The position numbers and the translations under genes were made by a program. This document shows positions 1 to 64,000 of a stretch of 64,000 nucleotides of DNA, one piece after another. How positions within the stretch are numbered: the stretch's first letter is position 1; each line of letters opens with the position of its first letter. A model generated the notes under the pieces. It saw nothing but the letters and a program-made list of their open reading frames with translations, made no database searches and had not been told where the DNA came from. This stretch comes from a virus. The stretch is from positions 62,001 to 126,000 of the IMG/VR virus record IMGVR_UViG_3300047476_001426. One strand, given 5' to 3'.

Positions 1-1219
1 TTGTTGGTTTAACTGACAAGAACACACTTGATGTTGGTAAACTTGAGCAAGTTGTTGGACTGGTTGAATTTACAATTGCTCTATAGTATGTTGTTTTAGT
101 TAGATTAGTTAAGGTAATAGTTGATGATGTGCTTGATATTGTTGTACCAGCGGTAAAAAAGTTATCAAATGAAGATTCCCATCTCACAATACTACCTGTA
201 TATCCATTAAGTGTTAGTGTTGTACTATTACTACCTGAACAAACATTAATATCACCACCACTAATATACCCACTTGATGCCCCACTAATTTCTACGTTTC
301 TTGTTAATATGGTTGTACTTGTGGTGATGTCACCTGGCATGTCACCATATTCACAAATATATCCGGGTAGAGATGTGTTTGGTAAATCATTCCATTGACC
401 TAAATTACCTGAATAAAATTGACCGTAATGTTCTCCACCAGCATTATTAGGTTCCCCACCCGCCCATTTTGCATATTGACCTGTAACAGCAGTACTACCA
501 TTGGAAAATTGAGTTCCCTTCTCAGGTCCTGTAACCCAATGCCACTTTTGTTCAACGGCTGCTTGTGATGCGAACGTAGTGGTACCTTTAGCGGTATTGA
601 CCACACCCATTTCATCTGAAGCACCAAACCAACCATCTGATGACATTAATTTCCAAATAAAATTATTTTCCGCCTCAGATGACATTGTTGCCAAATAACC
701 CGCTCTACCAAAATATGAACGATTTTCTGCGGATGTTTTTGAATTTGTCCATGTTGTTGAACCAGAAACATATTCATAAAAATGTTCAGTTAATGGGTTG
801 TAAAATACAATTCCCGCAACAAATGTTACTCTTCTTTGTAGTGCATAACAGGTAGAGGTTGTTGACCTAAATTCAACTCCTCTTAAAACCGTTTCCCAAT
901 TTGAAGCTGTTGTTGTTCCATTAAAAACTAACACCCCTGTGGTTGTATTGAATGCGGAAACAGTAATACCAGACGGTAAAGTTGCTGTTGACCTTAATTG
1001 GTCACCACTTACGCCACTTATGTAACTTTGAGATATTTGAACTCTAAACCCATTAATCGTACCATTCGCAGTCAAAGTAAGATTCGGGTCAACCTTTGTC
1101 CAAGTATTAAAACTTGCGGAAAGTGTACCCGTACTCGATGTACCTAAAGAAACTGATGTTGCTTGTGAGTAACCGAGAATCGGTAAAATTAAAAGTAATA
1201 TAAAAATTAAATTTCTCAT
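1..1219 (-). CDS. Secreted C-type lectin-fold adhesin (C-terminus beyond window)
   Basis: The reading frame is open from an ATG at 1219 to the window edge, about 406 codons. It begins with a signal peptide (MRNLIFILLLILPILGYSQA). Residues about 150-285 have the C-type lectin pattern: YLATMSSEAENNFIW, GEPNNAGGEHYGQF, QWNDLP and a closing GYICEYG. A Cys/Ser/Thr-rich beta-type segment follows (TCSSLPTSSVFLSVKP), like repeats in large Bacteroidetes adhesins. The start overlaps the stop of the upstream gene (ATGA), so the two are translationally coupled. A role as fibre or surface adhesin is inferred from the fold. Confidence 0.75.
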   Translation of the reverse strand, partial: MRNLIFILLLILPILGYSQATSVSLGTSSTGTLSASFNTWTKVDPNLTLTANGTINGFRVQISQSYISGVSGDQLRSTATLPSGITVSAFNTTTGVLVFNGTTTASNWETVLRGVEFRSTTSTCYALQRRVTFVAGIVFYNPLTEHFYEYVSGSTTWTNSKTSAENRSYFGRAGYLATMSSEAENNFIWKLMSSDGWFGASDEMGVVNTAKGTTTFASQAAVEQKWHWVTGPEKGTQFSNGSTAVTGQYAKWAGGEPNNAGGEHYGQFYSGNLGQWNDLPNTSLPGYICEYGDMPGDITTSTTILTRNVEISGASSGYISGGDINVCSGSNSTTLTLNGYTGSIVRWESSFDNFFTAGTTISSTSSTITLTNLTKTTYYRAIVNSTSPTTCSSLPTSSVFLSVKPT

Positions 1220-2976
1220 AAATTTATCTTACTACCAACTAAGAAAAATGATAGAATTGGAAATTCAGGGTTTGTACTCATGTTCGCTTTATAGTTAACA
1301 TTTAACTTAAAACGCTTTGAGATTTGATAGTCAAAACCACTACCAATAAAACCACTCACATATCTATCAGTTATTGATACATTGTCTTTAGATGAATAAA
1401 CTAAGGGTGTTGAAATAACGTATAATTCGGGTGACACAATTAATTTTTTACCAACTTTAAATGGTCTTGTGTAAAAAGCGGTGATAGATGGTGAATAATA
1501 ACCATTCTTTTCTTCCGATATAATCGTTGCTGCTGCACTTACGTTAAAACCCGTAATACCATATTTCCCACCATTTAAAATACCACTATAACCAATAAAC
1601 CCTAAATAATTACCATAAGTGTAAACTCCTGTCAGGTTTATGTTATGAATGAACTTCAACTTTTTTGTTTTATTGTAATGTATTTTAGTATATTTTGTTG
1701 ACACAGCAAACTGTTTGAAATTTAACCAAACCATACCAGTTACACCATAACTTGATAAACCTGTCATTGACGATTTACTTGTTCCAATGTTTACTATTGG
1801 GGTGAAAGTTCTATTCAAATTTTGAGCGGAGGTAACATCAGAAGAAACAATGATAGGGTTAGACCTCGCACTACCCCCACCACCTGATTTACCTTTTCCA
1901 CCACTGTTTGAACCACCAGAACCACCGGCATTATTATCATTGTGAGCATCGTTGTTCATTTGTGTTGTTGCACCAACTTCTTCACCTTGTTGTTGGGTGT
2001 TGTTTTGATTATTATTTCCATTAGAGGTACCCGTTCCACCACTATTTGAGTTTCCTGAACCTCCGCTATTTCCTGTGGTAGTAGAACCTCCAGAACCCCC
2101 GTTATTACCTGAAGTTCCCGAACTTCCCGAACCATTATTTCCTGTGTTTGTTCCGTTGGTTGTTCCCGAACCACCTGTTGTGCTCGAACCATTTGAACCC
2201 CCGTTATTTGATGGAGACCCATTTCCGTTATTAGAACTACCTGTTGACCCTGAACCACCGTTGTTCGAACCAGAATTGTTTGATGGGGTTGACCCATTAG
2301 AGTTACCCGAACCTACAGATGGTTGAGTCGTTGAATTTCCCCCCTGAGTTGAGTTACCTGTACTTGATGACGTTCCTCCATTTGTTGAATTTCCACTTCC
2401 TTGAGTCGAGTTACTTCCTCCATTTGTTGAATTAGTTCCTGAATTCGATTGGGATTGTCCTCCATTTTGAGTTGTACTATTATTCGTAGTATTTGATTGA
2501 GATGAATTACTTCCATTTCCTTGATTATTATTGTTTTTCTTCTTATCAGAATTTTTATTATCCTTACCACCAGCATCACTACTACCCGAAGAACCAGTTT
2601 CTAAACTAGATGATTGTGCTTGACTACTTGACAATATCGAACTCACAACTGATTGAACCGTACTACCAATAATTTGTGCGGTTATTTGGTTTTGAGTTAC
2701 TTGACCCTGTTGTTGTGAACATGGGTTTGTTTGTCTGTATGTGGTATAAACCTGATTTACCCAATTGGAAAATGTTCCATTGGATAAATCGTTCGCGTCA
2801 AAACTACCAACATTATTTAAAAAAATAATCATCGTTTTACCCCCCTGTATTGGTACACTAAATATTGTGACTTCTTTTGTACAAGGGTCTATAAAAGTAT
2901 ACGTTGATACTTGTGCTTTCGATACATTATATACGAAAGTAAGAAAAAATGTTAATATTAATGTCTTAATGTTCAT
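1216..2976 (-). CDS. Secreted low-complexity protein with C-terminal outer-membrane beta-barrel-like domain
   Basis: 586 aa. A signal peptide (MNIKTLILTFFLTFVYNVSKAQ) precedes a small N-terminal domain (residues 23-100). A very long Ser/Asn/Gly/Thr-rich linker follows (about 125-375), then about 200 residues of alternating aromatic/polar strands (YGVTGMVWLNFKQFAVSTKY, NINLTGVYTYGNYLGFIGY, FDYQISKRFKLNVNYK), typical of an outer-membrane barrel. The terminal SFFLVGSKINL resembles a last barrel strand. It sits in a minus-strand envelope operon with a CsgG-like and an adhesin gene. Function is not recognised. The linker codons give long antisense shadow ORFs that are not genes. Confidence 0.75.
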   Translation of the reverse strand: MNIKTLILTFFLTFVYNVSKAQVSTYTFIDPCTKEVTIFSVPIQGGKTMIIFLNNVGSFDANDLSNGTFSNWVNQVYTTYRQTNPCSQQQGQVTQNQITAQIIGSTVQSVVSSILSSSQAQSSSLETGSSGSSDAGGKDNKNSDKKKNNNNQGNGSNSSQSNTTNNSTTQNGGQSQSNSGTNSTNGGSNSTQGSGNSTNGGTSSSTGNSTQGGNSTTQPSVGSGNSNGSTPSNNSGSNNGGSGSTGSSNNGNGSPSNNGGSNGSSTTGGSGTTNGTNTGNNGSGSSGTSGNNGGSGGSTTTGNSGGSGNSNSGGTGTSNGNNNQNNTQQQGEEVGATTQMNNDAHNDNNAGGSGGSNSGGKGKSGGGGSARSNPIIVSSDVTSAQNLNRTFTPIVNIGTSKSSMTGLSSYGVTGMVWLNFKQFAVSTKYTKIHYNKTKKLKFIHNINLTGVYTYGNYLGFIGYSGILNGGKYGITGFNVSAAATIISEEKNGYYSPSITAFYTRPFKVGKKLIVSPELYVISTPLVYSSKDNVSITDRYVSGFIGSGFDYQISKRFKLNVNYKANMSTNPEFPILSFFLVGSKINL

Positions 2977-2987
2977 GGTGTATATTA

Positions 2988-3011
2988 AAAAAGGGGTTTT
3001 ACCCCCTTTTT
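2988..3011 (-). terminator. Intrinsic terminator after the CsgG-like gene
   Basis: A stem of GGGG/CCCC flanked by A and T runs (AAAAAGGGG, short loop, CCCCCTTTTT). It lies just downstream of the 3036-3794 gene on the minus strand and is symmetrical enough to work on both strands. Confidence 0.6.
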
Positions 3012-3035
3012 ATTAGTATTATCAAACATTATTAA

Positions 3036-3794
3036 TTATTTAGGGAATACACCCTTTTTTATCATTCTTAATAGAATTCTAGAACACGCAATATCTAATG
3101 CTTTTTTGGTGCTAATCCCTATTGTCGATTGATTAAATTTAACTTCACTTAAATTATCGTCATTTAGTAAACTTAATTCTCTAACGGTAACCGCTTCACC
3201 CAATCCACTAGCAGCAATTATTTGACCCGTTTCCGCATCGGTAAATCTAACTTGTAACCCTAATCTTGTAACAACAGTGTTTTTAACACCATTACTAAGA
3301 TTAACCGTCTCATCCTCACTCACTGAAAATTCATAAACTTCAATTGTAACAAAATAGTGTGCTAAACGTATTTTTCCTCTACCATCTAATGTGTCATAAC
3401 TAATACCCGCTTGAGAGGCTTGGTATTGTTTCACCATTCTATTTTTGATTTCGGTTTTGTCCTCAGTAAATGTGAATCTATTTAAATTCTCCAAATATTC
3501 TAATGTTATATTTGCCACACCTAAACCCACCTTCTTTTCTTTTAATTCAGGATATTGTTCGTATACCTCATCACTGATACCAATTTTTAAAATTTGTATT
3601 GGTATTTGGGGGCCATCGTAATCCATTAAAGAATCGATACTAACATTAGTCTCAAATGATGCTTTATATTGTTCTGTTTGAGTTTTACCAACAACCTGTG
3701 CACTTACAGTATTAGCAAAAACAAACATCAATACAAACCATAGTATTATCAGAATTACTGGTGATAATAGTTTTTCTATGACAAATTTTTTCAT
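3036..3794 (-). CDS. CsgG-like secreted protein (curli-transporter fold)
   Basis: 252 aa from the ATG at 3794. The frame extends 27 nt upstream, but the chosen start follows the upstream stop with 1-nt spacing and gives a clean signal/TM segment (LLSPVILIILWFVLMFVFANTVSAQ). The middle (VGLGVANITLEYLENLNRFTFTEDKTEIKNRM) and the beta-rich section (RLAHYFVTIEVYEFSVSE, RLGLQVRFTDAETGQIIAASGLGEA) follow the CsgG pattern of alpha/beta core plus barrel strands. CsgG forms an outer-membrane export pore. No lipobox Cys is visible, so export activity is uncertain. Confidence 0.5.
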   Translation of the reverse strand: MKKFVIEKLLSPVILIILWFVLMFVFANTVSAQVVGKTQTEQYKASFETNVSIDSLMDYDGPQIPIQILKIGISDEVYEQYPELKEKKVGLGVANITLEYLENLNRFTFTEDKTEIKNRMVKQYQASQAGISYDTLDGRGKIRLAHYFVTIEVYEFSVSEDETVNLSNGVKNTVVTRLGLQVRFTDAETGQIIAASGLGEAVTVRELSLLNDDNLSEVKFNQSTIGISTKKALDIACSRILLRMIKKGVFPK

Positions 3795-3795
3795 T

Positions 3796-4332
3796 TTACT
3801 CGGGGTCTTGTATTTTACCACATTTTAAACATTCCAACTCACCGTCATTGTCTTGGTCGCCCCAAACATGTTCACATTGTCTATGTTCAAAATATTCATC
3901 AATTATACCGTCATTATCATAATCTAAACCATCCATAACACCATCACCATCTTCATCGATTTCAACACCGACCTTTGACGATGATTCTGTAATTACTTCA
4001 TTTTTAGTTTCATTGCTTGACGATTTCATGTCAGCAGTGTTTGAAAAAGAAACACCATCTTCCTCATCCATTTTTTGGACTAACATTTTATCCTTATCGG
4101 TATCACTGAACCAATAATCAATGATTTTACCATAAGAACCAATGAAAGCACCTAATAAAAGAAGTAGTAGTTCTTTCCATTCACCACCGATTTCATTTTT
4201 ACCTATAATCGCGGCGAAAATACCGGCCATAATAAACATAAAACCACCCAAGACGATAGCGGTAATAAACCACCTTCTTCTCATCATTGCGTTAAGAAGG
4301 TCTCTAAATCCGGTTGGTTGATTGTTTACCAT
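3796..4332 (-). CDS. Two-TM membrane protein with calcium-loop and zinc-ribbon tail
   Basis: 178 aa. Two membrane segments (WFITAIVLGGFMFIMAGIFAAII and ELLLLLLGAFIGSYGKIIDYWF) resemble a phage holin core. The tail carries thrombospondin type-3-like Asp loops (DEDGDGVMDGLDYDNDGIID) and a Cys/His cluster (CEHVWG...LECLKCGK) likely to bind zinc. The start overlaps the stop of 4326-4667 by a few bases. The combination is unusual; a holin or envelope-anchor role is inference. Confidence 0.6.
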   Translation of the reverse strand: MVNNQPTGFRDLLNAMMRRRWFITAIVLGGFMFIMAGIFAAIIGKNEIGGEWKELLLLLLGAFIGSYGKIIDYWFSDTDKDKMLVQKMDEEDGVSFSNTADMKSSSNETKNEVITESSSKVGVEIDEDGDGVMDGLDYDNDGIIDEYFEHRQCEHVWGDQDNDGELECLKCGKIQDPE

Positions 4333-4667
4333 TGTGGCTCCTTTTCTTTAAATTCATCACCCTCTTTTTTAGGTTTTGCGGGTTCTGACTTAACCGGTTT
4401 TTCAACCACTCTTTCTTTTATTATGGTTGTGTTACCACCACCACTTGATGACGTATTCTTAGAAGAATTGTCAACATTCAAATTAATTACAGGTGCTGCT
4501 TGCTGTGTTTGAGTTGGTTCCTTTTCTTTGTCATCACCCCCACCAAATAAGGTGGTGGTAAAGTAAGTTCCACCCGCCATAACCGCAGTGGTAATAACCC
4601 CAATAATTGTTTTCTTAAGTCCTGACCATGTTCCGTCAGATTCTGGTACGTTTGTTTCTTCGCTCAT
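4326..4667 (-). CDS. Single-TM membrane protein with charged tail
   Basis: 113 aa. A short cytoplasmic N-terminus precedes one TM helix (TIIGVITTAVMAGGTYFTTTLF), then a Gln/Ser/Gly-rich linker and a Lys/Glu/Pro-rich tail (KPVKSEPAKPKKEGDEFKEKEPQW). It lies between the T9SS-tailed gene and the two-TM gene in the same operon. The domain order resembles spanin- or anchor-like phage proteins, but no family is recognised. Confidence 0.6.
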   Translation of the reverse strand: MSEETNVPESDGTWSGLKKTIIGVITTAVMAGGTYFTTTLFGGGDDKEKEPTQTQQAAPVINLNVDNSSKNTSSSGGGNTTIIKERVVEKPVKSEPAKPKKEGDEFKEKEPQW

Positions 4668-4671
4668 TGTT

Positions 4672-6585
4672 TTAAACTTTTACAAATTGTTTAGTTAATT
4701 GTTTATTATAATTATGCAAAACCAAGTAATAATTACCGGCTGCGGATGATGTCATATCGATTTGTTTATATGCAATTTTCTCTGATGAATTGGTTGTAAC
4801 AGAACCGATGTTTTTCACCAATTGACCTCTTACATCATAAATTGAACCGTTCATTTCCATGTTTGGATTTGGGAATCTAATTTCAATTTCAAACCATCCA
4901 CTTGTTGGGTTTGGTCTTATTGATGCTGTAATCTCATCAATTGATTGGTCTGTAGGTGGTGCCATTTTATACATGATAACCGCAACACTACTAACCAAAT
5001 CAATATTTAAATGGTCACCCTTCTCATCTGATGCATCCATTAATTGTCTCACATAAATGTTACTTACAATATCATTACCACCAATTGGTGAGAATTTAAG
5101 TTTAAATGGTGTTGATTGACCTATTAAACCATCTTTCATCTGATTGTTCATCCCACCGAATCTAATTGTACCATTAGAAGCATCGTGAGTAACATATTGT
5201 AACCATGGACCACCATTAAAATTTGATATAATCTCCTCAAACTTAACTTTAGTTTTATCGTATTTCATTTCAAACTGTAAACCATAATTGTTATCACCAT
5301 TTGTGTTAACATTGAATGGTACATATAATGGTTGACTTCCTGATGCTGAAGTATTAGGTATTTCAACATCTAATTTACCTTTAAACACCGCCTTAGCAAC
5401 TAATACCCCCGATGAGTTCCATACTCTTGATGAATACGTTCTGTCTACGTCACCTTGAATAAAGTACTTAATGTTTACTGTTTTATTAACTAAACCAACA
5501 CTATCCGTGATAAAATTGGTTGCGGTTAAATGGTTTGGCCAATCATTCCATTGAGTTGAACCTAAAACTAAAGAATCATAAACACTCGCGTGGAAAGTTC
5601 TAATCATTGTTGTGGTATCTATCTTTTTCATACCACTTACGTTCGCGTAAATTAGATATGGGTCACCACCATCCAATTTTCCGTTTTGGTTCATATCACC
5701 AATAAGGTATGCCAAACCATTTTTTAAGTATTGTTGTCCAAATCCTTGGTTAACGTCTGTAATTGTGTATTCATCATATGTCTTTACAGCGTCTGATATT
5801 GTAACCGCGTAATCTCTGAAGACTTCCATACTATCTGCTGGAAATCTAACCAATAATTTATATTTGGTATTTTTATCTACATTGTTTAATGAGTAGTTAC
5901 CAGCGGTGTCACATAAAGAAGATGAAACAAATGTGCCTGTATTATACTTTGTACATATTACTGTTGGTCTTCTACCGGCCAATTTCATTGTTGGAGGTAA
6001 TTCAACAACACCACTAATCACCAAGTTACCCAAAAGTTCAAGGTGCATATCTTGTACATTTAAGATTGCGATGTTATCACCAATTGTAGAACCGTCATAC
6101 TTAAACATTCTTGCCCAGTTAATTTCAACACTGTCAGCATCAAAGTTTGATTCTACGTCATTAATAATAAATTTGTTATGTATTAAAAATGTGTCTTGTG
6201 TTATTTGAGAACCACTTGAAAGTACCAAGAAATTTCTTGCCACAGTATAGTTGGTATCACTTGTGTATGAATACAAACCTGTACCTGAACTGTAACTTGA
6301 ATATTTGTAATTGTTAAAGAATTTTATCGAAAGTGCTGGAGTCATGGTACTCACAGTTGGGTCAACAGTAGTTGATACGTGAGTAAAAAGTTGTTTCCTA
6401 TATTGGAAATCAACTTGGAATGTTCTCACATCAACCGCGGATGCTGGTGTGTATTTAAACACAACATCTAAAGTATCACCTCTTTTGATAGTTTTATACG
6501 CAACGGGGTTACCTATTTCAGGTGTTTGTGAAAACGCCATTGTCGTGACAAATAAAGTAATTAGGGATAAAATTATTTTTTTCAT
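4672..6585 (-). CDS. Secreted cohesin/dockerin-like protein with T9SS sorting domain
   Basis: 637 aa with signal peptide (MKKIILSLITLFVTTMAFSQ). Residues about 25-190 and 430-540 look like cohesin-type beta domains (RTFQVDFQYRKQLFTHVS; LQFEMKYDKTKVKFEEI). A calcium/dockerin-like loop (GDMNQNGKLDGGDPYLIY) lies near 300. The last about 80 residues (IRPNPTSGWFEIEI, YDVRGQLVKNIG, GNYYLVLHNYNKQLTKQFVKV) match a type A T9SS C-terminal sorting domain, which in Bacteroidetes directs cell-surface secretion. A T9SS-tailed protein in a phage implies use of the host secretion system. Its start overlaps the stop of 6582-7079. Confidence 0.8.
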   Translation of the reverse strand: MKKIILSLITLFVTTMAFSQTPEIGNPVAYKTIKRGDTLDVVFKYTPASAVDVRTFQVDFQYRKQLFTHVSTTVDPTVSTMTPALSIKFFNNYKYSSYSSGTGLYSYTSDTNYTVARNFLVLSSGSQITQDTFLIHNKFIINDVESNFDADSVEINWARMFKYDGSTIGDNIAILNVQDMHLELLGNLVISGVVELPPTMKLAGRRPTVICTKYNTGTFVSSSLCDTAGNYSLNNVDKNTKYKLLVRFPADSMEVFRDYAVTISDAVKTYDEYTITDVNQGFGQQYLKNGLAYLIGDMNQNGKLDGGDPYLIYANVSGMKKIDTTTMIRTFHASVYDSLVLGSTQWNDWPNHLTATNFITDSVGLVNKTVNIKYFIQGDVDRTYSSRVWNSSGVLVAKAVFKGKLDVEIPNTSASGSQPLYVPFNVNTNGDNNYGLQFEMKYDKTKVKFEEIISNFNGGPWLQYVTHDASNGTIRFGGMNNQMKDGLIGQSTPFKLKFSPIGGNDIVSNIYVRQLMDASDEKGDHLNIDLVSSVAVIMYKMAPPTDQSIDEITASIRPNPTSGWFEIEIRFPNPNMEMNGSIYDVRGQLVKNIGSVTTNSSEKIAYKQIDMTSSAAGNYYLVLHNYNKQLTKQFVKV

Positions 6586-7079
6586 AGTATTAATTTGTTA
6601 ATTAAGGTTTGAGTTGTTTTCTTTAATGCCGAACTAGCAGATTGTTGATTGAATTTACCACCCTCATCAATCATAATAGTTGAGGTTGAAATTTCAGTGG
6701 ATTTACCCTCTGAGAATTCCTGTTTAATTTTTTTATCACCTTTATATAGGACACCTTTCATTCTTATAACGGTAGTTGTCTTGTCTTCGTGAAAAATACT
6801 AACCCCCGAGTTAGTGGTTACAATATCAAAAAATATGAGCTCGACTTTAATTTTATAGTCCGCCTTATTTTTATCTGTAATCAGAATTAAACTGTCCTGT
6901 TCGTTTATGATTTCTTCTATTATATTTTTTACACCAAAAGCCAAATTTTTATTTTCGGTAAACGGACCAATCTTAATGTTGTTGATTACTGTGTCAACAA
7001 CAATAGTTTGTGCGTTCAGATTGGAAAACCCAAATGATATTAAAAAAAATAGTAATATGATTGGCAGTCTTGTCATCAC
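6582..7079 (-). CDS. Secreted CsgG/lipoprotein-like small protein
   Basis: 165 aa. A signal peptide (LPIILLFFLISFGFSNLNAQ) precedes an alpha/beta domain (FGVKNIIEEIINEQDSLILITDKNKADYKIKVELIFFDI...) recalling periplasmic domains of CsgG-like proteins that sit next to outer-membrane pores. There is no lipobox Cys. It is translationally coupled (ATGA overlap) to the T9SS-tailed protein, so the two probably act together. Confidence 0.6.
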   Translation of the reverse strand: MMTRLPIILLFFLISFGFSNLNAQTIVVDTVINNIKIGPFTENKNLAFGVKNIIEEIINEQDSLILITDKNKADYKIKVELIFFDIVTTNSGVSIFHEDKTTTVIRMKGVLYKGDKKIKQEFSEGKSTEISTSTIMIDEGGKFNQQSASSALKKTTQTLINKLIL

Positions 7080-7081
7080 AA

Positions 7082-7112
7082 AAAAGAAAAAAACGGGGCA
7101 CTGAGCCCCGTA
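7082..7112 (-). terminator. Intrinsic terminator downstream of the holin-like gene
   Basis: GC-rich stem CGGGGC/GCCCCG with a short loop, followed on the minus strand by a run of T, immediately after the 7117-7371 stop. Confidence 0.7.
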
Positions 7113-7116
7113 TTAA

Positions 7117-7371
7117 TTACTCAGATACTGAATCGTCTGATTTTTTCTTATGTGAGAACTTGTCTAAAGTATCTGCACCCATTCCAATGGCAGTAATTAC
7201 CATTACCGCATTTACCAATTCTTCTGATGGTTTAATGTCACCATGTGTAAAAGAGTTTGCCATCATGGTTCCGCAAAGGAAAAGTGCACCTAATAGTGCG
7301 ATTACCGGTTTGATTGAAGTTGACCCTCTTTCATCTTTGAATAGGTCAATAATCCATTTTTTAAAGTTCAT
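7117..7371 (-). CDS. Two-TM holin-like protein
   Basis: 84 aa. An amphipathic start (MNFKKWIIDLFKDERGSTSIK) is followed by TM1 (PVIALLGALFLCGTMMAN), a short loop, TM2 (ELVNAVMVITAIGMGADTL) and a charged tail (KFSHKKKSDD). Size and topology fit a phage holin, but no specific family is certain. It is the first gene of the minus-strand envelope cassette, with the phage GTATTTATA motif 37 bp upstream and a terminator after it. Confidence 0.6.
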   Translation of the reverse strand: MNFKKWIIDLFKDERGSTSIKPVIALLGALFLCGTMMANSFTHGDIKPSEELVNAVMVITAIGMGADTLDKFSHKKKSDDSVSE

Positions 7372-7407
7372 AGTTGTAATTTAGTTTAGTTTTATTATTT
7401 GGTTTAT

Positions 7408-7416
7408 TATAAATAC
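7408..7416 (-). promoter_or_regulatory. GTATTTATA motif upstream of the holin-like gene
   Basis: On the minus strand this reads GTATTTATA, the 9-mer seen in front of many genes in this window. It is a candidate phage-specific promoter element for the envelope cassette. Confidence 0.45.
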
Positions 7417-7469
7417 CTCGGCAATCGAGATTGTCATATATATTATTTTAAAAAAAATTTTAACTTTTC

Positions 7470-7500
7470 TTGTTTTTTCGAATACTTATTAGTATCTTTG
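7470..7500 (+). promoter_or_regulatory. Bacteroidetes-type promoter of tRNA operon 1
   Basis: TTG at 7470-7472 and TATCTTTG at 7493-7500, separated by 20 nt, match the Bacteroidetes primary-sigma consensus (TTG, 17-23 nt, TAnnTTTG). It points at the leader ORF and tRNA operon 1. Confidence 0.8.
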
Positions 7501-7530
7501 TAAAAGATTTCAAAAATTAAATAAATTTCG

Positions 7531-7620
7531 ATGATACGTTCAACACATACAATGTCGTTTACAATCTGTTCAAAATGGGCGGAGGTAGCTGATATTTGCA
7601 TGTCCCGAGGTGTCTTCTAA
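7531..7620 (+). CDS. Attenuator leader peptide of tRNA operon 1 (29 aa)
   Basis: A 29-codon ORF starts 31 nt after the promoter -7 element. Residues 1-24 use only M, I, R, S, T, H, F, C, K, W, A, E, V and D, exactly the 14 amino acids served by the 14 tRNAs of the downstream operon, including the rare W, H and C. Leu, Asn, Pro, Gln and Tyr are absent. Codons fit the operon anticodons: CGT for Arg-ACG, TCA for Ser-TGA, ATC and ATT for Ile-GAT; the ATA at codon 2 is the exception. Codons 25-29 overlap attenuator segment A. No Shine-Dalgarno sequence is seen. Confidence 0.8.
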   Translation: MIRSTHTMSFTICSKWAEVADICMSRGVF

Positions 7621-7677
7621 GTTGTTTAATTTTAAAAACGATAAAAGAAACCTCGGGAGAAATCTCGAGGTTTTTTT
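7603..7677 (+). promoter_or_regulatory. Transcription attenuator of tRNA operon 1
   Basis: Segment A (TCCCGAGGT, 7603-7611) lies inside the end of the leader ORF and is perfectly complementary to segment B (ACCTCGGGA, 7650-7658). B also pairs through AAACCTCG with segment C (CGAGGTTT, 7666-7673), which runs into seven T: an intrinsic terminator. A:B and B:C are mutually exclusive. A ribosome finishing the leader masks A and favours termination. A ribosome stalled earlier leaves A free and favours antitermination. Confidence 0.8.
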
Positions 7678-7684
7678 GTTTTAT

Positions 7685-7754
7685 GGGCCTGATGTCAACG
7701 GCAGACCGTCTGATTTGCAATCAGAACGATTGGGTTCGATTCCCACAGTGTCCA
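7685..7754 (+). tRNA. tRNA-Ala (TGC)
   Basis: Anticodon stem TCTGA/TCAGA with loop TTTGCAA gives anticodon TGC. T-loop TTCGATT. The acceptor GGGCCTG/AGTGTCC has two mismatches but keeps the G3-U70 pair that marks alanine tRNAs. 70 nt, no encoded CCA. First tRNA after the attenuator. The weak acceptor makes this the least regular tRNA of operon 1. Confidence 0.7.
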
Positions 7755-7760
7755 CAAAGA

Positions 7761-7772
7761 TGTTCTTTGACA
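7761..7772 (+). promoter_or_regulatory. boxA-like antitermination element
   Basis: TGTTCTTTGACA resembles rRNA boxA (E. coli TGCTCTTTAACA). It lies between tRNA-Ala and tRNA-Phe and recurs identically before tRNA-Leu at 10682. Confidence 0.55.
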
Positions 7773-7786
7773 TATTGGTTTAATTT

Positions 7787-7860
7787 GGTACCGTAGCTCA
7801 GTTGGTAGAGCACCAGACTGAAAATCTGGGTTGTCACTGGTTCAAATCCAGTCGGTACCA
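7787..7860 (+). tRNA. tRNA-Phe (GAA)
   Basis: Acceptor GGTACCG/CGGTACC is perfect. Anticodon stem CCAGA/TCTGG with loop CTGAAAA. T-arm ACTGG/CCAGT with TTCAAAT. No encoded CCA. Confidence 0.95.
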
Positions 7861-7962
7861 CATAGTGTTGGCTTCAAGTCCCATTAGGGAAGTACACTTA
7901 AATAAAACATACACGGGGAAAGTGTTGACTGCAGAAACAGCGAGTACCAACGAAGGGGTAAT

Positions 7963-8036
7963 GTCTTCGTAGCTCAGTTGGTTAGAGCACCTCACTTTTA
8001 ATGAGGGAGTCACGCGTTCGAGTCGCGTCGGGGACA
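7963..8036 (+). tRNA. tRNA-Lys (TTT)
   Basis: Acceptor GTCTTCG/CGGGGAC with GU pairs. Anticodon stem CCTCA/TGAGG, loop CTTTTAA. T-arm GCG TTCGAGT CGC. Discriminator A. Confidence 0.95.
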
Positions 8037-8040
8037 CAAA

Positions 8041-8165
8041 GGTTGATTGGGGAATGATTATGTCTATAGTTCGAGAGTGGATACTGACTGACATAATCGG
8101 AGTTTGGAGGTATTCACCGTAGTAATGCCAATCGTAAAAGGAGATGTCCACTGAACCATCTTCTC
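8041..8165 (+). ncRNA. Structured inter-tRNA spacer
   Basis: Two long hairpins fill the gap between tRNA-Lys and tRNA-Val. GATTATGTC pairs with GACATAATC, and AAAGGAGA with TCTCCTTT. It is probably a folded processing spacer. An antisense ORF across it is a shadow. Confidence 0.45.
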
Positions 8166-8178
8166 CTTTCCTTGACTT

Positions 8179-8252
8179 AGTTCCTTAGCTCAGTTGGTTA
8201 GAGCATCTGCCTTACATGCAGAGGGTCGTTGGTTCGAATCCGACAGGGACTA
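8179..8252 (+). tRNA. tRNA-Val (TAC)
   Basis: Acceptor AGTTCCT/AGGGACT. Anticodon stem TCTGC/GCAGA with loop CTTACAT. T-arm GTTGG/CCGAC-type with TTCGAAT. Discriminator A. Confidence 0.95.
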
Positions 8253-8254
8253 CA

Positions 8255-8293
8255 ATAAACTAAAAATTGCATCAATAAACAAGGTTAGTTTAT
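8255..8293 (+). ncRNA. Hairpin spacer between tRNA-Val and tRNA-Trp
   Basis: ATAAACTAA pairs perfectly with TTAGTTTAT, closing the short spacer. Confidence 0.4.
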
Positions 8294-8318
8294 CGTGGCA
8301 AAAACAAGTTTAATAAAC

Positions 8319-8389
8319 ACGGGTGTGGTGAAAGGGTATCATACCGGTCTCCAAAACCGTTGTTGGGAGTTCGAATCTCTCCACCCGTG
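8319..8389 (+). tRNA. tRNA-Trp (CCA)
   Basis: Acceptor ACGGGTG/CACCCGT is perfect and the discriminator is G. Anticodon loop CTCCAAA. T-arm GGGAG TTCGAAT CTCTC. Confidence 0.95.
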
Positions 8390-8410
8390 CAAACTTTAAA
8401 AATAAAAACA

Positions 8411-8842
8411 ATGAACAATCAAATAGGAATCGATGCCGCAAAAATAAAATTTGAGGCTGAGAAAATGAAACTAAAAGAAGAAAGGGAACGAAGGATTAAA
8501 GAGTTTTGGGAAAACGGTATACCCAAATTAAATAATCCTGAAGACGTACCAACACTTCCAAGGGTGGATGAAAAAGAATGGAAAGAATACTATGTACCAA
8601 GATTGATTGATGCTGGTGCAATCCCTAAAAAAGATTTAATCCATGGTCAGATTTATATCGGTGAACATAGAAATACAACCATAGCAAGATGGAATCAGGA
8701 AACAAACAAATTCGACCACATGAGATATAAGTTTGGTTGGGCGAAAGATGATTGTAACCATTTTGAAGATGATGATGGATTCGCATTGTTTGTCCCAATT
8801 AGATTAGGAACACAAGAAGAATGGGATGAAAGAATTAAATAA
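8411..8842 (+). CDS. Conserved phage-type protein of unknown function
   Basis: 144 aa from ATG 8411; the frame extends back into tRNA-Trp, so the internal ATG is chosen. A charged helical N-terminus (KIKFEAEKMKLKEERERRIKEFW) precedes a compact domain with HGQIYIGEHRNTTIARWN and FGWAKDDCNHFEDDDGFALFVPI. It is embedded between tRNA-Trp and tRNA-Arg and so co-transcribed with operon 1. Function not recognised. Confidence 0.75.
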   Translation: MNNQIGIDAAKIKFEAEKMKLKEERERRIKEFWENGIPKLNNPEDVPTLPRVDEKEWKEYYVPRLIDAGAIPKKDLIHGQIYIGEHRNTTIARWNQETNKFDHMRYKFGWAKDDCNHFEDDDGFALFVPIRLGTQEEWDERIK

Positions 8843-8847
8843 ATGAT

Positions 8848-8921
8848 GCTCTCGTAGTTCAATGGATTAGAACATTTCACTACGGATGAAAGGGTTGGGA
8901 GTTCGAGTCTCTCCGAGAGTA
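8848..8921 (+). tRNA. tRNA-Arg (ACG)
   Basis: Acceptor GCTCTCG/CGAGAGT. Anticodon stem TTTCA/TGAAA, loop CTACGGA gives ACG, read as ICG if host TadA modifies it. T-loop TTCGAGT. Starts 5 nt after the preceding stop codon. Confidence 0.93.
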
Positions 8922-8926
8922 CAATA

Positions 8927-8998
8927 GGGTCAGTTTGGTCATGGAGGCCGGTTAGTCTGCAAAACTAACGGAGTTGGTTCGATTCCAACATTGACCTC
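8927..8998 (+). tRNA. tRNA-Cys (GCA)
   Basis: Anticodon stem TTAGT/ACTAA with loop CTGCAAA. Acceptor GGGTCAG/TTGACCT with terminal GU pairs. T-arm GTTGG TTCGATT CCAAC. Confidence 0.9.
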
Positions 8999-9053
8999 AA
9001 TATAAGGTCTGAACCTAATAGTGGGGGATTATTAGGTGTGGACCTTATAATAT
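8999..9053 (+). ncRNA. Two-level hairpin spacer
   Basis: The outer stem ATAAGGTC/GACCTTAT encloses an inner stem CCTAATA/TATTAGG-type. It separates tRNA-Cys from tRNA-His. Confidence 0.45.
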
Positions 9054-9129
9054 GGTAGATATAGTTCAGTTGGTTAGAACGTCTGATTGTGGTTCAGAAG
9101 GTCGTCGGTTCGAATCCGATTATTTACCC
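9054..9129 (+). tRNA. tRNA-His (GTG)
   Basis: Acceptor GGTAGAT/ATTTACC. Anticodon stem TCTGA/TCAGA with loop TTGTGGT. Discriminator C, as expected for histidine. T-loop TTCGAAT. Confidence 0.95.
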
Positions 9130-9135
9130 AAACAT

Positions 9136-9209
9136 TGGAATATAGCTCAATTGGTTAGAGCATTCGTCTGATACGCGAAAGGTTATAGGTTCGATTCCTA
9201 TTATTCCAA
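9136..9209 (+). tRNA. tRNA-Ile (GAT)
   Basis: Acceptor TGGAATA/TATTCCA is perfect. Anticodon stem TTCGT/GCGAA with loop CTGATAC. Discriminator A, followed by an encoded CCA (9210-9212). Confidence 0.95.
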
Positions 9210-9217
9210 CCAAACAT

Positions 9218-9291
9218 TGCGGGGTGGACTGGAGAGGTTCCAGCTCAGTCTCATAAGCTGAATGACGTGGGTTCGATTCCCACCCCCGCAA
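9218..9291 (+). tRNA. tRNA-Met (CAT)
   Basis: Acceptor TGCGGGG/CCCCGCA. Anticodon stem TCAGT/GCTGA, loop CTCATAA. The anticodon stem lacks the three GC pairs of initiator tRNA, so elongator Met is more likely; an Ile2 (lysidine) tRNA cannot be excluded. Unusual D-arm CTGG/CCAG. Confidence 0.85.
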
Positions 9292-9349
9292 CTTTTTCAT
9301 TGAACATTTTGAAATATGGAATTTCATGTTTATATTTTAATTGTTCGTT

Positions 9350-9361
9350 TGTTCTTTGAAA
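9350..9361 (+). promoter_or_regulatory. boxA-like element
   Basis: TGTTCTTTGAAA, one or two changes from the copies at 7761 and 10682. It lies in the 169-nt gap between tRNA-Met and tRNA-Thr. The rest of the gap has a GGTTGGA/TCCAACC stem near 9415-9453 and no gene. Confidence 0.4.
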
Positions 9362-9460
9362 TAAAAATATGGATATAACTAGGGTCGAGCCAGATTTTGC
9401 CACGGTTATGTCAAGGGTTGGAAGGACCAGAGCTGGCCGTGACTACTCCAACCCACTATT

Positions 9461-9534
9461 GCCTCCTTAGCTCAGTTGGCCAGAGCGCCTCACTTGTAAT
9501 GAGGATGTCGTTGGTTCGAATCCGACAGGAGGCT
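9461..9534 (+). tRNA. tRNA-Thr (TGT)
   Basis: Acceptor GCCTCCT/AGGAGGC is perfect. Anticodon stem CCTCA/TGAGG with loop CTTGTAA. T-loop TTCGAAT. Confidence 0.95.
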
Positions 9535-9540
9535 CTGCAG

Positions 9541-9630
9541 GGTTTTCGGTGTAAAGGGTGTCAAAACCCACCTGAGCAAAACCTAACATATGTCCACTAT
9601 GTGTTAGGGTAATGTGGATAAAACCGAAAT
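9541..9630 (+). ncRNA. Branched structured spacer
   Basis: Closed by TTTCGGT/ACCGAAA. It contains a second strong hairpin CCTAACATA/TATGTGTTAGG. Lies between tRNA-Thr and tRNA-Asp. Confidence 0.45.
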
Positions 9631-9631
9631 T

Positions 9632-9703
9632 GGTCTCATAGTTAAACGGCTATAATGCAGCCCTGTCACGGCTGAGTTCGGGGTTCGATTCCCCGTGGGA
9701 CCG
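9632..9703 (+). tRNA. tRNA-Asp (GTC)
   Basis: Acceptor GGTCTCA/TGGGACC. Anticodon stem CAGCC/GGCTG with loop CTGTCAC. Discriminator G as expected for aspartate. T-arm CGGGG TTCGATT CCCCG. Confidence 0.95.
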
Positions 9704-9994
9704 CAATGAGTAAGAGATACTCAGGAAGATTGGCTACATTCTGTAAAAAAGTAGTGGTGGTAAAAAAATCCTCGACCTTAATGAGGTATCGATTTGGATA
9801 AAACGGTAGCAAGACTCTGCACCGCCGACGTATAGAGTTGACAGGTTTTTATGTGGTAAGACACTAATGAAAAAGACCCAATGAAGGAGGACGCTTTTAA
9901 GCAATATGTTCAGAGAGCGTTGGGGGATATGGTTCTCGAAACAGTGAGAGAAACCCGTTAAAATCTACTTATTGTAATCTCAGATAAGGAAATT
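9704..9994 (+). ncRNA. 291-nt untranslated segment, probably structured RNA
   Basis: No convincing ORF or canonical tRNA. Several short stems are visible (GAGATACTC-type, CGCTTTTAAGC, GGTTCTCG/GAGAGAAACC). It lies within tRNA operon 1 between tRNA-Asp and tRNA-Ser. It may be a small RNA or remnants of degraded tRNAs. No known RNA family recognised. Confidence 0.35.
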
Positions 9995-10080
9995 GGAGAG
10001 TTGGCAGAGCTGGTTGAACGCGGCGGTCTTGAAAACCGTTTTACTGAAAGGTAACGGGGGTTCGAATCCCTCACTCTCCG
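9995..10080 (+). tRNA. tRNA-Ser (TGA)
   Basis: Acceptor GGAGAGT/ACTCTCC and discriminator G. Anticodon loop CTTGAAA. Long variable arm as expected for serine tRNA. T-loop TTCGAAT. Confidence 0.95.
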
Positions 10081-10088
10081 CAAATTAT

Positions 10089-10160
10089 GGCCCTTTCGTC
10101 TATCGGTTAGGACAGGTCCCTTTCACGGACCAGAGACGGGTTCGATTCCCGTAGGGGCTA
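10089..10160 (+). tRNA. tRNA-Glu (TTC)
   Basis: Acceptor GGCCCTT/AGGGGCT. Anticodon stem GGTCC/GGACC with loop CTTTCAC. Discriminator A plus encoded CCA (10161-10163). Last tRNA of operon 1. Confidence 0.95.
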
Positions 10161-10179
10161 CCAAACAAAAAAAACCAAT

Positions 10180-10422
10180 ATGTTAGAGAAAATTTTAGAA
10201 CAATATGAGAGTGAGGAAATCTTAATTGCCGATGGATTTGATAATGCGGTTATAGGTATTGATGAATCCACAATGAGATTAATTTATTCCGTTGAGAAGT
10301 GTATAAACATCCTAATGGAACAAGGAATGGATATGACAGAAGCGGTTGAATACTTTGATTTCAACGTCTCAGGTTCATATGTTGGTGAGAAGACTCCAAT
10401 ATGGTGTGATGATTTATTTTAA
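10180..10422 (+). CDS. Small conserved phage protein of unknown function
   Basis: 80 aa, acidic: ILIADGFDNAVIGID, RLIYSVEKCINILMEQGMDMTEAVEYFDFNVSGSYVGEKTPIW. The pattern DGF(D)xAxIG...VEKC...A-EYF-FN--G-YVGE-TPI is familiar from small proteins of many tailed phages whose role is unknown. It follows tRNA-Glu by 20 nt and ends tRNA operon 1. Confidence 0.8.
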   Translation: MLEKILEQYESEEILIADGFDNAVIGIDESTMRLIYSVEKCINILMEQGMDMTEAVEYFDFNVSGSYVGEKTPIWCDDLF

Positions 10423-10440
10423 AAAAAAATTTAAAATTAT

Positions 10441-10470
10441 TTGTAAATAAAAAAACTTTTCGTATCTTTG
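10441..10470 (+). promoter_or_regulatory. Bacteroidetes-type promoter of tRNA operon 2
   Basis: TTG at 10441-10443 and TATCTTTG at 10463-10470, spaced 19 nt. Same architecture as the promoter at 7470. Confidence 0.8.
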
Positions 10471-10487
10471 TGATAGTTATTTAAGAA

Positions 10488-10592
10488 ATGATGAACTTGG
10501 TATACATACAACAACCGTTGAACAATCCACTTAGTGGTAATGGGAGAGGTATATATTTATGTGACCCAAGTTCGGAGTTAGTCAAATTATAA
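10488..10592 (+). CDS. Attenuator leader peptide of tRNA operon 2 (34 aa)
   Basis: A 34-codon ORF begins 18 nt after the -7 element. Residues 1-24 contain only M, N, L, V, Y, I, Q, P, S, G and R. All ten amino acids served by the canonical operon 2 tRNAs are present, and Val is the only extra. A, F, K, W, C, H, T, D and E are absent from this section. Codons are AGA for Arg-TCT, AGT for Ser-GCT, ATA for Ile-TAT, CAA for Gln-TTG and TTA for Leu-TAA, again matching the operon anticodons. Codons 27-30 overlap attenuator segment A. Confidence 0.8.
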   Translation: MMNLVYIQQPLNNPLSGNGRGIYLCDPSSELVKL

Positions 10593-10650
10593 GGATAAGA
10601 TAACCTACTATAGATGACCCGAACTTAAATAAAAAAGTTCGGGTTTTTTG
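10568..10650 (+). promoter_or_regulatory. Transcription attenuator of tRNA operon 2
   Basis: Segment A (AAGTTCGG, 10568-10575) lies within the leader ORF. Segment B (CCCGAACTT, 10618-10626) can pair with A or with segment C (AAGTTCGGG, 10635-10643), which runs into a T6 tract. A and C are the same sequence, so A:B and B:C exclude each other. Layout is the same as at 7603-7677, with different stem sequences. Confidence 0.8.
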
Positions 10651-10681
10651 TTTTTAGAGTTTTTTGTTTTTATATTTGAAG

Positions 10682-10693
10682 TGTTCTTTGACA
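10682..10693 (+). promoter_or_regulatory. boxA-like antitermination element
   Basis: TGTTCTTTGACA, identical to 7761-7772 and followed by the same ATATTGGTTTAA. It stands between the attenuator and tRNA-Leu. Confidence 0.55.
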
Positions 10694-10710
10694 TATTGGT
10701 TTAAGTAGTT

Positions 10711-10795
10711 GCCGAGGTGATGGAATGGTAGACATGAGGGACTTAAAATCCCTTGGACAGTAATGTTCGTGTGGGTTCGACTCCCATCCTCGGTA
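10711..10795 (+). tRNA. tRNA-Leu (TAA)
   Basis: Acceptor GCCGAGG/CCTCGGT. Anticodon stem AGGGA/TCCCT with loop CTTAAAA. Long variable arm. Discriminator A. First tRNA of operon 2. Confidence 0.95.
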
Positions 10796-10797
10796 CA

Positions 10798-11008
10798 AAA
10801 GAAACTTCCTTACAGAAGGTGATAATGCTTCACTGAAAGGACTACTGACTTCCAAGTGGGTCGCAACCACAATCGGAAGGTACGACACGGCTCAGTAGAC
10901 TCTGTAACGGACCCTGCTCTATGGTGCACACATAACAGGTGATGGGGAACAAACCATCGGTAAAATCTAAACCCACGGTGAGCGTGGAAGGAATGTTTCT
11001 TTTTTTAA
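10798..11008 (+). ncRNA. Large structured spacer RNA closed by a long stem
   Basis: AAGAAACTTCCTT near the start pairs with AAGGAATGTTTCTT near the end, followed by a T run. Inner stems include AACAGGTGATGGGG/CCATCGG-type pairs. It fills the tRNA-Leu to tRNA-Arg gap. No ORF. Antisense ORFs here are shadows. Confidence 0.5.
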
Positions 11009-11009
11009 T

Positions 11010-11083
11010 GTCTCCGTAGCTCAGCTGGATAGAGCAACAGCCTTCTAAGCTGTGGGTCATTGGTTCGAATCCAATCGGGGATA
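11010..11083 (+). tRNA. tRNA-Arg (TCT)
   Basis: Acceptor GTCTCCG/CGGGGAT. Anticodon stem ACAGC/GCTGT with loop CTTCTAA. T-arm ATTGG TTCGAAT CCAAT. Confidence 0.95.
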
Positions 11084-11084
11084 C

Positions 11085-11230
11085 TAAGATAGTGGTCACT
11101 CTCACAATGAAAGTCGACAAAGTAGTTGTGAGGTTCATAGTGTTCAGCACCCTCGGCCAGTGCACTGATAAAACTCAGAAGAAGCCGTTAAGATTGGAGC
11201 GAGACGGGTACTCCATCACTATCTTTTTTT
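11085..11230 (+). ncRNA. Structured spacer RNA closed by a long stem
   Basis: AAGATAGTG at the start pairs with CACTATCTT at the end, followed by T5. Internal stems include TCTCACAAT/GTTGTGAG. It separates tRNA-Arg and tRNA-Pro. Confidence 0.5.
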
Positions 11231-11305
11231 CGGGATGTAGCGTAGTCCGGTTATCGCGCATGGTTTGGGACCATGAGGTCGCAGGTTCGAATCCTGCTAT
11301 CCCGA
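11231..11305 (+). tRNA. tRNA-Pro (TGG)
   Basis: Acceptor CGGGATG/TATCCCG. Anticodon stem CATGG/CCATG with loop TTTGGGA. T-arm GCAGG TTCGAAT CCTGC. Confidence 0.95.
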
Positions 11306-11356
11306 CAAAGTCCGAGAGTAATTAACTCGGTACCTGAGAGGTTCGAAACTCTCGAT

Positions 11357-11448
11357 TGATTATGGTGTAATGGCGCACAGCAGAACGGAGTACGGGCATC
11401 GGCCTCGAAAGGGGACGCAGGATTAAGGTTCGAATCCTTATTAATCAG
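11357..11448 (+). tRNA. Irregular tRNA-like gene with enlarged central region
   Basis: Acceptor TGATTA(T)/TTAATCA, a short D-arm (GTG...CAC) and a good T-arm (TAAGG TTCGAAT CCTTA) are present. The 44 nt between D-arm and T-arm is too long for a class I tRNA. A CTCGAAA heptamer could be a CGA anticodon loop, but its stem pairs poorly. Probably an interrupted or decaying tRNA; amino acid not assigned. Confidence 0.45.
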
Positions 11449-11652
11449 CAAGCCGTCTTTTTTCATACTCGCACCGATGAGGGGGACTGTTGAGACGTTA
11501 AAGTAACAGTGTAAAGCAATCGGGGGTTTATCCAAGTTACCCACAAACTGGGGTCGTTTTCCTTACCGAAGGAGTTTCCCGACCAATAAACTGAAACTCA
11601 AACGATAGAAAAAAGTAGGGACACATGGGGAAGCTTTAACCCGTCCCGAAAT
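11449..11652 (+). other. 204-nt gap with no recognised gene
   Basis: No ORF on the plus strand and no canonical tRNA. Short complementary stretches are present, but no closing stem like those of the other spacers was found. Confidence 0.4.
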
Positions 11653-11750
11653 AGTCAGGTGAGTTGGTACTCACGGAGGGTCGTTAAATGGAAAGATACC
11701 ACATCGACGAGGTGGTAAATGCCGAACAGGTTCGAGTCCTGTCCTGACTA
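11653..11750 (+). tRNA. Irregular tRNA-like gene (acceptor AGTCAGG), copy 1
   Basis: Perfect acceptor AGTCAGG/CCTGACT, D-arm AGT TGGT ACT and T-arm ACAGG TTCGAGT CCTGT. A 6-bp stem TACCAC/GTGGTA holds an oversized loop ATCGACGAG where the anticodon arm should be. It is preceded by about 23 extra nt. 98 nt in all. Anticodon ambiguous. Confidence 0.45.
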
Positions 11751-11824
11751 CTAAGTAGAGAGAACCGTGAGTTTGCGGATGGAAACAACCATAAAACGAG
11801 CATACGTCATACTCTACTTAACAT

Positions 11825-11917
11825 AGTCAGGTTTGGTACAAGGTCGGTTCGAGTCCGATGGAAGGTCATGGATGTCGGGTAGCTCCCTGTAGAGAGGTTC
11901 GATTCCTCTCCTGACTA
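11825..11917 (+). tRNA. Irregular tRNA-like gene (acceptor AGTCAGG), copy 2
   Basis: Same acceptor AGTCAGG/CCTGACT as 11653-11750 and a T-arm AGAGG TTCGATT CCTCT. A second complete T-arm-like hairpin (TCGG TTCGAGT CCGA) lies inside, so it looks like two fused tRNA 3' halves. No clear anticodon arm. Confidence 0.4.
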
Positions 11918-11995
11918 CGATACGGTGTTGACCTGTCCGCGACCGAAATGTATACAAAACAGTGGAGGGTGACAAATAGGGAGAGACCTGTACAT

Positions 11996-12136
11996 GATTA
12001 AGTGGCGAAATTGGTTTACGCGCTGGTCAGTACCCAAAAGAGTGTTGAATGGGGAAAACTGGTGGACATACTACAGACACGAGTAGTAGGAGATTATGTC
12101 TTTAAATCCGTACAGGTTCGAATCCTGTCTTAATCT
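11996..12136 (+). tRNA. Expanded Leu-like tRNA gene (141 nt)
   Basis: Acceptor GATTAAG/CTTAATC, D-arm GCGAAATTGGTTTACGC typical of leucine tRNAs, and T-arm ACAGG TTCGAAT CCTGT. The anticodon stem CTGGT/ACTGG holds a 30-nt loop instead of 7 nt. The variable-arm stem GACATA/TATGTC holds a further insert. The 127 nt after it carry one more isolated T-arm-like hairpin (GTGG TTCGATT CCAC at 12142). Confidence 0.5.
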
Positions 12137-12263
12137 CGAATGTGGTTCGATTCCACTCGTTAACTGAGGTTTTGGAAAGTAGTCCAATGGAGGTACACAC
12201 TCCACTTAGAAATAAGGTAGAATGATGGAGAACAGTTTGGAGGTGTGGGAAGACACACAAAAT

Positions 12264-12335
12264 TCCTCGATAGCTCAGCGGTAGAGCAAACGGCTGTTAA
12301 CCGTTAGGTCCCAAGTTCGAATCTTGGTCGGGGAG
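12264..12335 (+). tRNA. tRNA-Asn (GTT)
   Basis: Acceptor TCCTCGA/TCGGGGA and discriminator G. Anticodon stem AACGG/CCGTT with loop CTGTTAA. Short D-loop. Intact, unlike the interrupted Asn gene at 19267. Confidence 0.95.
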
Positions 12336-12411
12336 CAAAAAAATCGTTGATGGAAACATCGAAGGTGTACAATACTAGTAACACCGTAGGTTTGGCGATG
12401 TCCTACAATAG

Positions 12412-12492
12412 GCCTTGGTGGTGGAATGGTAGACACGCTAGTCTTAGGAACTAGTGGCGAAAGTCGTGTCGGTTCGAGTCCGACCTGAGGTA
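12412..12492 (+). tRNA. tRNA-Leu (TAG)
   Basis: Acceptor GCCTTGG/CTGAGGT. Anticodon stem CTAGT/ACTAG with loop CTTAGGA. Variable arm. T-arm GTCGG TTCGAGT CCGAC. Confidence 0.95.
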
Positions 12493-12497
12493 CAAAT

Positions 12498-12601
12498 TCA
12501 TTCTTAGTGTTATGAGGTAAAACACTTTGACTCTCACATCGCCTGGTTAGTACTGACCCGAATGTGAGACGAGTAAGTTGGTTCGAATCCAACAGAATGG
12601 A
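12498..12601 (+). tRNA. tRNA-like gene with an insertion in the anticodon loop
   Basis: Acceptor TCATTCT/AGAATGG, D-arm GTGTT/AACAC, T-arm GTTGG TTCGAAT CCAAC. The anticodon stem CTCAC/GTGAG (extended to 8 bp by neighbouring bases) closes a loop about 19 nt too long, which itself contains GGT...ACC. Amino acid not assigned. Confidence 0.5.
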
Positions 12602-12663
12602 CAACCCGTCGAAAGCTCATGTTGGTCCGAGTGAGATGGAAACGCGGATATCGGACCCGTTAT

Positions 12664-12745
12664 TGGAAGGTGGGTGAGTGGTTAAAACCGGCAGACTGTA
12701 AATCTGCTCCCATTGGGTACGGGGGTTCGAATCCCTCCCTTCCAA
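12664..12745 (+). tRNA. tRNA-Tyr (GTA)
   Basis: Acceptor TGGAAGG/CCTTCCA. Anticodon stem GCAGA/TCTGC with loop CTGTAAA. Class II variable arm. Discriminator A. Confidence 0.95.
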
Positions 12746-12758
12746 CAAAAATATCATT

Positions 12759-13310
12759 ATGAAAAAAAATAAAATAATTTCAGAGATGTTATCAAACATC
12801 ACACCTGAAATGAAAGAAAAATGGAAACAAGAGAGAATTGAACGTAAAAACAAATTAACACCCGAATATCAACTCGGATATTATGTTGGTTTGGAAATTG
12901 TTCACAGATATCTACCAACTCTTTCTACTGATATGATACAATCTCGCACCGTGATTGAAGTTTCTGAAGAAGATACTTTAGAAAATGAAAGATTGGATAC
13001 CGAATGGTATACAACAACAAAACACGGTGGAGAATGGAATGGTGTTGATGAAAACGGCAATAAAGAGAAATGGGATTTATACCATCAACACAATAAAATG
13101 TTGGGAAGGAAATACCTACCAAATCCATTGGAGTGTTACATGAGTTTGTTAAATGTTCAAAACATGGATGAATTTAAAAAAGGTTTAAGGTTCGCATTGT
13201 GGGATTGTGATATGTGTTCATACAATATTGAACCTGAAAACATAAAAATTTACGATGATGAACAAGCCATGTTTACTATTATCGAATTTCAATTAGATTC
13301 AGTGGTGTAG
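12759..13310 (+). CDS. Protein of unknown function whose stop lies inside tRNA-Ile
   Basis: 183 aa, starts 13 nt after tRNA-Tyr. A helical charged N-terminus (NITPEMKEKWKQERIERKNKLTPEYQLGYYVGLEIVHRYL) is followed by an acidic mixed domain (KHGGEWNGVDENGNKEKWDLYHQHNKMLGRKYLPNPLECYMSLLN). It ends with TAG at 13308-13310, 10 nt into tRNA-Ile(TAT). The TAG stop is rare here and a CTA suppressor tRNA is encoded; readthrough would add only four residues. Function unknown. Confidence 0.7.
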   Translation: MKKNKIISEMLSNITPEMKEKWKQERIERKNKLTPEYQLGYYVGLEIVHRYLPTLSTDMIQSRTVIEVSEEDTLENERLDTEWYTTTKHGGEWNGVDENGNKEKWDLYHQHNKMLGRKYLPNPLECYMSLLNVQNMDEFKKGLRFALWDCDMCSYNIEPENIKIYDDEQAMFTIIEFQLDSVV

Positions 13311-13374
13311 CTCAATTGGTGAGAGCAGGACTCTTATACAGTCAAGGTTATGGGTTCAAATCCCGTCATCACTA
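13301..13374 (+). tRNA. tRNA-Ile (TAT)
   Basis: Acceptor AGTGGTG/CATCACT. Anticodon loop CTTATAC gives TAT, decoding AUA directly. Discriminator A plus encoded CCA (13375-13377). Most bacteria read AUA with a lysidine-modified CAT tRNA, so this removes dependence on that modification. The 5' end overlaps the preceding CDS. Confidence 0.9.
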
Positions 13375-13428
13375 CCAATTATCGGTTAAATAACCGATAA
13401 AATAAATTATCGTCGATTTGAACGATAT

Positions 13429-13502
13429 GGTCCCTTAGCTCAGTTGGTTAGAGCAACTGACTCATAATCAGTAGGCCCACGGTTCAAGCCCGTGAGGGAC
13501 CA
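13429..13502 (+). tRNA. tRNA-Met (CAT)
   Basis: Acceptor GGTCCCT/AGGGACC is perfect. Anticodon stem ACTGA/TCAGT with loop CTCATAA. T-arm CACGG TTCAAGC CCGTG. Elongator type. An Ile2 identity after lysidine modification cannot be ruled out. Confidence 0.93.
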
Positions 13503-13527
13503 CAGAGATATTTATATATAAAAAACT

Positions 13528-13980
13528 ATGGGAATAGAATTAAAAAAGAAAAAACAACTTATCGAAAGATTAAATAAAAGGTTGTTATCGGAAGCCGAAA
13601 TGGAATGTCCAAAACCAACTCAAGATTTGGAATTAAACACCAAAAACAGAGATAAATCAATAAAGGCAGATTATATTAAATATGGTCCACTTAATATTGA
13701 TGAACCGGGAGATTATTGGGAAATGGTTGCATCCGATTGGGATACAACTGTTGAGGCAGCAAAAAAATCACTATGTGGTAATTGTGTTGCTTTTGATATT
13801 TCACCAAGAATGGATGAATGTATGCCGGGTTCTGTTTCTGATGACAGCGGTAGATTAGGTTACTGTTGGATGCATCATTTTAAATGTCATTCAGCAAGAA
13901 CATGTAAAACATGGGCTAAAGGTGGACCTATTACCGAAGACACGGTTTCATACGAATGGCAAGAAAAAAATAAAGAATAA
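13528..13980 (+). CDS. Cysteine-rich conserved phage protein of unknown function
   Basis: 150 aa. The C-terminal 90 residues (YWEMVASDWDTTVEAAKKSLCGNCVAF, ISPRMDECMPG, GRLGYCWMHHFKCHSARTCKTWAKGGPI) carry six Cys and adjacent His. This pattern is known from small proteins of T4-like cyanophages and suggests a metal site. A GATATTTATA motif lies 20 nt upstream. No function is established. Confidence 0.75.
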   Translation: MGIELKKKKQLIERLNKRLLSEAEMECPKPTQDLELNTKNRDKSIKADYIKYGPLNIDEPGDYWEMVASDWDTTVEAAKKSLCGNCVAFDISPRMDECMPGSVSDDSGRLGYCWMHHFKCHSARTCKTWAKGGPITEDTVSYEWQEKNKE

Positions 13981-14043
13981 ATGTAGTCGTACCCTTAACT
14001 CCAAAACTCACAACTGAGTCTCTGTTATGGGAAGGCTACTCCC

Positions 14044-14116
14044 GCGGAAATAGCTCAGTTGGTAGAGCATCACCTTGCCAAGGTGAGGGTCGCGAGTTCG
14101 AGTCTCGTTTTCTGCT
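14044..14116 (+). tRNA. tRNA-Gly (GCC)
   Basis: Acceptor GCGGAAA/TTTCTGC. Anticodon stem TCACC/GGTGA with loop TTGCCAA. T-arm GCGAG TTCGAGT CTCGT. Discriminator T. Confidence 0.95.
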
Positions 14117-14117
14117 C

Positions 14118-14181
14118 TAAGTAAACCTTAAAAAGGGCCCTTCCGTTGGTACGACAACGGCTTGTTGAGCCCGGGTTTACT
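14118..14181 (+). ncRNA. Hairpin spacer between the two glycine tRNAs
   Basis: AGTAAACC pairs with GGTTTACT and encloses a GGGCCC/GGGCTC-rich inner structure, followed by T5. Confidence 0.4.
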
Positions 14182-14185
14182 TTTT

Positions 14186-14257
14186 GCGAATATCGTATAA
14201 TGGTCATTACTTCAGACTTCCAATCTGAAGATGTCAGTTCGATTCTGACTATTCGCT
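14186..14257 (+). tRNA. tRNA-Gly (TCC)
   Basis: Acceptor GCGAATA/TATTCGC is perfect. Anticodon stem TCAGA/TCTGA with loop CTTCCAA. T-arm GTCAG TTCGATT CTGAC. Confidence 0.95.
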
Positions 14258-14310
14258 CAATCATTATAGTGGTCACTAAATCGGGTTAGTGAAAATCTAT
14301 TTGATATTAT

Positions 14311-14381
14311 TGTCCTGTGGTGTAACGGCAGCACATCTGGTTTTGGTCCAGAGAATTGAGGTTCGAATCCTTGCGGGACAA
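14311..14381 (+). tRNA. tRNA-Gln (TTG)
   Basis: Acceptor TGTCCTG/CGGGACA. Anticodon stem TCTGG/CCAGA with loop TTTTGGT. T-arm TGAGG TTCGAAT CCTTG. Its D-arm (GTGTAACGGCAGCAC) closely resembles that of the CTA suppressor tRNA at 16386. Confidence 0.95.
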
Positions 14382-14439
14382 CAAAATTTTTAAATTATGA
14401 AAAAAGAAAGAGACTTCTATTAGGTAACACTAATAGAAT

Positions 14440-14709
14440 ATGTCAAAACACAGAAACAGAGCTAAGCTCAAAAACGCAGAATGTGGTAGGGATTACCACC
14501 TAATTTCTTTAAACGAATGGTATCCCCTTTATTGGGATGAGGGGTACAACTTCTATCCACGATGGAGAAGAGGTTACAAAAATCCCAACAAGACAATTCC
14601 AATCTTTAAAGTACGTGAGTACAGAACTTGGAAGTACAACAGAAAAAACCAATATGTTGAGAGGAAAGTTACCCAAGTTGGTGAAGGGGACGGTTTGCTA
14701 AACCGTTAG
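14440..14709 (+). CDS. Small basic protein ending inside tRNA-Ser
   Basis: 89 aa, rich in Arg, Lys, Tyr and Trp (HRNRAKLKN, EWYPLYWDEGYNFYPRWRRGYKNPNK), suggesting nucleic-acid contact. A hairpin CTATTAG/CTAATAG sits just before its ATG. The last 15 codons and the TAG stop (14707-14709) are inside tRNA-Ser(GCT), so one RNA segment must serve as both mRNA and tRNA. Function unknown. Confidence 0.6.
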   Translation: MSKHRNRAKLKNAECGRDYHLISLNEWYPLYWDEGYNFYPRWRRGYKNPNKTIPIFKVREYRTWKYNRKNQYVERKVTQVGEGDGLLNR

Positions 14710-14750
14710 GTCGAGTAATCGGCGCGAGGGTTCGAGCCCCTCACTTTCCG
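14663..14750 (+). tRNA. tRNA-Ser (GCT)
   Basis: Acceptor GGAAAGT/ACTTTCC, discriminator G, anticodon stem ACGGT/ACCGT with loop TTGCTAA, long variable arm. Its 5' half overlaps the end of the 14440-14709 ORF by 47 nt. Confidence 0.93.
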
Positions 14751-14781
14751 CAAAATACTTATAAGTAGAATAATATGTAAT

Positions 14782-15243
14782 ATGACAAAATTTAGAACAT
14801 TGTACGGAACACCCATAACTGACGTTATTGGTTACATCAAAGATTATTTGGTTGATAAAACTGATGTTGAGATATTAATTGGTTCGGATTCACAATCATT
14901 TAGTAATTCAAAAACAGTTTACGGGGTGGTTATTGCTCTTTACACAACAGGTAAAGGTGCACACGTACTATGTACTAAAGATATCACACCATTTGAAAAA
15001 GACACATCAAGTAGATTAATGACCGAAGTTTGGAAAGCTGTTGAAGTTGCCGAACATTTGAGAAATAATGGTTTACCAAAAGCCACATGGATTGATATAG
15101 ATTTAAATCCCGACCCAAGATATAAATCAAACAAAGTTTTGAGACAAGCAGTTGGTTTGGTTGAAGGTATGGGATACAAGGTAAGATACAAACACGCAGG
15201 TGCTATGGTGACTTACAGTGCAAACCATTTGGTAAGAATTTAA
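14782..15243 (+). CDS. RNase H-like fold protein (YkuK/DUF458 type)
   Basis: 153 aa, about the full length of the family. VEILIGSDSQSFSNSKTVYGVVIALY is the first strand with an Asp, as in DUF458/YkuK-type RNase H-like proteins. The later acidic patch WIDIDLNPDPRYKS and the C-terminal GYKVRYKHAGAMVTYSANHLV complete the fold. Biochemical function of the family is not established. It starts 31 nt after tRNA-Ser in the RNA island. Confidence 0.75.
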   Translation: MTKFRTLYGTPITDVIGYIKDYLVDKTDVEILIGSDSQSFSNSKTVYGVVIALYTTGKGAHVLCTKDITPFEKDTSSRLMTEVWKAVEVAEHLRNNGLPKATWIDIDLNPDPRYKSNKVLRQAVGLVEGMGYKVRYKHAGAMVTYSANHLVRI

Positions 15244-15260
15244 AAAAAAGATAAGAGGGC

Positions 15261-15291
15261 TTGTTTTTTTAAAAAAGTCCTTTTATCTTTG
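15261..15291 (+). promoter_or_regulatory. Bacteroidetes-type promoter before the PTH2 gene
   Basis: TTG at 15261-15263, 20 nt, TATCTTTG at 15284-15291. The PTH2 start codon lies only 20 nt downstream, with an ATATTTATA motif in the leader. Confidence 0.75.
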
Positions 15292-15310
15292 TAATGTAAT
15301 ATTTATAGTC

Positions 15311-15652
15311 ATGAGAAAAAACTAGATTAACAGACTTGTAGTCGTAACCCGTAAAGACTTAAAACCCGGGTACCAAATTGCACAATCGGGACATGCAATC
15401 TCTCAGTTCATTTTAGAACACCCCGAATTGTCGAAACGATGGAACAACAGTTATCTGATTTCATTATCCATCGATTCAGAAGAAAAATTACAACAATTAC
15501 TTTTTAGGTTAGAAGATTCAGGAATACCTGTATCTCATTTCATTGAACCCGATATCGGGAATCAATTAACATCTATTTGCTTTCTCGAAACCGAGGAAAC
15601 AAAAAGATTCACATCATCATTGCCTTTATCCTTAAAGGAATATAATAAATAA
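15311..15652 (+). CDS. Peptidyl-tRNA hydrolase type 2 with in-frame amber codon 5
   Basis: The reading frame starts ATG AGA AAA AAC TAG ATT AAC, then runs open to TAA. After the TAG the protein starts NRLVVVTRKDLKPGYQIAQS, the expected first strand and catalytic-site region of PTH2, followed by GHAISQFILEHPE and HFIEPDIGNQLTSICFLE, which match the PTH2 fold. About 112 aa, normal PTH2 length. No other ATG lies before the conserved core, and the host-type promoter fits this start. Expression is predicted to need readthrough of TAG by the tRNA-Sup(CTA) at 16386. PTH2 recycles peptidyl-tRNAs released from stalled ribosomes. Confidence 0.7.
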
Positions 15653-15672
15653 ACAATTTAATCTTAAAAATT

Positions 15673-15927
15673 ATGAAGTAGATTAACAAAAAATGTGAAA
15701 TTATTTTTCACTTCAACAAGAAACACTTGGAAAATCCGACGATTCCAATGTGGGTTGTGAAATGTCGGGGCGACACTTATTATGTTCATCATGTTGATGT
15801 CTCACCGGGTGTGGGATTCTCAACAAAAGAAACTCCCGATAACCCTCATACCAAAGGGAGTATAAAATTCAAAGCAAATTTGGAAATTGAGGAAAACAAT
15901 AACATAATAACAGCTAAAATTTTTTAA
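15673..15927 (+). CDS. Small protein with in-frame amber codon 3
   Basis: The frame is ATG AAG TAG ATT AAC AAA AAA, then open to TAA at 15927, about 84 codons. After the TAG the product reads INKKCEIIFHFNKKHLENPT, then MWVVKCRGDTYYVHHVDVSPGVGFSTKETPDNPHTKGSIKFKANLEIEE. A shorter start at an internal ATG would remove the first beta strand. The TAGATTAAC context is identical to the PTH2 gene immediately upstream. Function unknown. Confidence 0.65.
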
Positions 15928-15929
15928 AA

Positions 15930-16268
15930 ATGAAAAATACAAAACACAACCCAACAATGATGATTAAATCATCTTTCTCGAACAAGATTCATAATCTTTT
16001 AGGTATCAAACACAAACCATATTCAAAAGAGTGGTTTGAAGGTATGAAACAAAGAAGAGAATTGACTAATGAAGAAAAGTCTAAACTTTTTGATGAAATT
16101 ATGAAGGTGTATGTTGAAACATCCGACGAATTGGTAAACTATCGTAAAGATAGGAGATTAAAAAAATGGGTCAACAAAAAACGTTTAGAAAGAGGATATG
16201 TCCCAAAGAAAAAAACAAAAAAAGAAGATTATGAAAAAAATCTTCAAAATGATTTGGAGATATCTTAA
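15930..16268 (+). CDS. Small basic protein of unknown function
   Basis: 112 aa, strongly basic (SNKIHNLLGIKHKPYSKEWFEGMKQRRELTNEEKSKLFDEIMKVY; tail KKWVNKKRLERGYVPKKKTKKEDYEKN). Starts 2 nt after the stop of the amber-containing gene, so probably co-translated with it. It could bind nucleic acid; no family recognised. Confidence 0.65.
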   Translation: MKNTKHNPTMMIKSSFSNKIHNLLGIKHKPYSKEWFEGMKQRRELTNEEKSKLFDEIMKVYVETSDELVNYRKDRRLKKWVNKKRLERGYVPKKKTKKEDYEKNLQNDLEIS

Positions 16269-16385
16269 TTAATATCTACTTTTGAATTGTGATTGAAAAG
16301 TGACAGTGACAAATAGACCAAGTGGGGCACACGTAAAATTGTATCAGTCGAAAGTCGAGGTGATAGACCACCATCAATCACAAAC

Positions 16386-16457
16386 GGTCTCGTGGTGTAG
16401 CGGTAACATTACGGTCTCTAAAACCGATAGTCACGGGTTCAAATCCCGTCGGGACCA
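16386..16457 (+). tRNA. Amber suppressor tRNA (anticodon CTA)
   Basis: Acceptor GGTCTCG/CGGGACC, T-arm ACGGG TTCAAAT CCCGT, anticodon loop CTCTAAA with conserved T33, giving anticodon CTA that pairs with UAG. The D-arm (GTGTAGCGGTAACAT) is close to the phage tRNA-Gln D-arm, suggesting glutamine charging, but other identities are possible. The structure is fully canonical, so it should be functional. It lies downstream of two genes with early in-frame TAG codons. Confidence 0.9.
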
Positions 16458-16497
16458 CAACAAAAAAAAATATTTTTAAAAAAAATTACAAAAATAC

Positions 16498-16527
16498 TTG
16501 TTTTTTAAAAAAAGTTTTGTATCTTTG
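16498..16527 (+). promoter_or_regulatory. Bacteroidetes-type promoter of the TerD-like gene
   Basis: TTG at 16498-16500, 19 nt, TATCTTTG at 16520-16527. It shows that the following CDS starts at 16565 rather than at an upstream ATG in the same frame. Confidence 0.75.
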
Positions 16528-16564
16528 TACCACAACAATAAATAATACATTTAATACGACATTT

Positions 16565-18637
16565 ATGACAACAAGAAATTTAGTTGCATTTCAAAAGAAT
16601 TTGGTGTGTTCACCAAACGACGGTCAAGATAACAGAATCGCTGTAGCAACCGTACAATCCCACCTAATGCAATGGGGTTACATGTTAGACGAAGACGCTT
16701 TCTTCGCATTAGCCAAATCAGATTTATCGTTTATTCAAAACTTCAATGATGAAGTGTTGAATCATTTGAAAAATGTAATGGGAGGTAAACGTAATTACCA
16801 ACCTTTATATAAAAACTTCCCACAAGAAGTGATGGTTATGTCCGACTTCGAATTGTACATGAATGCAATCATTCATTATTGGAGTAACGGTCAATGGGAA
16901 CCATCTACCCATACTTACGAAAAAGAAATCAAGTTTGAGAAAATCAAATACAACTTGATTAAGTATGGTACTTCGGAAAGATTCTCAAAAATCTTCACTG
17001 ACTTAGTGTCAATAAACACATCGTTAACTCCTCAAGACCTTGAGATTGTTAAATGGTTTGTTGAGAGCGGTGAAACATTAGTCTTCCCTGACACAATTCC
17101 ATTCAAAGAGAATTTGTGTACATTGGCGGCAATGGGAATCTCGGGATTACCAGTTAAGACTTCAACCGATGTGTTAAGAATCGCCGTTCATCTTTCAGGT
17201 GGTGATATTAGTTTACCAAAAGTTCCTCAAAAGGAAATTAGGGCAAGTGTATGGACCACCCAAAGGATTACGAATCCTGAAAGAGAAAAGTTTAAATTCA
17301 AGAAATTCTCTCGTAAAGAGAGAAAATACATCTTGGGTTTACTGGAGAACACAAACTGTGACCCACGTGAAATGGTTTTAAGAGACCAACGTTGGGTACG
17401 TTTAGGTGAAATATTACACCCGGGTGAATATAAAAACCAATTCCCTAAGTCTTTCGAGGCCTTCAACAAAATCCGAAACGAGAAAGTTAAATCTTGGTTC
17501 GCACTTGTTAACGAAGGTTTCAATAAAGGATTAGAGAATGGTTTGAGAGTTTTGTCTCAAAGACCTGGTGAGTTCTCTCGTAGAATGGATTGGTTGGTTC
17601 GTACATATCCAAAAGATATTGAACTGATTATGAAGTTCTTCGGAGAAGCGGTAAAAGGTACATCAAACAAAGTATTGTTTGAAGTTTACACTCACTTTGA
17701 AAATCGTACTGAACCTATGGATAATAGGTCTATTATGATAAAAGGGGCGAGAAAACGTACCACATTACCATCACTACCAGCAATCCCTAAAGAGATTGTG
17801 GAAACCATCCACTCTAAATTATTCGAAACACTTAGAGATAAGTTTTCGGTAATGGAATCTTTAGGTAACTGTTGGATTGATGAGGAATTGAAAAAAATTC
17901 CTTTACCAACCAACATGAGAAGTATGAACTTCTCAACTAAACCAACAATCAGAGGTCAAAGAGTTCCACTCGATAACCCTGATGCAAAAGTTATCAGACC
18001 GTTTGTTCATTGGATGGATAAACGTGGTAGCGAAGACTTGGATTTAAGTGTTACGTTTGTTGGTGAAAAGGTGTCAGAAGTACTATCTTTCAGTAACTTG
18101 AGAGTTGGTAAATCTTGTCACTCAGGGGATGTGAGACATAGACAGGGTCCTTGTGCCGAGTACATCGACATTGATATTCAAGATGCATTGAAAAGAGGAT
18201 TCAAATATGCAGTCATTGATGTGAGAAACTTCAATGGAGGTACTTTGAGTTCACTTGAAACGTCTTTTGGTATCATGGAACGAGAACACCCTGAATCAAA
18301 CAAAACATGGTTACCTGAAACAATTTCAAATTGTCAATCATTGGAATCAGCGTCGTCAAACACATTGATTTCTATTATTGACCTTGAAACTAAGGAGTAC
18401 ATCATGTTGGATATTGATTCATCAGGTTTCGTTACCGCAAGAGGTGACTTCAAACACACTCTTAAAGTGATTCAACAATACGCTGAATTACCAAAAGTAA
18501 GTGTTTATGACCTTATTCTTCTACACGTAGAAGGTCGAGGAAAACAAGTTACCCTTGATGAAAATGTCGACGTACACTTCAAGTACGAGGACTTCTGTTA
18601 CTCTTATGAGGAAACAGGAAAATTAATGGGTGTGTAA
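16565..18637 (+). CDS. Large cytosolic protein with C-terminal TerD-like domain
   Basis: 690 aa from ATG 16565. The N-terminal two thirds is mostly helical. The C-terminal third (FVHWMDKRGSEDLDLSVTFVGE, FSNLRVGKSCHSGDVRHRQGPCAEYIDIDIQDALKRGFKYAVIDVRNFNG) matches the TerD-like module of large tellurite/stress-associated bacterial proteins of the MXAN_6230/SCO0854 type: DLDLS strand, HSGD and the YIDID strand. TerD domains bind calcium and occur in stress and conflict systems. Neighbours handle tRNA and ribosome rescue, so an RNA-related stress role is inferred. Confidence 0.6.
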   Translation: MTTRNLVAFQKNLVCSPNDGQDNRIAVATVQSHLMQWGYMLDEDAFFALAKSDLSFIQNFNDEVLNHLKNVMGGKRNYQPLYKNFPQEVMVMSDFELYMNAIIHYWSNGQWEPSTHTYEKEIKFEKIKYNLIKYGTSERFSKIFTDLVSINTSLTPQDLEIVKWFVESGETLVFPDTIPFKENLCTLAAMGISGLPVKTSTDVLRIAVHLSGGDISLPKVPQKEIRASVWTTQRITNPEREKFKFKKFSRKERKYILGLLENTNCDPREMVLRDQRWVRLGEILHPGEYKNQFPKSFEAFNKIRNEKVKSWFALVNEGFNKGLENGLRVLSQRPGEFSRRMDWLVRTYPKDIELIMKFFGEAVKGTSNKVLFEVYTHFENRTEPMDNRSIMIKGARKRTTLPSLPAIPKEIVETIHSKLFETLRDKFSVMESLGNCWIDEELKKIPLPTNMRSMNFSTKPTIRGQRVPLDNPDAKVIRPFVHWMDKRGSEDLDLSVTFVGEKVSEVLSFSNLRVGKSCHSGDVRHRQGPCAEYIDIDIQDALKRGFKYAVIDVRNFNGGTLSSLETSFGIMEREHPESNKTWLPETISNCQSLESASSNTLISIIDLETKEYIMLDIDSSGFVTARGDFKHTLKVIQQYAELPKVSVYDLILLHVEGRGKQVTLDENVDVHFKYEDFCYSYEETGKLMGV

Positions 18638-18916
18638 TATCACCCACTAAGTTCTTTGAAATTTTGTAATAGGGGTTAATCAGGCGTAAATGGTTAACAT
18701 AAAAATGTAGTGAAGCTCGTTCCCTTCCTTACTAAAAAATATTATATGTGGCTATGTGAGTCACTGAGAGGATAACGTTTACCTACTATAGAAATCACGG
18801 AGTGGTACTATTTTAGGTCTTAGAGAAGGTGAAAGTATCGGTGCAAACGTCTTACTTCTAACATACAACTATCAGATACAACGTTAGACACACAATCTCC
18901 ACATAACTTCTTAGAC

Positions 18917-18940
18917 GGCTATGTATTGGGTTACTTCTAT
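18917..18940 (+). repeat. GGCTAY-N8-TTACTTCT repeat, copy 1
   Basis: GGCTAT, 8 variable nt, TTACTTCT. Related copies begin near 18992, 19090, 19198 and 19322, spaced 75-125 nt. A degenerate partner with GGCTAT only is at 18741. Confidence 0.6.
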
Positions 18941-18991
18941 AAAATACAATTGGATGTAAAACCACCCGTACTCTTTCCGTCAACCATTTTA

Positions 18992-19014
18992 ATGGCTACG
19001 TATTCAGTTACTTC
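18992..19014 (+). repeat. GGCTAY-N8-TTACTTCT repeat, copy 2
   Basis: GGCTAC GTATTCAG TTACTTCT. The middle differs from the other copies. Confidence 0.6.
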
Positions 19015-19089
19015 TATCTTTGACTTCAACTCAAAACCGATTACTGATACATTTTCCATTTACTTTAGTTCTTTGATAAAAACATTGAT

Positions 19090-19113
19090 GGCTATTGACC
19101 TTGTTACTTCTAG
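19090..19113 (+). repeat. GGCTAY-N8-TTACTTCT repeat, copy 3
   Basis: GGCTAT TGACCTTG TTACTTCT, immediately followed by a tRNA 3'-half-like sequence. Confidence 0.6.
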
Positions 19114-19196
19114 CTGGTTAACTCAGGTTCGATTCCTGAATTATCCTCGAAAGAGGGTGATTTATTACAAGTCATATTTCCATCTAACTTCTTTAC

Positions 19197-19220
19197 CGGC
19201 TATGAGTGTAGTTACTTCTA
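19197..19220 (+). repeat. GGCTAY-N8-TTACTTCT repeat, copy 4
   Basis: GGCTAT GAGTGTAG TTACTTCT. An extra AACTTCT lies just before it (19187). Confidence 0.6.
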
Positions 19221-19266
19221 TCCTTTATTATACGATTTTACTCATTCAATTTCTGGTTTTTATATG

Positions 19267-19389
19267 AGGGGTGTAGCTCAGTTGGTAGAGCACGTATTAC
19301 TGGTTTAATTTCTGTTAATACGGCTATAAGCTAAGTTACTTCTTAGGCTGTTAACCTCGTGGTCGTAGGTTCGAATCCTACCACCCCTC
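19267..19389 (+). tRNA. tRNA-Asn (GTT) interrupted by a 50-nt insertion
   Basis: Exon 1 (19267-19294) holds acceptor AGGGGTG, the full D-arm and the first two anticodon-stem bases CG. Exon 2 (19345-19389) holds AGG, loop CTGTTAA, CCTCG, T-arm GTAGG TTCGAAT CCTAC and acceptor CACCCCT. Joining them restores the perfect anticodon stem CGAGG/CCTCG. The removed 50 nt begins TATTACTGG, includes hairpin GTATTA/TAATAC (using the last exon base) and ends with repeat copy 5. No group I or II intron core is visible at this size. Confidence 0.8.
19322..19344 (+). repeat. GGCTAY-N8-TTACTTCT repeat, copy 5, inside the tRNA-Asn insertion
   Basis: GGCTAT AAGCTAAG TTACTTCT forms the 3' end of the 50-nt insertion and abuts exon 2 of tRNA-Asn. 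This links the repeat to the interruption. Confidence 0.65.
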
Positions 19390-19450
19390 CTAATTGTTTC
19401 ATGTGAAACAATGATAAACAACAAATTAACAACATTTTAAAACAACAAAA

Positions 19451-19897
19451 ATGGCAAAAACAACAACCGACGAAAAAGTTAAACAATTGTTTGACCTCGT
19501 ACAAGAAAAAAAATTAGCAATCGAAAAGGCGGAAAGACCTTGTTGGAAAACAAGTTGTAATTTCGGATTCTCAGCAAATTCTGCACATGACAGGACATCA
19601 ATTCCATTAGTGACTGATGTTCGTAAACTCGTAGAAATGTACGCTTTCTTAATGGAAAGACGTGATAAATCTGAAAGTGCTGCGAAAGAGCTTGGAGTTG
19701 ATTACAATTTCACTTGGTTAGGATTTACAGTAGAGGAATGGAAAGACGATTTTCAAACTCGAGTGAATCAAATTTCAGTTCAAGAAAAACGTAAAGAACT
19801 CGCCGAATTAGAATCTCGTTTGAACGCAATTATTTCACCTGAATTAAGAGCACAAATGGAATTAGAGGCAATTGAAAAATTACTCAGTTCTAAGTAA
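19451..19897 (+). CDS. Protein of unknown function, coiled-coil C-terminus
   Basis: 148 aa. The N-terminal helix (TDEKVKQLFDLVQEKKLAIEKAERPCW) and C-terminal coiled coil (SVQEKRKELAELESRLNAIISPELRAQMELEAIEKLL) flank a short middle (TSCNFGFSANSAHDRTSIPLVTD). Follows the interrupted tRNA-Asn. A hairpin with T run (about 19965-19993, GGGGTTGGGAAACTGACCCC) follows it and may be a terminator. Confidence 0.65.
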   Translation: MAKTTTDEKVKQLFDLVQEKKLAIEKAERPCWKTSCNFGFSANSAHDRTSIPLVTDVRKLVEMYAFLMERRDKSESAAKELGVDYNFTWLGFTVEEWKDDFQTRVNQISVQEKRKELAELESRLNAIISPELRAQMELEAIEKLLSSK

Positions 19898-20023
19898 AAA
19901 CTTTTCTTAGTTTTAAAAAACTAAGTGGTGGAGTCGTACCGAAAAACCGGTCGTCCTATTAAGTAAGGGGTTGGGAAACTGACCCCTTTTTTAAATAAAA
20001 TAATTTATATATATTTACAATAT

Positions 20024-20743
20024 ATGAGAATAGTTTGTATATCCGATACCCACTCTTTACATCCGTATATGTCACACGACATACCGAATGGTGATATATT
20101 AATACATTCTGGTGATTGTACAAATATTGGTGAAGAAAATGATGTTCGCGAGTTTATTACTTGGTTCCAAAATATTCGGGGATTTAGTCATAAAATTTTT
20201 ATTGCAGGAAATCATGATTTTGCATTTGAAAGAGAACCTTCATGGTTGAATCTTTATACCGACCCAAATATTTTAACAGAACACAATGTGACATATTTGG
20301 AAGATAGTGAATTAGAGATTGTGAGTTCTGAATTTTCAAGACCAATAAAAATATACGGTAGTCCGTGGCAACCCGAATTTTACGATTGGGCTTTTAACTT
20401 ACCGAGAAATGGTGAAGTTTTGGCATCAAGATGGGCGGATATACCTGATAATACGGATATTTTAATTACCCATGGACCTCCACACGGTATTAGAGACTTT
20501 ACTCCCACAAATTTACAAGTAGGATGTGAATTACTAAGAAGTAGAGTTTTTGAAATAAGACCGTTATTACATGTTTTTGGACATATACACGGTGCTTATG
20601 GTGGTGTTGAGGTAGATGGTATTACTTTTGCAAATGCATCAATTTGTACTGAAAGATATAAACCAACAAATAAACCATTAGTTTTTGATTTAACAGAAAA
20701 TAATGGTAATTTTACAATTACATACGTAGACGAAGAAAATTAA
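20024..20743 (+). CDS. Calcineurin-like metallophosphoesterase
   Basis: 239 aa. Metal-binding motifs are in order: ISDTHS (D-x-H) at residue 6, HSGDCTN (G-D-x-x), FIAGNHDFAFE (G-N-H-D/E), LITHGPPHG and VFGHIHGAYG (G-H-x-H). This is a full set for a dinuclear phosphoesterase of the small cytosolic type. Substrate not predictable. Last protein gene before the tmRNA, whose -7 promoter element overlaps its end. Confidence 0.9.
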   Translation: MRIVCISDTHSLHPYMSHDIPNGDILIHSGDCTNIGEENDVREFITWFQNIRGFSHKIFIAGNHDFAFEREPSWLNLYTDPNILTEHNVTYLEDSELEIVSSEFSRPIKIYGSPWQPEFYDWAFNLPRNGEVLASRWADIPDNTDILITHGPPHGIRDFTPTNLQVGCELLRSRVFEIRPLLHVFGHIHGAYGGVEVDGITFANASICTERYKPTNKPLVFDLTENNGNFTITYVDEEN

Positions 20744-20744
20744 T

Positions 20745-20767
20745 TATCTTTGTTTCGTTCTTTGATT
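20745..20767 (+). promoter_or_regulatory. Promoter -7 element and boxA-like sequence before tmRNA
   Basis: TATCTTTG at 20745-20752 is a Bacteroidetes -7 element, with no clear TTG upstream. CGTTCTTTGATT at 20756-20767 resembles boxA. The tmRNA starts 4 nt later. Confidence 0.5.
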
Positions 20768-20770
20768 TAT

Positions 20771-21167
20771 GGGGGTGTATGGAATCGATTGGCATTGATA
20801 TCCTAAATGGGCACGTAGTCGGACTTCATCTACGACTTAAATCTACGGTGGAAAAATTCAAACGGCAACGTTTACAACAACATGGAAGTAGCAGGTCTTC
20901 TTGCAACTTCTAAAGTTGCTGCCTAATCGGCAGTAACTAACGGGTCGGTGGACACATAACCTTGGAACAGAAGTCCTTACAGTGTAATACCACTTAGAGT
21001 GTTAGGAGAATGGCCTGACTGTCTCTTTAAATTATAGTCAGGAACAGGTTTGTTGTTTTTCTGTGTATGAAATCAAATATTTGTTGGTTGTGAATAACCA
21101 AATAAACGTGTAGTCCATTTATGGTATGATGAGCAAGACGCGGGTTCGAAACCCGCCACCTCCACCA
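20771..21167 (+). ncRNA. ssrA: tmRNA (SsrA) with long tag reading frame
   Basis: The 5' end GGGGGUG pairs with CACCUCC at the 3' end, followed by ACCA, and the T-arm is GCGGG TTCGAAA CCCGC. Near the 5' end UGGAAUCGAUUGGC resembles the conserved tmRNA segment UGGAUUCGACGGG. The tag frame probably resumes at GGC (20864), after AAAC as in Bacteroidetes tmRNAs, and stops at TAA 20924-20926 in the loop of stem GTTGCTGCC/GGCAGTAAC. The predicted tag is GNVYNNMEVAGLLATSKVAA, 20 residues ending VAA, unlike the short host-type tags ending ALAA. tmRNA rescues stalled ribosomes and marks products for proteolysis. Confidence 0.85.
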
Positions 21168-21175
21168 AATAAGAA

Positions 21176-21201
21176 GGGGACCCTAAAGGTCCCCTTTTTT
21201 A
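21176..21201 (+). terminator. Intrinsic terminator after tmRNA
   Basis: GGGGACC, loop CTAAA, GGTCCCC, then T6. It may also end the converging minus-strand operon. Confidence 0.85.
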
Positions 21202-21687
21202 TTGTTTTGTTGGATTAATATTTGGTTCAGACATATTTTGAATGTAACCATCTATGATTCTACTGACCGCTTCAGGTTTGTCATCTGATTTAAATTTTAC
21301 TTTAATCTTAGCCATTCCATAGTCGTCAATATTTTTACCTGAGTCAACTTTTATTCCTCTGATATTGTGTTTGTAATCTTTTTTCTTAAAAATCCCTAAA
21401 AGTGATTTTTTTAAATTTGATACATCACATGAATCATCGTCAAAAAGAAGTCTGGCGTCAAATTCGACATCCAATTCGTTTAACCCAATTGAAGAATGGT
21501 CCGCTAAAATATAATAAGGAACCACTATTTCTTTTTCCCCAACTTTAAAAGTTGTTGTTATTGGTGTACCATCTTCATTGAAATAATTTTTTAAATTATC
21601 AATGTGTTGTCTTTCACTAATACTTTGGGCAACCATAGCCGCCTCTAAAAGACCACCAATAAGTTCTTCAATATTTAATTTTGACAT
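21199..21687 (-). CDS. Protein of unknown function paired with a DUF2589 protein
   Basis: 162 aa. A helical start (IEELIGGLLEAAMVAQSISERQHIDNLKNYF) leads into a beta domain (PITTTFKVGEKEIVVPYYILADHSSIGLNELDVEFDARL...GMAKIKVKFKSDDKPEAVSRIIDGYIQNM). The strand pattern (I-L-x-H-x-S-I-G-L-N-E-L-D-V-E-F) parallels the LNIDEVxIxF strand of DUF2589, so it may be a diverged partner. Two genes, one apparent operon. Confidence 0.6.
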   Translation of the reverse strand: MSKLNIEELIGGLLEAAMVAQSISERQHIDNLKNYFNEDGTPITTTFKVGEKEIVVPYYILADHSSIGLNELDVEFDARLLFDDDSCDVSNLKKSLLGIFKKKDYKHNIRGIKVDSGKNIDDYGMAKIKVKFKSDDKPEAVSRIIDGYIQNMSEPNINPTKQ

Positions 21688-21742
21688 TATTAAAAATTAT
21701 GTTAATTAAATATAACACAATTTTTTGACAAAATCAAATACC

Positions 21743-22339
21743 TTATTTACTTGGGTCTGCCGTTAAAGGAATCAAAGATGGTTCTAACATCTGAGTAAGA
21801 TAATCAGACAACTTTAACATACCCTCAGTTGGTGGTAATTGTTCTGCGTGAACTTTAACTTCATATTTAGCTGAGTTATCTGTACTTCTTGTGTTTTCCT
21901 TATGAGTGGCAACTTTACCTGCAACAGTTGCTGAGAATTTCATACCCCACCAACTAGCAGATGCTGTCGCAGAATATGATGATTCACTATCAGAACTCTC
22001 TTGAGATGTTTCTGAAGTTTTAACTTCCATTGTAAATCCAATGTCGGCAGAAGTGATTGCTAAAGCCGGAAGTGGAACCAATGGTAACATTGGAACTTTA
22101 TTGTATAATTTTTGAATTTCTTGTTGACCTGTATCACCGTTTGTTACAACTCTATTCATTTCAACATCCAATGAACGAGCGGTAGTGTTACCGTCCTTAT
22201 CTTTTTCAAATGCAACTTCAGAGATGTATCTCCAAGTAACTTCATTTAATTTCGCTTGTCCTTTAGCCATACCGACAATTGGGGACACGATTAAGTCTTC
22301 AATAGGAAGACCCACAAATTGGTCTGCAATTCCTGCCAT
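21743..22339 (-). CDS. DUF2589 family protein
   Basis: 198 aa. VGLPIEDLIVSPIVGMAKGQAKLNEVTWRYISEV is the family N-terminus. The strand PMLPLVPLPALAITSADIGFTMEVKTS and the Ser/Ala-rich middle (ESSYSATASASWWGMKFSATVAGK) follow, then beta strands and HAEQLPPTEGMLKLSDYL. DUF2589 proteins occur in Bacteroidetes and some phages without a known role. It heads the minus-strand pair with 21199-21687. Confidence 0.75.
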   Translation of the reverse strand: MAGIADQFVGLPIEDLIVSPIVGMAKGQAKLNEVTWRYISEVAFEKDKDGNTTARSLDVEMNRVVTNGDTGQQEIQKLYNKVPMLPLVPLPALAITSADIGFTMEVKTSETSQESSDSESSYSATASASWWGMKFSATVAGKVATHKENTRSTDNSAKYEVKVHAEQLPPTEGMLKLSDYLTQMLEPSLIPLTADPSK

Positions 22340-22399
22340 AATTTTGTTTTTTTAGTTAATTTATATAACAATAAATATCATGAGTAATGGTAAAATCGT

Positions 22400-22603
22400 T
22401 TACCCAAATTTGACCAAACCTTTATATTGTTTTTTGATTTTATCAATTTCGTTCATCGCTTCAGTGTATGTTTTTTTAATCTCTTCATTCACTGTAAAAT
22501 CTAAAATTGTTTTACAATGTGGACAAGCGGAAACAGGATGTTTAATAATAAACTCTAAAGTTAATCCGAGTGGATTTTTACACATTGGACAAGGAAGTGC
22601 CAT
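22400..22603 (-). CDS. Small zinc-ribbon protein
   Basis: 67 aa with two CxxC knuckles (CPMCKNPLG and CPHCKTILD) and a helical tail (EEIKKTYTEAMNEIDKIKKQYKGLVKFG). Likely binds one zinc. Function unknown. Confidence 0.75.
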   Translation of the reverse strand: MALPCPMCKNPLGLTLEFIIKHPVSACPHCKTILDFTVNEEIKKTYTEAMNEIDKIKKQYKGLVKFG

Positions 22604-22788
22604 GATATAATATATGAATGGAGATATTATTTATCAAGGATAAATAAATGAGGGGTATATAACGAACAAAGGAGTCGATTAAGACCCCCTTGCCGAGATG
22701 TGGATACCTCCTTTCGTTTTTAGTCTGATTATCATCTCATGGCGACCAAACCATTTGACTCTAATTATAAATATCTCGTAATCTTAAA
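22604..22788 (+). other. Intergenic segment with long hairpin
   Basis: No ORF. A hairpin AAAGGAG/CTCCTTT (about 22669-22716) is followed by a T run on the plus strand. Its 3' arm TGGATACCTCCTTT resembles the 3' tail of 16S rRNA with one base missing. Confidence 0.35.
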
Positions 22789-23739
22789 TTATACGTATCT
22801 TTTGGCTAAAGTTTTTAACAAACCTATACCAATAACACCTGAAAGTGGGTTGAATCCTGAACCTTGTTCTTGTGATTCAATTTGACTTAAATCTTGGGGA
22901 TTTGTATTCTGAGCAATGTATTGACTGACTTGAGGGTCATTAGCCAACGCGGTTCTAAATTGTTCATTGTTCATCATATCATCTAATTGATTCATACTTA
23001 AATCAGGTAACCCGAACATTTTAGCAACTTCACTCGAAGCAACTATCGACCTAAACATGTCTCGTCTTGATTGTCTACCCGCTCTTGTTACATTCCACCA
23101 TTTACTCAACCAATTGCTTGGTTCCATACCTTTTTTTGCAACATATTGAGCCAATTTTTCATCTCTAAAAAAAGATTTCATTCCTGTTGCAACTGGTCCC
23201 TTACCTGTTAACATTTTAAGGTACCCTGCAGGTTGTTGACTTGCAATTTCTTTACCAATTCTCTGTGTTAACTGTACGGGTCTTAATTTTGATGCGGTTT
23301 GTTTTAATGAACCAATACCATCTGACATTTTTTGTGCCCATGACTTATTAATACCACCAACCGCATTGATGGTTTGTTTTACACCGGCATCATCAAAGTG
23401 TTTTGACATCTTTAAAAATTGTTCTTTTGCACTTGGATTTTGCATCAAATATTTTACTAAATCATCACTACTTCTCATTGCGGTTTTTCCAGCAACACCA
23501 GCACCTTTTAATACTCTGATAAATGGTTTTACAATGAAATCACCAACTGTTGGTATTAAAGCGATTAACATAAGTCCTGCGTAGATATACTCTTTTTTGT
23601 AGATATATCTAATGATTAGAATTATATCGGCGATTTCACCGATAATAGGGACAAAACCTGCAACCATTAAAATATTTTCAAGAGTGTCCTCCTTCAATAC
23701 TTGTCTATTTTCTAATATTTGTTTTTTAGTAAGTTTCAT
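22789..23739 (-). CDS. Putative internal/virion protein with pre-toxin-like hydrophobic domain
   Basis: 316 aa. The N-terminus (KLTKKQILENRQVLKED) has an ILE-N site like the packaging-tag cleavage sites of other proteins here. Residues 20-90 (MVAGFVPIIGEIADIILIIRYIYKKEYIYAGLMLIALIPTVGDFIVKPF) match the hydrophobic pre-toxin/TG-type module: two helices, P-x-x-G-D. The rest is helical and basic and ends in GVIGIGLLKTLAKRYV. It abuts 23739-24338. A membrane-active delivered protein is inferred. Confidence 0.55.
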   Translation of the reverse strand: MKLTKKQILENRQVLKEDTLENILMVAGFVPIIGEIADIILIIRYIYKKEYIYAGLMLIALIPTVGDFIVKPFIRVLKGAGVAGKTAMRSSDDLVKYLMQNPSAKEQFLKMSKHFDDAGVKQTINAVGGINKSWAQKMSDGIGSLKQTASKLRPVQLTQRIGKEIASQQPAGYLKMLTGKGPVATGMKSFFRDEKLAQYVAKKGMEPSNWLSKWWNVTRAGRQSRRDMFRSIVASSEVAKMFGLPDLSMNQLDDMMNNEQFRTALANDPQVSQYIAQNTNPQDLSQIESQEQGSGFNPLSGVIGIGLLKTLAKRYV

Positions 23740-24338
23740 TAGTGAATAAATTTACAAAGTTTGTCTGCAATGGTCTCTCCCATGTTGGAATCTCTAATTA
23801 CTTCCCCGAACATGTTACCCGCGTATCCCGAAGCAATACCACCTAAGTCAAGACCATAATTATTTCTATCAACACCAATGGTACTACCAGCAATGTATCT
23901 TGATAACGCTTCTAAAACACTATCAATCATTTTTGGCATATGAGTTGAGCAATTTGACATGTCCTTGAATGGTAATAATATATCTCTCACATCGTAATCA
24001 GCGAACACTACCGATATTGTCGTTATTATTCCCTGATTTTTCCCACCAAAAACATATGTTAATAATACATTAATCACATATTCTTTAATTTGAGAACCAC
24101 CAGCACTTAATAAATTACCACTAATATCTACATTCGAAAGAGGATTCTCAACTCCCTGAATCGCAGATTCAACTTCTTCAATTGAATAACCTTCATTCAA
24201 AAGATTTGATGTGATGAAAAAATAACGTTCAAGAAAATACTCTTTATCTCTGATGTCATTTAACTCATCATACGAAGAATGTAATTTTCTTTCTCTTTCC
24301 TCAAGTAAAGTTTCGTTTATGTATTTTCTTAATTCCAT
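23739..24338 (-). CDS. Putative virion-associated protein of unknown function
   Basis: 199 aa. Starts MELRKYINETLLEERERKLH, with LLEE as a possible protease site. A helical body follows with SIEEVESAIQGVENPL, a Gly-rich end (IASGYAGNMFGEVIRDSNMGETIADKLCKFIH). One-base overlap with the downstream gene. No family recognised. Confidence 0.55.
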   Translation of the reverse strand: MELRKYINETLLEERERKLHSSYDELNDIRDKEYFLERYFFITSNLLNEGYSIEEVESAIQGVENPLSNVDISGNLLSAGGSQIKEYVINVLLTYVFGGKNQGIITTISVVFADYDVRDILLPFKDMSNCSTHMPKMIDSVLEALSRYIAGSTIGVDRNNYGLDLGGIASGYAGNMFGEVIRDSNMGETIADKLCKFIH

Positions 24339-24349
24339 TGTTAATTATT

Positions 24350-26404
24350 TTATCTAATACCTCTATCACCACCTGACGGGGTTAAACCATATCTACTTTT
24401 CATTCTATTGGCCCCCGTACCTATACCAAAATTATATTGTTGTAAACAGAATTGTAATTGTTGTCTTTCAGTTTTTGATGCTGTTGCAACACCTTGTTGT
24501 TGGTCTCTCTCATCGATAGTTTTAAATAAAGATTTACAAGACTCACGATTTAAAGTTGTTGTTTTTGTTGCACTAGCCACTTTAGCGGGTTCGGTCTGAG
24601 TTGGTTCAGTTGGTTTGGTTGGTTCAGCTGGTTTTGGTGGGGTTATTGTTGAACCTGTGGTCGTTGTGGTGCCTGTTGTAGGGGTTGGTGTACCACCCTT
24701 ACATTTAGTCATTATACCATTATAAGTAAGTTCGTCGATAACGTCCATACCAAATTTATTTCTCATTACAGATAAGGTCAATGGACCAAAGTTACCTGTT
24801 TGATATTTTGATTCCATACCTAAACATCTTTGTACGTCTTGGATTTTTGGGTTTTTACAACCAAATGTGAATGGGAATTTATCACAATATCTATATTTTT
24901 CAGGTTGTGGTACAGGTGGAACTGGTACAGGTGGAACTGGTACAGGGGGTTTATCACCATCCCATGTAATTGAAATACCTGATAAGTCAGCGGTACCACC
25001 ACCTTGTTCACCACCACCTTTACCTGATTCAATTTTTTTAATCATATCATACATGTCTTGTTTTGCTTCAACTGATGAAGCTTTAAATGTTGCGATATAA
25101 TCTAAAGTAGTTTTTAATGGATAATCCATTAATCCCGACCTATTATAAATTTCTAAAAATTTCTTACCTTGACCATTATTTACGTATTTCTGTAATAAAT
25201 TTTTTGCATTTTGTAAATCATCACCTGATACTGGAAAATCCAAATAATCAATCATTCTATCAACGTCATTTGCTAATTCAGATGGTGCTTCATTCATTTC
25301 CATTTCAGGAATTGGTTGAACCACATTATTTTTACATGTCCATGAACCTCTTTTTGTTTTGAAGTCAAGGGTCCATACTCTACCATTCATAAAGAATCCT
25401 AAACCACCTAAATTGTCATATTCGGGATTACCAGTTTTTTTAACAACTACGACAGGACCTCCACTACCACTTGTAGTTAATTGTCCCATACCTTTATCCA
25501 CTAAGTTTCTCAAACAATCCGCCATTCCGTCTGTTAGATTTGGGTCCACTACGTTTCCACCCTCGTCTTCAACGATAACATCACTACCATCAGAATCGGT
25601 AAAATATGAGTATAACATATAAGCACCACCAGCCAATAATGCCCATTGGATTAATTGTTTAGAAACACGGACTTTTTTAATACCGTTTTCAATAACAATT
25701 TTAGTGGTTTTTTTACCTTGGTCCATAATCTTTTTTAACCATTCATGATATTTTTTACCACCACCCACTATTAATTTTTGACCTTGTTCAATTTTCGCAA
25801 TTTCAGCTGCCGTTTTTTCAGCATCTTTAACTGTAGTGGTTGCCGCTTTACCAGCCTCGGCACCCGTTTTAACGGTTTTACTAGCATCCGCAACACCTTT
25901 ATTTAAAAGATTTGTTATTTCTGCGGTCTTTCTACCTGTGGCTTTAGAGGCTAATTCGGCAAATTCTTTACCGGTAATACCCATTTCCGTATAATATTTA
26001 GAAACCGCTTTAAGGGCTTCAGGATTACCTTTTTGGGCCAATGACAATGCTCTCTCAATATTTTTTGCAAAATTTCCTTTAACAATTGAATTGATAAATT
26101 TAATTCTATTTGAACCCTTTAATGAGGGAATAAATTCTTTCATTGCAACTTTTAATTCTTGTTGAGATGCTTTATTTATTAAAGCGATTGCCTCATCAAC
26201 AGATTTTGCGTTTTTTAAGAATTTTATGTTACGTAGTACACCTAAAGCTTCTTCTCCTGATTTGGTAAAGGCCATTAATAATTCCTTAAAACCTTGTTCT
26301 CTACCTTCTTCTAATGAGGTTTCCTCTTCGATGTTATCTTTTACTTCATAAGACTCAACAAGATTTATGAACTTTCTAATCAGTAATGTGTCTTTGTTTT
26401 CCAT
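24350..26404 (-). CDS. Large putative internal virion protein with PG-binding-like segment
   Basis: 684 aa. N-terminal RKFINLVESYEV has LVE-S as a possible cleavage site. Residues 40-240 are helical (AEFAELASKATGRKTAEITNLL, AAEIAKIEQGQKLIVGGGKKYHEWLKKIM), then one TM helix (WALLAGGAYMLYSYF). A beta region and a Pro/Val linker (KPPVPVPPVPVPP) precede a peptidoglycan-binding-like repeat (IQDVQRCLGMESKYQTGNFG). A Thr/Pro-rich tail follows. The organisation suits a protein that meets the cell wall on entry. Inference only. Confidence 0.55.
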   Translation of the reverse strand: MENKDTLLIRKFINLVESYEVKDNIEEETSLEEGREQGFKELLMAFTKSGEEALGVLRNIKFLKNAKSVDEAIALINKASQQELKVAMKEFIPSLKGSNRIKFINSIVKGNFAKNIERALSLAQKGNPEALKAVSKYYTEMGITGKEFAELASKATGRKTAEITNLLNKGVADASKTVKTGAEAGKAATTTVKDAEKTAAEIAKIEQGQKLIVGGGKKYHEWLKKIMDQGKKTTKIVIENGIKKVRVSKQLIQWALLAGGAYMLYSYFTDSDGSDVIVEDEGGNVVDPNLTDGMADCLRNLVDKGMGQLTTSGSGGPVVVVKKTGNPEYDNLGGLGFFMNGRVWTLDFKTKRGSWTCKNNVVQPIPEMEMNEAPSELANDVDRMIDYLDFPVSGDDLQNAKNLLQKYVNNGQGKKFLEIYNRSGLMDYPLKTTLDYIATFKASSVEAKQDMYDMIKKIESGKGGGEQGGGTADLSGISITWDGDKPPVPVPPVPVPPVPQPEKYRYCDKFPFTFGCKNPKIQDVQRCLGMESKYQTGNFGPLTLSVMRNKFGMDVIDELTYNGIMTKCKGGTPTPTTGTTTTTGSTITPPKPAEPTKPTEPTQTEPAKVASATKTTTLNRESCKSLFKTIDERDQQQGVATASKTERQQLQFCLQQYNFGIGTGANRMKSRYGLTPSGGDRGIR

Positions 26405-26424
26405 TTTTTAATTTTTCTTATTTT

Positions 26425-27687
26425 TTATTTTGGTTGATTTTCATATTGTTTAATTATTTGGTCAACATCACCGTCTATTCTTGTAGACATTGCTGTACCT
26501 AATTGTTGGACATTTTCTCCTTCTTTTTTTCCCGCGTAGTAGTTACCTAATTTTTCCGCCCCACCGAATAAACCATAAGACCCAACTCCCCACTTAGCAC
26601 CTTTAAATGCCGCCCTTTCGAGCTCTGCAGCTGTTTTACCACCTTTAAATGCGGTTTTTAAAGGATTTACAATATCTGTTTTTACACCCTGTTTAGCGGT
26701 TTTAATGATTCCAGGTCCCTTTGTTGCGGTATTAAAAGTGTTTGTCAATGTTTCAACAATTTTATCTAATTTGCTTTTAGCTGTGTTTACCATTTGATTA
26801 ATTTTAGGTCCACCAAAAGTTTTTGTTAACCATTGAATTGGTTTCATTATCATGTTACCAATGAAACTAACACCTTTAGCCAATAATTGTATTAATTGTT
26901 TAATACCTGGTAGTTTTGCTAATTTTGCAATACTTCTACCCGTTGATTTAATTCCTGCTTTAAGTGCCTTAGCAGCACCACCTGTAGCGAGTAATCCAAG
27001 TAAACAAACGCCGATATCTAAATAACTCCAAATATCGTCTTTAAGTTTTCCTGTAGCTAACTGATATATTTTCCAAATACCAAGAGCACCCCATAAGATT
27101 GCCCCCGCGATTTTACCAACACCGATAGCACTTAACGCTACTTCAATACCGATGGTGACTGGATTTAATAAGAATCCTTCTAGTTGTTCGAAAAACCATG
27201 GTAAACCTTTATTTAAAACCCAACTAGCGGCATCCTTAACACTGTCCCAAACTTTACCCGCAACTGATTTAATTCCATCCCAAGTATCTCCAAGCCAACC
27301 TTCCACCAAATCATTTGGTGTTATTGGTAACATGTCTAACATTTTGGTTTTTACGAAATCCCAAGACTCTATTATTGTTTTATACGTAGATAAACTAAAA
27401 GTTTCTGAAGATTCATAGATTAAATTCATTCCATATCTAACTTCATACTCCGAAACTATACCTTTATCGTGGCTTATTAACGGGTAAATTAATTGTTTCA
27501 TCTTACGAAACAATTCATTATTTTCTATTAATTTGTGTTTGTAACTGTACGCGAATTGACTCTTAAACATTTCACAAATAAATGCCGGATGTGCAGAATC
27601 TAAAGTAAACTTTAGACCCGTTTCTAAATCCACAACCATATTTTCTAGTTGTAGGTATCTTTTATCTTTACTTACATCAAAAACCAT
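26425..27687 (-). CDS. Large hydrophobic protein, putative virion/entry component
   Basis: 420 aa. The N-terminal 150 residues are soluble (DKRYLQLENMVVDLETGLKFTL...YEVRYGMNLIYESSETFSL). Residues 155-320 hold several hydrophobic helices (VTIGIEVALSAIGVGKIAGAILWGALGIW, YLDIGVCLLGLLATGGAAKALKAG, LLAKGVSFIGNMIM). The composition resembles neighbours 22789 and 24350. Function unrecognised. Confidence 0.55.
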   Translation of the reverse strand: MVFDVSKDKRYLQLENMVVDLETGLKFTLDSAHPAFICEMFKSQFAYSYKHKLIENNELFRKMKQLIYPLISHDKGIVSEYEVRYGMNLIYESSETFSLSTYKTIIESWDFVKTKMLDMLPITPNDLVEGWLGDTWDGIKSVAGKVWDSVKDAASWVLNKGLPWFFEQLEGFLLNPVTIGIEVALSAIGVGKIAGAILWGALGIWKIYQLATGKLKDDIWSYLDIGVCLLGLLATGGAAKALKAGIKSTGRSIAKLAKLPGIKQLIQLLAKGVSFIGNMIMKPIQWLTKTFGGPKINQMVNTAKSKLDKIVETLTNTFNTATKGPGIIKTAKQGVKTDIVNPLKTAFKGGKTAAELERAAFKGAKWGVGSYGLFGGAEKLGNYYAGKKEGENVQQLGTAMSTRIDGDVDQIIKQYENQPK

Positions 27688-27728
27688 TTATTTTGAACTT
27701 TATAATATAAATATCACAGATATTTGAT

Positions 27729-27983
27729 TTATTTAAGTGGATTACCTTTACTTCTTTTCAAAAGTGAACCAACAACATCTGACCATTTGGTCACACCAAC
27801 TTGATTACCTGGCCCTCTTGTCACACCACTTTCCCATTTACCCACTTCAGGATATCCTTGTTTACTACCTGAACTACCAACACCACTTGTTGGTTGTGCT
27901 GCAGATGGGTCGTCACCTTGTTCATCCAATTGATTATCCCCAAATATTAATTTGTATTGTTTTTCAGAAATTATGATTTTCAT
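27729..27983 (-). CDS. Small protein with ESQLKK-type N-terminal tag
   Basis: 84 aa from ATG 27983; the frame extends upstream into the next gene. N-terminus MKIIISEKQYKLIFGDNQLDEQG is the tag shared with the 58-61 kb proteins (I-I-x-E-x-Q). The rest is Gly/Ser/Pro-rich and disordered (SSGSKQGYPEVGKWESG). The stop of the upstream metallopeptidase lies 2 nt away. Confidence 0.65.
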   Translation of the reverse strand: MKIIISEKQYKLIFGDNQLDEQGDDPSAAQPTSGVGSSGSKQGYPEVGKWESGVTRGPGNQVGVTKWSDVVGSLLKRSKGNPLK

Positions 27984-27984
27984 T

Positions 27985-28353
27985 TTATTCGTCGTATATG
28001 GTGTTGTCCTTTTTTGAGAACATTTTAATGAATTGTCCAGCTTTAGAGTTTGCTTCATCTTCAATTTCACCTCCAATATCGGGTGGTTGTACTTTCAATC
28101 TACCCTGTTCATATTGTTTATGGTGTACCATTTCGTGTGCTATACTTCTTAAAATATCCACAAGGGCTCTGTTTTTAACGTTGATACGAACCACTTGAGG
28201 TTCTTTAGAGTGATTATAACTTGCGGTAGTTTTTAATTTACCTCTTCCATTTTGTAGGACGATAACGGGACATTTTTCTAAGTCAAGTTCTTCTTTAACG
28301 AATTTGACAAAGTCCGAAATTTTTTCTTTTTTATTATCACCTAAAAAATCCAT
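27985..28353 (-). CDS. Small zinc metallopeptidase (HExxH)
   Basis: 122 aa. Active-site helix SIAHEMVHHKQYEQGRL contains HEMVH. The downstream acidic helix GGEIEDEANSKAGQFIK can supply the third ligand. The N-terminal half has two strands (PVIVLQNGRGKLKTTASYNHS, PQVVRINVKNR). Size and layout fit small SprT/gluzincin-like phage peptidases. Substrate unknown. AGTATTTATA-like motif 10-20 nt upstream. Confidence 0.8.
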   Translation of the reverse strand: MDFLGDNKKEKISDFVKFVKEELDLEKCPVIVLQNGRGKLKTTASYNHSKEPQVVRINVKNRALVDILRSIAHEMVHHKQYEQGRLKVQPPDIGGEIEDEANSKAGQFIKMFSKKDNTIYDE

Positions 28354-28431
28354 ACTTATAAATATTCTCTTCTCTTTAATTTATCCTATACTATATATAC
28401 AAATAACTTATTAATTGATATAATTACTGGT

Positions 28432-28761
28432 ATGATGGATTGGTATACTATAGAATATTTGTACCCGAGAGCACTGGATGTCTTCGCAAAAATGATGTTC
28501 CCAAATGTGGGTTTACCGTGTTTATCCATATTGCATTACTATGATATTAAAAAATTATACAAATTTTTTGATAAAAACGGTATCTATTTGACTGTTGAAA
28601 TGATGACTAAAAACAACTGGGTTTACAGTGTTTCATTAAATGAGGGTAAAATATTTTACCCGTGCCAAGATTCCCAAACAAATAGAGAATCAATAGAAGA
28701 ACAAGGATTTATGGAGTGTTTTAGGTTGTTAGAAATGAAACTAAAACCTGATGAGGATTAA
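28432..28761 (+). CDS. Small phage protein of unknown function
   Basis: 109 aa: DWYTIEYLYPRALDVFAKMMFPNVGLPCLSILHYYDIKKLYKFFDKNGIYLTVEMMTKNNWVYSVSLNEGKIF, then an acidic tail. A single plus-strand gene between two minus blocks, convergent with 28758-28982. Confidence 0.65.
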   Translation: MMDWYTIEYLYPRALDVFAKMMFPNVGLPCLSILHYYDIKKLYKFFDKNGIYLTVEMMTKNNWVYSVSLNEGKIFYPCQDSQTNRESIEEQGFMECFRLLEMKLKPDED

Positions 28762-28982
28762 ATTTTATTTTTAACTTTTCGTGAAAATAAAATATAGGAT
28801 AACCAAAAACATCCTGAAATGCAGTAAAAAATTATATCTGCAACCCAATACGAACCAGTGACCTCCATCAATAACTTGAATAAAGCGTCGTACCCGAATG
28901 GGAGAAAAAACATCGCTAGCATTAGTGATGTATCTCGATAAAGGGTCAATCTCGTCTCCTTGTGTCTCAGTTTTCGTATCAC
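28758..28982 (-). CDS. Small two-TM membrane protein
   Basis: 74 aa with a GTG start, chosen because the overlapping frame gives no plausible topology. A basic start (IRKLRHKETRLTLYRD) is followed by two TM helices (SLMLAMFFLPFGYDALFKLLM and ADIIFYCISGCFWLSYILF) and a basic end. The last 4 nt overlap the convergent gene. Confidence 0.5.
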   Translation of the reverse strand: MIRKLRHKETRLTLYRDTSLMLAMFFLPFGYDALFKLLMEVTGSYWVADIIFYCISGCFWLSYILFSRKVKNKI

Positions 28983-29048
28983 TATCGGGGTCCATAAGGG
29001 TGTATTAAAATACTTATGACTTAAAGTCTGTTTTTATTAAATATTAGA

Positions 29049-29969
29049 TTACTCTAACATTTTTTTAATTCCGTCCCTCAAAATTACAAAATTATTGTAA
29101 TTTGTACAGTTTTTTAATTCAGTTAAATCGGGTTTTCTCCACTTTGTATCGTTTTTCCACGCCTCCTTATATGAAACATTAAATTCAACACCCATGATTT
29201 CATGAATAATTTTGGATAGTTCTCCAATTGTTATTTCTTCATCAAAACCGATATTTAAAATTTTATTGTTGGTGTTTTCAATTAATTGTGTCATGATTTC
29301 AGCGTGGTCACTTACATAACAAAAAGAACGAGTTTGTTTACCATCCCCAAACAAATAAAAAGGTTCACCTGATTTAATTCTTTCGATAAATTCGGGTATT
29401 ACTTGACCATAACCATTTGTTGCCATTCTTGGGCCATATGTGTTAAATGGACGGACAATTAAATAATCTTTATCGTTTTCCTTAGCCCATAATCTAACCA
29501 AATATTCGCCTATGGCTTTAGATGATGCGTAAGAATCTCTATCGGCCATAGAATCTAAAATAATATATTCACTCTCTTTAGTTGGTACCTTGGGTTCTGG
29601 TCCATATACTTCTGAAGATGATGCATATACCACTTTTTTAACAGAACTACCACAAGAACTTAGTATATTCTGAGTTAAAACGATATTGTCATTACAAACT
29701 TTATATGGAATATCGTAAAAATATTTTGTACCATTTATTGCGGCATAATGAACAACAATCTCGGGATACTCAATATCCATAATAATTTTTGTCTGACTTA
29801 AATTCCTTAAATCTAATTCATAAAATCTAAAATTTTCGTGGATTGGTATATTAGACTTCTTACCTCTAAAAAAATTATCGACACCAACAACTTGATGTCC
29901 ATTGGAAAGAAGTGAATCACATAAATGAGAACCTAAAAAACCTGCAGCCCCTGTTACTAATATTTTCAC
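29049..29969 (-). CDS. NAD-dependent nucleotide-sugar epimerase/decarboxylase (SDR)
   Basis: 306 aa, full length for extended SDRs. Rossmann motif TGAAGFLGSHL, active-site Ser region YASSSEVYG, catalytic YASSK, substrate loop RPFNTYGPRM and DGKQTRSFCYVSD. It resembles UDP-glucuronate decarboxylase/epimerases. Directly upstream lies a UDP-sugar dehydrogenase-like gene, which would feed such a step. Last gene of the glycan cluster. Confidence 0.85.
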   Translation of the reverse strand: MKILVTGAAGFLGSHLCDSLLSNGHQVVGVDNFFRGKKSNIPIHENFRFYELDLRNLSQTKIIMDIEYPEIVVHYAAINGTKYFYDIPYKVCNDNIVLTQNILSSCGSSVKKVVYASSSEVYGPEPKVPTKESEYIILDSMADRDSYASSKAIGEYLVRLWAKENDKDYLIVRPFNTYGPRMATNGYGQVIPEFIERIKSGEPFYLFGDGKQTRSFCYVSDHAEIMTQLIENTNNKILNIGFDEEITIGELSKIIHEIMGVEFNVSYKEAWKNDTKWRKPDLTELKNCTNYNNFVILRDGIKKMLE

Positions 29970-29970
29970 T

Positions 29971-30768
29971 TTACTTTCTCATCCCTTTTGGGACTTTTTT
30001 TATGAATTTATCATTTTCTTTATCTATGAATTTGAAAATTTCTACATCGATATTGTACTTATCACACAAAACCTTCATTGCCTTTGTGTCTTTAGGTAAA
30101 CATACACCAGCATATCCACCAAATTCGTCATTAACATTCAAATAATGACTTTCTCCAACACCATGAAATAAAAACGCATCTTTTATTGCTCCGTAATTTG
30201 CACCAAAGTGTTGACACACTCGGTGAAATGAATTTGCAAATGTTATTTTAGTTGCTTTATAGGTGTTTGAGAAATATTTCATTAACTCGGCTTCAACAGT
30301 TTTCATTTTGACTCTATGTACAGGAAGAGTACCATGACTTTCAACTATTAAATCATAATCCGAGTCATTATCTACACCAACAACAAGAATATTATTGTTA
30401 AAAACAAAATCATTGAATGCACAACGTTCTTTCAAAAACTCAGGTACAAATGCAAACCTCAAATTTGAATATTGTAGTTTTAGTTTATCCGTGGTTCCCG
30501 GTTCTACCGTGCTTTTAATTGCAATTAATCCTGTGTAGTTTAAATCATTCAATTGACCAACAACACTATTCACTGCTGTCAAATCACATTCCTCATTTAA
30601 ACCGATTAATGTGCTCACTGTTAAATAAGTGATTTCACAACCTAAAACATCTTCTATTTTTGTCTCAGGCATTTTTATATCATATGCAGATACTTCATGT
30701 CCTATGTATTCAAAACCATCTTTGATGGCTTGACCTACAACACCGATACCTATGACTCCAATTTTCAT
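29971..30768 (-). CDS. UDP-glucose/GDP-mannose dehydrogenase-like protein, truncated form
   Basis: 265 aa. NAD motif GVIGIGVVGQAI, KSTVEPGTTDKL, VPEFLKERCAFNDF and the catalytic Cys loop GGYAGVCLPKDTKAM are all present. Family members are about 390-450 aa; the C-terminal UDP-binding domain is missing. It may form a minimal enzyme or work with a partner. One nt from the SDR gene downstream. Confidence 0.8.
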   Translation of the reverse strand: MKIGVIGIGVVGQAIKDGFEYIGHEVSAYDIKMPETKIEDVLGCEITYLTVSTLIGLNEECDLTAVNSVVGQLNDLNYTGLIAIKSTVEPGTTDKLKLQYSNLRFAFVPEFLKERCAFNDFVFNNNILVVGVDNDSDYDLIVESHGTLPVHRVKMKTVEAELMKYFSNTYKATKITFANSFHRVCQHFGANYGAIKDAFLFHGVGESHYLNVNDEFGGYAGVCLPKDTKAMKVLCDKYNIDVEIFKFIDKENDKFIKKVPKGMRK

Positions 30769-30772
30769 AAAA

Positions 30773-32464
30773 TTAATTTTCTCTTCTTTCGTTGGGTTGA
30801 TAGTGTTTAATTCTATCGTGCCAAATCGGAGATGCTAATAACACCGCCGGTTTTAGTTTATTTTCTTTTGTTAATTGATACATATACGACATCCAAGTTT
30901 GTTCATACGGATGTGCCCATGTGGTTTCAATAAACATTTTATAATTACCTTCTTTGCTAACAATCATTGGCCAGTTTGCGTAATAGATTTCACCATCTAT
31001 ATACGATAAACCATCCATACTTCTAATATTCTTAAACTCTGTTAATGGTACATTAGGGTCCAAACCTGTTACGGGTAATTTGTCATAATGTGGCCAATCT
31101 CTTGTTCTAATATGTTGAGGTACGTTGTACCAAGAACATTGTTTATCATTATCAAAATACACCTCAGTGAAGGATAATTTTAAGAAATCAAATTGTTCCT
31201 TCAACATTATTCTGTGAACCAAATTATATAGATTTGGGATGTATTTTCTAAAACCATTTCTACAGAATTGACCTTCAATTTCAGGAGGATTAACCGTCAT
31301 ATCATCTTCAAAGAAGAACATAAAATCGGCATCAGAATTATGAAAATGTTCTGCGGCTGCTTGTCTACCACCACAAATTCCGGTGTTACCACCTAAACTA
31401 ATGTACTCAAATTTATAATGCTCCGCAATCTCTCTATTATTGTCTCGAGCTTCTTCGGTTGTTGAATTATCAAGTAAAACCAAATGAGGTCTATTCAACC
31501 AATCAGGTGTCTTTTCCATTGACGCAATGGTGTGTAGAACCTGTTCAGCGAAATTAAATGTTAAGACATATAGGTTTGTTTTAACCTTTTCAACATCCCT
31601 ATCTGTGTACTTAATAAATTTTTGGGATTCAGTTATTTTAGGTGCAACAATATCTACTTTTTCATCAATAACCGCTTGAGTGAATTTAACAATCAAACCA
31701 TTACCATCCAACTCAAACCTTTTATACAAATGAGGTTCATTATATGACATCAAAGTGAAGATACTTTCCTCTGTACCCATGTAACCAGTATTCAATGTAT
31801 TAGTCAACATTGAATAATATGTTGCATTTGCTTCGTGTATTTGTTGTTTGTGTCCACCGAATAAACCACCTCGACAAACGTATTCTACGTTCGCACGTGC
31901 AATCTTATTCATCTCACTAAAAGTAAATCCGTGGATTTCAGTTTCGGCTTGATATGGGTAACTTAAAAACAAGAAAGGATTACCATATTGTGGTAACTTA
32001 TCTAAAATGTTATTTTCAGTTATATGGGTATGTGGAACAGTATTTGTTATTCCCGCATCCAACCAAAAGAAATACTCAGTGTCAAACGGATTCCAAATGG
32101 ATGCGTCGTTTAACATGAACATTTTTGATTGTACAATTGGATTATAATACTCCAATACCGCTTGGGGTGAACCCGATAACCAACCAGCTTGATTTAACCA
32201 ATCAGGGTTTGTTCTAATTTGTTGTGTTTTATCCCAAAAAGGACTATATAAATTCTTAACGTCCTCAAGTTCTGTTATCCTAACATAGGTGTTTTCTCTT
32301 GTCCTTTTTTCCCAAACCAAATATTCATATTCCGCGGGAATGTAAATAAATAAGTTTTGAGGAATATCCAAGAACATTTTAAAGTGTTCTATATAGTGAG
32401 AGAAATCCCTACCGGGTCTACCTATATTCCACAATCCTGTTACTATGGTTAAATTATTGTTCAT
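30773..32464 (-). CDS. Two-domain glycosyltransferase
   Basis: 563 aa. The N-terminal half (VTGLWNIGRPGRDFSHYIEHFKMFLDIPQNLFIYIPAE, FFWLDAGITN) is of the kind seen with capsule/LPS sugar modification proteins. The C-terminal half is GT-A/GT2-like (LYVLTFNFAEQVLHTI, VLLDNSTTEE, GNTGICGGRQAAAEHFHNSDADFMFFFEDDM with acidic EDD). Start overlaps the stop of 32454-33239 on the minus strand. Confidence 0.75.
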   Translation of the reverse strand: MNNNLTIVTGLWNIGRPGRDFSHYIEHFKMFLDIPQNLFIYIPAEYEYLVWEKRTRENTYVRITELEDVKNLYSPFWDKTQQIRTNPDWLNQAGWLSGSPQAVLEYYNPIVQSKMFMLNDASIWNPFDTEYFFWLDAGITNTVPHTHITENNILDKLPQYGNPFLFLSYPYQAETEIHGFTFSEMNKIARANVEYVCRGGLFGGHKQQIHEANATYYSMLTNTLNTGYMGTEESIFTLMSYNEPHLYKRFELDGNGLIVKFTQAVIDEKVDIVAPKITESQKFIKYTDRDVEKVKTNLYVLTFNFAEQVLHTIASMEKTPDWLNRPHLVLLDNSTTEEARDNNREIAEHYKFEYISLGGNTGICGGRQAAAEHFHNSDADFMFFFEDDMTVNPPEIEGQFCRNGFRKYIPNLYNLVHRIMLKEQFDFLKLSFTEVYFDNDKQCSWYNVPQHIRTRDWPHYDKLPVTGLDPNVPLTEFKNIRSMDGLSYIDGEIYYANWPMIVSKEGNYKMFIETTWAHPYEQTWMSYMYQLTKENKLKPAVLLASPIWHDRIKHYQPNERREN

Positions 32465-33239
32465 CTTTATTTTTTAATTTCTCATATACTTTGTTTATAC
32501 CTCTTTCTAAACCAACATATTCAATACCCAAATCAACAAACTGACCTTTATATGGTGTCGAATTTTCACCATCAATCACAATGGGTAATGAATAACTACT
32601 TAGATTATTTATCATCTCAGCAATCTCAATTGTTTTATATGTTTTATCATATGTGCATTCATATGTCTTTGGTAATTTATTACTATCACTAAAAATATAA
32701 TGTTTTACTAACGTTGTAAAGTCTTCCGAATAAAAAAAATCCATTTCTTTATTATCGAAAACTTTTAAAGGTTCTTTTTTGATGTATCTCAGAATGTTTG
32801 ATTTTATAAATCGAGTCTCCATTTCGTTTTCATCAAATACCGCAAATATTCTAATGTCAAAGAAATTTTCTTTTTCTTTTATAGAATTATGAATAACTTT
32901 TTTACTTAAACCATATGGTGAATCAGATTTATATATTTCCGCACCTGAACCAAAATGAATAAATCGACCATACTTATTTTGACAATTTAATAAATTATAA
33001 TACATTTTTAAATTGTCGTCCATCACCGTAAAATCATCCATTTTTAATCTACTACCACCCACAACAGCACAATGAATAACAACATCAAAATATCTATTTG
33101 AGAAAAATTTTAACGTTTCAAACGAATCAGTTAAATCAAAATCCTTTCTTGAAATTTTGGTGATTTCCAAAGAATTTTTAAAATTTTCAAAAATAATTTT
33201 TGAAATATATCCTTCTCCACCTGTTAATAAAATTTTCAT
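32454..33239 (-). CDS. SDR-family nucleotide-sugar epimerase/reductase
   Basis: 261 aa. LLTGGEGYISKIIFENF (TGxxGxI), IHCAVVGGSRL, FIHFGSGAEIY and SPYGLSKKVIH (YxxxK). Shorter than typical and lacking the full C-terminal substrate domain. Overlaps the stop of the TPP enzyme upstream, so it is probably the reductase/epimerase partner in the same sugar pathway. Confidence 0.75.
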   Translation of the reverse strand: MKILLTGGEGYISKIIFENFKNSLEITKISRKDFDLTDSFETLKFFSNRYFDVVIHCAVVGGSRLKMDDFTVMDDNLKMYYNLLNCQNKYGRFIHFGSGAEIYKSDSPYGLSKKVIHNSIKEKENFFDIRIFAVFDENEMETRFIKSNILRYIKKEPLKVFDNKEMDFFYSEDFTTLVKHYIFSDSNKLPKTYECTYDKTYKTIEIAEMINNLSSYSLPIVIDGENSTPYKGQFVDLGIEYVGLERGINKVYEKLKNKDEQ

Positions 33240-34999
33240 TCCATTATTTGTTTCATTTGTTCTTCTGACAAATACGGATACATATTTTCTAAAGAATTGG
33301 ATATTATTTTTCCGTCTTCAGTTTTGGAACTTTGGACTCTTGGTATCAATAATTGATTCTCATTCATCATAATTTCACAAATAATTGGTCCGTCGTAATT
33401 CAAAACTTTATCAATACTATTTGAAAGTTCTATTTCATCCTTAAACCGAATAGATTTAATACCATACGCATCTGAAACTTTTAAAAAATCTGGTGAACTA
33501 ACTCCTGATTCCTTATTTGACCCAACATAATTACCATTAAACAAATTTTCTTGCATTAATGAGATGGCTAAATACCCATTATTATTTAAAATGAATATTT
33601 TGATTGGAATTTTATAATGGACAATTGTTTGTAGTTCTTGAATGTTCATTTGAAATCCACCATCACCCGCAATTAAAATCACATTTTTTGTTTTATCACC
33701 GTAATAAGCACCGATTGAGCCAGGTAATCCAAAACCCATAGAACAACACGCACTTGATGTGAATAATCTATTTTTACCATTCGTTTTTAATGATTGCATC
33801 GTACAAGTGTAACTCGTACCCATATCGGTCACTACGACATCATTATCTTTTAATTTTTTGGATAATATTTCCATAAAAGTAAAAGAATTAATTTTATCTT
33901 TAATTTTTACGTGAGGTTCTTTAAAAACTGGATAATCCCTTTTCCAATCCAGTGTTTTTTTAATCCATGAATCAAATTTTGGAATTTCTTTATATGATAA
34001 TTTTATTAAAAAATCATCAATAAAAGATTTTAAATCGGTAACAATTTTATGTTCGATTTTTATTGTATGTTTATTCATTTCATTTTCGTCAATATCAACC
34101 ATTATTTTAATTGATTTTGGTGAAAACTTGTTAGTTTGATATCCTGTGTTGGGGATGGATAATCTACTACCCAAAATTATTAACAAGTCAGAATTTTGTA
34201 TAGCAAAATTAGCGGACCTCTCACCCAATAGACCAAAATTACCAACGTATAAATCATCATAACTATCAAATAAATCTTTAGATGTCCAAGTTGAAACTAT
34301 TGGTATTTTAATTTTGTTTTTTAACTTGTGAAAAATATCTTCGCTACGAGAAAGGTGTATACCATTACCTGTAACGATTAAAGGTTTTTTCGAATTAATT
34401 AATAATCTATAAATCTCATCAAAATCATAGTTTAATATTTTTTCTACCTTTTCTTCTACAATATTTTCTACATCAATGTCCATACTTTGTATGTCCAATG
34501 GAACATCAATCCACACAGGACCCATTCTACCTGAAGTTGCTTCCATGTATGCTCTATTTAGGTGATACTCCACTAAATTTTTATCGGTTATTTGAACAGA
34601 GTATTTTGTAATAGATGACACCATTTTTATGATGTCACATTCTTGTACCCCTAATTGTCTTAAGTTTTTGTCCTCTAAACTATTAAGAGATTGATTAGTT
34701 GGTACTTGACCTGAAATAACGACCATTGGGATAGAGTCTTGATACGCTCCTAAAACACCGGTTATTGTATTAGTAGAACCCGGTCCGTTTGTTACTAAAA
34801 CACATGCGGGTTTATTTGTAATTCTTGAATATCCTTCAGCAGACATTGCGGACGATTGTTCATGGTAATTGCAAATGTGTGTGAATCCAAATTTGGATGA
34901 TGAATTTAATAAATGAGCAGCGGCACCGCCCGAAACTGAAAATATGGTATCAACACCTTTATTTTTTAAAAAATTAAATATAAAATCAGAAACTTTCAT
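33236..34999 (-). CDS. Thiamine-diphosphate enzyme, acetolactate-synthase-like (possible YerE-type sugar ligase)
   Basis: 587 aa with three domains. PYR (residues 1-170) carries the catalytic Glu of NYHEQSSAMSAEGYSR. The central domain follows (190-330). The PP domain (370-560) has GDGGFQMNIQELQTIV...ILNNNGYLAI, the TPP-binding GDG-NN motif. It resembles the acetolactate-synthase group. In a sugar cluster next to a 4,6-dehydratase and a His-type 3-dehydrase, the known analogue is YerE, which adds a two-carbon branch to a 4-keto-3,6-dideoxy sugar. That assignment is inference from context. Confidence 0.8.
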   Translation of the reverse strand: MKVSDFIFNFLKNKGVDTIFSVSGGAAAHLLNSSSKFGFTHICNYHEQSSAMSAEGYSRITNKPACVLVTNGPGSTNTITGVLGAYQDSIPMVVISGQVPTNQSLNSLEDKNLRQLGVQECDIIKMVSSITKYSVQITDKNLVEYHLNRAYMEATSGRMGPVWIDVPLDIQSMDIDVENIVEEKVEKILNYDFDEIYRLLINSKKPLIVTGNGIHLSRSEDIFHKLKNKIKIPIVSTWTSKDLFDSYDDLYVGNFGLLGERSANFAIQNSDLLIILGSRLSIPNTGYQTNKFSPKSIKIMVDIDENEMNKHTIKIEHKIVTDLKSFIDDFLIKLSYKEIPKFDSWIKKTLDWKRDYPVFKEPHVKIKDKINSFTFMEILSKKLKDNDVVVTDMGTSYTCTMQSLKTNGKNRLFTSSACCSMGFGLPGSIGAYYGDKTKNVILIAGDGGFQMNIQELQTIVHYKIPIKIFILNNNGYLAISLMQENLFNGNYVGSNKESGVSSPDFLKVSDAYGIKSIRFKDEIELSNSIDKVLNYDGPIICEIMMNENQLLIPRVQSSKTEDGKIISNSLENMYPYLSEEQMKQIME

Positions 35000-35369
35000 C
35001 TATAAATTTTATTGTATCACCCCAATTCTCAAATCTAAAACCATTATCGTCAACATATAAGAAAGCCCTCGGTTTTTCTGATGTGATTTCATGAACACAT
35101 TCTAAAATGCCGTATTTATCTAACCATTCGGAAACCAATTCTTTTCCTGTTTTACCATTAACCAATGGTCTATCACTTTTTGCCTTTGCGGTGAAAATTA
35201 TTATTTTATATTTTTTTGATAATTTTTTTATTGATTCTATTGAACCTTCAATCGGTTCACCGTAACAAGTACCATCATGGTAACCCTTATCAAAATTGTG
35301 AATCACACCATCAAAGTCTATTGCAATATTATTTTTATCGTTTTGAAAATTTGGGGGAAAACTATTCAT
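34986..35369 (-). CDS. Small HAD-like phosphatase
   Basis: 127 aa. IAIDFDGVIHNF (DxDG nucleophile motif), IIIFTAKA (motif II Thr), KPRAFLYVDDNGFRF (motif IV DD). The minimal size resembles phage-encoded HAD enzymes. It lies between cupin and TPP-enzyme genes with a start overlap, so probably acts on a sugar phosphate. Confidence 0.75.
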   Translation of the reverse strand: MNSFPPNFQNDKNNIAIDFDGVIHNFDKGYHDGTCYGEPIEGSIESIKKLSKKYKIIIFTAKAKSDRPLVNGKTGKELVSEWLDKYGILECVHEITSEKPRAFLYVDDNGFRFENWGDTIKFIDESF

Positions 35370-35370
35370 T

Positions 35371-36036
35371 TTATTTTGTTATTGTCATTATAATTGTTCC
35401 TGGTACCACATTGTCTAATTGACTTGAAACTTTCTTTATAATTCTACCATATCCAACATCACCGGGTATAGTAACACAATGTGATATTTGATTTATATTT
35501 CTTATTAAACCACCTTTCAGAAACATAATCAAATCTGAGTCACTTTTATTATTTATTATCTCTATATCGTCAATTGTTTCTATTTTTAAATTACAATTAG
35601 AAAACATGTGATAATGAATGTCATTTAAGTCTGGTTCATTAATCCATAAATTTTCTTTTTCCATCACGACACTATTTTCATAAGGTTTGGATTCTCTTCC
35701 ATAAACATCATTTAATCTAACCAAATCGTGTTTGTCTTTGGGTGTTTCAATTTCAAATAAATTGGTCCCATTAGGAGACAGTGATTTTGTTGAATGAAAT
35801 AATCCTCTTCTAATCATAACTTTGTCTAAGGGTTTTAAAAGTCTACTATCTGATAAAAAGGATAATTCAGCGTCACCGTCAAGTAAAACTAAACCAGTTG
35901 TTTTTTTAGGGTGACAATGCAATGATGTTGAATGTTCGTGATTAATATGTAAAAACCATAAACCAACATCCTCGTTTTCATAAACAAGGTATTCATAACC
36001 CCATGGTTTTACAACTATTTGATTTTTAAAATCCAT
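35371..36036 (-). CDS. Cupin-domain sugar isomerase-like protein
   Basis: 221 aa. KPWGYEYLVYENEDVGLWFLHINHEHSTSLHCHPKKTTGLVLLDGDAEL is a cupin 1 motif (HxH plus later Glu), and HSTKSLSPNGTNLFEIETP is cupin 2. A second beta half follows (HYHMFSNCNLKIETIDD). The opening resembles mannose-6-phosphate isomerase/sugar-cupin proteins. Acts presumably in the same sugar pathway. Confidence 0.7.
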   Translation of the reverse strand: MDFKNQIVVKPWGYEYLVYENEDVGLWFLHINHEHSTSLHCHPKKTTGLVLLDGDAELSFLSDSRLLKPLDKVMIRRGLFHSTKSLSPNGTNLFEIETPKDKHDLVRLNDVYGRESKPYENSVVMEKENLWINEPDLNDIHYHMFSNCNLKIETIDDIEIINNKSDSDLIMFLKGGLIRNINQISHCVTIPGDVGYGRIIKKVSSQLDNVVPGTIIMTITK

Positions 36037-36587
36037 TAATAACCCATTCTTTTATTATGTACCCCATACGCGGTGTTCAACCAATCGCCCATAAAATCAT
36101 AATGAGGACAAGAAATTATATTACCATCAACAACAACTGGACCCACATCAAATGTTGCACCCGCGTTTTCAATATCAACACTAATACTGTAATATCCCGA
36201 TACTCTTCTATTTTGTAAAACTTTAGATGATATTAGTAATTGAGCACCGTTACAGATAGAAAAAATCGTTTTATCTAAAAAATTCCATCTATTAATAAAT
36301 TTAAGTACCCCCTTTTCTTGTCTAACTTTTTCAAGAGCTTTAACACCTCCCGGTAAAACCAAAATTTCATATTCTTGAAGATATTGTTCAATTATATTAT
36401 CATCTTCAAAAATTGTTGTTGGAACGTCACATATCATATGACTCCCCAAACTACCCCAAATCTTACCTTCTTTATTCGCCATTAGCGTTACTTCATATCC
36501 ATGTTCTTTTAGACTATAGTATGGATAAATGAGTTCATGGTCTTGGTATTTCTCCCATGTGATTATTAATGCTTTCTTTTTTACCAT
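36036..36587 (-). CDS. DJ-1/PfpI family protein
   Basis: 183 aa. ALIITWEKYQDHELIYPYYSLKEHGYEVTLMA, EYEILVLPGGVKALEKVR and the nucleophile elbow TIFSICNGAQLLISS with Cys. Full length for the family. The role in a sugar cluster is not obvious; it could be a glyoxalase/deglycase-like enzyme handling reactive carbonyls. Confidence 0.8.
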   Translation of the reverse strand: MVKKKALIITWEKYQDHELIYPYYSLKEHGYEVTLMANKEGKIWGSLGSHMICDVPTTIFEDDNIIEQYLQEYEILVLPGGVKALEKVRQEKGVLKFINRWNFLDKTIFSICNGAQLLISSKVLQNRRVSGYYSISVDIENAGATFDVGPVVVDGNIISCPHYDFMGDWLNTAYGVHNKRMGY

Positions 36588-37528
36588 ATGAATTTGTTTT
36601 TATAATGCTCAACAATTTTTATTATTTCTTCATCAAATATTTTTATTGGTTTCCAACCTAAATTTCGTAATTTTTCATCATTAAGTGAATACCTTAAATC
36701 AATTCCAGGTCTAGTATATGACAAATCAACATAATTTGTGATATCATCTTGATTCTTATATATTTTAATTATTTTTTTTACTGTTTCTAAATTAGATTGT
36801 TCATGGTCAGATGAAATATTGTATATTTCATTAATACTACCCGATTCAATTATTTTTATAATTGCTTTGGAGGTATCTTCAGCGTGTAACCAATTTCTAA
36901 TTGGTTCACCATTTTTATGTAAGGGTATTTTTTTATTTAATTTTAAGTACTTACATGTTTTAGGTATTAATTTTTCAACATATTGACCAATACCATAGTT
37001 GTTAGTTGGTCTTACTATAACATATGGTAAATTATATGTCCTACCCCATGCAATTATTAATTGGTCTGACGCCGCTTTTGTTGCTGAATACGGATTACTT
37101 GGTTTTAATAAATCGGTTTCATAATGAGAACCATTAACTATATCACCGTATACTTCATCGGTACTAAAATGTAAAAGAACGGGTGAGTTTGATGTCTCAT
37201 TTCTACAATTTCTTAATAATTCTAAAAGATTATGTACACCGTTTATATTTGTTCTGACAAAGTCATCACTATTAGATATTGAATTACCAACGTGTGTCTC
37301 CGCTGCGGTGTTTATTATGTAGTCACAGTCATATAAAAATTTCAAATCATTTATATCGGATTTTATAAATGAAAAATTTTCATAAGAATTAAATTCATCT
37401 AACAAACTTGAATTGGCAGCATAAGTGATTTTATCGACCCCTTTAACATACCAACCTAATTCCAAACATTGTCTTGTTATGTATGAACCGATAAAACCTA
37501 AACAACCTGTAACATAAACTACTTTCAT
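36581..37528 (-). CDS. NDP-glucose 4,6-dehydratase (RmlB-like SDR)
   Basis: 315 aa. VTGCLGFIGSYITRQ, NTAAETHVGNSISNSDDF, FSTDEVYGD (the DE pair needed for dehydration), YSATKAASDQL (YxxxK) and VRPTNNYGIGQY. This set is diagnostic of nucleotide-sugar 4,6-dehydratases. It produces the 4-keto-6-deoxy sugar that the adjacent 3-dehydrase would use. One-base overlap with that gene. Confidence 0.88.
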   Translation of the reverse strand: MKVVYVTGCLGFIGSYITRQCLELGWYVKGVDKITYAANSSLLDEFNSYENFSFIKSDINDLKFLYDCDYIINTAAETHVGNSISNSDDFVRTNINGVHNLLELLRNCRNETSNSPVLLHFSTDEVYGDIVNGSHYETDLLKPSNPYSATKAASDQLIIAWGRTYNLPYVIVRPTNNYGIGQYVEKLIPKTCKYLKLNKKIPLHKNGEPIRNWLHAEDTSKAIIKIIESGSINEIYNISSDHEQSNLETVKKIIKIYKNQDDITNYVDLSYTRPGIDLRYSLNDEKLRNLGWKPIKIFDEEIIKIVEHYKNKFIW

Positions 37529-38667
37529 TATGAAAAAAATTCTTTTATTTTATCAGTAACATAATCAACATCGTCTATTGACATTCCGTGATGAGCACCA
37601 AGTAAAAATCCATTTTTCATAATTGTATCAGCATTTTTAAATGGTTCCAAATATTCTCGATATGCGGGATGTCGAGTCACATTACCGGCGAATGTTACTC
37701 TTGTTTGAATATGATTTTCTTCTAAAAAATGTAATAAATCATATCTATATTCTGTCTGTAATGGAATTGCCAACCAATTTGGTTTTATTGTATCATCGGG
37801 TAAAATAATTTCAGATACATCTTTTAAATTTGTCATATACCTCTCAATATTATTTCTCCTGATAATTTCAAATTTTTTAAATTTTTCTAATTGAACTAAC
37901 CCAAACGCAGCATTCATTTCAGAACTTTTAAAATTATATCCTAAAACACTGTAGAGAAATTTATGGTCATATGGTATTCCGTCAACAGAGTGATTAAACC
38001 TATCAGACATTATTTCTGAATTATCACCCATTCGACCCCAATCACGGTATTGTAAACAAACGTTTTTTAAATTCTCATCGTTAAACATTACCATACCACC
38101 TGAACCACCAGCAGTGATTACATGACTAGCATAAAAACTAGTGGTTGAGATGTCGGACTCTAAAGTCTGTGTCACAGTATCCGCGGAATCTTCTATCAAC
38201 ACAATATCTTCTCGACCAATTTCGATTAAACAATCTTTTAAGAGTTTCCAGTCGGGTTTATTACCAATGAGGTTTGGTAACATTATGACTTTTACGTCAT
38301 CGTCAACCAATGATATTATCTCACTTACATGTGGTACGTATGTTGTTAAACCCACATCACAAAAAACAGGTATTAACCCAAGTTGAATTATTGGGGCTAA
38401 AGTCGTTGAGAAAGTACATGAAGGTGTAATTACTTTAGTACCTTTAGATAGTTGTAAACAAGCCAAAGACAAAAGACACGCAGAGGAACCGGAATTAACA
38501 AATACTCCGTATTTTTTACCAAAAAATTTACTAATTTTTTCTTCAAACTCTACCGTCTTTGGTCCAAAACCAGCAATCCACCCATCTCGAAGACAATTTA
38601 CAACCGCCTGTATTTCCTCTTCACCATAGGATTCAAATTTATTCGGTGCGTACCATATTTTTTTCAT
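37528..38667 (-). CDS. DegT-family sugar 3-dehydrase with His in place of the PLP lysine
   Basis: 379 aa, full length. GFGPKTVEFEEKISKFFGKKYGVFVNSGSSACLLSLACLQ binds PLP phosphate, and LIEDSADTV holds the Asp that contacts the ring nitrogen. At the position of the Schiff-base lysine the sequence is TSFYASHVITAGGSGGMVMF, with His where aminotransferases have Lys. That replacement is typical of ColD and CDP-4-keto-6-deoxyglucose 3-dehydrase (RfbH/DdhC), which make 3,6-dideoxy sugars instead of transaminating. Confidence 0.82.
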   Translation of the reverse strand: MKKIWYAPNKFESYGEEEIQAVVNCLRDGWIAGFGPKTVEFEEKISKFFGKKYGVFVNSGSSACLLSLACLQLSKGTKVITPSCTFSTTLAPIIQLGLIPVFCDVGLTTYVPHVSEIISLVDDDVKVIMLPNLIGNKPDWKLLKDCLIEIGREDIVLIEDSADTVTQTLESDISTTSFYASHVITAGGSGGMVMFNDENLKNVCLQYRDWGRMGDNSEIMSDRFNHSVDGIPYDHKFLYSVLGYNFKSSEMNAAFGLVQLEKFKKFEIIRRNNIERYMTNLKDVSEIILPDDTIKPNWLAIPLQTEYRYDLLHFLEENHIQTRVTFAGNVTRHPAYREYLEPFKNADTIMKNGFLLGAHHGMSIDDVDYVTDKIKEFFS

Positions 38668-38676
38668 AAACTATTT

Positions 38677-39522
38677 TTACATCCAACCCATACTAATAAA
38701 TTTCATATGGTTATCATCGATATTATTATGTCGGTGTATATTGCAACCTTCCACACCTTCGTGTGTTGTGTGTCTAATTACAGGGAAAGTTGTTACACCA
38801 CCTTTCTCTCTCCATTGTTCAATAGTGTAAAGAGGTTCTTCATCACTATAAAATCTAACTAATTTTTTAAATCCATGTTTACCCATGTATGCGGAAAAAG
38901 ACACGTCGTCATTCCAAGATGCATCCATAAATTCTTGATATAAATCATCTTGGAAGAAATACCTTTGGTAAGATATTGTCTTATAGTGTTGTAAAAATTT
39001 CACATACACATCTTTGTATACCGAAACAACAAAAGTGTTTCTAACATCATCAAAATCAGATGGGTTTTCACATCTACTACCGTCGTATCCACAAGCAGTA
39101 TCAACATATGTTTCCTGATTTTTAACTTGTTCCTCAACCATTTTTGGGTGGTAAACTAAATCATCGTCACATACAATTAAAATCGCATCAGGTTCATTAA
39201 CTCTTTTTAAAGTTGGAACTAATTTGGTCATGGTTCCCAAATCCTCTAAACCTTCATATATTTTAAATTTTGGATGTTGTACCGATAATTCTTTCATCCA
39301 CTCAGGAACAACATAAGTTTCTCCTGTTAATTTACTTACTGACGGTACATTGAGATGAATTTCGTATTCACCATTATAATCTTGTTCGATTAATGATTTA
39401 ATGTTACTTTTTATTCCCGTATCGTAGTCCGCGGAAAGTCTAGATGGGATTGTGGTTAAACTCACAATAACTCTTCTTTTTGGTTTCATAATTAGGTTCT
39501 TAATTTTATCAAGTATCGACAT
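38677..39522 (-). CDS. GT-A-type glycosyltransferase, paralogue 1
   Basis: 281 aa. RVIVSLTTIPSRLSADYDTGIKSNIKSLIEQDYNGEYEIHLNVP, DAILIVCDDDLVYHPKMVEEQ (the metal-binding DDD) and a closing acceptor region. Clearly paralogous to 39530-40384 (SLTT-P-R, CDDDxVYH). Donor unknown. Confidence 0.75.
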   Translation of the reverse strand: MSILDKIKNLIMKPKRRVIVSLTTIPSRLSADYDTGIKSNIKSLIEQDYNGEYEIHLNVPSVSKLTGETYVVPEWMKELSVQHPKFKIYEGLEDLGTMTKLVPTLKRVNEPDAILIVCDDDLVYHPKMVEEQVKNQETYVDTACGYDGSRCENPSDFDDVRNTFVVSVYKDVYVKFLQHYKTISYQRYFFQDDLYQEFMDASWNDDVSFSAYMGKHGFKKLVRFYSDEEPLYTIEQWREKGGVTTFPVIRHTTHEGVEGCNIHRHNNIDDNHMKFISMGWM

Positions 39523-39529
39523 AATTTAT

Positions 39530-40384
39530 TTATTTTTCAATGTATATTTTATCATTATTTTGTGTGAACTCATCATAAATTACTTGGTCCATTGCACCCA
39601 TGTGATGTCCACATTGTTTTCTAAATTCATTAAATCCCGAATCAGGAAAAGATAATTGTCTAACAATTGGGAAACTATGTGACCCTCGACCGTTCCAATT
39701 CACAGGTCTCCAATCGGTTTCATTTTCCCAAGTTGCACATATGTAATGTCTTTCTTTTAATTTAAAGTAGTAACCAGCTAAAACATCATCATTTGTTGCC
39801 ATTGATAGGAATGATTCATCCATAAAATCATCACCAAAATAACTTCTGAGGTATGAAACTGAATGCCAATGTCCGGGTTGAACAACTTGTCCGTCATATT
39901 TTATTGGGAAGAAGAAATGTGTTGGACTAAGTGTGTATTTGGTTACACCTTCCTGTTCATCATACCATTCACGTTTTTCAATACAATTATCACCTCTAAA
40001 ACAAATCATTGCATTTGGATATTGTTGCATTTTTTTAAGGTGGTATTCTAACATATCTTCGTGATAGACATGGTCATCATCACAAACAATCATAATATCA
40101 TTAGGGTCACTGATATACAATAACGCACCTATAATTTTTACAACAGGTCCATAGTCTTTTTCAACTCTGTTTAATATTAATTTTGGATTTTGATTAGCGA
40201 ATTCAATTAAATCATTTGAGATTACATATTCTTCGTCATTATTATTTTTATATCTAAACGGAATGTTAAGTAAAACTTTATAATCTTTGTCCGTTTTTTG
40301 ATTCAATAAGGAAATGAGATTTTCCTTAAATGAATCCCAAAGATTAATTCTTTTTGGTACTGTTGTTAGTGAAATATAAATCAT
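39530..40384 (-). CDS. GT-A-type glycosyltransferase, paralogue 2
   Basis: 284 aa. MIYISLTTVPKRINLWDSFKENLISLLNQ, DIMIVCDDDHVYHEDMLEYHL and HSFPIVRQL parallel the neighbour 38677-39522. Probably a duplicated glycosyltransferase acting on a related acceptor. Confidence 0.75.
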   Translation of the reverse strand: MIYISLTTVPKRINLWDSFKENLISLLNQKTDKDYKVLLNIPFRYKNNNDEEYVISNDLIEFANQNPKLILNRVEKDYGPVVKIIGALLYISDPNDIMIVCDDDHVYHEDMLEYHLKKMQQYPNAMICFRGDNCIEKREWYDEQEGVTKYTLSPTHFFFPIKYDGQVVQPGHWHSVSYLRSYFGDDFMDESFLSMATNDDVLAGYYFKLKERHYICATWENETDWRPVNWNGRGSHSFPIVRQLSFPDSGFNEFRKQCGHHMGAMDQVIYDEFTQNNDKIYIEK

Positions 40385-40385
40385 C

Positions 40386-41168
40386 TTATAGGTTGTTTAT
40401 TAATTTTAAGAATTCTAATGAGTGGTCTGCTCTATTTAAATCGTTTTTTCTATCTTGTTCAGTCGGGTAATCACCCATATCCAAAGATACCTTCTCCCCC
40501 GTTTTAAATAAATCCAAAACTCTATTAAAAGTTGATTTGTTATTTAAAACCAATGACTTATTTACAAATGTCATTTCAAGAATGTGAGGTAAAACAATGT
40601 TCACATCACCTTCAACATACGGAGACGAACCAGCGTAATTATTCGCGTGAAAATGACAATGATAAAAATATTCATTTAATCTTTTCACGATTTCAAAATA
40701 CCTTTCAAGATTCTCTTTTCCATCTATTGGGTGAAATTCTACAACGATACCTGTAACAATTTGGGATAATCTTTCGATATCGGTGTTTAAAAAGAACGGA
40801 AATTCCGCACCTTCAATATCCATTTTTAAAAAGACAGGTTCTTTGATTCCACTTTGTTCGTAATGTGCGAAAAAGGTATCAAGGTCAGTTTCTTTTTGGT
40901 AAGATAAACCTTCTTTCTTAAATGTCATCAAATGTGACAAATCGTGTGGGATACCCGCACCTTCAACAGTGTGGTCATAAGAAAATGATGGTTTATTTGT
41001 TTTTCTAACGTAGTCTAATTCAAATGAAATGTCTGAACCAACCCCATAAGAAAAAAGAGCCGCACTGTTATCTAATACGATTTGCGGGACAACATAACCA
41101 CCATCCCATTCATTACCTAATCTAACTTTAGGTGACTTAACGTCATATATTTTTAATTGTTCTATCAT
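40386..41168 (-). CDS. FkbM-like methyltransferase
   Basis: 260 aa. VFLKMDIEGAEFPFF is the FkbM signature. GNEWDGGYVVPQIV and FSYGVGSDISFELDYV precede it as the SAM-binding start. FkbM-type enzymes O-methylate sugars. Spaced 1-3 nt from its neighbours. Confidence 0.75.
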   Translation of the reverse strand: MIEQLKIYDVKSPKVRLGNEWDGGYVVPQIVLDNSAALFSYGVGSDISFELDYVRKTNKPSFSYDHTVEGAGIPHDLSHLMTFKKEGLSYQKETDLDTFFAHYEQSGIKEPVFLKMDIEGAEFPFFLNTDIERLSQIVTGIVVEFHPIDGKENLERYFEIVKRLNEYFYHCHFHANNYAGSSPYVEGDVNIVLPHILEMTFVNKSLVLNNKSTFNRVLDLFKTGEKVSLDMGDYPTEQDRKNDLNRADHSLEFLKLINNL

Positions 41169-41800
41169 ACAATATTTTTATTTTCAAAAAAATTTATTAA
41201 TCTGTCTCTATTTGTGATATGTACTTCACCATCTGACAGTTCCTTTATTAAATACCCGTCTTCATCACAATATAAACTGTGAACATCTACATAAATCATT
41301 TCATTTTCTTCACATTTGGTTTTTAACATTTTATTTAATTTCAACACATATCTAAGTCTATCTTCATCTGGCCCAATTACAGGGTATTGTTCTTGAAACC
41401 TTGATGGGTCGTAATTACCACCAAAATATCTAATTGCGGGAACTATACTCATTACACCAAAATCTTGATGTTGACTCTTTTCCATTACATCAAAGAGATT
41501 ATTAACCAATGTTGATAAAACTTCATCCTCATCTCTTCCGTTTTCATTTATTTGTTTCCATATGTGACATCTACAATCAATTTCACCAAAAGCGAGGACC
41601 CACAATCCTTCTCTTTGAACTTCATTACGAGGTATATAATAGTCATCAAAACCCATTTCAAAACCGTTTATACCGACACTGTGCAATGTTCGTGGTCCAA
41701 TATTTAATGTTCTTACTTTGGGGGATTGACCACTACCAATACAAAATGTATTTGAGTGAGAATCACCAATCACATAAATTATATCGTATTTTTTATTCAT
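41165..41800 (-). CDS. SGNH-hydrolase-like protein
   Basis: 211 aa. IYVIGDSHSNTFCIG (block I GDS), LWVLAFGEIDCRCH in the block III position, and IYVDVHSLY near the C-terminus (D-x-H of block V). The arrangement suggests an esterase or sugar O-acyl hydrolase. Overlaps the FkbM gene by 4 nt. Confidence 0.6.
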   Translation of the reverse strand: MNKKYDIIYVIGDSHSNTFCIGSGQSPKVRTLNIGPRTLHSVGINGFEMGFDDYYIPRNEVQREGLWVLAFGEIDCRCHIWKQINENGRDEDEVLSTLVNNLFDVMEKSQHQDFGVMSIVPAIRYFGGNYDPSRFQEQYPVIGPDEDRLRYVLKLNKMLKTKCEENEMIYVDVHSLYCDEDGYLIKELSDGEVHITNRDRLINFFENKNIV

Positions 41801-41801
41801 G

Positions 41802-42845
41802 TTATTTTAATTTTTCTAAGTCAATTAATTCGTCTAAATAAATTCTCACATAGGAGTCTAAAGTACAATTCTCCTCGTACCACTTTCTACCGTTTTGAGA
41901 ATAAAATTCAACTAATTTTGGATTATTTTTTAACTCTTCAAATTTATCAATGTAAGCATCTGCCAATTTTTTAAAATCACTTAAATCGTCACATTCTACT
42001 TTGGCATAATGGTAATTGGGTATTAGTTTATTGTGGTATTGTATAACTAATTCAGGTCTTATCACCGCACAACCTAAACCCATGCCGTCAATAGTTCTTA
42101 CTGAGACTTCTGAAACAGAATTCACATCCATAATAATCGAATATTGGGAAAGTTCTTTAATGAATTCCTCACCACTTAATCTACCATACCAATCTATATG
42201 AAATCTATCATCGTGGTCTCGTAAATATTCTCTAAAAGGGGTTCCTCTACCCCTTAAAAATAATTTTTCAGGGAATTTCCTCTCTTTATTTTTATAAGAC
42301 AATTCGATTTGTTCGTATGCATCTCTAAAGAATGTTGTAAGAGTACATGGTGTATATTCGAATTCAACACAATCTTTTCTATATCCTTCGTCATCATAAC
42401 AATCATGAGGTATTAATTTTTCATATTTAAAATCATCAAAATGAACACCTACGGGTTGGAAAATATCTACACAATTATCCAAATCCCAACCCCAATTATC
42501 TTTAAATTGTTTATATAATGGGTGGGTTGATTCTAAATGACCTCTACCAATGTAGTGAGCTTTATCACACCACGAAATAATCATAAATTTACCTGTTTCA
42601 GGATTTTTAATAACAGGGGTTGCAATTCCATACGCTGGACAACAACAGTTTTTATTTATATCCCTATTATTAATCGGTGTAATTTCTATTTCGGGGTATT
42701 TTTGCAACATTTTACGATAAAGTTCAAACATGCATATTAAAGTCATGTTTGAAAAGTCTTTATAGTTCTTGTTAAAATCATTTAAATCATCGACAGTCCA
42801 TTTGTCAAAGTCTAAATAAAATTCTAATTTCTTTATATCACCCAT
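41802..42845 (-). CDS. GT-B-like glycosyltransferase, paralogue 1
   Basis: 347 aa. LFLRGRGTPFREYLRDHDDRFHIDWYGRL, IIMDVNSVSEVSVRTIDGMGLGCAVIRPEL and the ending SQNGRKWYEENCTLDSYVRIYLDELI. The C-terminal half resembles the donor domain of GT-B enzymes. Paralogous to 42890-43867 (same LTFRGHLYLFREHL and NGRKWYEEN motifs). Confidence 0.65.
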   Translation of the reverse strand: MGDIKKLEFYLDFDKWTVDDLNDFNKNYKDFSNMTLICMFELYRKMLQKYPEIEITPINNRDINKNCCCPAYGIATPVIKNPETGKFMIISWCDKAHYIGRGHLESTHPLYKQFKDNWGWDLDNCVDIFQPVGVHFDDFKYEKLIPHDCYDDEGYRKDCVEFEYTPCTLTTFFRDAYEQIELSYKNKERKFPEKLFLRGRGTPFREYLRDHDDRFHIDWYGRLSGEEFIKELSQYSIIMDVNSVSEVSVRTIDGMGLGCAVIRPELVIQYHNKLIPNYHYAKVECDDLSDFKKLADAYIDKFEELKNNPKLVEFYSQNGRKWYEENCTLDSYVRIYLDELIDLEKLK

Positions 42846-42889
42846 TATTATAAAATATAAGGAATATGGGTTTTATAGTAAACTAGTGA

Positions 42890-43867
42890 TTATAATATTT
42901 TACTTATATCAATTAATTTTGTTGCGATAGATGAATTCATCTCAATTGTTGCATTTTCCTCATACCATTTACGACCGTTTTTGGCAACAAAATCTATAAA
43001 ATCGTAGTCCCTTTTTATTTTTTCAAACTTATCAAAAACCCTATTTGCAACTTTTTTACAATAACCATCATAATCATTTCCCATTTCTTCAATATCGTGA
43101 AAATCAACCGATATGTAATGGTAATCAGGTATTAATGGATTATGAAAATCTGTAACTAATTTTAATCTAAATAACGCTGAACCAAGACCCAAAATTTCAA
43201 TATCCCTGAAACAAATTTCACCAGCACCATTTAAACTTAAGTTTAGTTTATTATGATTCAATTCTGACAAATAGTTTTCAATGTTTAACAAATCTTCAAC
43301 AACTGAAACTACATTTCCATTTTCATCAATTGATTTCATTGTTCCTGTTACATCAAATCTTTTATCATAAAAAAGATGTTCTCTAAACAGGTAAAGGTGA
43401 CCTCTGAATGTTAATTTTTCGGGATACACTCTATTATCAAGTATTTTTGTTTTTGAATATAAATCTTCTATAATCCCCTCACCAACAGAAGTTGCACCAA
43501 CATATGATATTGGAGTATATTCAACTAAAGATTGTTTTTTGTAATATATGTCATTTTCATGGTGACCAATACTACTTAGTATTTCAACACAATTTTCTAA
43601 ATCCCAATTAGTTTGTTTTAGGTTTACTATTTTATCCCAATATGAAACTAAAATATATTTTTTTGTTATAGGGTTTTCAATTTTCAAAAAATAGGGCCCA
43701 TATTGGTGAGCGCATGATTGATAATTTTCATCCCTAAGAGTGTGACTATGAATTGGGACAAATTCAATTTCGGGATATTTTAATTTCAACTTCTCAAATA
43801 TAACCTGTAGAGTTTTCATTACACCATGAATGGTTTCCTGATATTCGTAATAACAATTAATTCTCAT
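42890..43867 (-). CDS. GT-B-like glycosyltransferase, paralogue 2
   Basis: 325 aa. KLTFRGHLYLFREHLFYDKRFDVTG, LSLNGAGEICFRDIEILGLGSALFRLKLV and AKNGRKWYEENATIEM correspond one to one with 41802-42845. Start overlaps the upstream gene by 11 nt. Confidence 0.65.
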   Translation of the reverse strand: MRINCYYEYQETIHGVMKTLQVIFEKLKLKYPEIEFVPIHSHTLRDENYQSCAHQYGPYFLKIENPITKKYILVSYWDKIVNLKQTNWDLENCVEILSSIGHHENDIYYKKQSLVEYTPISYVGATSVGEGIIEDLYSKTKILDNRVYPEKLTFRGHLYLFREHLFYDKRFDVTGTMKSIDENGNVVSVVEDLLNIENYLSELNHNKLNLSLNGAGEICFRDIEILGLGSALFRLKLVTDFHNPLIPDYHYISVDFHDIEEMGNDYDGYCKKVANRVFDKFEKIKRDYDFIDFVAKNGRKWYEENATIEMNSSIATKLIDISKIL

Positions 43868-44702
43868 TCTTTCCGTAATTAAATAATAAATGAGAAAAAT
43901 CGGGGTTATTGATTAGATTTTCTTCATTAATTAGGTTATAAGTAAATTTAATACAAAACTCATTTGGATTGACGGGCATACCGTTTTCTGGTAAATTAAA
44001 AACACCGTGTCTAACAATTTCTGTGTATGCAATTACAAAATATTCATCGATATTTTCATCGACGACATTGTAATCAAATAAAGATTTAAGAGTACACATT
44101 GTACTCTTAAAATCTAATGTATTTTCTTTTATAAAATCTGTTGTCTCATCTAAATTATGAATACTAATCATATCACATCTTTCGAATAATTTGATTAGAC
44201 TCTCTTTCTTCCATATACAAGGTTGAACACTAAATAAGTAACGGTAATCTCTGTATCTGTGATATAGATTTTCATTAAATTTGTTAAAACAATCAGACTC
44301 AAATTTGGGGAAATCACTCAAAGGAGCACCACCAATATCATCAAACCCGAAATAATCGATATTTTCACATCTCATTAAGTTCAAGACATATTCTAAGTCA
44401 TTGTATTTTATTTCTTTTAAGAAGAAATAATCATCTAATGTAAAAAATACAAATTCTTCATCTATTTGCGATAGACCGTGTATCATTGTTTTTACAAATC
44501 GATTTTGGTCATGAGAATCGACTTCACTGCTTACGTAATTTACGGAATCTATAAATTTTTTATTTTCATTTTTAAATTTATTAGAAAGTAGTGTGACTTT
44601 TAATTCTGAATTTTTATTGTGTTTGAAAAAATGAGATAAACACAGCTCCGCTAATGATTGATTGTTTTCGTGTGTGTAAAAAAGAAATCTTACGTCGTTC
44701 AT
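43857..44702 (-). CDS. Glycosyltransferase-like protein (GT-A fold)
   Basis: 281 aa. RFLFYTHENNQSLAELCLSHFFKHN, EEFVFFTLDDYFFLKEI (DD-type metal motif) and RYRDYRYLFSVQPCIWKKESLIKLF. The pattern follows capsule/LPS glycosyltransferases acting late in assembly. Overlaps the GDPD gene start by 4 nt. Confidence 0.65.
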   Translation of the reverse strand: MNDVRFLFYTHENNQSLAELCLSHFFKHNKNSELKVTLLSNKFKNENKKFIDSVNYVSSEVDSHDQNRFVKTMIHGLSQIDEEFVFFTLDDYFFLKEIKYNDLEYVLNLMRCENIDYFGFDDIGGAPLSDFPKFESDCFNKFNENLYHRYRDYRYLFSVQPCIWKKESLIKLFERCDMISIHNLDETTDFIKENTLDFKSTMCTLKSLFDYNVVDENIDEYFVIAYTEIVRHGVFNLPENGMPVNPNEFCIKFTYNLINEENLINNPDFSHLLFNYGKNEN

Positions 44703-45148
44703 TGTAATTTTTTTTGGTAATCTAAAATGTAATCACTACATATTCCAATACATTTTGATACATCCTCATTATATAATTCGGGTAAGACAGAAATCGTATT
44801 ATCTAATGGTTGATTACCCGGATATACCCATAAGTATCCCGCGGACGTAATTGTTAATAAATCTTCTTGATGCCAAAAGAAATTTATCCCCTCATCCATT
44901 TTGTAAAGTTCAATAACCGCTTCGGTATTTTTACAATGAACCCATAAATTGGATTTTCTATTTAATATCCACTCGATGTTAATTCGATACTGAGGATTAT
45001 CATGACCTAAAAACCATTCATTATCTACATTCCAAACATCTATTTCCACATCAAATCCCATGGACAGTGCTTCCATAATGTAAAATATTGAATTTTCTCT
45101 TATTTCATTTTTGCCATTTATATTTCCTCTGTGAGATATTAGTATCAT
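44699..45148 (-). CDS. Glycerophosphodiester phosphodiesterase-like protein, short
   Basis: 149 aa. ILISHRGNINGKNEIRENSIFYIMEALSMGFDVEIDVW has the GDPD start: His-Arg, E-N, and E-x-D metal ligands. LGHDNPQYRI supplies the second His. About half of the classic length, as in minimal GDPD proteins of polysaccharide clusters. It overlaps both neighbours by 4 nt. Confidence 0.75.
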   Translation of the reverse strand: MILISHRGNINGKNEIRENSIFYIMEALSMGFDVEIDVWNVDNEWFLGHDNPQYRINIEWILNRKSNLWVHCKNTEAVIELYKMDEGINFFWHQEDLLTITSAGYLWVYPGNQPLDNTISVLPELYNEDVSKCIGICSDYILDYQKKLQ

Positions 45149-46503
45149 TTGTGGTTTTCTATAAAATATTTTAAATCTTCAGGAGTACCCAAACCCCACA
45201 TTTTATTTACCTCAAATGTTCTTATAGATTTACCGCCCTCGATTGCTTGATTGAACACAGGACATACATAAAATTCATTATTAACTCTAATGTTTTTCTC
45301 TATCATTTGTTCAGCGTACTTGACAAAATCAGAACCATGTTTCCAATAATAAAATCCAACGGTTGCCATATTTGAAATAGGGTTTTTTTCCGCAACTTCT
45401 GTAACCAAACCGAATTCATTTACTTTAGCAAAAGACCACTTTGGGTGTATTGATTCAAATGTAACAATACCCCCATCACAATCGGTTTCTTGCATTTTAT
45501 ACATAAACTCATTTGAGTCCCAAGACACAAATTGGTCTGAATTTGCAAAAAATAATGGATTATCATTATTGATTAAATCTTTAGCCAATAACGCTGTACA
45601 CGCAGCACCCTCGGTTAAACCATCCACCTCAATTATTTTACAATTAGGCGCAATGATGTTCAGTAATGTATCAAGATTGTATTTTATTCTATGTGATTTT
45701 TGAACTATAAAAATAAAATTCGCAACCATGTTTAAGTTTTCAACCACGACTTGAATCATTGGTTTTCCTTCAACGTCAATTAAAGGTTTAGGGAAGGTAT
45801 ATCCCGCTTGTTCAAATCTTGAACCCGCACCAGCCATTGGTATTATTATATTTAATTTATCATTTGTCCATTGAGGTGATGACATTCTATATTCTTGTTT
45901 AATTTCGTTTATTTTTTTATTTATATTCTCAAAAGTCACATCTTTTGGTGTGTTAACTCTAAGTATATGGGAATTACTTCTTGACGCTGCTAACAAACCG
46001 TATGGTGAATCTTCAACAATTAATGTTTCTTCGGGTAGTACCCCAATTTCAGAAATTGCTTTCCAATATATTTCAGGATGAGGTTTACTATTTTTAACAT
46101 CCTCGTTAGATAATATCAAATCAAACTTATCTATTATATTAAATTTGGATAATACTGTTAGAACCGTTTTTCTGATACTATTGGAACAAACACCTATCTT
46201 ATAACCTTGAGATATCAATGAATCCATACATACCTGTAATTGGGTAGATGGATTTAATTTGTGAAGAGATTCTAAAGTGTATTTTTGTTTATCTTCCCAA
46301 ATTCTTTTAAAAGATTCTTTTGGTAAACCTTTACGTTCATGTAAAATATCTAATTTTTGATTTGTTTTTAAACCATCATAAATAGATAGGTGTTCTTCCC
46401 AAGTAATTGCATATTGACCTAAAGCCCTATTAAATGATTCATAATGAATATTCTTAGCTTCAACTAAAACACCGTCTAAATCGAATAATATGAGCTTTAT
46501 CAT
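45145..46503 (-). CDS. Fusion of HAD phosphatase and sugar nucleotidyltransferase
   Basis: 452 aa. The N-terminal half (1-215) is a HAD of beta-phosphoglucomutase/phosphatase type: ILFDLDGVLVEAKNIHYESF, GVCSNSIRK, VEDSPYGLLAA. The C-terminal half (225-450) is a nucleotidyltransferase: IIIPMAGAGSRFEQAGYTFPKPLIDVEGKPMI and FANSDQFV. Fused, it could prepare a sugar-1-phosphate and activate it to an NDP-sugar. Nucleotide specificity not visible. Confidence 0.85.
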   Translation of the reverse strand: MIKLILFDLDGVLVEAKNIHYESFNRALGQYAITWEEHLSIYDGLKTNQKLDILHERKGLPKESFKRIWEDKQKYTLESLHKLNPSTQLQVCMDSLISQGYKIGVCSNSIRKTVLTVLSKFNIIDKFDLILSNEDVKNSKPHPEIYWKAISEIGVLPEETLIVEDSPYGLLAASRSNSHILRVNTPKDVTFENINKKINEIKQEYRMSSPQWTNDKLNIIIPMAGAGSRFEQAGYTFPKPLIDVEGKPMIQVVVENLNMVANFIFIVQKSHRIKYNLDTLLNIIAPNCKIIEVDGLTEGAACTALLAKDLINNDNPLFFANSDQFVSWDSNEFMYKMQETDCDGGIVTFESIHPKWSFAKVNEFGLVTEVAEKNPISNMATVGFYYWKHGSDFVKYAEQMIEKNIRVNNEFYVCPVFNQAIEGGKSIRTFEVNKMWGLGTPEDLKYFIENHK

Positions 46504-46520
46504 AAGGTCTTTATTTCATT

Positions 46521-47258
46521 TTAGAAAAATTTAGAAAATAATCCTGTTTTAGTTTTTTCCAAGTCAGTGTTTTTGACAAAAACAGTTTGTCTTCCCCATA
46601 AAACTTTTATGTAACCATTTTCCAAAAGATATGGGGTCAACAATCTATCTTTTCCACCCATATCAGTATCAAAGTCGGTATCGTCAATTGAAATTAAATG
46701 AATATCCGCCAATTTGTCTTTGGCGGCAATATACGCTTCTAAATGTTTTTCCGCAAAATCAGTAGTACCAACATCCCAACCATCTAAGAACAATAAATCA
46801 ATTTTCTTATCAAAATTCTTCAAGAATTCAATTCCATCTTGAGGAATATGCATATGTAGATTACTTGGTATTGGTTCTTTAATGTGGTGTTGGTATGAAC
46901 TTTGGATTTGCTCTAAACACATTGTATCAATATCAACAGTGTGTACCTCAAAACCTTCTCTTACCCAAAAATATGTTGAGTGTCCATCTTGACAACACGG
47001 TGGTGCGTCCTTACTTTCTAATTTCATAGAATCATTGTGGTACGCAATACAATTTTGTGATAATTCTCTTCTTGTTGAACCAATTTCAACAACGACATTA
47101 CCTTCAATTATTTTTAATAATTCCACGGTTTTTGTAATCCAAGGTGCTGGATAATTTCTTATACTATTTTCTTCGTGGGTTAAACTATTATGGTCCCAAT
47201 AGTATGTTGTTTTTTTGAAATTGTCACATGCTTTTAATACTTCTGTAAATTTGCTCAT
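46521..47258 (-). CDS. Class I methyltransferase-like protein
   Basis: 245 aa. VVEIGSTRRELSQNC sits at the SAM-binding position, VHTVDIDTMCLEQI is the acidic motif II, and KIDLLFLDGWDVGTTDF is a Rossmann strand with acidic end. The N-terminus (YYWDHNSLTHEENSIRNYPAPWITKTVELLK) is shared with phage and capsule methyltransferases. The acceptor is unknown. Confidence 0.6.
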   Translation of the reverse strand: MSKFTEVLKACDNFKKTTYYWDHNSLTHEENSIRNYPAPWITKTVELLKIIEGNVVVEIGSTRRELSQNCIAYHNDSMKLESKDAPPCCQDGHSTYFWVREGFEVHTVDIDTMCLEQIQSSYQHHIKEPIPSNLHMHIPQDGIEFLKNFDKKIDLLFLDGWDVGTTDFAEKHLEAYIAAKDKLADIHLISIDDTDFDTDMGGKDRLLTPYLLENGYIKVLWGRQTVFVKNTDLEKTKTGLFSKFF

Positions 47259-47270
47259 ATTTTTAATTTT

Positions 47271-48539
47271 TTAATTTTTTAAATTTATTTCTTTTCTTTC
47301 CACCCAACCTCTTTCAGGTGAGTGTGCCCAATAAACGACTCTTACTGGTTCTTTTTCAATTGTAAACATTTCTTCATAGTGAATTGGCCCATCACCATTC
47401 AAAAATCTTTGTAAATTATGACCGTCAATATATTTGTTAAATATTGATAGTCCGTCCTCATCATCATAAGCAACTAAAATAAAATCATAATCGTTTTCTG
47501 GTAAATCATATCTATCTATGTTAACTAGATGATAAAAAGATTTCATAAATGATGATTCCCATTCCTCTTCACTATCAAATTGTGGATTTGGTGGGAATTT
47601 ATCATCAACTGTCCATTTTTGGAATGCTCTTTTTTTGAAATGTATGCCAGCATATTTCTCGTAATCTCGAACAGTCCTCACAGTACCGAGTCCATATGGA
47701 CCTAAATCGTGTCCGTTATCCTCAGTCCCTAATAATTGTCTAATTCTTGAACGAGCGATGTCATTACCTTTCCACCACATACTTTCACCTCGTTTATGTT
47801 GGTCATCCCAAACCAATTTACCTGCACGTTCTTCTCTCATGGTTGCGTGCCATATAACAACTTCATGTGGATGAAATAAATCATAACCATATGTGTAACT
47901 TCTAACTGATAAGTTGATTTCTTCACCCGCGAAAAATATATTTGGGTCGTGTCTTACTTCTTTTGCCCATTGATTTGGACCAAAACAAAAATGTCCACTA
48001 ATAAATCGAGCGGGATATGGTTTTGTTAAATGTTGCCAACCACCTCTAACCGCGGATGGTCTAATAAAAATAGTTCCATGTGGGTAGAAACATTCAGCCC
48101 TCGAAAACCACGGTTCTTGGACTCTTTTCTCAGGGTCGTTGAATGGGTCATAGTACGGTAAATAACCACAGATTAATGGATTGTGTCCATCATTCTTTAA
48201 TTCCTCATACCATCCAATTAATTTAGAATCCCAATTTTCTGAAAATCTATGATGTGAATCTAATTGACAAACAAAATCCTCATCCGTTAACAGTTCTTCA
48301 TTTATTACCGAGCGAGCATACGCTAACCCCTTTGCCTCAGTATAAAGAATATCTTTAATTTTAAATCTCGGGTCATCTCTATATTCATCAACATTATCAA
48401 ATCCATCTTCAGGATTGAATTGTCTACATATACCAAAATGAATTCTTTCAGGGAATTCGGCGTTCTCTAAAGCACTTTTTATTGTTGGTATTAATTCGGG
48501 TTCTCTATACGCAGGTAAATGAACTAATATTTTCTTCAT
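47271..48539 (-). CDS. GlcNAc-family glycosyltransferase, paralogue 1
   Basis: 422 aa. ILVHLPAYREPELIPTIKSALENAEFPERIHFGICRQ is the start of the GlcNAc glycosyltransferase family. FVCQLDSHHRFSENWD holds the DxH metal motif. FFAGEEINLSVRSYTYGYDLFHPHEVVIWH is the conserved late core. Extensive similarity to 48549-49805. Probably adds GlcNAc-like sugar to protein or glycan. Confidence 0.85.
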   Translation of the reverse strand: MKKILVHLPAYREPELIPTIKSALENAEFPERIHFGICRQFNPEDGFDNVDEYRDDPRFKIKDILYTEAKGLAYARSVINEELLTDEDFVCQLDSHHRFSENWDSKLIGWYEELKNDGHNPLICGYLPYYDPFNDPEKRVQEPWFSRAECFYPHGTIFIRPSAVRGGWQHLTKPYPARFISGHFCFGPNQWAKEVRHDPNIFFAGEEINLSVRSYTYGYDLFHPHEVVIWHATMREERAGKLVWDDQHKRGESMWWKGNDIARSRIRQLLGTEDNGHDLGPYGLGTVRTVRDYEKYAGIHFKKRAFQKWTVDDKFPPNPQFDSEEEWESSFMKSFYHLVNIDRYDLPENDYDFILVAYDDEDGLSIFNKYIDGHNLQRFLNGDGPIHYEEMFTIEKEPVRVVYWAHSPERGWVERKEINLKN

Positions 48540-48548
48540 ATAATTTTT

Positions 48549-49805
48549 TTATAATGTTCCTTCTAATCTATTACACCAACCATGTTCTTGGGAGTGTGGC
48601 CATACATACCATTTAGCTGGTTTTTTATCAGTTTCAAAACTTCTCCATAGTTTACAATAACCATCAATGTCATTTTTCATATTTCGAATCTCATCAGGGT
48701 TAGCGTCTTGTCTAAAGATTTCATTACCATCCTCATCATCAAACGATACCGCCCAAAAAGTATAATCGTCATGTGGAACATCGTGATAACCAATATCAAT
48801 ACAATGTTTAAACATGAAAGTAAATGAATTATCGTATTCTATTTGGTCTTCGATGTATGGGTTTGGTGGGTGATTAAATTCTAAAGTGAATTTTTGTGCT
48901 GCTCTCTTTTTAAAAGAGATACCCGAATACCTTTCGTATTGGTCCAAGGTTCTGTTTTTACCAAATCCAAACTCACCGAAATTAATTTCTTTACCGTCAT
49001 CTTCCATTCCGAATAACTTCCTATTCTTATAGTGACTGTATTCATTTCTCTTGTGCCAAACGGGGTCATCATCCCATTGTTTAGTGGAACCTTTTCTTGT
49101 GTAATAGTGCCAAATCAAAACTCTATGTAAATGAAATAAGTCATATCCGTGAGTATATGCCCTAACAGAGATTGAGATTTCTTCACCATGAAAATAATAA
49201 TCGGGGTCATGTTGTACCTCTAAAGCAAATTGTCCGAGTGTAAAACAAAAATGTGCGGAATAAAATCTGGCATGAACGGGTTCTGTTCTTTCTTTAAAAT
49301 CATCAATAGACGCTGGTAAAAAATGGACATTACCATCAGGACTGAATCTATCAAAATTCATTTTCCAAGGAACGTGTAATCTACCTTTTGGGTCGTTATC
49401 TGGTTCATACGATGGTATGTAACCAGTCAACATTGGTTTTTTATGTCCCTTTTCTTGTAATCTTTTTAATTCACCAATTAACTCGGTGTCCCAATTCTTT
49501 GTAAACCTGTGATGTGAATCCAATTGTAGTGTGTATTCTTCACCACCGTATTGTTGTTGTAACATGTATCTTGCCCAACACGGACCTTTCGCTTTGGTAT
49601 AATCAATATCAATTATTTTAAATCGAGGGTCACATTTATATTCATCTAAATTATCCCACTCATCTTCTTTGGAGTGTTGCCATGCAATTGAGAAGACTAA
49701 ATTTTCGGGATGTTTAGCTTTCTTGATACAATCTTTTAAGGTTGGCAGTAGTTCCTTATCCCTATATGCTGCCATTTGTATAAAAATCTTTCCGTTACCA
49801 GACAT
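48549..49805 (-). CDS. GlcNAc-family glycosyltransferase, paralogue 2
   Basis: 418 aa. IFIQMAAYRDKELLPTLKDCIKKAKHPENLVFSIAWQ, YTLQLDSHHRFTKNWD and YFHGEEISISVRAYTHGYDLFHLHRVLIWH match 47271-48539 throughout. First gene of the minus-strand cluster; the start leaves a 101-bp divergent region to 49907. The upstream sequence has TTGACA and TATTTT, but no clear consensus promoter. Confidence 0.85.
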   Translation of the reverse strand: MSGNGKIFIQMAAYRDKELLPTLKDCIKKAKHPENLVFSIAWQHSKEDEWDNLDEYKCDPRFKIIDIDYTKAKGPCWARYMLQQQYGGEEYTLQLDSHHRFTKNWDTELIGELKRLQEKGHKKPMLTGYIPSYEPDNDPKGRLHVPWKMNFDRFSPDGNVHFLPASIDDFKERTEPVHARFYSAHFCFTLGQFALEVQHDPDYYFHGEEISISVRAYTHGYDLFHLHRVLIWHYYTRKGSTKQWDDDPVWHKRNEYSHYKNRKLFGMEDDGKEINFGEFGFGKNRTLDQYERYSGISFKKRAAQKFTLEFNHPPNPYIEDQIEYDNSFTFMFKHCIDIGYHDVPHDDYTFWAVSFDDEDGNEIFRQDANPDEIRNMKNDIDGYCKLWRSFETDKKPAKWYVWPHSQEHGWCNRLEGTL

Positions 49806-49906
49806 ACTATAAACTTTTCTAAAAAATAGTAATTTTCCCCATCAATGTCAAGAGGTCTTTGTTTTTTCACCTTTATTTCATATACTTTATTTAGATACAG
49901 AAACAA

Positions 49907-50272
49907 ATGAAGAACATTTACCAACCCATCGTCTTAGAAAAGGCGAATGCTATCATATCAATATTACGAGAATCGGATTTTTTTGTTGAATATGAAATTG
50001 AGGATGAGACCTTTGCTATGAATTATTTTTGTGATAAACTAACCACAAAATTCATTAATGGTGAATTAGATGAAGACTCAATAGAAAATCTTTTCAATGA
50101 AGAAGATATGGACCAATTTCTACGAGAAATTATTGCGGGTAGTTTATTATATGAGCTACAAGAACAAGGAATTCTCGATTCTATAGAAGATGAAAATAAT
50201 GAAGAAAGATTTTTTCTAACTGAGAAAGGTAAAGAAATTGCGAAAAATCTCGGAGAGAAAACGCAAGAATAA
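49907..50272 (+). CDS. Acidic protein of unknown function
   Basis: 121 aa. Helical and acidic (LEKANAIISILRESDFFVEYEIEDETFAMNYFCDKLTTKFINGELDEDSIENLFNEEDMDQFLREI, then winged-like ending LQEQGILDSIEDENNEERFFLTEKGKEIAKNLGEK). The C-terminus resembles a winged helix. Divergent to the glycan cluster. Confidence 0.65.
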   Translation: MKNIYQPIVLEKANAIISILRESDFFVEYEIEDETFAMNYFCDKLTTKFINGELDEDSIENLFNEEDMDQFLREIIAGSLLYELQEQGILDSIEDENNEERFFLTEKGKEIAKNLGEKTQE

Positions 50273-50274
50273 AA

Positions 50275-50607
50275 TTATTTTATTTTTTTATCCTCAGTTT
50301 GGGTTTGATTCAGACTCTTCTTGTGTGTTTTGACTTTATCTTTTAGAACTTTCAAAGTGGAATGGGCCGTGGTTAAGCTATCAGATATTATTTTTACCCT
50401 ACCATTAGTTACGGTTTTTAAACCATCAGGTATAGAATCTTGCAACTGTCTCAATTCTTTAATTGTTTCAGACAATTGACTTTCAAGCTCATCCATTTTA
50501 AATTGAACTCTATTATAATCATTCCTATTCACTTTAGAAACTTCTTCAGATAATATGTTTCTAAGTATACCTAATACTGTATTTTCATTGATTTTGTTGG
50601 ATTCCAT
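50275..50607 (-). CDS. Coiled-coil protein of unknown function
   Basis: 110 aa. N-terminal VLGILRNILSEEVSKV has an LSEE element near the start, then a long coiled coil (FKMDELESQLSETIKELRQLQDSI...STLKVLKDKVKTHKKSL). A GATATTTATAAGAT motif directly precedes it. Possible virion protein. Confidence 0.6.
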   Translation of the reverse strand: MESNKINENTVLGILRNILSEEVSKVNRNDYNRVQFKMDELESQLSETIKELRQLQDSIPDGLKTVTNGRVKIISDSLTTAHSTLKVLKDKVKTHKKSLNQTQTEDKKIK

Positions 50608-50691
50608 ATCTTATAAATATCTTTGTTTGGGTGTTTGGTTATTTAAAAATTATTACCTACCTTTTAATAAATAATACAAAAAAGAATTAAA

Positions 50692-51744
50692 ATGCAATTA
50701 TTTGATTTTGATGACATTCTGATTGAACCGTCCACATTAACGGACATTCGCAGTCGTAAAATAATCTCCTCGAGATATGAAAATGGTATGCTACCAATAA
50801 TGACAGCACCCATGGACACCGTTGTTGACTTACAAAACCACAACCTATTCAAAAAGAATGGTATTTTACCAGTTTTACCAAGAATCCAAAATCCATCAGA
50901 GGATTGGATTGACACGGGGTTGTTTTTATCATATAGTTTGGAAGATTTTGAAAGATTATTTATGAAATCAACAATCCAAATCCCAAAAGAATCCTCAGCC
51001 CTTGTTTTGATTGATATCGCTAACGGTCACATGAGAGACCTTCACACAATTTCCAAAGAAGCTAAGAAAAAATATGGAAATGAGATTACATTAATGGTTG
51101 GTAATGTTGCAAACCCCGATACTTTTTATGAATACTGTTTATCCGGAATGGATTATGTTCGTATTGGTATTGGTAACGGGAATGGTTGTTTAACTACCGT
51201 CCAAACAGGTGTTGGTTACCCAATGGCGTCTTTAATTCAAGAGTGTAATAAAGTAAAAACAGGTCAGTCTTGGATTAAAACCAAGATAGTTGCAGATGGT
51301 GGTTTTAAAAAATATTCAGATGTCATTAAAGCGTTGGCTTTAGGTGCTGACTATGTTATGTTGGGGTCAATCCTTAATAAGGCTCTTGAGAGTTGCGGGG
51401 AAACCACAAGAGTTGCAGATGCGTTAGGTAATCATGAAACCATCAATCAATATGATGATTTAGCAATTACGATGTTTAATTCTGACATCCCACTCTATAA
51501 AGTTTTTAGAGGTATGAGTACAAAAGAAGTTCAAAAAAATTGGGGTAAAACCGAATTAACTACTTCAGAAGGTGTTGTTAGACAACAAAAAGTTGAGTAC
51601 ACATTGAATGGTTGGGTAAATAATTTTGAATCGTATTTAAAATCTGCAATGAGTTACACAGGAAAAAAAGAACTCCACCAATTTATAGGTGGAGTCAAGT
51701 GTAATCACATTTCAATGAATGCGTTTAAAAGATTCGATAAGTAA
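50692..51744 (+). CDS. guaC: GMP reductase-like protein
   Basis: 350 aa, the length of GuaC (about 347). FDFDDILIEPS and PIMTAPMDTVVD form the barrel start. ALVLIDIANGHM and the active-site loop YVRIGIGNGNGCLTTVQTGVGYP (catalytic Cys, then Thr and GVGYP as in GuaC) follow, then VADGGFKKYSDVIKALALGADYVMLGS. There is no CBS domain, unlike IMP dehydrogenase. It converts GMP to IMP; in a phage it suggests purine-pool adjustment. IMP dehydrogenase is less likely. Confidence 0.8.
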   Translation: MQLFDFDDILIEPSTLTDIRSRKIISSRYENGMLPIMTAPMDTVVDLQNHNLFKKNGILPVLPRIQNPSEDWIDTGLFLSYSLEDFERLFMKSTIQIPKESSALVLIDIANGHMRDLHTISKEAKKKYGNEITLMVGNVANPDTFYEYCLSGMDYVRIGIGNGNGCLTTVQTGVGYPMASLIQECNKVKTGQSWIKTKIVADGGFKKYSDVIKALALGADYVMLGSILNKALESCGETTRVADALGNHETINQYDDLAITMFNSDIPLYKVFRGMSTKEVQKNWGKTELTTSEGVVRQQKVEYTLNGWVNNFESYLKSAMSYTGKKELHQFIGGVKCNHISMNAFKRFDK

Positions 51745-51981
51745 TTATTCTACTCTGAATTCGTTATCTTCAGAACTACTAATTGCGTTGTCTCTTTTCA
51801 TACCTTCTTTAATGTAGGTACGTATAAGTTTTGATACGCTCATGTTCTTTTTGCTTGCAACCTTTTCAATTTCACGAAAGTATGCTGGTACCACTCTAAA
51901 CGATAACATCTGAACCAATTGTTTAGATTTTGGTGTTTCAGGACTTTTCAATTCTTCTTTAAATTCTTTATTTTCCATCAT
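51745..51981 (-). CDS. Ribbon-helix-helix-like small protein
   Basis: 78 aa. QMLSFRVVPAYFREIEKVASKKNMSVSKLIRTYIKEGMKR fits a beta strand followed by two helices. Suggests DNA binding and autoregulation. A GATATTTATA-like motif lies just upstream on its strand. Convergent with the GMP reductase gene. Confidence 0.65.
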   Translation of the reverse strand: MMENKEFKEELKSPETPKSKQLVQMLSFRVVPAYFREIEKVASKKNMSVSKLIRTYIKEGMKRDNAISSSEDNEFRVE

Positions 51982-52053
51982 TCGGATTTTTATATAAATA
52001 TTTGGATTTACGGGTTTTTTTCAGTATCTTTTAAATAATAAATCAAATATAAT

Positions 52054-52413
52054 ATGTCAACAGAAAAAAGTCAACCAATTAGTGCGGTTAAAGCTTGTGA
52101 GGAACGTTATCCTGAGACCACCGCTGAATTTAAAAAGATTCTAAAAGAACAGTACGAACTCTTTTGTAAAAAACAAATGAATTATGGTCCTGATAATATT
52201 TCAGTGGGTACAAGATTAGAGACTCCTGAGGAAATAAAATTATCACAAACAGGTCTATGGTTTAGAATGAACGATAAAATCCAAAGACTTAAACAATTGG
52301 TGTTGTTGGGTAAAGAGGATACCGTGGGAGAAAGTATTGAAGACACTTATTCAGACCTTTCAGTTTATGGTGTAATTGCACAAATTGTTAGTCGAGGTAA
52401 ATGGGCTAAATAA
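52054..52413 (+). CDS. DUF1599/nucleotide-modification-associated domain protein
   Basis: 119 aa. YELFCKKQMNYGPDNISVGTRLETPEEIKLSQTGLWFRMNDKIQRLKQLVLLGKEDTVGESIEDTYSDLSVYGVIAQI matches the short DUF1599 (Nmad1) pattern: KxxxYG, FxRxxDKxxRL, ExxxDTxxDLxxY. The family is linked by context to modified DNA nucleotides. Followed by a terminator. Confidence 0.8.
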   Translation: MSTEKSQPISAVKACEERYPETTAEFKKILKEQYELFCKKQMNYGPDNISVGTRLETPEEIKLSQTGLWFRMNDKIQRLKQLVLLGKEDTVGESIEDTYSDLSVYGVIAQIVSRGKWAK

Positions 52414-52454
52414 ATTATTTATTATGTTGGTATACAACATTTTAACTAAAATAA

Positions 52455-52485
52455 AGGGGGTTCAGACCCCCTTTCTATTTTTTTA
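52455..52485 (+). terminator. Intrinsic terminator
   Basis: AAAGGGGG, loop TTCAGA, CCCCCTTT, followed by a T-rich run. Confidence 0.75.
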
Positions 52486-52526
52486 AATAAAATAATAAAA
52501 TATTTATATAGAAACGGGAGGTCAAC

Positions 52527-52883
52527 ATGAATACAAAACAATCGGTAGCAGTAACAAAATTTTTGGACTCATTAAGTAAGAACGTACTTCAAAACGTTTC
52601 GGTCGATAATTATTTCTCATTTTCACAAGAAAAGAAGATGACCACCCAATATTTGATACTTAAATTAATTATTAAATCCATGGGGGTAAAATTGAAAGTA
52701 AATGACGATATTTTACCAAACTTAATAAAATCTCTTAGAGAAAGAAATGAAGAGATTGAAAATTATGAATTTGCGGAAACTTTAAAAAATATTGAGTCTA
52801 ATATGGAAACATTATTAGATTTAAACACAACAAACATAAAGACAAAGAGAACAATCAAGACAAACAAACCAAATGACGCGTAA
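52527..52883 (+). CDS. Small helical protein of unknown function
   Basis: 118 aa, helical (TQYLILKLIIKSMGVKLKVNDDILPNLIKSLRERNEEIENYEFAETLKNIESNMETLLD). AATATTTATA motif and AACGGGAGG (possible SD) lie just upstream. Overlaps the next gene by 11 nt. Confidence 0.6.
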   Translation: MNTKQSVAVTKFLDSLSKNVLQNVSVDNYFSFSQEKKMTTQYLILKLIIKSMGVKLKVNDDILPNLIKSLRERNEEIENYEFAETLKNIESNMETLLDLNTTNIKTKRTIKTNKPNDA

Positions 52884-53274
52884 AAGAAATATTGACGAAG
52901 AGTTAAAAATTTCTTACACCAAAATGGCACTCGACTGGTGTGTTGAAAACTTAGGTATTAACACCCGAAAAAGAAAAAAGTTAATTCTAGAAATTAATTG
53001 TAAAAATTTTTCTGAAGGTCAAACAATCTATTATGGTAAGTACTGTTTTAATCAAAACAAAATCATTATTTATATTACAAGTTGTGAAACCATTGATGAC
53101 GTTATATCCACAATGATTCATGAGTACACCCATTATTTACAATCAAGCTCCTTATATCGATATTACTCCACATGTTACTATTATTCTCAAAACCCATGTG
53201 AAAGACAGGCGAAAAGAAATGAGGCAAAATACACTAAGGAGTGTTTTAAAGAAATAAAAAAATTAATCAGGTAA
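52873..53274 (+). CDS. Zinc metallopeptidase-like protein (HExxH)
   Basis: 133 aa. DVISTMIHEYTHYLQSSS contains HEYTH, and NPCERQAKRNEAKYTKECFKEI supplies an acidic helix for the third ligand. The N-terminus has a strand region (LILEINCKNFSEGQTIYYGKY, IIIYITSCE). Similar in design to 27985-28353 but not closely related. Cellular target unknown. Confidence 0.75.
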   Translation: MTRKRNIDEELKISYTKMALDWCVENLGINTRKRKKLILEINCKNFSEGQTIYYGKYCFNQNKIIIYITSCETIDDVISTMIHEYTHYLQSSSLYRYYSTCYYYSQNPCERQAKRNEAKYTKECFKEIKKLIR

Positions 53275-53502
53275 TATTTCCGCGTCAGGAATTTCAACTA
53301 AAAACAAAAGAAAATTCTCATTAGTTTGTTGATACATTTGACGAACTACATTATCGCAATTCCAATATTTTCTTAATTCGTCTATAAATTCAGGTTTGAC
53401 GTGTTTTTCTCTTACCTTTCTCTCGATAAAGTATAGTTTGTCTTGAAAATTAAATAATTCTTTTTTGAACATATTAGTGTTTACATGTAATTTGGTGTTC
53501 AC
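53263..53502 (-). CDS. Small protein of unknown function
   Basis: 79 aa: LHVNTNMFKKELFNFQDKLYFIERKVREKHVKPEFIDELRKYWNCDNVVRQMYQQTNENFLLFLVEIPDAEILPD. Overlaps the nuclease gene upstream by 29 nt and the metallopeptidase gene tail by 12 nt. The tight packing is normal here, but the case for coding is moderate. Confidence 0.45.
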   Translation of the reverse strand: MNTKLHVNTNMFKKELFNFQDKLYFIERKVREKHVKPEFIDELRKYWNCDNVVRQMYQQTNENFLLFLVEIPDAEILPD

Positions 53503-54076
53503 CCCATTTTTTCAATGGTTTCTTATTTTCAAATTTGTAACAAGTCCATTTTTTGCTCTTATCAAAATAAATGTGTTTCACAAAAAAACTCGGAACTGTT
53601 GCACCTGTAGATAATTTCTGTGAATTTTTATCAAAAATCAAGTCTATTTTTATTGTTAAAGGTTCTTTATCATCCCACACTCTCTCTTGTTCTTCTAAAA
53701 GTCTCCATTCACCCCTATTCAAATCTTGATGTTGTAAAGCACAGTTTAAATAACTAAAGGTTTGTTTTAAGTTTACCATATTATCTGAAAATGTCGCCGC
53801 AGGTGCTAAATGACCTTTATCCCAAACATTATTTTTATAATCATGGTTGTCAGAAGTATGGATTCCTTGTTCAGAATAAAAATCCATTGAACCCCTATTA
53901 ACATTGGTTGGTCTATTTGTTGATTTATAGATTAACCAAATTGGTTCTTCTAAGGTTTGTGAGTAATGTACCTCAAAAACATTGTTCTTTATGTGTACAA
54001 CGTCTTTTTCAGTAGTAGATGAGGTTACAATTAGTAACGAAAAAAATAAAATTGTTAAGATTAATGGTTTTTTCAT
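53474..54076 (-). CDS. Secreted DNA/RNA non-specific endonuclease (NUC-like)
   Basis: 200 aa. Signal peptide (KPLILTILFFSLLIVTSST). YKNNVWDKGHLAPAATFSDN carries the DRGH-type catalytic motif with Lys for Arg (D-K-G-H). YLNCALQHQDLNRGEWRLLE provides the Asn/Glu of the betabetaalpha-metal site. Family members degrade DNA and RNA outside the cytoplasm. A secreted nuclease in a phage could act on extracellular or superinfecting DNA; inference. Confidence 0.85.
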   Translation of the reverse strand: MKKPLILTILFFSLLIVTSSTTEKDVVHIKNNVFEVHYSQTLEEPIWLIYKSTNRPTNVNRGSMDFYSEQGIHTSDNHDYKNNVWDKGHLAPAATFSDNMVNLKQTFSYLNCALQHQDLNRGEWRLLEEQERVWDDKEPLTIKIDLIFDKNSQKLSTGATVPSFFVKHIYFDKSKKWTCYKFENKKPLKKWGEHQITCKH

Positions 54077-54627
54077 AGTTGGTTGGTTAGTATATAACTA
54101 AATATACTCTCCGCGGTATTTTTACCAACTGAAAATTCAACATAGGGTATCAAATGAGACTCTAACCTATCCTTAATTACCTCATCAATTTCTTTCGATT
54201 CGTCTAAATTTTGGAATCTACCATTTTCATTAAATGTGGTATCATCTCTTTTTAAAACTATGTTTAAATTGTTGTATTTTTTGAATAACTTAAAAATAAA
54301 ATAATCAAATGAGTCGTCATAAAAGGTTGCGGGGTACTCAGGACTATCATTGTATATGTCCTTATAAACGGTACCCAAAATTATCGGTGAATCAACAATA
54401 ATATATTTTACTTTACCATATAATCTACTGATATTTCTATGTTGATTGGCGGTAACAAAGAATTGGTCTTTTATTGTTGAATAATTTTCTTCCCATGCAA
54501 CAATTTTCGGGTATTCAAAGGTCAATTCTACGTCCATGTGATTTTTTTTCATTAAAGTGAATAATTCAGCACTTTGGGTTGATTTACCAATGCCGGGACC
54601 ACCAAAAAAATTAATAATCACACTCAT
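54073..54627 (-). CDS. P-loop nucleotide kinase-like protein
   Basis: 184 aa from ATG 54627, chosen because the P-loop follows (VIINFFGGPGIGKSTQSAELFTLMKK). Walker B-like KYIIVDSPIILG and RDDTTFNENGRFQNLDESKEID give a lid region. Resembles deoxynucleoside/thymidylate kinase folds. Overlaps the nuclease start by 4 nt. Confidence 0.75.
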   Translation of the reverse strand: MSVIINFFGGPGIGKSTQSAELFTLMKKNHMDVELTFEYPKIVAWEENYSTIKDQFFVTANQHRNISRLYGKVKYIIVDSPIILGTVYKDIYNDSPEYPATFYDDSFDYFIFKLFKKYNNLNIVLKRDDTTFNENGRFQNLDESKEIDEVIKDRLESHLIPYVEFSVGKNTAESIFSYILTNQL

Positions 54628-54710
54628 TTTAATAATATAAAAAAATTCTATCGGATAAAAAAGTGAAAAACACTTCATATCGATATATTTATAGAATAAA
54701 AATCCGAAAT

Positions 54711-55058
54711 ATGGACGTAAATTCATTCTACACGGTACTTATTACCACGATAACAGTTTTAGGTTCCGCAAGTGCGTGGAGATACTACGAAAAAAGGGCC
54801 ATGAGAAAAGAAAAATCTGAAGATTATATGAAAGACGAATGTAGAGAACGAATTGCCAAATTAGAGGTACTATTGGAAAGGTCATCTTCTGAAAAAGATG
54901 ATTTAAGGTCTAAGATTTTGGATTTAACTAGAGAAGTTGCTGAACTTAGGGTAAAAGTTGAGTTTTTAGAAAACAAAAACAAAGAGTTAAAAAAGAAGAC
55001 TGAGGTTATTGTTCCTGTTGCACCAGTAAAAAGAGGTAGAAAACCTAAAACCACCTAA
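54711..55058 (+). CDS. Single-TM coiled-coil protein
   Basis: 115 aa from ATG 54711. Short TM (FYTVLITTITVLGSASAW), then a long coiled coil (ERIAKLEVLLERSSSEKDDLRSKILDLTREVAELRVKVEFLENKNKELKKK) and a basic tail (KRGRKPKTT). ATATTTATA motif 20 nt upstream. The layout resembles an i-spanin or membrane-anchored structural protein; not proven. Confidence 0.6.
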   Translation: MDVNSFYTVLITTITVLGSASAWRYYEKRAMRKEKSEDYMKDECRERIAKLEVLLERSSSEKDDLRSKILDLTREVAELRVKVEFLENKNKELKKKTEVIVPVAPVKRGRKPKTT

Positions 55059-55621
55059 CAATCTTTAGTTAGGGTATCAAACACTAAAATTATTTCACTC
55101 ATCGAGTCATAAGAGAAACATTCTGAATATCCAGAAAAGTTTTCCAAAAGGGGTTTAAATTTTTTTACACCCCTTTTTTTATTTAACTTGTCCTTTATCT
55201 GTTCCTCTAATTTTTCAGCATCTTTAGTGTCAATCCTCCTCAATATAGTTTCTAATGTATAACCTTCATAACCATAATCTTTACTAAATCTACGAAGAAT
55301 AAAACGTTTCGAGGTTATCCCAACTTTAACAAATGTTTTACCTGTTTTTTCCTCTTTCATCACAATGAGGTACAGTGATTTGGGTAACTTCTCAAGTTTT
55401 TTCTTTTTATTCATTGAATGTTTGGTTATTTTATTTTGTGCATATTTCTTAGCATCCTCTAAATTTTTAAATTCTTTAACATCTCTATTTGGATTCGGAA
55501 AATATTTTTTGAACCTATTAGAATATATTATCTTTCCACTGTCAGCAACAAAAACCTTATTTTTAGTTGTAACCCTTTCATATATTGAATAGAATCCAAC
55601 TTTGAGTATTAACTTATCCAT
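55055..55621 (-). CDS. GIY-YIG-like/T5orf172-type protein
   Basis: 188 aa. KSLYLIVMKEEKTGKTFVKVGITSKRFILRRFSKDYGYEGYTLETI resembles the T5orf172/Mug113 branch of GIY-YIG (LY-I---xxG---KVGIT---R), followed by KDAEKLEEQIKDKLNKKRGVKKFKPL and a C-terminal GYSECF element. The N-terminal 85 residues are basic. Could be a DNA-acting nuclease or DNA-binding protein. Confidence 0.65.
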   Translation of the reverse strand: MDKLILKVGFYSIYERVTTKNKVFVADSGKIIYSNRFKKYFPNPNRDVKEFKNLEDAKKYAQNKITKHSMNKKKKLEKLPKSLYLIVMKEEKTGKTFVKVGITSKRFILRRFSKDYGYEGYTLETILRRIDTKDAEKLEEQIKDKLNKKRGVKKFKPLLENFSGYSECFSYDSMSEIILVFDTLTKDC

Positions 55622-55720
55622 ATAAATTTATTTAGATTATACATATTTCATTTTTTTATTTGGGATATAACAAGAATATCAAAAAAAGTATTATCTTTGT
55701 ATTCAAATTAAAAGTATCTA

Positions 55721-56065
55721 ATGGAAAAACACAAGAAATGCACAGGGTGTAAGGGTGAATTCCCCATTACCAATTTCTACAAAAACAAACTAATTCATGA
55801 CGGTCACAGTAATTATTGTATTGATTGTACCAAAGTGAATTCAAAGAAGTACTTCCAAAGAAAAAAAGAACGCACCGTCAAGGTGGAAAACGAAAACCTT
55901 TTAAAATTGGTTCTATTGAACAACTATCAACAAGAAACCGCATCCCCACAAGCTGACAATCTCATGAAAATCCTGATGATTGAAAAAATGTGTAAAAACG
56001 TTTTAGACGAAATTGAAAACCTAAAACGGAGTTTTGTAAAAACAGAAACCGAAGTTGTAGAATAA
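55721..56065 (+). CDS. Zinc-knuckle protein
   Basis: 114 aa. KCTGCKGEFPITNFYKNKLIHDGHSNYCIDCTKVNSKKYFQRKK holds two CxxC pairs in the arrangement of HNH-associated zinc fingers, followed by helices (LMKILMIEKMCKNVLDEIENLKRSF). A TATCTTTG -7 element lies at 55692-55699 without a good TTG partner. Confidence 0.7.
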   Translation: MEKHKKCTGCKGEFPITNFYKNKLIHDGHSNYCIDCTKVNSKKYFQRKKERTVKVENENLLKLVLLNNYQQETASPQADNLMKILMIEKMCKNVLDEIENLKRSFVKTETEVVE

Positions 56066-56118
56066 TTATATACAAACCCAATTTATTGGGTATTTATAGT
56101 ATATAATTATTTTTAACA

Positions 56119-57690
56119 ATGAGATTTACAGATTTACTGTTTCAAACATTATTAGAAGAGGTAAAAAATAAAGCCCTCTTTACCAAACTAATGGATGGTT
56201 GGCGACAACAAAAGCCAAACCTGACTGATGAGGAGGGTGAAGAGCTCTTTAATTCTTTTGCCAGAATACAAAATGGTTTAAGACCGGATTTACCTCAAGT
56301 TTACACTTTTTTAACCAAATTTGACGGTAATCACGGACACTCAAAATTTGATGAGAAAAACTTAAAGAGTCTTCCAAGTTATACCTACGAACAAATAAGA
56401 TTTTTAATTGATGAATATTCAGATACCGTAAGGGAAAGGGAGGTTGATGCATTTTCTGGTAGAGATACTGCGGCAACACCTGAAAGAGTTGAAGCATCAA
56501 AAAATTTATGGTTTGGTGGTGATAATTTGATATTTCAAAAAGATGGATTAAGAGTTTATGACATTAAGAATGAACAAATGTCAATTAGATATGGTTATTG
56601 GTACCATGTTGTTTACAAAAACGCTAAAGAGAACGCCGGACAGAATCAACGTATTAATGATGTTTGGTGTGTAACTTGGAGACCTGATATGGGTAAAACC
56701 AATATGTGGGGTTCATATCGTGGAACGAGAAGTTTTTATTATGTAATCGATGAAAACAAATCCCCAACAGATAAATTTTACATAAGTGCGATTCAAAAAG
56801 ACACAAGTAATCGCTCAGGGTTTAAAATAAATTCCATGTTTAATGATGGTGATAATGATGTTACTTTTGATGAAATTGTAAACATATACCCACAATTAGC
56901 TGGAGAAGAAAAAATATTTAAAGTAAAACCATACAGTGAAGAAGAAAGAACCACAAATAACGTGGTTGGTCAGATTAACGAAAGACCAGGAAGTCAATAT
57001 GAGTTTAGAAGAGTCTCAAAACAATTAAAGAAAGCATACATAGATAATGGTGGTACATTGACAGACCCAAATTCATGGAAAGCGATGGACACGTCTCTAA
57101 GAAATCTCTACATTTTATTTCCCCAACTTAATAGAAACAATGTGTTCTCAAGATTTGGGAATTTTTCATTTATCAATGAAATAAAACGAGTTGGTAATGA
57201 ATTTAGGTTATTAGATAATACCCTTAAACAAAAAGGAATTGATGAGGGTGTTGGTGCAATCTATGACCACATCAACAAAAATGAATTTAAAGTTGCGAGA
57301 ATTAGTGCCGATAATAAATCAATTAGAATTTACGAAAGTAAGAGAAATGGGAAATATGGTTTGTACGATATATCCAAATTTGATTGGGTAAATCATAATG
57401 GCGTTTACTATGAACCATTATTTGATGAAATTACAACCGACATTTATGTAGATTCTGAGGGTGAAACATATATTGTCGAATCTTTTGGTAAATCGGGTAT
57501 AGAAGATGACCAATCATTTTACGTTGTTTATAATACCGACGAATCAAAGAATCCACAATACGATGGACATATATTGTCAGCAAGAAAGTGGAAAGAATTA
57601 CAAAAAGAATTATCTCCTGAAGATGGTACAGAACCAGAAAGTGATGAACCAAGCAATTATTCAGATATAAAAGAAAAAAGGGGTTATTAA
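56119..57690 (+). CDS. Large protein with LLEE-type N-terminus, putative virion protein
   Basis: 523 aa. Starts MRFTDLLFQTLLEEVKNKAL, the same short hydrophobic/LLE-E opening seen in other candidate packaged proteins. The middle (WFGGDNLIFQKDGLRVYDIKNEQMSIRYGYWYHVVYKN, WCVTWRPDMGKTNMWGSYRGTRSFYYVID) is aromatic-rich and globular. The C-terminal half is acidic (SPEDGTEPESDEPSN). Function unknown. Confidence 0.6.
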   Translation: MRFTDLLFQTLLEEVKNKALFTKLMDGWRQQKPNLTDEEGEELFNSFARIQNGLRPDLPQVYTFLTKFDGNHGHSKFDEKNLKSLPSYTYEQIRFLIDEYSDTVREREVDAFSGRDTAATPERVEASKNLWFGGDNLIFQKDGLRVYDIKNEQMSIRYGYWYHVVYKNAKENAGQNQRINDVWCVTWRPDMGKTNMWGSYRGTRSFYYVIDENKSPTDKFYISAIQKDTSNRSGFKINSMFNDGDNDVTFDEIVNIYPQLAGEEKIFKVKPYSEEERTTNNVVGQINERPGSQYEFRRVSKQLKKAYIDNGGTLTDPNSWKAMDTSLRNLYILFPQLNRNNVFSRFGNFSFINEIKRVGNEFRLLDNTLKQKGIDEGVGAIYDHINKNEFKVARISADNKSIRIYESKRNGKYGLYDISKFDWVNHNGVYYEPLFDEITTDIYVDSEGETYIVESFGKSGIEDDQSFYVVYNTDESKNPQYDGHILSARKWKELQKELSPEDGTEPESDEPSNYSDIKEKRGY

Positions 57691-57705
57691 ACCCCTTTTT
57701 TTATG
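57676..57705 (+). terminator. Intrinsic terminator
   Basis: AAAAAAGGGGTT, loop, AACCCCTTTTTTT overlapping the end of the CDS; it also ends the convergent endolysin gene. Confidence 0.7.
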
Positions 57706-58528
57706 ATAATAAAGAATAGTATTCTTTAAAATGTTTTATTCGGTCTGAAAGCCCAATTGTTCCACCATTTACTCTTTTTGTAATTTTAGTTACAACGGTA
57801 TCACTTGAACCCTCATCGGCCATTTTATGTAATCCATTTTTATTAAAAAACCAAGCCGCCGATAATAGAGCGTATTTTGAAGAAACTAAATCAGGATTTG
57901 AAATAACGTCTTCATTGATTGCTTTACCAAACGCAGTATAGTTATCCTTTCCAGTCAATTGGATATAACCTCTGCCACGGAATTTGTAACCTTCTTTTGT
58001 TGATTCAACACCATTACCCATTCTTCCACCATAAACACGAGAAGCAATTGCTTCGGGTTTTCTTTGATATTGTTCAGCCAATGCATCTGTTGGGAAGTAT
58101 TTTCCGAAAATACCTCTTAAACCTTTTGCAGAATAGTTTAAATTTTCTTGTGTTGCCTTAAAACCACCTGATTCATGTCCACATTGTGCTAAAAAATGTG
58201 CTAATCTTAATGGTGTGTTTATTTGGAATTTCTGAGCGGTATCAGGAATCATCGAGATTACTGCATCAGGTACGTGACCTTTTAATTTTTCTAATTTTAA
58301 ACCACCGACATTTGGTACCGGTGATGGTTCGGTGATGACCGTTTGAGATGAGAACATTTTAGACCAAGTTCCGTCACCAACAATTCCGTCAGCGGTTAAT
58401 CCATTAGTTGATTGCCAACCTTTTACAGCCAGTTCAGTGCCTGAACCAAACACACCATCAGGTGCTAAACCTAATTTTTCTTGTAATTTTTTTACATCTT
58501 CTCCTGTAGAGCCTTTTTTGAGTAACAT
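57701..58528 (-). CDS. Endolysin: peptidoglycan-binding domain plus GH19 hydrolase
   Basis: 275 aa. Residues 1-65 are a peptidoglycan-binding type 1 repeat (LKKGSTGEDVKKLQEKLGLAPDGVFGSGTELAVKGWQ). Residues 85-275 are a GH19 lysozyme/chitinase domain: LAHFLAQCGHESGGFKATQENLNYSAKGL with the catalytic HES, YGGRMGN, KFRGRGYIQLTGKDNY. No signal peptide, so it relies on the holin. It cleaves host cell wall at lysis. Confidence 0.92.
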   Translation of the reverse strand: MLLKKGSTGEDVKKLQEKLGLAPDGVFGSGTELAVKGWQSTNGLTADGIVGDGTWSKMFSSQTVITEPSPVPNVGGLKLEKLKGHVPDAVISMIPDTAQKFQINTPLRLAHFLAQCGHESGGFKATQENLNYSAKGLRGIFGKYFPTDALAEQYQRKPEAIASRVYGGRMGNGVESTKEGYKFRGRGYIQLTGKDNYTAFGKAINEDVISNPDLVSSKYALLSAAWFFNKNGLHKMADEGSSDTVVTKITKRVNGGTIGLSDRIKHFKEYYSLLS

Positions 58529-58624
58529 AGTTGTTTTATTTAGTTAGTTATTATAACTAATAAATATTTTAAAAATACTAAAACCCGTTTCCACGTAAAT
58601 GAGGTATTTATATATAAAAAGAAA

Positions 58625-59200
58625 ATGGGTAAAAAAATTATAGTAACCGAATCTCAAATGAGAAGACTTTTAGATAAAATGATTAATGAATCTAAAATGG
58701 GTATTGATGAATTAGACTATCAATCATATACCGAGGGTGATGATTTACAACAATTACGTGACGCTATTGATAGAAACATCTTAGTAAGCGTTGCGTTTGT
58801 AAAAAAAGACGGTTCAGTTAGACATATGGCAATTAAAAAGAATATCAGTTCATATGTTGGAAGTGATAGGGAGAAATCTGAAAAACAAATGAATGTTGAA
58901 ATGAATAACAACATTAAAAAAGTTGTTGATATTAATGCATACAACAAAAAACTCAAAGAACTTAGAAACATGGGTATCGAAGATGACCAAGCGAAAGCTG
59001 AGGCATCTAAAGTTGCTTGGAGAAGTATAAGTCTTGAAAATGTTTTAGGATTCATGGTAAGAGGTAATTTTGTTGATTTGAGAGATGAAAATGAAATTAT
59101 GAATCGTTTTGGTGAGGAGGTATATAATTCATTAACAAAGTCAATGAAAAACGCTTTAGCTCAGGACCAAATGGCTGACGAGCAACCTGAAGAAATTTAA
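58625..59200 (+). CDS. ESQ-tag protein 1
   Basis: 191 aa. MGKKIIVTESQMRRLLDKMINES is the shared N-terminal tag. The body (LQQLRDAIDRNILVSVAFVKKDGSVRHMAIKKNISSYVG...SWRSISLENVLGFMVRGNFVDLRDENEIMNRF) resembles a small phage domain for which no role is known. GTATTTATATA motif 14 nt upstream. Confidence 0.7.
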   Translation: MGKKIIVTESQMRRLLDKMINESKMGIDELDYQSYTEGDDLQQLRDAIDRNILVSVAFVKKDGSVRHMAIKKNISSYVGSDREKSEKQMNVEMNNNIKKVVDINAYNKKLKELRNMGIEDDQAKAEASKVAWRSISLENVLGFMVRGNFVDLRDENEIMNRFGEEVYNSLTKSMKNALAQDQMADEQPEEI

Positions 59201-59248
59201 GGTACCCATATTTGTTTTTATGGCGTATATTTTATCATCACCGAATAT

Positions 59249-59446
59249 ATGGTGAACCAAAATATGTCAGAATTAAGAATTATTAAATTTTCAAACAAAA
59301 AAGTGGTAATGAAACCACAAAATAAAATTGGTGTAACTGAGGTTTGGACACCCAATTATAACACGGTTACTGTATTCCCCGTTCAATACATCATGCACGA
59401 TGGTGTTCGTTATTTTTTACAACAAGTAACTGAAAAAACATCTTAA
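59249..59446 (+). CDS. Small protein of unknown function
   Basis: 65 aa, beta-rich (LRIIKFSNKKVVMKPQNKIGVTEVWTPNYNTVTVFPVQYIMHDGVRYFLQQV). A start at the internal ATG (59264, MSELRII) is equally likely. Between two ESQ-tag genes. Confidence 0.55.
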   Translation: MVNQNMSELRIIKFSNKKVVMKPQNKIGVTEVWTPNYNTVTVFPVQYIMHDGVRYFLQQVTEKTS

Positions 59447-59462
59447 ATGAATATTTATCCAT

Positions 59463-59771
59463 ATGAAGATTATTATCACGGAATCCCAATTAAAAAAAAT
59501 TACTCAAGGATTGATTAATGAAACCGATTCTAAAACAGAGTATGCGGTAATTGAAATTCTTAAACCATTATCATATATGGATGAAAAATATTATTTCCAA
59601 GCAGTCCCATTATGGCATACTAAGGAAGATAAAATATACATCAAAAAGGGTGCGAGTGGTAATAAATTAATATCGACTAAAAATATTAAAGTACTGAAAG
59701 TCTTCAGTTCAGAAAATGATGAAATGAGGGACTACTTAAAAAGTGTCAGAGAAAAAAATGAAAACAATTAA
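59463..59771 (+). CDS. ESQ-tag protein 2
   Basis: 102 aa. MKIIITESQLKKITQGLINE is the tag, then a beta domain (EYAVIEILKPLSYMDEKYYFQAVPLWHTKEDKIYIKKGASGNK). Preceded by AATATTTATCCAT. Confidence 0.7.
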   Translation: MKIIITESQLKKITQGLINETDSKTEYAVIEILKPLSYMDEKYYFQAVPLWHTKEDKIYIKKGASGNKLISTKNIKVLKVFSSENDEMRDYLKSVREKNENN

Positions 59772-59862
59772 TTACATTTTTTATTCTGTAATATTCTTCT
59801 CAATATTTTGTTATTACTCGATTATAAGATTTATAGATAAAATAAAACCTTACATCATATGA
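59758..59862 (+). CDS. Small single-TM peptide
   Basis: 34 aa, too short for most gene callers. It starts inside the end of the upstream gene and its TGA overlaps the ATG of the next gene (ATGA). One TM (YIFYSVIFFSIFCYYSIIRFI) plus KIKPYII. The double overlap supports a real, coupled gene. Confidence 0.55.
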   Translation: MKTINYIFYSVIFFSIFCYYSIIRFIDKIKPYII

Positions 59863-60116
59863 ACATACTTATTACAGAAAGTCAATACAAAAAAGTATTA
59901 AAAGAATACTATGAAAAAGATAAACTTTACCATAGAGAAAGTTTAGTTCAAAGATTATTGGTTAAGAACAAGCAAGGATTTTTCGTGGCACCTAAACAAA
60001 TTAGGGATGTTATTGAAAAATTACCTTATATCGATTGTTATGACCAAGAAGGTAATAAACAAACCTGTACAAAAATACCGGAGGTTCTTCATGTTTATTT
60101 GACTGGTAGGTATTAA
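59859..60116 (+). CDS. ESQ-tag protein 3
   Basis: 85 aa. MNILITESQYKKVLKEYYEKD is the tag, then a basic body (VQRLLVKNKQGFFVAPKQIRDVIEKLPYIDCYDQEGNKQTCTKIPEVLHVYL). Coupled to the preceding 34-aa gene. Confidence 0.7.
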   Translation: MNILITESQYKKVLKEYYEKDKLYHRESLVQRLLVKNKQGFFVAPKQIRDVIEKLPYIDCYDQEGNKQTCTKIPEVLHVYLTGRY

Positions 60117-60156
60117 TTAAAATAATCAGATATTTATTTATAAAACAATATTAAAA

Positions 60157-60576
60157 ATGGGAAAGAAAATAGTATTAAGAGAATCTCAATTAAAAAGATT
60201 ACTTCAATATAGTACAAAACAAAAATTACAAGAAAGTCTTGAAGACCTTGAACCTGTAGACTACAATATAGGTAAAGATGATGAGAATAACTTACCAAAC
60301 CCACCTCAAGAATTGAATGTTGATGTTGTTGATGGTAAATTCGTGGACTACACTATGGGTAAAGAAGGTGATGAAAATCAACTACCAAACCCACCCCAAG
60401 AAATAAATTTAGATATTGAAGAAGATGTTCCTATGGACGCAGAAATCGATATGGAAACAGGAATTACTATGGAAGATGATTACTCATTAAATGAGGGTCA
60501 AAAAGAATTGAAATCAACTTTCAACAAATATATGGGAAACCCAATTATTGAAAGTTTAAGTTCAAAAATTAAATAA
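60157..60576 (+). CDS. ESQ-tag protein 4 with internal tandem repeat
   Basis: 139 aa. MGKKIVLRESQLKRLLQYS is the tag. An acidic body contains a tandem repeat: DYNIGKDDENNLPNPPQELNVD and DYTMGKEGDENQLPNPPQEINLD. Strongly acidic and probably disordered, recalling scaffold- or internal-protein-like sequences. ATATTTATTTATA upstream. Confidence 0.7.
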   Translation: MGKKIVLRESQLKRLLQYSTKQKLQESLEDLEPVDYNIGKDDENNLPNPPQELNVDVVDGKFVDYTMGKEGDENQLPNPPQEINLDIEEDVPMDAEIDMETGITMEDDYSLNEGQKELKSTFNKYMGNPIIESLSSKIK

Positions 60577-60596
60577 TTAAAACACTATAAATAAAA

Positions 60597-60622
60597 AGAC
60601 CCCTTATTGGGGTTTTTTTATG
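60597..60622 (+). terminator. Intrinsic terminator
   Basis: GACCCC, TTATT, GGGGTTTTTTTA after the 60157-60576 gene. Confidence 0.65.
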
Positions 60623-60655
60623 CCCATAACTTAAATCTCAAAGTATTTATAGAGT

Positions 60656-61282
60656 ATGAAATACATAATAACAGAATCTCAATTAAAGAAGATTATAGAT
60701 AGTGAAATCGATGAGAGGTCAAGAACTCTTGCGAACACTCGTAAAAAAAGAATATTCCCGAAATCTGCAATGATGTCAAATCCCGACAGATTTAAAGAAT
60801 ACGATAAAGAAGTACGAGACGTAAAAGAAGATATATCATCAGAAGAACAAGAGTTAGATTCGTTATTAATGTCTGCAGGGATTGTGTTGACCCCTGAAGA
60901 AAAATCTGAAATACAACCTGAATGTCAGCAATTTGAAATACCACCACAAGTTTCAAGTATAGTCGATACCATCAAACAAAAATTAGATGGTATGGATAAA
61001 GTAGGATTAATAAACACATTAAAACAAGTATTGTCTATTCAGAAAAAAGCTAAATCCCCACAACCCACACAAGAACAATTAGCACCGGTAATTATTGCGG
61101 GCGTTTCAGTACCAGGTGTGGCGGTTGCAGTTGTTGTCGGTATTATCGCATTAATCATTGTTGTTAAAATCGCAGGATTAATTAAAGGTTCAAAAAGAGG
61201 GCACACAAGAAGTGGACAATCTTTTTGTAAAAGAAGAAGAAAGTTGGTTAGACGATTCGGTATTGATGGTAATTTTATGTAA
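60656..61282 (+). CDS. ESQ-tag protein 5 with C-terminal TM helix
   Basis: 208 aa. MKYIITESQLKKIIDSEIDE is the tag. A coiled/acidic middle follows (KEYDKEVRDVKEDISSEEQELDSLL), then one TM (VIIAGVSVPGVAVAVVVGIIALIIVVKIAGL) and a basic tail (KRGHTRSGQSFCKRRRKLVRR). GTATTTATA motif directly before the ATG. Confidence 0.7.
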   Translation: MKYIITESQLKKIIDSEIDERSRTLANTRKKRIFPKSAMMSNPDRFKEYDKEVRDVKEDISSEEQELDSLLMSAGIVLTPEEKSEIQPECQQFEIPPQVSSIVDTIKQKLDGMDKVGLINTLKQVLSIQKKAKSPQPTQEQLAPVIIAGVSVPGVAVAVVVGIIALIIVVKIAGLIKGSKRGHTRSGQSFCKRRRKLVRRFGIDGNFM

Positions 61283-61288
61283 TTAATT

Positions 61289-61642
61289 ATGAAAATAATA
61301 CTAACAGAGGAACAATTAAAAAAAGCAATCAAATCGGTTTCAAACGATTTTGAAAATTTCGCCGAAACCAGAATGGGTGGTGCAAAAAAAATTAGTGAAA
61401 ATGCAAAAGAAAAAGGTGGGTTATCTTTATTAACTTATCACCACTTCGTTGTTAAATTACCATACTATAAAAAAGCATCTGAAGGAAAGTTAACCAAAGA
61501 TGCAATGGAAAAAGAGTATAAAAAATTACTAGAACAACTATACAATTCAACCAAAGATGGTATGGACATCAAACAAATTCAATTTCAGGAATTGGTCGGT
61601 AAAATAGAAGTTCTTGGTGAACTGTTAATTAAAGACAAATAA
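61289..61642 (+). CDS. ESQ-type tag protein 6 (EEQ variant)
   Basis: 117 aa. MKIILTEEQLKKAIKSVSND has EEQ in place of ESQ. The body is helical (DFENFAETRMGGAKKISENAKEKGGLSLLTYHHFVVKLPYYKKASEGKLTKDAMEKEYKKLL). Starts 6 nt after the preceding stop. Confidence 0.7.
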   Translation: MKIILTEEQLKKAIKSVSNDFENFAETRMGGAKKISENAKEKGGLSLLTYHHFVVKLPYYKKASEGKLTKDAMEKEYKKLLEQLYNSTKDGMDIKQIQFQELVGKIEVLGELLIKDK

Positions 61643-61699
61643 AGATAGTTGGGGTTTGAAAACCCCACTTTAGGACCGGGACTAGTTCACGGAGTTAAG

Positions 61700-61729
61700 G
61701 GGTGAATTCGCTACTCACCCCTTTTTATT
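61700..61729 (+). terminator. Terminator pair region
   Basis: AAGGGGTGA...TCACCCCTTTTT; a further GGGGTTTGAAAACCCC hairpin lies at 61650-61668. Serves the plus block and the converging minus block. Confidence 0.6.
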
Positions 61730-61735
61730 TACCCC

Positions 61736-62290
61736 TTAATTTATTTTATATTTTTCTACTTCGTCCGCTGTAATTAAATGGTCCAAATTACGTTTTTCTT
61801 TTACCATTGGGTAATTAAATGACCTCTCAAAAAAAGTTGTAATTATTTTATTCTGTTTAACAATAAAAAATAATATATCACCAACTGACTGAGTTTCTTT
61901 ATCCATCAAATATAACTTAGTAAAAGCTTCATCTTTTAAAACACTTCTAAGTGTTTCATATTTATCATCCTTAGAATAAAAATTTATACGTTCAACATCA
62001 ATATTAAATCTATGTACCTCTATACCAAAATCTTCGTCCTCAGGTAAATCATAGGACATAATTTTTTTGATGGTGTTGCCGATTTGTTCCCTTTCACTAT
62101 TTGAAAGCATGTACGTTCCAACTTCACGAACATCTAATTTATTGTTTACTTTGGTAAATTTTTTAACAATAAATTCTTCGTTATTTGTGAATCTTATATA
62201 GAAATTCTTATTGTAGTGATAACTGGCCATGAGCTCATTTAGCTCAGAATCAACATACTCCTTTAATATTTTCTTTATTAATTTTTCCAT
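61736..62290 (-). CDS. Protein of unknown function with helical tag-like start
   Basis: 184 aa. N-terminus MEKLIKKILKEYVDSELNELM resembles the short helical openings (ILKE-Y) of neighbours. The body is beta/alpha with charged residues (FYIRFTNNEEFIVKKFTKVNNKLDVREVGTYMLSNSEREQIGNTIKKIM). Function unknown. Confidence 0.6.
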   Translation of the reverse strand: MEKLIKKILKEYVDSELNELMASYHYNKNFYIRFTNNEEFIVKKFTKVNNKLDVREVGTYMLSNSEREQIGNTIKKIMSYDLPEDEDFGIEVHRFNIDVERINFYSKDDKYETLRSVLKDEAFTKLYLMDKETQSVGDILFFIVKQNKIITTFFERSFNYPMVKEKRNLDHLITADEVEKYKIN

Positions 62291-62293
62291 AAA

Positions 62294-62884
62294 TTATTTA
62301 ATGTCTTTCGACTCAATAAGGGTATATGTAAAAGACTTACCATGTATTGTTGCTGCTTTGTTCATGATTTTCATAAAACTATCAAAATCAACGGACTTTT
62401 TAAATACTTGACAACCCTCTGACCAGTTTTCAACATATGTTGAATCGGCACCTGCTTTGTGAATATTGATTCCGAATACACCTTCTTGAATTATGTTTTC
62501 ATCGTACTGCATATCCTTATCTTTATCACGGTATACCTTAACAGGTTTTTGTTGTTTTAATGCTTCGTATTTTCCTTGGTGTAATCCAATTGTGTGAGAA
62601 CCTCTGTATTGACCCGGTACCAATCTTGCCACCCCCGCAGCATTATGATACTCCATGACACCTTTTTTACCAGGGTCTGTTGTTGCTGGCCAAATATGAA
62701 ATTTCCATTCACCACCTTCTTTATATGAAACGGTTAAAAAATCATCAAATACGTTTGTCACTTTATCACCCGTACTTGAGTTTCTAACCCCGACGATATT
62801 CACATCGAAATCCTTCAAACCTTCAAACCACACATAACCTTTTGACTTGACTGTTTCTTCAATTTGCTCTCTCTTGTAACTCAT
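62294..62884 (-). CDS. Putative cell-wall-active protein with His/Ser-Cys catalytic-type motif
   Basis: 196 aa. HIWPATTDPGKKGVMEYHNAAGVARLVPGQYRGSHTIGLHQGKYEALKQQKPVKVYRDKDKDM precedes FGINIHKAGADSTYVENWSEGCQVFKK. The ordered H, then W-S-x-G-C, resembles the YkuD L,D-transpeptidase active site (H...S/T-x-G-C). Could modify or cleave peptidoglycan cross-links alongside the GH19 endolysin. The fold is an inference from motif order. Confidence 0.55.
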   Translation of the reverse strand: MSYKREQIEETVKSKGYVWFEGLKDFDVNIVGVRNSSTGDKVTNVFDDFLTVSYKEGGEWKFHIWPATTDPGKKGVMEYHNAAGVARLVPGQYRGSHTIGLHQGKYEALKQQKPVKVYRDKDKDMQYDENIIQEGVFGINIHKAGADSTYVENWSEGCQVFKKSVDFDSFMKIMNKAATIHGKSFTYTLIESKDIK

Positions 62885-62987
62885 TTTTTGTTTAATTAGG
62901 TTTTATTATTTTAATATAAATATCCCCAAAAAAAGATATTCTTTAAGGTATTTATATTATATTGTTGGAACTTACAATCATTCAGTT

Positions 62988-63812
62988 ATGGATAGAAAAT
63001 TAAAAAACGCATTTAGGAAAGTACTTTCAGAAAATATGACACCTAATCAAACCGCCGCAATGAGTGCAGGGTTTGGACCGGTATCTGTTGAATACGCCAA
63101 TACTTTATCATCACAAGGTAAAATAACCGCACAACCAAATAACACTCCTTGGAGTGTGGTTCAAAATAGTCCAGCACCACAAACACCGACACAACCAACT
63201 AATACAAGTGTTAAATTCGGGGTGGACTATAAATTCACATACCCCGGTGATAATGCGTATAGTTACGGATATAAAGATGGTAAGTGGTATGCTAAAAATA
63301 TTTCAAAAAACACCGAATTTGATTTATCTTCAAATCCAAAATTTAAATCATCTGTTGATAATTTAAATAAAAAATTTGGTAGTCAGGTTGGTAGCACTCA
63401 AACACAAAATACCCAACAACAACCAACTAATCAACCACAATCACCATATCAGTTTGATTTTAAACAGAATCTCACTGCGGTGGATAACACATATGTAAAA
63501 CCAATGGTACCACCAGTACTAAAAGAAGGTGTGAGAAGAAAAACAATACTTGAATCCAAATATGATGTTTACCATAAAAGTTACACATCAGCAATAAATG
63601 CTGCGTTAGATTACGCCAACGAAAGAGGTTTCGAATACGATAAAGAAGAAACCGCAAGAGAAATCGGTTTGGGTCCTAAAAAACCGTCAGAAGGAAAAAC
63701 AAATAGATTTTCAATTTCATTAACAAAAGACGGAAAAGAGCAAAAGAAAAAATTACACATCCAAGTTTATGGTATGGGTGAGAAATACGAATTAAATTGT
63801 TACATTAATTAA
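62988..63812 (+). CDS. Putative packaged protein, Gln/Asn/Pro-rich
   Basis: 274 aa. Starts MDRKLKNAFRKVLSENMTPN with LSE-N as a possible cleavage site. Disordered middle (TQTQNTQQQPTNQPQSP). Near residue 180 VLKEGVRRKTILESKYDV, then a folded C-terminal domain (HKSYTSAINAALDYANERGFEYDKEETAREIGLGPKKPSEGKTNRFSISLTKDGKEQKKKLHIQVYGMGEKYELNCYIN) that looks like an independent small domain common in T4-like phages. GTATTTATATTA motif upstream. Confidence 0.65.
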   Translation: MDRKLKNAFRKVLSENMTPNQTAAMSAGFGPVSVEYANTLSSQGKITAQPNNTPWSVVQNSPAPQTPTQPTNTSVKFGVDYKFTYPGDNAYSYGYKDGKWYAKNISKNTEFDLSSNPKFKSSVDNLNKKFGSQVGSTQTQNTQQQPTNQPQSPYQFDFKQNLTAVDNTYVKPMVPPVLKEGVRRKTILESKYDVYHKSYTSAINAALDYANERGFEYDKEETAREIGLGPKKPSEGKTNRFSISLTKDGKEQKKKLHIQVYGMGEKYELNCYIN

Positions 63813-64000
63813 TGAAAATTTTATCACTAATAGAATCAATAATTTTAGAGGCAACTCCCGATGAAATATATAACTCATATTATTCGGACATTCCTCGAGA
63901 CACTTTTAATGAAATTATTATAAGTGACCCACAAACCAAATCAAATGATAGAGGAATCCAACGTATTGGTAAGTATGCTAAATTATTGATTAATCTTTTC
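63812..64000 (+). CDS. Start of a further gene with LLE-type tag (3' end beyond window)
   Basis: 63 codons visible from ATG 63812, overlapping the preceding TAA. MKILSLIESIILEATPDEIY has IILE-A as a possible protease site. It continues SYYSDIPRDTFNEIIISDPQTKSNDRGIQRIGKYAKLLINLF without a stop. Confidence 0.65.
   Translation, partial: MKILSLIESIILEATPDEIYNSYYSDIPRDTFNEIIISDPQTKSNDRGIQRIGKYAKLLINLF

What the first reader, a model, noticed from the sequence alone, without database searches (positions are those of the whole stretch)
4672..6585. Phage-encoded protein with a type IX secretion sorting domain
The last 80 residues follow the type A T9SS tail pattern after cohesin-like and dockerin-like parts. 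The T9SS is specific to Bacteroidetes. The phage would export this protein through the host system, possibly to change the cell surface during infection.
Basis: partly seen in the sequence, partly recalled or inferred. Interest (0 to 1): 0.7.

Follow-up and report, generated by a model that had tools for sequence, protein, structure and literature searches.

The report
Phage surface operon with T9SS tail
A large virus of Bacteroidota bacteria carries a gene whose protein ends in the tag that these bacteria use to send proteins to their own cell surface; the gene belongs to a conserved set of viral membrane and surface genes, probably switched on late in infection, that hundreds of related virus fragments appear to share and that seems built to remodel the infected cell's outer surface.

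Summary
ORF 4672-6585(-) encodes 637 residues ending in a type IX secretion (T9SS) type A sorting domain: PF18962 E 2e-7 and TIGR04183, both over their cut-offs. The tail's model aligns with the C-terminal domain of PorU (Z 9.5, 23% identity), and residues 404-542 are a cohesin fold (Z 13.5). The record is viral. The protein is conserved in 15 other viral loci, and a shorter counterpart occurs in the cultured Flavobacterium phage immuto.

The larger finding is the surroundings: a conserved operon with a CsgG-fold outer-membrane pore, a YajG/TraT-like protein, a barrel-type protein, inner-membrane proteins and a lectin/dockerin-like protein. At least 431 IMG/VR stretches encode the CsgG-like protein. 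In 70 of 82 loci the slot after the large surface protein holds either a fused tail (38) or a tail-like lipoprotein (32), never both. The operon head carries the TATTTATA motif found upstream of virion genes but not replication genes, so expression is probably late.

Phage-encoded T9SS cargo (Cryophage, 2020) and phage CsgG modules (pelagiphages, 2020) were already reported; their combination, with the tail exchanged for a lipoprotein, appears new. Export through the host T9SS remains untested.

The parts
4672..6585 (-). 637-aa surface protein: signal-peptide-like N-terminus, N-terminal beta-rich region, dockerin-like loop, cohesin domain, T9SS type A tail
4678..4914 (-). T9SS type A sorting domain (residues 558-636)
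   Evidence: PF18962 and TIGR04183 over cut-off; PorU C-terminal domain match
4960..5376 (-). cohesin-fold domain (residues 404-542)
   Evidence: Z 13.5 to solved cohesins; HMM sub-threshold in the window protein
5662..5697 (-). dockerin-like calcium loop DMNQNGKLDGGD (residues 297-308)
   Evidence: motif count against shuffles
7408..7415 (-). promoter-like TATTTATA motif at the operon head
   Evidence: 31 upstream occurrences against 1.4 expected in the record; class association in immuto
7117..7371 (-). p84, small protein with two hydrophobic stretches, first gene of the set
6582..7079 (-). YajG/TraT-like exported protein (165 aa)
   Evidence: 13 of 22 relatives match PF03923, best E 9e-6; 4 match TraT
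4326..4667 (-). p113, one hydrophobic stretch, Pro-rich tail ending in Trp
3796..4332 (-). p178, two hydrophobic stretches and a C-terminal zinc-ribbon-like CxH/CxxC motif
3036..3821 (-). CsgG-fold outer-membrane pore-like protein (261 aa)
   Evidence: Foldseek E 3e-7 and VIA-align Z 12.4 to CsgG
1216..2976 (-). 586-aa protein: conserved N-terminal part, long Ser/Gly/Asn-rich linker, C-terminal region that reads as a beta-barrel
   Evidence: barrel reading is by eye
1..1219 (-). N-terminal part of the 764-aa lectin/Ig-like/dockerin-like protein that runs off the window start (whole gene L018:10925-13219)

Best explanation
The 637-aa protein is a subunit of a phage-made envelope and cell-surface complex, most likely produced late in infection of a Bacteroidota host. 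Shown: the T9SS tail, the cohesin fold, a dockerin-type loop, a CsgG-fold neighbour, and tight conservation of the gene set. Inferred: the protein crosses the inner membrane by Sec; its tail is recognised by the host T9SS, so that it is placed on or anchored to the outer face of the cell; there its cohesin and dockerin parts hold partners such as the dockerin-bearing lectin, next to the CsgG-type pore and barrel protein. In relatives whose large protein lacks the tail, a lipoprotein carrying the same kind of domain stands in its place, so the domain probably serves to attach the complex to the outer membrane. The result would be a remodelled surface of the dying cell, for example masking receptors so that released progeny and late-coming phages do not bind to the cell or its debris, or gluing cells together.
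For: T9SS tail over cut-off with PorU-type fold; conserved in 38 loci as a fusion and under purifying selection; same slot holds tail-like lipoproteins in 32 loci, never both, linked by profile comparison and one PF18962 match at E 7e-6; CsgG fold; YajG/TraT-like partner; lectin, PA14 and cohesin domains in relatives; late-type motif; counterpart in a phage of Flavobacterium, a genus that typically has a T9SS (established knowledge; host genome not checked).
Against: No host or secretion data. The lipoprotein version shows that the domain can work without being fused to the large protein. Most divergent lipoproteins match the tail only weakly. The first-listed function (masking) is one of several and has no direct support. 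An endolysin gene adjoins the operon in 28 relatives, which also fits lysis.
Confidence: 0.5

Rival explanations
1. The tail is not used by the host T9SS. It is a beta-sandwich assembly module inside a phage-encoded secretion or surface complex built on the CsgG-type pore and the barrel protein, which exports or anchors the cohesin and lectin proteins itself.
For: The tail-like domain occurs on separate lipoproteins in 32 loci in the same slot; the phage supplies its own CsgG-fold protein.
Against: The fused tails pass the T9SS-specific models over cut-off and sit at the exact C-terminus; CsgG itself exports small unfolded proteins, not folded multi-domain ones (established knowledge).
Confidence: 0.22
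2. The operon is a lysis or release module: the CsgG-type pore and small membrane proteins open or weaken the outer membrane at the end of infection.
For: Late-type motif; an endolysin gene adjoins the operon in 28 relatives and lies inside it in L034; small proteins with hydrophobic stretches; lysis role proposed for CsgG of phage Melnitz (PMC9004378).
Against: Immuto has a separate annotated chitinase and holin; the window's own endolysin lies about 50 kb away; cohesin, dockerin and lectin parts have no obvious lysis role; no known holin family matched.
Confidence: 0.18
3. The large proteins are virion components, for example host-binding decoration.
For: Late-type motif; lectin and PA14 domains are common in adsorption proteins.
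Against: Signal-peptide-like N-termini and lipoproteins point to export, away from cytoplasmic virion assembly.
Confidence: 0.07
4. The T9SS match is a chance similarity of an ordinary Ig-like domain.
For: TIGR04183 score only just over its cut-off (23.4 against 23).
Against: PF18962 E 2e-7, recurrence across 38 loci, purifying selection, PorU C-terminal domain match.
Confidence: 0.03

Closest known systems
Cryophage T9SS cargo proteins (Bellas et al. 2020, PMC7468147)
   Same: Phage-encoded proteins with T9SS type A sorting domains, proposed to use the host T9SS.
   Different: Cryophage cargo: endoglucanase, GH39 and PA14 proteins in variable islands. Here: cohesin/dockerin protein in a conserved operon with a CsgG-fold protein, and a lipoprotein alternative.
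crAss-BACON genes near T9SS sorting-domain proteins (PMC6949934)
   Same: Gut phages with T9SS sorting domains, one fused to BACON repeats.
   Different: No CsgG, cohesin or dockerin context reported in the passages read.
Curli-type CsgF/CsgG operons of pelagimyophages and phage Melnitz (PMC7029224, PMC9004378)
   Same: Phage operon with a CsgG-fold outer-membrane pore protein and partners; function unknown, lysis or sibling capture proposed.
   Different: Those hosts are Proteobacteria; here hosts are Bacteroidota, no CsgF recognised, no Pfam CsgG match, and surface proteins with T9SS tail, cohesin, dockerin and lectin parts are added.
Cohesin-dockerin systems (cellulosomes)
   Same: Cohesin fold and dockerin-type calcium loops in proteins of one gene set.
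   Different: No enzymes or multi-cohesin scaffold seen; single recognisable calcium loop; binding untested.

Membership tests
T9SS type A cargo (TIGR04183 / PF18962) | C-terminal sorting domain over the curated model cut-offs | tested here: met
   31.5 bits vs 27 and 23.4 vs 23, residues 558-636 of 637
T9SS type A cargo (TIGR04183 / PF18962) | Fold of the T9SS C-terminal domain | tested here: met
   residues 548-637 align with PorU C-terminal domain, Z 9.5, 23% identity
T9SS type A cargo (TIGR04183 / PF18962) | Sec signal peptide | tested here: inconclusive
   N-terminus MKKIILSLITLFVTTMAFSQ reads as one; no predictor was run
T9SS type A cargo (TIGR04183 / PF18962) | T9SS-dependent secretion in a host with a T9SS | not testable with these tools
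   host of the window phage unknown; needs experiment
Phage-encoded gene (not host DNA) | Embedded in phage genomes | tested here: met
   complete immuto genome with the operon; IMG/VR contigs; portal, terminase, endolysin in the same record; three matches among 84,980 bacterial and archaeal genomes, two with phage-like operons
CsgG family (PF03783) | Match to the Pfam family model | tested here: not met
   no CsgG match for 8 members up to E 5
CsgG family (PF03783) | CsgG fold | tested here: met
   Foldseek E 3e-7, VIA-align Z 12.4, model pLDDT 60
CsgG family (PF03783) | Lipoprotein signal | tested here: not met
   no lipobox in 81 members by simple pattern
Cohesin (PF00963) | Match over the family cut-off | tested here: not met
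   window protein 16.9 vs 24.1; relatives 36.7 and 32.4 pass
Cohesin (PF00963) | Cohesin fold | tested here: met
   Z 13.5 to 4uyp over 135 residues
Dockerin type I (PF00404) | Match over cut-off, duplicated calcium loop | tested here: not met
   no dockerin match listed for the window protein; 16.9 vs 22.9 in the 764-aa protein; one canonical loop only

The most novel reading that the evidence does not exclude
These phages carry a hybrid envelope apparatus that couples a CsgG-type outer-membrane pore with cargo sent through the host's T9SS, assembling a phage-made cohesin-dockerin-lectin layer on the infected cell late in infection; the sorting domain can be exchanged in evolution for a lipoprotein anchor carrying the same kind of fold.
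Probability: 0.3. Interest if true: 0.85.

Novelty: new variant of a known kind. Interest (0 to 1): 0.62.

Why it matters
Large phages of Bacteroidota recur in environmental virus collections, yet envelope genes such as these are mostly annotated as hypothetical. A conserved operon, seen in hundreds of contig stretches, that joins a CsgG-type pore to T9SS-tagged surface proteins would show that phages use the host's own secretion system to rebuild the cell surface. It makes the open question of what phage CsgG pores do testable in a cultured phage and host (immuto with Flavobacterium sp. LMO8), and the swap of sorting domain for lipoprotein gives a handle on what the T9SS tail does beyond export.

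Tried and rejected
Host DNA: rejected (see membership test). Chance match: rejected by conservation and selection. Profile searches of PDB sequences with the CsgG-like, YajG-like and barrel alignments gave no informative relative (the barrel hits lie in the low-complexity linker); the CsgG link rests on fold comparison. PHROGs gave no useful family for the operon proteins. Curli system in the strict sense: not claimed, because I recognised no CsgA/CsgB-like subunit and the Pfam CsgG family was not matched. Early superinfection exclusion: lowered, not excluded, because of the late-type motif. Linking p178 or p84 to known holin families by HMM failed; the resemblance is by eye. dN/dS was saturated at synonymous sites for some pairs. 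The CsgG-like tree has long branches for L017, L063 and L080, so two apparent reversals to the fused state may be misplacements or exchanges. Virion proteome data for immuto were not found in the papers held.

Full report
Observation. The ORF at 4672-6585 on the minus strand encodes 637 residues. Its last 80 residues match the T9SS type A sorting domain over both curated cut-offs: PF18962 at 31.5 bits (E 2.1e-7) and TIGR04183 at 23.4 bits (cut-off 23). A six-frame search of the whole 136.5-kb viral record finds this one tail. An AlphaFold model of the protein is weak overall (pLDDT 52) but good in the tail (80-87). Residues 404-542 align with cohesins (Z 13.5) and residues 548-637 with the C-terminal domain of PorU, itself a T9SS component (Z 9.5, 23% identity). 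A dockerin-type calcium loop is present at residues 297-308 (motif count). The start of the protein reads as a Sec signal peptide.

Not host DNA. The record contains endolysin, portal and T4-type terminase genes. Fifteen other IMG/VR loci encode the protein at 72-97% identity. The cultured Flavobacterium phage immuto (complete genome) encodes a 243-aa counterpart with cohesin and T9SS tail, both over cut-off. Scans of 84,980 bacterial and archaeal genomes with the neighbouring CsgG-like protein found nothing with the first alignment and three loci with a wider one; two of those carry the same phage-like operon, and one, in an Ignavibacteriales MAG, is a csgG-like plus yajG-like gene pair beside ordinary-looking bacterial genes, a possible cellular source.

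The operon. The gene lies in a set of closely spaced minus-strand genes: p84, a YajG/TraT-like protein, the T9SS-tail protein, p113, p178, a CsgG-fold protein, a barrel-type protein, and a 764-aa lectin/Ig-like/dockerin-like protein that runs off the window. The CsgG assignment rests on structure: the model's best Foldseek matches are CsgG chains (E 3e-7) and the VIA-align second look gives Z 12.4; the model has pLDDT 60 and there is no Pfam CsgG match. The YajG/TraT-like assignment rests on 13 of 22 relatives matching PF03923. Lectin_C reaches its cut-off in several relatives of the last protein, not in the window's own copy.

How widespread. In 81 loci with this gene (80 from IMG/VR plus immuto), the barrel-type family occurs in 76, the cohesin/dockerin/lectin/tail family in 74, p113 in 61, p178 in 60, the YajG-like family in 58 and p84 in 47, mostly in a similar order. 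Some of these contigs are near-copies of each other, so the counts are not independent.

The tail is movable. Of 47 csgG-bearing records searched, 39 have a PF18962 match at E<=0.01 and 25 are over the cut-off. In 38 of 82 loci (window included) the tail is fused to the large protein. In 32 the slot holds one or two lipoproteins of about 110-126 residues with a similar domain; none has both; 12 show neither, some of them because the contig ends. The lipoprotein of L075 matches PF18962 at E 7e-6, just under the gathering score. Profile comparisons connect fused tails, L075-type lipoproteins and the other lipoproteins in a chain (E 6e-4, 4e-5, 2e-12), with control domains of the large protein at E 0.03 or worse. 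The first link is the weakest. On the tree of the CsgG-like protein the two states need at least three changes, and the most divergent member, immuto, is fused. This suggests that the domain's role is attachment to the outer membrane, whether by T9SS sorting or by a lipid anchor. That reading is inference.

Timing. The 8-mer TATTTATA stands within 70 bases upstream of 31 of 145 called genes in the window's record against 1.4 expected, including the portal and terminase genes and p84, the operon head. In immuto it stands upstream of 9 of 18 annotated virion or packaging genes and 0 of 15 replication, metabolic and other genes (Fisher p 0.0014), and upstream of gene 13, the operon head, although that operon lies among replication genes. 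I chose the two classes from the annotation within the same analysis, so the p-value is indicative. In relatives the motif is common at operon heads (YajG-like 16 of 60, p84 7 of 47) and rare upstream of the large proteins (1 of 125). The operon is therefore probably expressed late.

Interpretation. A late operon whose products are exported, include an outer-membrane pore fold, and include lectin and cohesin/dockerin-like proteins is best read as a phage-made surface complex. The T9SS tail in the window's lineage would use the host system for placement. What the layer does (masking receptors, preventing re-adsorption, aggregation) is open. Lysis remains a rival because an endolysin gene adjoins the operon in 28 relatives and because a lysis role was proposed for the CsgG of phage Melnitz; against it, immuto has a separate annotated holin and chitinase.

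What is known. Phage-encoded T9SS cargo was reported for Cryophage (PMC7468147) and near crAss-BACON genes (PMC6949934). Phage CsgF/CsgG operons were reported in pelagimyophages (PMC7029224) and Melnitz (PMC9004378). I found no paper that describes the two together or phage cohesin/dockerin surface proteins, within an open-access library only, so the novelty claim is provisional.

Noticed in passing
window 16386-16458: A tRNA with a CTA anticodon (ARAGORN label Pyl) among 26 tRNA genes; TAG ends only 2 of 55 ORFs of 120 aa or more, so it may be an amber suppressor.
   Followed up: partly
L059:12688-15171 and nine other relatives: A phage-encoded TonB-dependent-receptor-like outer-membrane protein beside the csgG operon, and a lipase-like gene next to csgG in ten relatives.
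   Followed up: partly
window 3796-4332: p178 carries a conserved zinc-ribbon-like CxH/CxxC motif after two hydrophobic stretches; p113 relatives mostly end in Trp.
   Followed up: no
whole record G000, e.g. window 7408-7415: TATTTATA upstream of 31 genes on the coding strand and associated with virion genes in immuto: a candidate late promoter of these phages.
   Followed up: yes
window 47271-49805 and 29971-30768: Two tandem glycosyltransferase-family genes (phrog_24687) and a UDP-glucose dehydrogenase-like gene: further phage genes that may alter surface sugars.
   Followed up: no
L111:9986-11289: An Ignavibacteriales MAG has a csgG-like lipoprotein gene next to a yajG-like gene, a possible cellular relative of the phage pair.
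   Followed up: partly

What the first reader, a model, noticed from the sequence alone, without database searches (positions are those of the whole stretch)
7470..7677. tRNA operon 1 has a leader-peptide attenuator that senses all 14 of its own tRNAs
Sequence: a host-type promoter, a 29-codon leader ORF, then segments A (7603-7611), B (7650-7658) and C (7666-7673) with a T run. A:B and B:C exclude each other, and A is inside the leader ORF. Residues 1-24 of the leader use exactly the 14 amino acids of the 14 downstream tRNAs (Ala, Phe, Lys, Val, Trp, Arg, Cys, His, Ile, Met, Thr, Asp, Ser, Glu), including rare W, H and C, with no other residue. Known: in classical attenuation (trp, his) ribosome stalling at regulatory codons prevents terminator formation. 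Inference: a shortage of any product tRNA turns the operon on, a multi-input feedback loop. I know of no described phage tRNA operon controlled this way.
Basis: partly seen in the sequence, partly recalled or inferred. Interest (0 to 1): 0.97.

Follow-up and report, generated by a model that had tools for sequence, protein, structure and literature searches.

The report
Phage tRNA operons sensing their own tRNAs
In front of its tRNA gene clusters this virus of Bacteroidota bacteria carries tiny reading frames whose codons match the tRNAs that each cluster makes, next to an on/off RNA switch, so a shortage of any of those tRNAs should turn the cluster on; dozens of other phages carry the same device with differently matched codons.

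Summary
Leader 1 (7531-7620) has, upstream of segment A, 23 of 24 codons from the codon families of operon 1 and covers all 14 tRNAs. A second leader (10488-10592), not in the finding, sits before operon 2 with the complementary repertoire: 23 of 24 codons, all 11 families, including AGA, AGT and ATA, which match Arg-TCT, Ser-GCT and Ile-TAT. Random codons from the phage's usage do as well in about one draw per million for either leader. A structure-only search of related and unrelated viral contigs found more than 110 leaders. They form 32 groups of dissimilar peptides; in the 25 groups with a whole operon they cover 94% of the operon's tRNA families (72% if operons are permuted, 0 of 20000). 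Where Asp and Glu tRNAs sit in the other operon, D and E codons sit in the other leader. A pairs with its own B far better than with other leaders' B. Best reading: ribosome-mediated transcription attenuation in which stalling at codons of a scarce tRNA opens the operon. Expression, translation and polarity are inferred. No description was found in open-access papers. New variant of a known kind; very high interest.

The parts
7470..7500 (+). promoter 1, Bacteroidota type (TTG 7470-7472, 20-base spacer, TATCTTTG 7493-7500)
   Evidence: sequence; match to the TAnnTTTG consensus is from general knowledge
7531..7620 (+). leader ORF 1, 29 codons, MIRSTHTMSFTICSKWAEVADICMSRGVF; sensing codons 1-24
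7603..7611 (+). segment A (antiterminator 5' arm), codons 25-27 of leader 1
   Evidence: 9 bp with B, duplex -16.3 kcal/mol; shuffle p 0.005
7648..7658 (+). segment B (shared arm)
7663..7677 (+). segment C and T run, intrinsic terminator 1
7761..7778 (+). boxA-like element TGTTCTTTGACATATTGG
   Evidence: sequence; boxA reading is inference
7685..10163 (+). tRNA operon 1: Ala Phe Lys Val Trp Arg-ACG Cys His Ile-GAT Met Thr Asp Ser-TGA Glu
10441..10470 (+). promoter 2 (TTG 10441-10443, TATCTTTG 10463-10470)
   Evidence: sequence
10488..10592 (+). leader ORF 2, MMNLVYIQQPLNNPLSGNGRGIYLCDPSSELVKL; sensing codons 1-26
10568..10575 (+). segment A of leader 2
   Evidence: 8 bp with B, -11.9 kcal/mol
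10617..10626 (+). segment B of leader 2
10635..10649 (+). segment C and T run, terminator 2
10682..10699 (+). boxA-like element, same 18-mer as in operon 1
10711..14751 (+). tRNA operon 2: Leu-TAA Arg-TCT Pro Asn Leu-TAG Tyr Ile-TAT Met Gly Gly Gln Ser-GCT

Best explanation
Each tRNA operon is controlled by ribosome-mediated transcription attenuation. A ribosome follows RNA polymerase through a short leader ORF whose codons are, with few exceptions, those read by the tRNAs encoded downstream. If every one of these tRNAs is available, the ribosome reaches the stop codon and covers segment A; B then pairs with C and transcription stops before the tRNAs. If any one tRNA is scarce (or uncharged), the ribosome stalls upstream, A is free, A:B forms first, B:C cannot form, and RNA polymerase runs on into the array, where a boxA-like element may sustain elongation. 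The result is a multi-input OR gate: any missing product tRNA turns its own operon on. Shown: anatomy, codon-to-tRNA match, its covariation across phages, A/B co-variation. Inferred: translation of the leader, stalling, termination, polarity, boxA function.
For: Two leaders in one genome partition the codon table the way their operons partition the tRNAs: leader 1 against operon 1 23/24 codons and 14/14 families, against operon 2 4/24 and 2/11; leader 2 against operon 2 23/24 and 11/11, against operon 1 3/24 and 2/14. 25 dissimilar peptide groups with whole operons: coverage 0.94 versus 0.716 +- 0.027 permuted, purity 0.83 versus 0.629 +- 0.021, 0 of 20000 for each; single-leader p < 0.05 in 24 of 25 and < 0.001 in 17. 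Natural swaps: L035 has Asp and Glu tRNAs in operon 2, and E and D codons in leader 2 but not leader 1; Val/Thr tRNAs are in operon 2 in L028/L030/L037, with V and T in leader 2. Small operons have poor leaders to match, e.g. a Phe-His-Pro-Gln operon behind ...MHQPQQPQHPQRM (L230). A lies at -22 to -15 and B at +27 from the stop codon, medians of 70 leaders. Own A:B score 13.1 versus 4.84 +- 0.76 with swapped B. L1 A:B -16.3 and B:C -16.4 kcal/mol are balanced. Close leaders differ by 138 synonymous to 122 nonsynonymous single-base codon changes, which suggests peptide-level selection. The same architecture away from tRNAs: 5 candidates in 8.5 Mb, under stricter thresholds.
Against: No expression, ribosome-profiling or termination data; all phages found with the device are uncultured. 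Some leader codons have no tRNA in the operon (K, V, C and ATA in many second leaders; Q in several first leaders). The L005 lineage has lost most tRNAs of operon 2 but keeps the codons. In leader 2 the B:C hairpin is clearly more stable than A:B, and folding of longer RNA from leader 1 also favours B:C, so the switch must rest on co-transcriptional order. A is only partly inside a conventional footprint of a ribosome at the stop codon in many leaders. Several A:B matches are not unusual on their own (20 of 70 with shuffle p > 0.05), and the pipeline required a minimum A score.
Confidence: 0.87

Rival explanations
1. The leader is a general translation-speed sensor. Its codons are varied only so that any slowdown of translation (starvation, shut-off) opens the operon; match to individual tRNAs is incidental.
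For: In phages with a single array the leader holds nearly all 20 amino acids (L081 23/23, L117 23/23, L065 23/23 families), which cannot be told from a general sensor.
Against: In phages with split arrays the repertoire is split too, down to Ser TCN/AGY and Arg CGN/AGR; small operons have leaders of few residues; tRNA moves and codon moves coincide.
Confidence: 0.07
2. The ORF is translated but the logic is different: reverse polarity, or the ribosome or peptide helps load an antitermination complex at boxA, so that active translation promotes tRNA transcription.
For: A boxA-like 18-mer follows both terminators; A often lies at the upstream edge of the footprint of a terminating ribosome.
Against: It does not explain why codons match the tRNAs or why A complements B.
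Confidence: 0.04
3. Coincidence of amino acid composition plus an ordinary terminator from upstream transcription.
Against: About 1e-6 per leader in the window, repeated in a second leader not in the finding and in 24 of 25 groups at p < 0.05.
Confidence: 0.005

Closest known systems
Ribosome-mediated transcription attenuators of amino acid operons (trp, his, leu, thr, ilvGMEDA, pheA; list in PMC1183508)
   Same: Short leader ORF with regulatory codons, mutually exclusive antiterminator and intrinsic terminator, terminator before the first gene.
   Different: Those sense one to three amino acids, usually by runs of one codon, and control enzymes; here 4 to 20 amino acids are sensed, mostly by one or a few codons each, and the controlled genes are tRNAs, carried by phages. 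Three RNA segments suffice.
Attenuators of aminoacyl-tRNA synthetase genes (leuS, trpS in actinobacteria, PMC1262725; pheST from general knowledge)
   Same: Control of the translation machinery by codon-specific stalling.
   Different: One amino acid each; product is a synthetase, not the tRNA itself.
T-box riboswitch
   Same: Senses tRNA state by terminator/antiterminator choice.
   Different: Binds one tRNA directly without translation; no Rfam T-box match here.
Phage tRNA arrays as escape from tRNA-cutting defences (PMC10264068)
   Same: tRNA arrays in phages.
   Different: That paper's main text holds no mention of leaders, attenuators, operons or promoters.

Membership tests
Ribosome-mediated transcription attenuator (trp/his type) | Short ORF between promoter and terminator, upstream of the controlled genes | tested here: met
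Ribosome-mediated transcription attenuator (trp/his type) | Regulatory codons correspond to the product of the operon | tested here: met
Ribosome-mediated transcription attenuator (trp/his type) | Mutually exclusive A:B and B:C pairing, B:C followed by T run | tested here: met
Ribosome-mediated transcription attenuator (trp/his type) | A is covered by a ribosome that reaches the stop codon | tested here: inconclusive
   A at -15 to -7 in leader 1, -22 to -15 in leader 2 and in the median leader; footprint from general knowledge
Ribosome-mediated transcription attenuator (trp/his type) | Leader is translated | tested here: inconclusive
   138 synonymous to 122 nonsynonymous single-base differences suggest it; no profiling data
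Ribosome-mediated transcription attenuator (trp/his type) | Stalling at regulatory codons raises expression in vivo | not testable with these tools
   needs reporter or Term-seq data
T-box riboswitch | Conserved T-box sequence and stem I structure | tested here: not met
   no Rfam match other than tRNA, tmRNA and freshwater-1 at gathering scores

The most novel reading that the evidence does not exclude
A widespread class of Bacteroidota phages carries repertoire-matched leader attenuators that act as a tRNA-depletion alarm: when the host or its defence nucleases remove any tRNA, only the operon that can replace it is switched on. The leader peptide is in effect an evolving list of the tRNAs the operon encodes.
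Probability: 0.5. Interest if true: 0.97.

Novelty: new variant of a known kind. Interest (0 to 1): 0.94.

Why it matters
What phage tRNAs are for has been argued over for fifty years, and little is known of how the arrays are controlled. A leader whose codons list the operon's own tRNAs says that these phages sense tRNA shortage codon by codon and answer with replacement tRNAs. It extends leader-peptide attenuation from one to three amino acids up to all twenty, gives a sequence signature for finding such operons, and makes the tRNA-depletion hypothesis directly testable: cut or starve one tRNA and see which operon fires. The leader list also tells which tRNAs the phage treats as limiting.

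Tried and rejected
Chance composition was rejected. T-box or another known RNA family: no Rfam hit at the leaders. A bacterial origin was probed by scanning for a T run plus the boxA-like 17-mer: 0 of 396 genomes of the phylum and 2 of 299 of the family of a MAG (G001) labelled Chitinophagaceae; the loci looked at (L294, L295) are rRNA operon starts without a leader, so the combination looks phage-side, though only this exact 17-mer was tested. Cultured phages: no tblastn match of three leader peptides in 50,697 phage records; the nearest relatives of the neighbouring RNase H-like protein there are about 28-35% identical, and two huge-phage loci taken from that list (L076, L077) gave no leader. 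Arrays without a detected leader: 20 of 129, many starting at a contig or locus edge; two of those looked at (L072, L198) do have a leader that the thresholds missed. A first clustering of leaders was too loose and was discarded. One search used rough operon ends for L025 and cut Ser-GCT from operon 2 of the window; one search replaces its pooled numbers. Ten literature searches found no leader-peptide attenuator before a tRNA operon; only open-licence PMC papers are held, and an absence there is not proof.

Full report
WHAT IS THERE. The window is bases 62001-126000 of a 136,485-base viral record. Upstream genes run on the minus strand; a tRNA region with 26 ARAGORN tRNAs, plus one tRNA-Ala seen by Rfam, runs on the plus strand from 7685 to 16458. 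Before the first tRNA lie, in order, a Bacteroidota-type promoter (TATCTTTG at 7493-7500), a 29-codon ORF (7531-7620), segment A inside its last codons (7603-7611), segment B (7648-7658), segment C (7663-7673) and a T run. One codon, ATA at position 2, is not read by an operon-1 tRNA; the only off-set residue, Gly27, is part of A.

A SECOND LEADER. Before the tRNA-Leu at 10711 the same parts recur: TATCTTTG at 10463-10470, ORF 10488-10592 (MMNLVYIQQPLNNPLSGNGRGIYLCDPSSELVKL), A 10568-10575, B 10617-10626, C 10635-10643, T run. The peptide lists the tRNAs of the second half of the array. It uses AGA for Arg, AGT for Ser and ATA for Ile, matching Arg-TCT, Ser-GCT and Ile-TAT, whereas leader 1 uses CGN and TCN, matching Arg-ACG and Ser-TGA.

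CHANCE. Over 24 codons leader 1 scores 23/24 codons and 14/14 families for its own operon (4/24, 2/11 for the other); leader 2 scores 23/24 and 11/11 (3/24, 2/14). In two million random leaders from the phage's codon usage, 3 and 3 do as well at amino-acid level, 1 and 0 at codon-family level; of 14,377 real 24-codon windows none does.

RELATIVES. An RNase H-like protein next to the array (window 14782-15243, PF04308) was used to collect viral contigs. A second, independent collection used a T run followed by the boxA-like 17-mer GTTCTTTGACATATTGG; it is enriched for terminators before boxA but knows nothing of codons. A script then looked for structure only: terminator, ATG-ORF ending shortly before it, a stretch in the ORF complementary to B, and a tRNA within 350 bases. 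It found 70 and 47 distinct leader peptides. 113 were usable; they form 32 groups of dissimilar peptides, 25 of them with an operon not cut by a contig end.

CODON-TRNA MATCH ACROSS PHAGES. In the 25 groups the leader holds a codon for 94% of the tRNA families of its operon, against 71.6 +- 2.7% when operons are permuted, and 83% of leader codons belong to the operon, against 62.9 +- 2.1%; no permutation of 20,000 reaches either. Against the phages' own codon usage (or the window's, where a locus holds too few genes) 24 of 25 have p < 0.05 and 17 p < 0.001. Examples: L081, 35 of 35 codons and 23 of 23 families, all 20 amino acids in 35 codons; L117, 45 of 45 and 23 of 23; L231, 33 of 34 and 16 of 16; L222, operon Cys-Asp-Glu-His-Met-Arg-Ser-Thr, leader MKNLFHTTTSSSTSTSSCDEDTRA; L230, one operon Phe-His-Pro-Gln with ...MHQPQQPQHPQRM and another Ala-Asp-Glu-Leu-Val-Trp with MKKLLDILSLVLEAMLVVDALLWADEDYYT. 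Peptide groups are not strictly independent, since some may share deep ancestry, so permutation counts should be read as strong but not exact.

NATURAL SWAPS. In L035 the Asp and Glu tRNAs are in operon 2; leader 2 there has E and D, and leader 1 has none in its sensing part. In L028, L030 and L037 Val and Thr tRNAs lie in operon 2, whose leaders carry V and T. In the L049/L067 lineage Thr and Leu-TAA tRNAs sit in a separate unled unit upstream, and these two leaders lack Thr codons before A. Counter-cases: in L005-L009 most of the tRNAs are gone while the leader keeps N, Q and P; second leaders often carry K, V, C or ATA without a tRNA.

RNA SWITCH. A:B and B:C of leader 1 are equally strong (duplexes -16.3 and -16.4 kcal/mol); in leader 2 B:C is stronger (-15.9 against -11.9). 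Because B is made before C, A:B can form first, as in classical attenuators. A lies a median of 22 to 15 bases before the stop codon, B starts 27 after it. In 50 of 70 leaders A:B beats dinucleotide shuffles at p <= 0.05. Swapping B among 32 groups drops the A:B score from 13.1 to 4.84 +- 0.76, 0 of 20,000; the pipeline required a score of at least 9 for the own pair, but the margin is larger than that. Close leaders differ by 138 synonymous and 122 nonsynonymous single-base codon changes, more synonymous than the roughly 1:3 expected without selection (general knowledge), which argues that the ORF is translated.

HOW IT LIKELY WORKS. With enough of every listed tRNA the ribosome reaches the stop codon and screens A; B:C forms and transcription ends. 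With any listed tRNA short, the ribosome stops upstream, A:B forms and the array is transcribed. Without any ribosome A:B would also form, so translation failure too would open the operon. A boxA-like TGTTCTTTGACATATTGG follows the terminator in both operons and may protect the long untranslated transcript. The polarity and the feedback are inference from geometry and from the trp/his model (PMC1183508).

KNOWN OR NOT. Ten full-text searches found leader-peptide attenuators for amino acid operons and synthetases (PMC1183508, PMC1262725) but none for a tRNA operon, in phages or elsewhere; subscription papers and preprint servers could not be searched. It works like a classical attenuator; membership features that can be read from sequence are met, the in vivo ones are untested. 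The input list (4 to 20 amino acids), the controlled genes (tRNAs), the phage setting and the evolving match between peptide and operon are new to my knowledge.

HOST. Relatives of the RNase H-like protein turn up in contigs binned as Chitinophagaceae/Chitinophagales, and the window encodes a protein with a Por secretion tail (PF18962), so a Bacteroidota host is likely; the T run plus boxA signature was absent from 396 sampled genomes of the phylum of one of these MAGs.

Noticed in passing
window 15311-15650 and 15673-15926; L010, L011, L014: Two genes (a PTH2-like peptidyl-tRNA hydrolase and an unknown 81-aa protein) begin ATG, 1-3 codons, then an in-frame TAG followed by Ile (usually Ile-Asn); the early amber is conserved in all four phages found, and each also has a tRNA with anticodon CTA (window 16386-16458). 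A suppressor-tRNA-dependent start of two genes, perhaps a second codon-sensing control.
   Followed up: partly
window 11355-12150: Between tRNA-Pro and tRNA-Asn lie several tRNA-like pieces (T-arm and acceptor ends, odd or missing anticodon arms, low ARAGORN scores); a freshwater-1 RNA (RF02979) sits at 10903-10965.
   Followed up: no
window 20771-21167: The phage encodes a tmRNA (RF00023, 98.4 bits), a further translation-rescue function.
   Followed up: no
window 4672-6585: 637-aa protein with a type IX secretion sorting tail (PF18962) encoded by the phage.
   Followed up: no
L005 7800-8520: A lineage in which operon 1 and its leader are gone, with tRNA remnants left, and leader 2 still lists lost tRNAs: a snapshot of decay.
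   Followed up: partly
L046, L049, L053, L067 upstream of the leader: A small Leu-Thr-Gly tRNA unit without a visible leader precedes the attenuated operon.
   Followed up: no
window 7685-7754: The weak tRNA-Ala just after terminator 1 has a G3:U pair in its acceptor stem, the classical alanine identity element, plus a mismatch; it lies before boxA (sequence).
   Followed up: no

What the first reader, a model, noticed from the sequence alone, without database searches (positions are those of the whole stretch)
15673..15690. The next gene repeats the same TAGATTAAC amber context
ATG AAG TAG ATT AAC, then 80 open codons. Two consecutive genes with an amber codon at position 3 or 5 followed by the same six bases (ATTAAC, Ile-Asn) is unlikely to be chance and suggests a readthrough signal or shared leader.
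Basis: seen in the sequence. Interest (0 to 1): 0.75.

Follow-up and report, generated by a model that had tools for sequence, protein, structure and literature searches.

The report
Phage tRNA unlocks amber-blocked genes
Many large phages put a stop codon right after the start of one or two small genes and carry, usually close by, their own tRNA that reads that stop codon, which points to a natural tRNA-gated gene switch and gives phage suppressor tRNAs a specific target.

Summary
In detail: 15673 ATG AAG TAG ATT AAC then 81 open codons; the gene before it (15311) is ATG AGA AAA AAC TAG ATT AAC. The repeated nine-mer alone is not significant, but the TAG is. The same array holds a CUA-anticodon (amber suppressor) tRNA at 16386-16458. 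The first gene is a divergent PTH2 (peptidyl-tRNA hydrolase) homologue; the second (84 aa, "B") matches no known family. In relatives, 87 of 92 distinct PTH2-like proteins and 93 of 130 B proteins have an in-frame TAG, mostly at codons 2-5, never TAA or TGA; most B without one follow an amber PTH2-like gene. A same-strand CUA tRNA lies within 3.4 kb of B in 83 of 95 loci. Agrobacterium phage Atu_ph07 instead has TGA in its PTH2 gene and a UCA tRNA. A relative with 37 tRNAs but no CUA has no TAG. Best reading: the phage's own suppressor tRNA translates the TAG, so these proteins are made only when it is present. Papers on several phages report suppressor tRNAs without identified targets. Readthrough itself, the inserted residue and the reason for gating are untested.

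The parts
15311..15652 (+). PTH2-like gene (gene A), 113 codons with the TAG read as sense; start ATG at 15311
   Evidence: Pfam PTH2 25.8 bits, cut-off 23; profile match to solved PTH2 2zv3 E=3.9e-10
15323..15325 (+). in-frame TAG, codon 5 of gene A
   Evidence: start-proximal TAG in 87 of 92 distinct relatives
15673..15927 (+). gene B, 84 codons with the TAG read as sense; no known family
15679..15681 (+). in-frame TAG, codon 3 of gene B
   Evidence: start-proximal TAG in 93 of 130 distinct relatives
16386..16458 (+). tRNA with anticodon CUA (amber suppressor; ARAGORN labels any CUA tRNA 'Pyl')
   Evidence: ARAGORN; Rfam tRNA 63.7 bits

Best explanation
This is a two-part cassette: a phage amber suppressor tRNA, and one or two genes blocked by an amber codon just after their start. 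Ribosomes start at the ATG, meet UAG within a few codons, and either stop (release factor 1, product of a few residues) or insert an amino acid with the phage CUA tRNA and make the full protein. Gene and tRNA are on one strand and usually close together, so one transcript could supply both, giving a feed-forward gate that keeps the PTH2-like protein and B off until the suppressor tRNA is made, processed and charged. Shown here: the anatomy, the conservation, the linkage, the restriction to TAG, one matched switch to TGA with a UCA tRNA, and a Shine-Dalgarno at normal spacing to the ATG where one exists. Inferred: that readthrough happens, that the phage tRNA does it, and that it serves as a switch. 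My guess at the purpose (about 0.3): these proteins help cope with the disturbance of translation termination that amber suppression causes, so that their dose is tied to it.
For: TAG lies just before the conserved domain in 87 of 92 PTH2-like and 93 of 130 B distinct proteins, with no TAA or TGA there. In a scan of 942 kb only these two families share such a TAG widely, and TAA or TGA controls reach 4 and 6 loci. A same-strand CUA tRNA lies within 3.4 kb in 83 of 95 nonredundant B loci, and is the only tRNA in 38 of 39 single-tRNA loci. Atu_ph07 has TGA in its PTH2 gene and a UCA tRNA, while its relative Phosso has TAG and CUA tRNAs. Isolates RHph_I1_18 and pT24 fit. Contig G024 has 37 tRNAs without CUA, and its PTH2-like gene has no TAG. 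A Shine-Dalgarno ends 6-8 bases before the ATG of amber B genes in 41 of 49 cases. The base after TAG is A or G in 178 of 180.
Against: No expression or proteome data. Some amber loci have no CUA tRNA found even on large contigs (L081, 188 kb; L250, 330 kb). L076 and L073 have a CUA tRNA but no TAG in B; L068 and L069 have neither (partial contigs). Only one TGA/UCA case was found. The purpose of the gate is a guess. Relatives are not independent, so counts are not probabilities.
Confidence: 0.88

Rival explanations
1. Translation really begins after the TAG at a non-AUG codon (mostly ATT), or by re-initiation there after termination at the TAG; the TAG is only the stop of a mini-ORF.
For: ATT follows the TAG in 75 of 106 cases. 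In mycobacteriophage cluster C a GTG follows the TAG and a Shine-Dalgarno-like stretch fits it.
Against: Where a Shine-Dalgarno exists before B it is spaced for the ATG and lies mostly 15-22 bases from the codon after TAG; that codon can be GTA, ACT, AAC or CCC. This reading explains neither the CUA tRNA linkage nor the TGA/UCA case.
Confidence: 0.05
2. The whole phage has recoded TAG as an amino acid (as in code 15), and the two genes are just ordinary examples.
For: CUA tRNA present; TAG is a rare stop (4 of 129 sizeable genes).
Against: Reading TAG as sense leaves the large genes of the window unchanged. In related loci only the two families share start-proximal TAG widely. In-frame TAG elsewhere in the genome was not searched gene by gene.
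Confidence: 0.03
3. The CUA tRNA works as an initiator and the UAG itself is the start codon.
For: TAG lies just before the conserved domain, with a CUA tRNA nearby.
Against: The tRNAs lack the three G-C pairs of an initiator anticodon stem, e.g. ACGGT/ACCGA in the window. An ATG precedes the TAG, with a normally spaced Shine-Dalgarno where one exists, while the ATG-to-TAG distance varies.
Confidence: 0.02
4. Pseudogenes, sequencing error or chance.
For: The nine-mer repeat alone is within chance.
Against: Same TAG, at nearly the same place, in well over a hundred distinct proteins, and intact reading frames behind it.
Confidence: 0.01

Closest known systems
Phage stop-codon recoding with suppressor tRNAs (genetic code 15: crAss-like and Lak phages; PMC9523058, PMC10879173)
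   Same: A phage CUA tRNA reads TAG as sense in a host with the standard code.
   Different: There TAG is reassigned in many genes; here, as far as tested, it sits once near the start of one or two genes, and the large genes of the window read normally under the standard code.
Suppressor tRNAs of standard-code phages without an identified target (Summit PMC9022506, XacN1 PMC5852040, Atu_ph07 PMC6102473, RsoM2USA PMC8504454)
   Same: A single suppressor tRNA, or two, in a standard-code genome.
   Different: Those papers identify no target gene; here a specific candidate target is found, including for Atu_ph07. No target was found for XacN1; Summit and RsoM2USA were not examined.
Engineered suppressor-tRNA feed-forward loop (PMC7969014)
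   Same: tRNA and an amber-blocked gene under common control give tight expression.
   Different: That one is built in E. coli; this one is natural, in phages, and its common transcription is inferred, not shown.
Autoregulation of release factor 2 (prfB) by an early in-frame stop codon (own knowledge)
   Same: A start-proximal stop codon sets expression by competition between termination and recoding.
   Different: prfB uses a +1 frameshift and no tRNA gene; here a cognate suppressor tRNA gene is linked.

Membership tests
Code-15 (TAG-recoded) phage genome | CUA suppressor tRNA encoded | tested here: met
   16386-16458
Code-15 (TAG-recoded) phage genome | In-frame TAG in many genes | tested here: not met
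   Large genes of the window are the same under table 11 and TAG=Q; TAG is still used as a stop in 4 of 129 genes
PTH2 (peptidyl-tRNA hydrolase 2) | Sequence-profile match to the family | tested here: met
   Pfam above cut-off; PDB 2zv3 E=3.9e-10 with the family profile
PTH2 (peptidyl-tRNA hydrolase 2) | Catalytic lysine of the GK.xxQ motif (role from own knowledge) | tested here: not met
   At the aligned position the family has Y, T, A, L, S, Q or V; activity is therefore open
Pyrrolysine decoding | Unusual tRNA-Pyl architecture (long anticodon stem, tiny D loop) | tested here: not met
   The tRNA matches the ordinary tRNA model at 63.7 bits; ARAGORN labels all CUA tRNAs Pyl
Pyrrolysine decoding | Pyrrolysyl-tRNA synthetase in the genome | not tested
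   No search made
Suppressor-tRNA-gated gene (feed-forward gate) | Stop codon early in the gene matched by a linked suppressor tRNA | tested here: met
   TGA/UCA pair in Atu_ph07
Suppressor-tRNA-gated gene (feed-forward gate) | Expression of the gene depends on the tRNA | not testable with these tools
   Needs a reporter, proteomics or a tRNA deletion

The most novel reading that the evidence does not exclude
A widespread natural genetic switch in which a dedicated suppressor tRNA gates translation of specific phage genes through one start-proximal stop codon, and the gated proteins (PTH2-like and B) act on termination or ribosome rescue, so that the antidote to amber suppression is itself made only by amber suppression.
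Probability: 0.3. Interest if true: 0.95.

Novelty: new variant of a known kind. Interest (0 to 1): 0.86.

Why it matters
It offers a concrete target for phage suppressor tRNAs in standard-code genomes, an open point that several papers leave unresolved. It suggests a natural counterpart of an engineered gene switch, reveals an undescribed protein family that annotation pipelines miss because of the early stop (B is unannotated in RHph_I1_18; the PTH2-like gene is annotated from an internal start in Phosso, Atu_ph07 and pT24), and it can be tested with isolated phages and simple reporters.

Tried and rejected
Chance: rejected. The nine-mer TAGATTAAC as the signal: rejected, its last codon is not conserved. 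Genome-wide recoding: disfavoured for this record. Start at ATT or at UAG: disfavoured. Pyrrolysine: tRNA architecture not met; synthetase not searched. Identity of the inserted amino acid from tRNA similarity: inconclusive, nearest isoacceptors scatter over many amino acids. Bacterial genomes: one scan with the B alignment found no relative. XacN1: no amber-blocked gene recognised next to its two tandem CUA tRNAs. My first tRNA pattern was too narrow and was widened; ARAGORN missed several CUA tRNAs that Rfam or manual checks found. Some pattern hits proved to be tRNA-Arg(UCU).

Full report
Check of the observation. The window is bases 62001-126000 of a 136,485-base viral record. At 15673 the sequence is ATG AAG TAG ATT AAC followed by 81 open codons; the preceding gene at 15311 is ATG AGA AAA AAC TAG ATT AAC. 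The shared nine-mer is not significant by itself (3 in the window, 1.24 expected). The weight of the finding comes from what lies nearby and from relatives.

Surroundings. The genes sit at the end of an array of 25 other tRNA genes, and a tRNA with anticodon CUA lies at 16386-16458, 458 bases after gene B on the same strand. CUA reads UAG, so this is an amber suppressor tRNA. The first gene is a divergent PTH2 homologue (Pfam 25.8 bits, cut-off 23; PDB profile match to 2zv3 E=3.9e-10). The second gene, B, matches nothing in Pfam, PHROGs, NCBIfam, PADLOC or PDB sequences. The rest of the record reads normally where tested: long ORFs of the window are intact under table 11, and TAG ends 4 of 129 sizeable genes. 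So this does not look like a genome-wide change of code.

Relatives. Searching viral contigs with B alone confirmed 90 stretches, with an alignment of B 303, and with the PTH2-like family 186. In most, the gene starts with ATG, a few codons, then TAG, then the conserved domain. Counting distinct proteins, 87 of 92 PTH2-like proteins and 93 of 130 B proteins have the TAG, mostly at codons 2-5, and none has TAA or TGA there. Of the 37 B without a counted TAG, 27 have the PTH2-like gene in the same locus, usually directly upstream and itself amber-blocked; several of the other ten have an amber or opal PTH2 gene too divergent for that count (Phosso, Atu_ph07, L055, L296). As a control I scanned 942 kb of these loci for any frame with a start-proximal stop shared between loci. 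For TAG two large clusters appear, B (50 loci) and PTH2-like (33); other TAG clusters have 4 and 3 loci. For TAA and TGA the largest have 4 and 6 loci, and some of these lie antisense to the cassette. These loci had been found through B or PTH2, so the scan shows which codon and which genes, not how common the cassette is.

Linkage to the tRNA. In 95 nonredundant B loci, 83 have a CUA tRNA within 3.4 kb, all on the same strand as B. In 38 of the 39 loci that hold exactly one tRNA, that tRNA is the CUA one. ARAGORN missed some; 14 of the added CUA tRNAs were assigned by me from Rfam hits or pattern scans, and a few of these (L029, L065, L254) have irregular anticodon stems. Two further contigs have a CUA tRNA farther away (L033, L067). 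Outside the anticodon these tRNAs are very diverse.

Codon and anticodon change together. In the isolated phage Atu_ph07 the PTH2 gene has TGA at codon 7, and the genome has a UCA tRNA, which its authors also report as its one suppressor. Its relative Phosso has TAG at codon 4 and two CUA tRNAs. Isolates RHph_I1_18 (B with an early TAG, unannotated, CUA tRNA shortly downstream) and pT24 (PTH2-like gene with TAG at codon 3, CUA tRNA about 2.5 kb upstream) follow the rule. In Phosso, Atu_ph07 and pT24 the annotated start lies inside or after the beginning of the domain, as expected if the pipeline stepped over the stop. Conversely, contig G024 has 37 ARAGORN tRNAs in the stretch read but no CUA, and its PTH2-like gene (L431) has no TAG; that contig may be incomplete. 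Other phage PTH2 subfamilies (phiM19, SCTP-2, XacN1 ORF295) are annotated as uninterrupted genes.

Which start codon. Where a Shine-Dalgarno exists before an amber B gene it ends 6-8 bases before the ATG in 41 of 49 cases, and mostly 15-22 bases before the codon after TAG. The codon after TAG is ATT in 75 of 106 cases but can be GTA, ACT, AAC or CCC. This speaks for initiation at ATG and against a start after the TAG. In the window and its near relatives no Shine-Dalgarno is seen. The mycobacteriophage cluster C genes (ATG or GTG, TAG, GTG) are ambiguous, because a Shine-Dalgarno-like stretch also fits the GTG after TAG. The base after TAG is A or G in 178 of 180 cases, a context that, from my own knowledge, favours suppression over termination.

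Mechanism. The best reading is a gate: without the suppressor tRNA, translation ends after a few residues; with it, the full proteins are made. As tRNA and gene are usually close and on one strand, a single transcript could carry both, the same logic as an engineered feed-forward loop (PMC7969014). The PTH2-like family lacks the usual catalytic lysine at the aligned position, so I do not claim that it is an active peptidyl-tRNA hydrolase. I suggest, at about 0.3, that the gated proteins deal with the disturbance of termination caused by the suppressor tRNA.

Prior knowledge. Suppressor tRNAs in phages are known for genome-wide recoding (PMC9523058, PMC10879173). For standard-code phages, the Summit and XacN1 papers state that no target was found, and the passages on suppressor tRNAs in the Atu_ph07 and RsoM2USA papers name none. 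Literature searches in the open-access library found no description of this cassette, but that library lacks most subscription journals and preprints.

Limits.

Noticed in passing
window 20771-21167: A phage tmRNA (Rfam RF00023, 98.4 bits) lies about 4.3 kb downstream of the suppressor tRNA; a ribosome-rescue RNA in a genome with a suppressor tRNA may be related.
   Followed up: no
window 10903-10965; L064 5461-5541; L078 2714-2794; L014 8641-9047; L238 2986-3450; L243 3348-3810: Structured RNAs of unknown or poorly known function near the cassette: freshwater-1 in the window (barely above cut-off), freshwater-2 on the opposite strand just upstream of the CUA tRNA in L064 and L078, and GOLLD RNA in L014, L238 and L243.
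   Followed up: no
L264, L265, L096 (mycobacteriophages BadAgartude, Myrna, Phabba): PTH2-like gene begins ATG or GTG, TAG, GTG with a CUA tRNA close by; either an amber-blocked start or a plain GTG start after the TAG.
   Followed up: partly
L294 2047-2205 (XacN1 36047-36205): Two tandem CUA tRNAs, followed after one small ORF by about 2.5 kb without annotated genes; no amber-blocked gene recognised.
   Followed up: partly
related B loci, e.g. L022-L031: tRNA-Cys(GCA) is the tRNA nearest to B in 16 of 95 loci, the commonest after CUA.
   Followed up: no
L386 1712 and 2465; L403 4246 and 4989; L429 4247 and 4986: A second PTH2-like hit, also preceded by ATG and TAG, lies just upstream of the main one: tandem amber-blocked copies or a remnant.
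   Followed up: no
L055 about 5991-6040: B has no early TAG but an in-frame TAG about 16 codons in, inside the conserved region, next to an upstream PTH2 gene with an early TAG.
   Followed up: partly
L260 (uncultured 735-kb phage LR756501), PTH2-like gene: Besides the early TAG the gene has a second in-frame TAG, so this genome may be recoded more widely.
   Followed up: no
window 16517-18637: 706-aa protein just after the suppressor tRNA matches NCBIfam MXAN_6230/SCO0854 RING-domain family (235 bits, cut-off 600) and phrog_33734.
   Followed up: no
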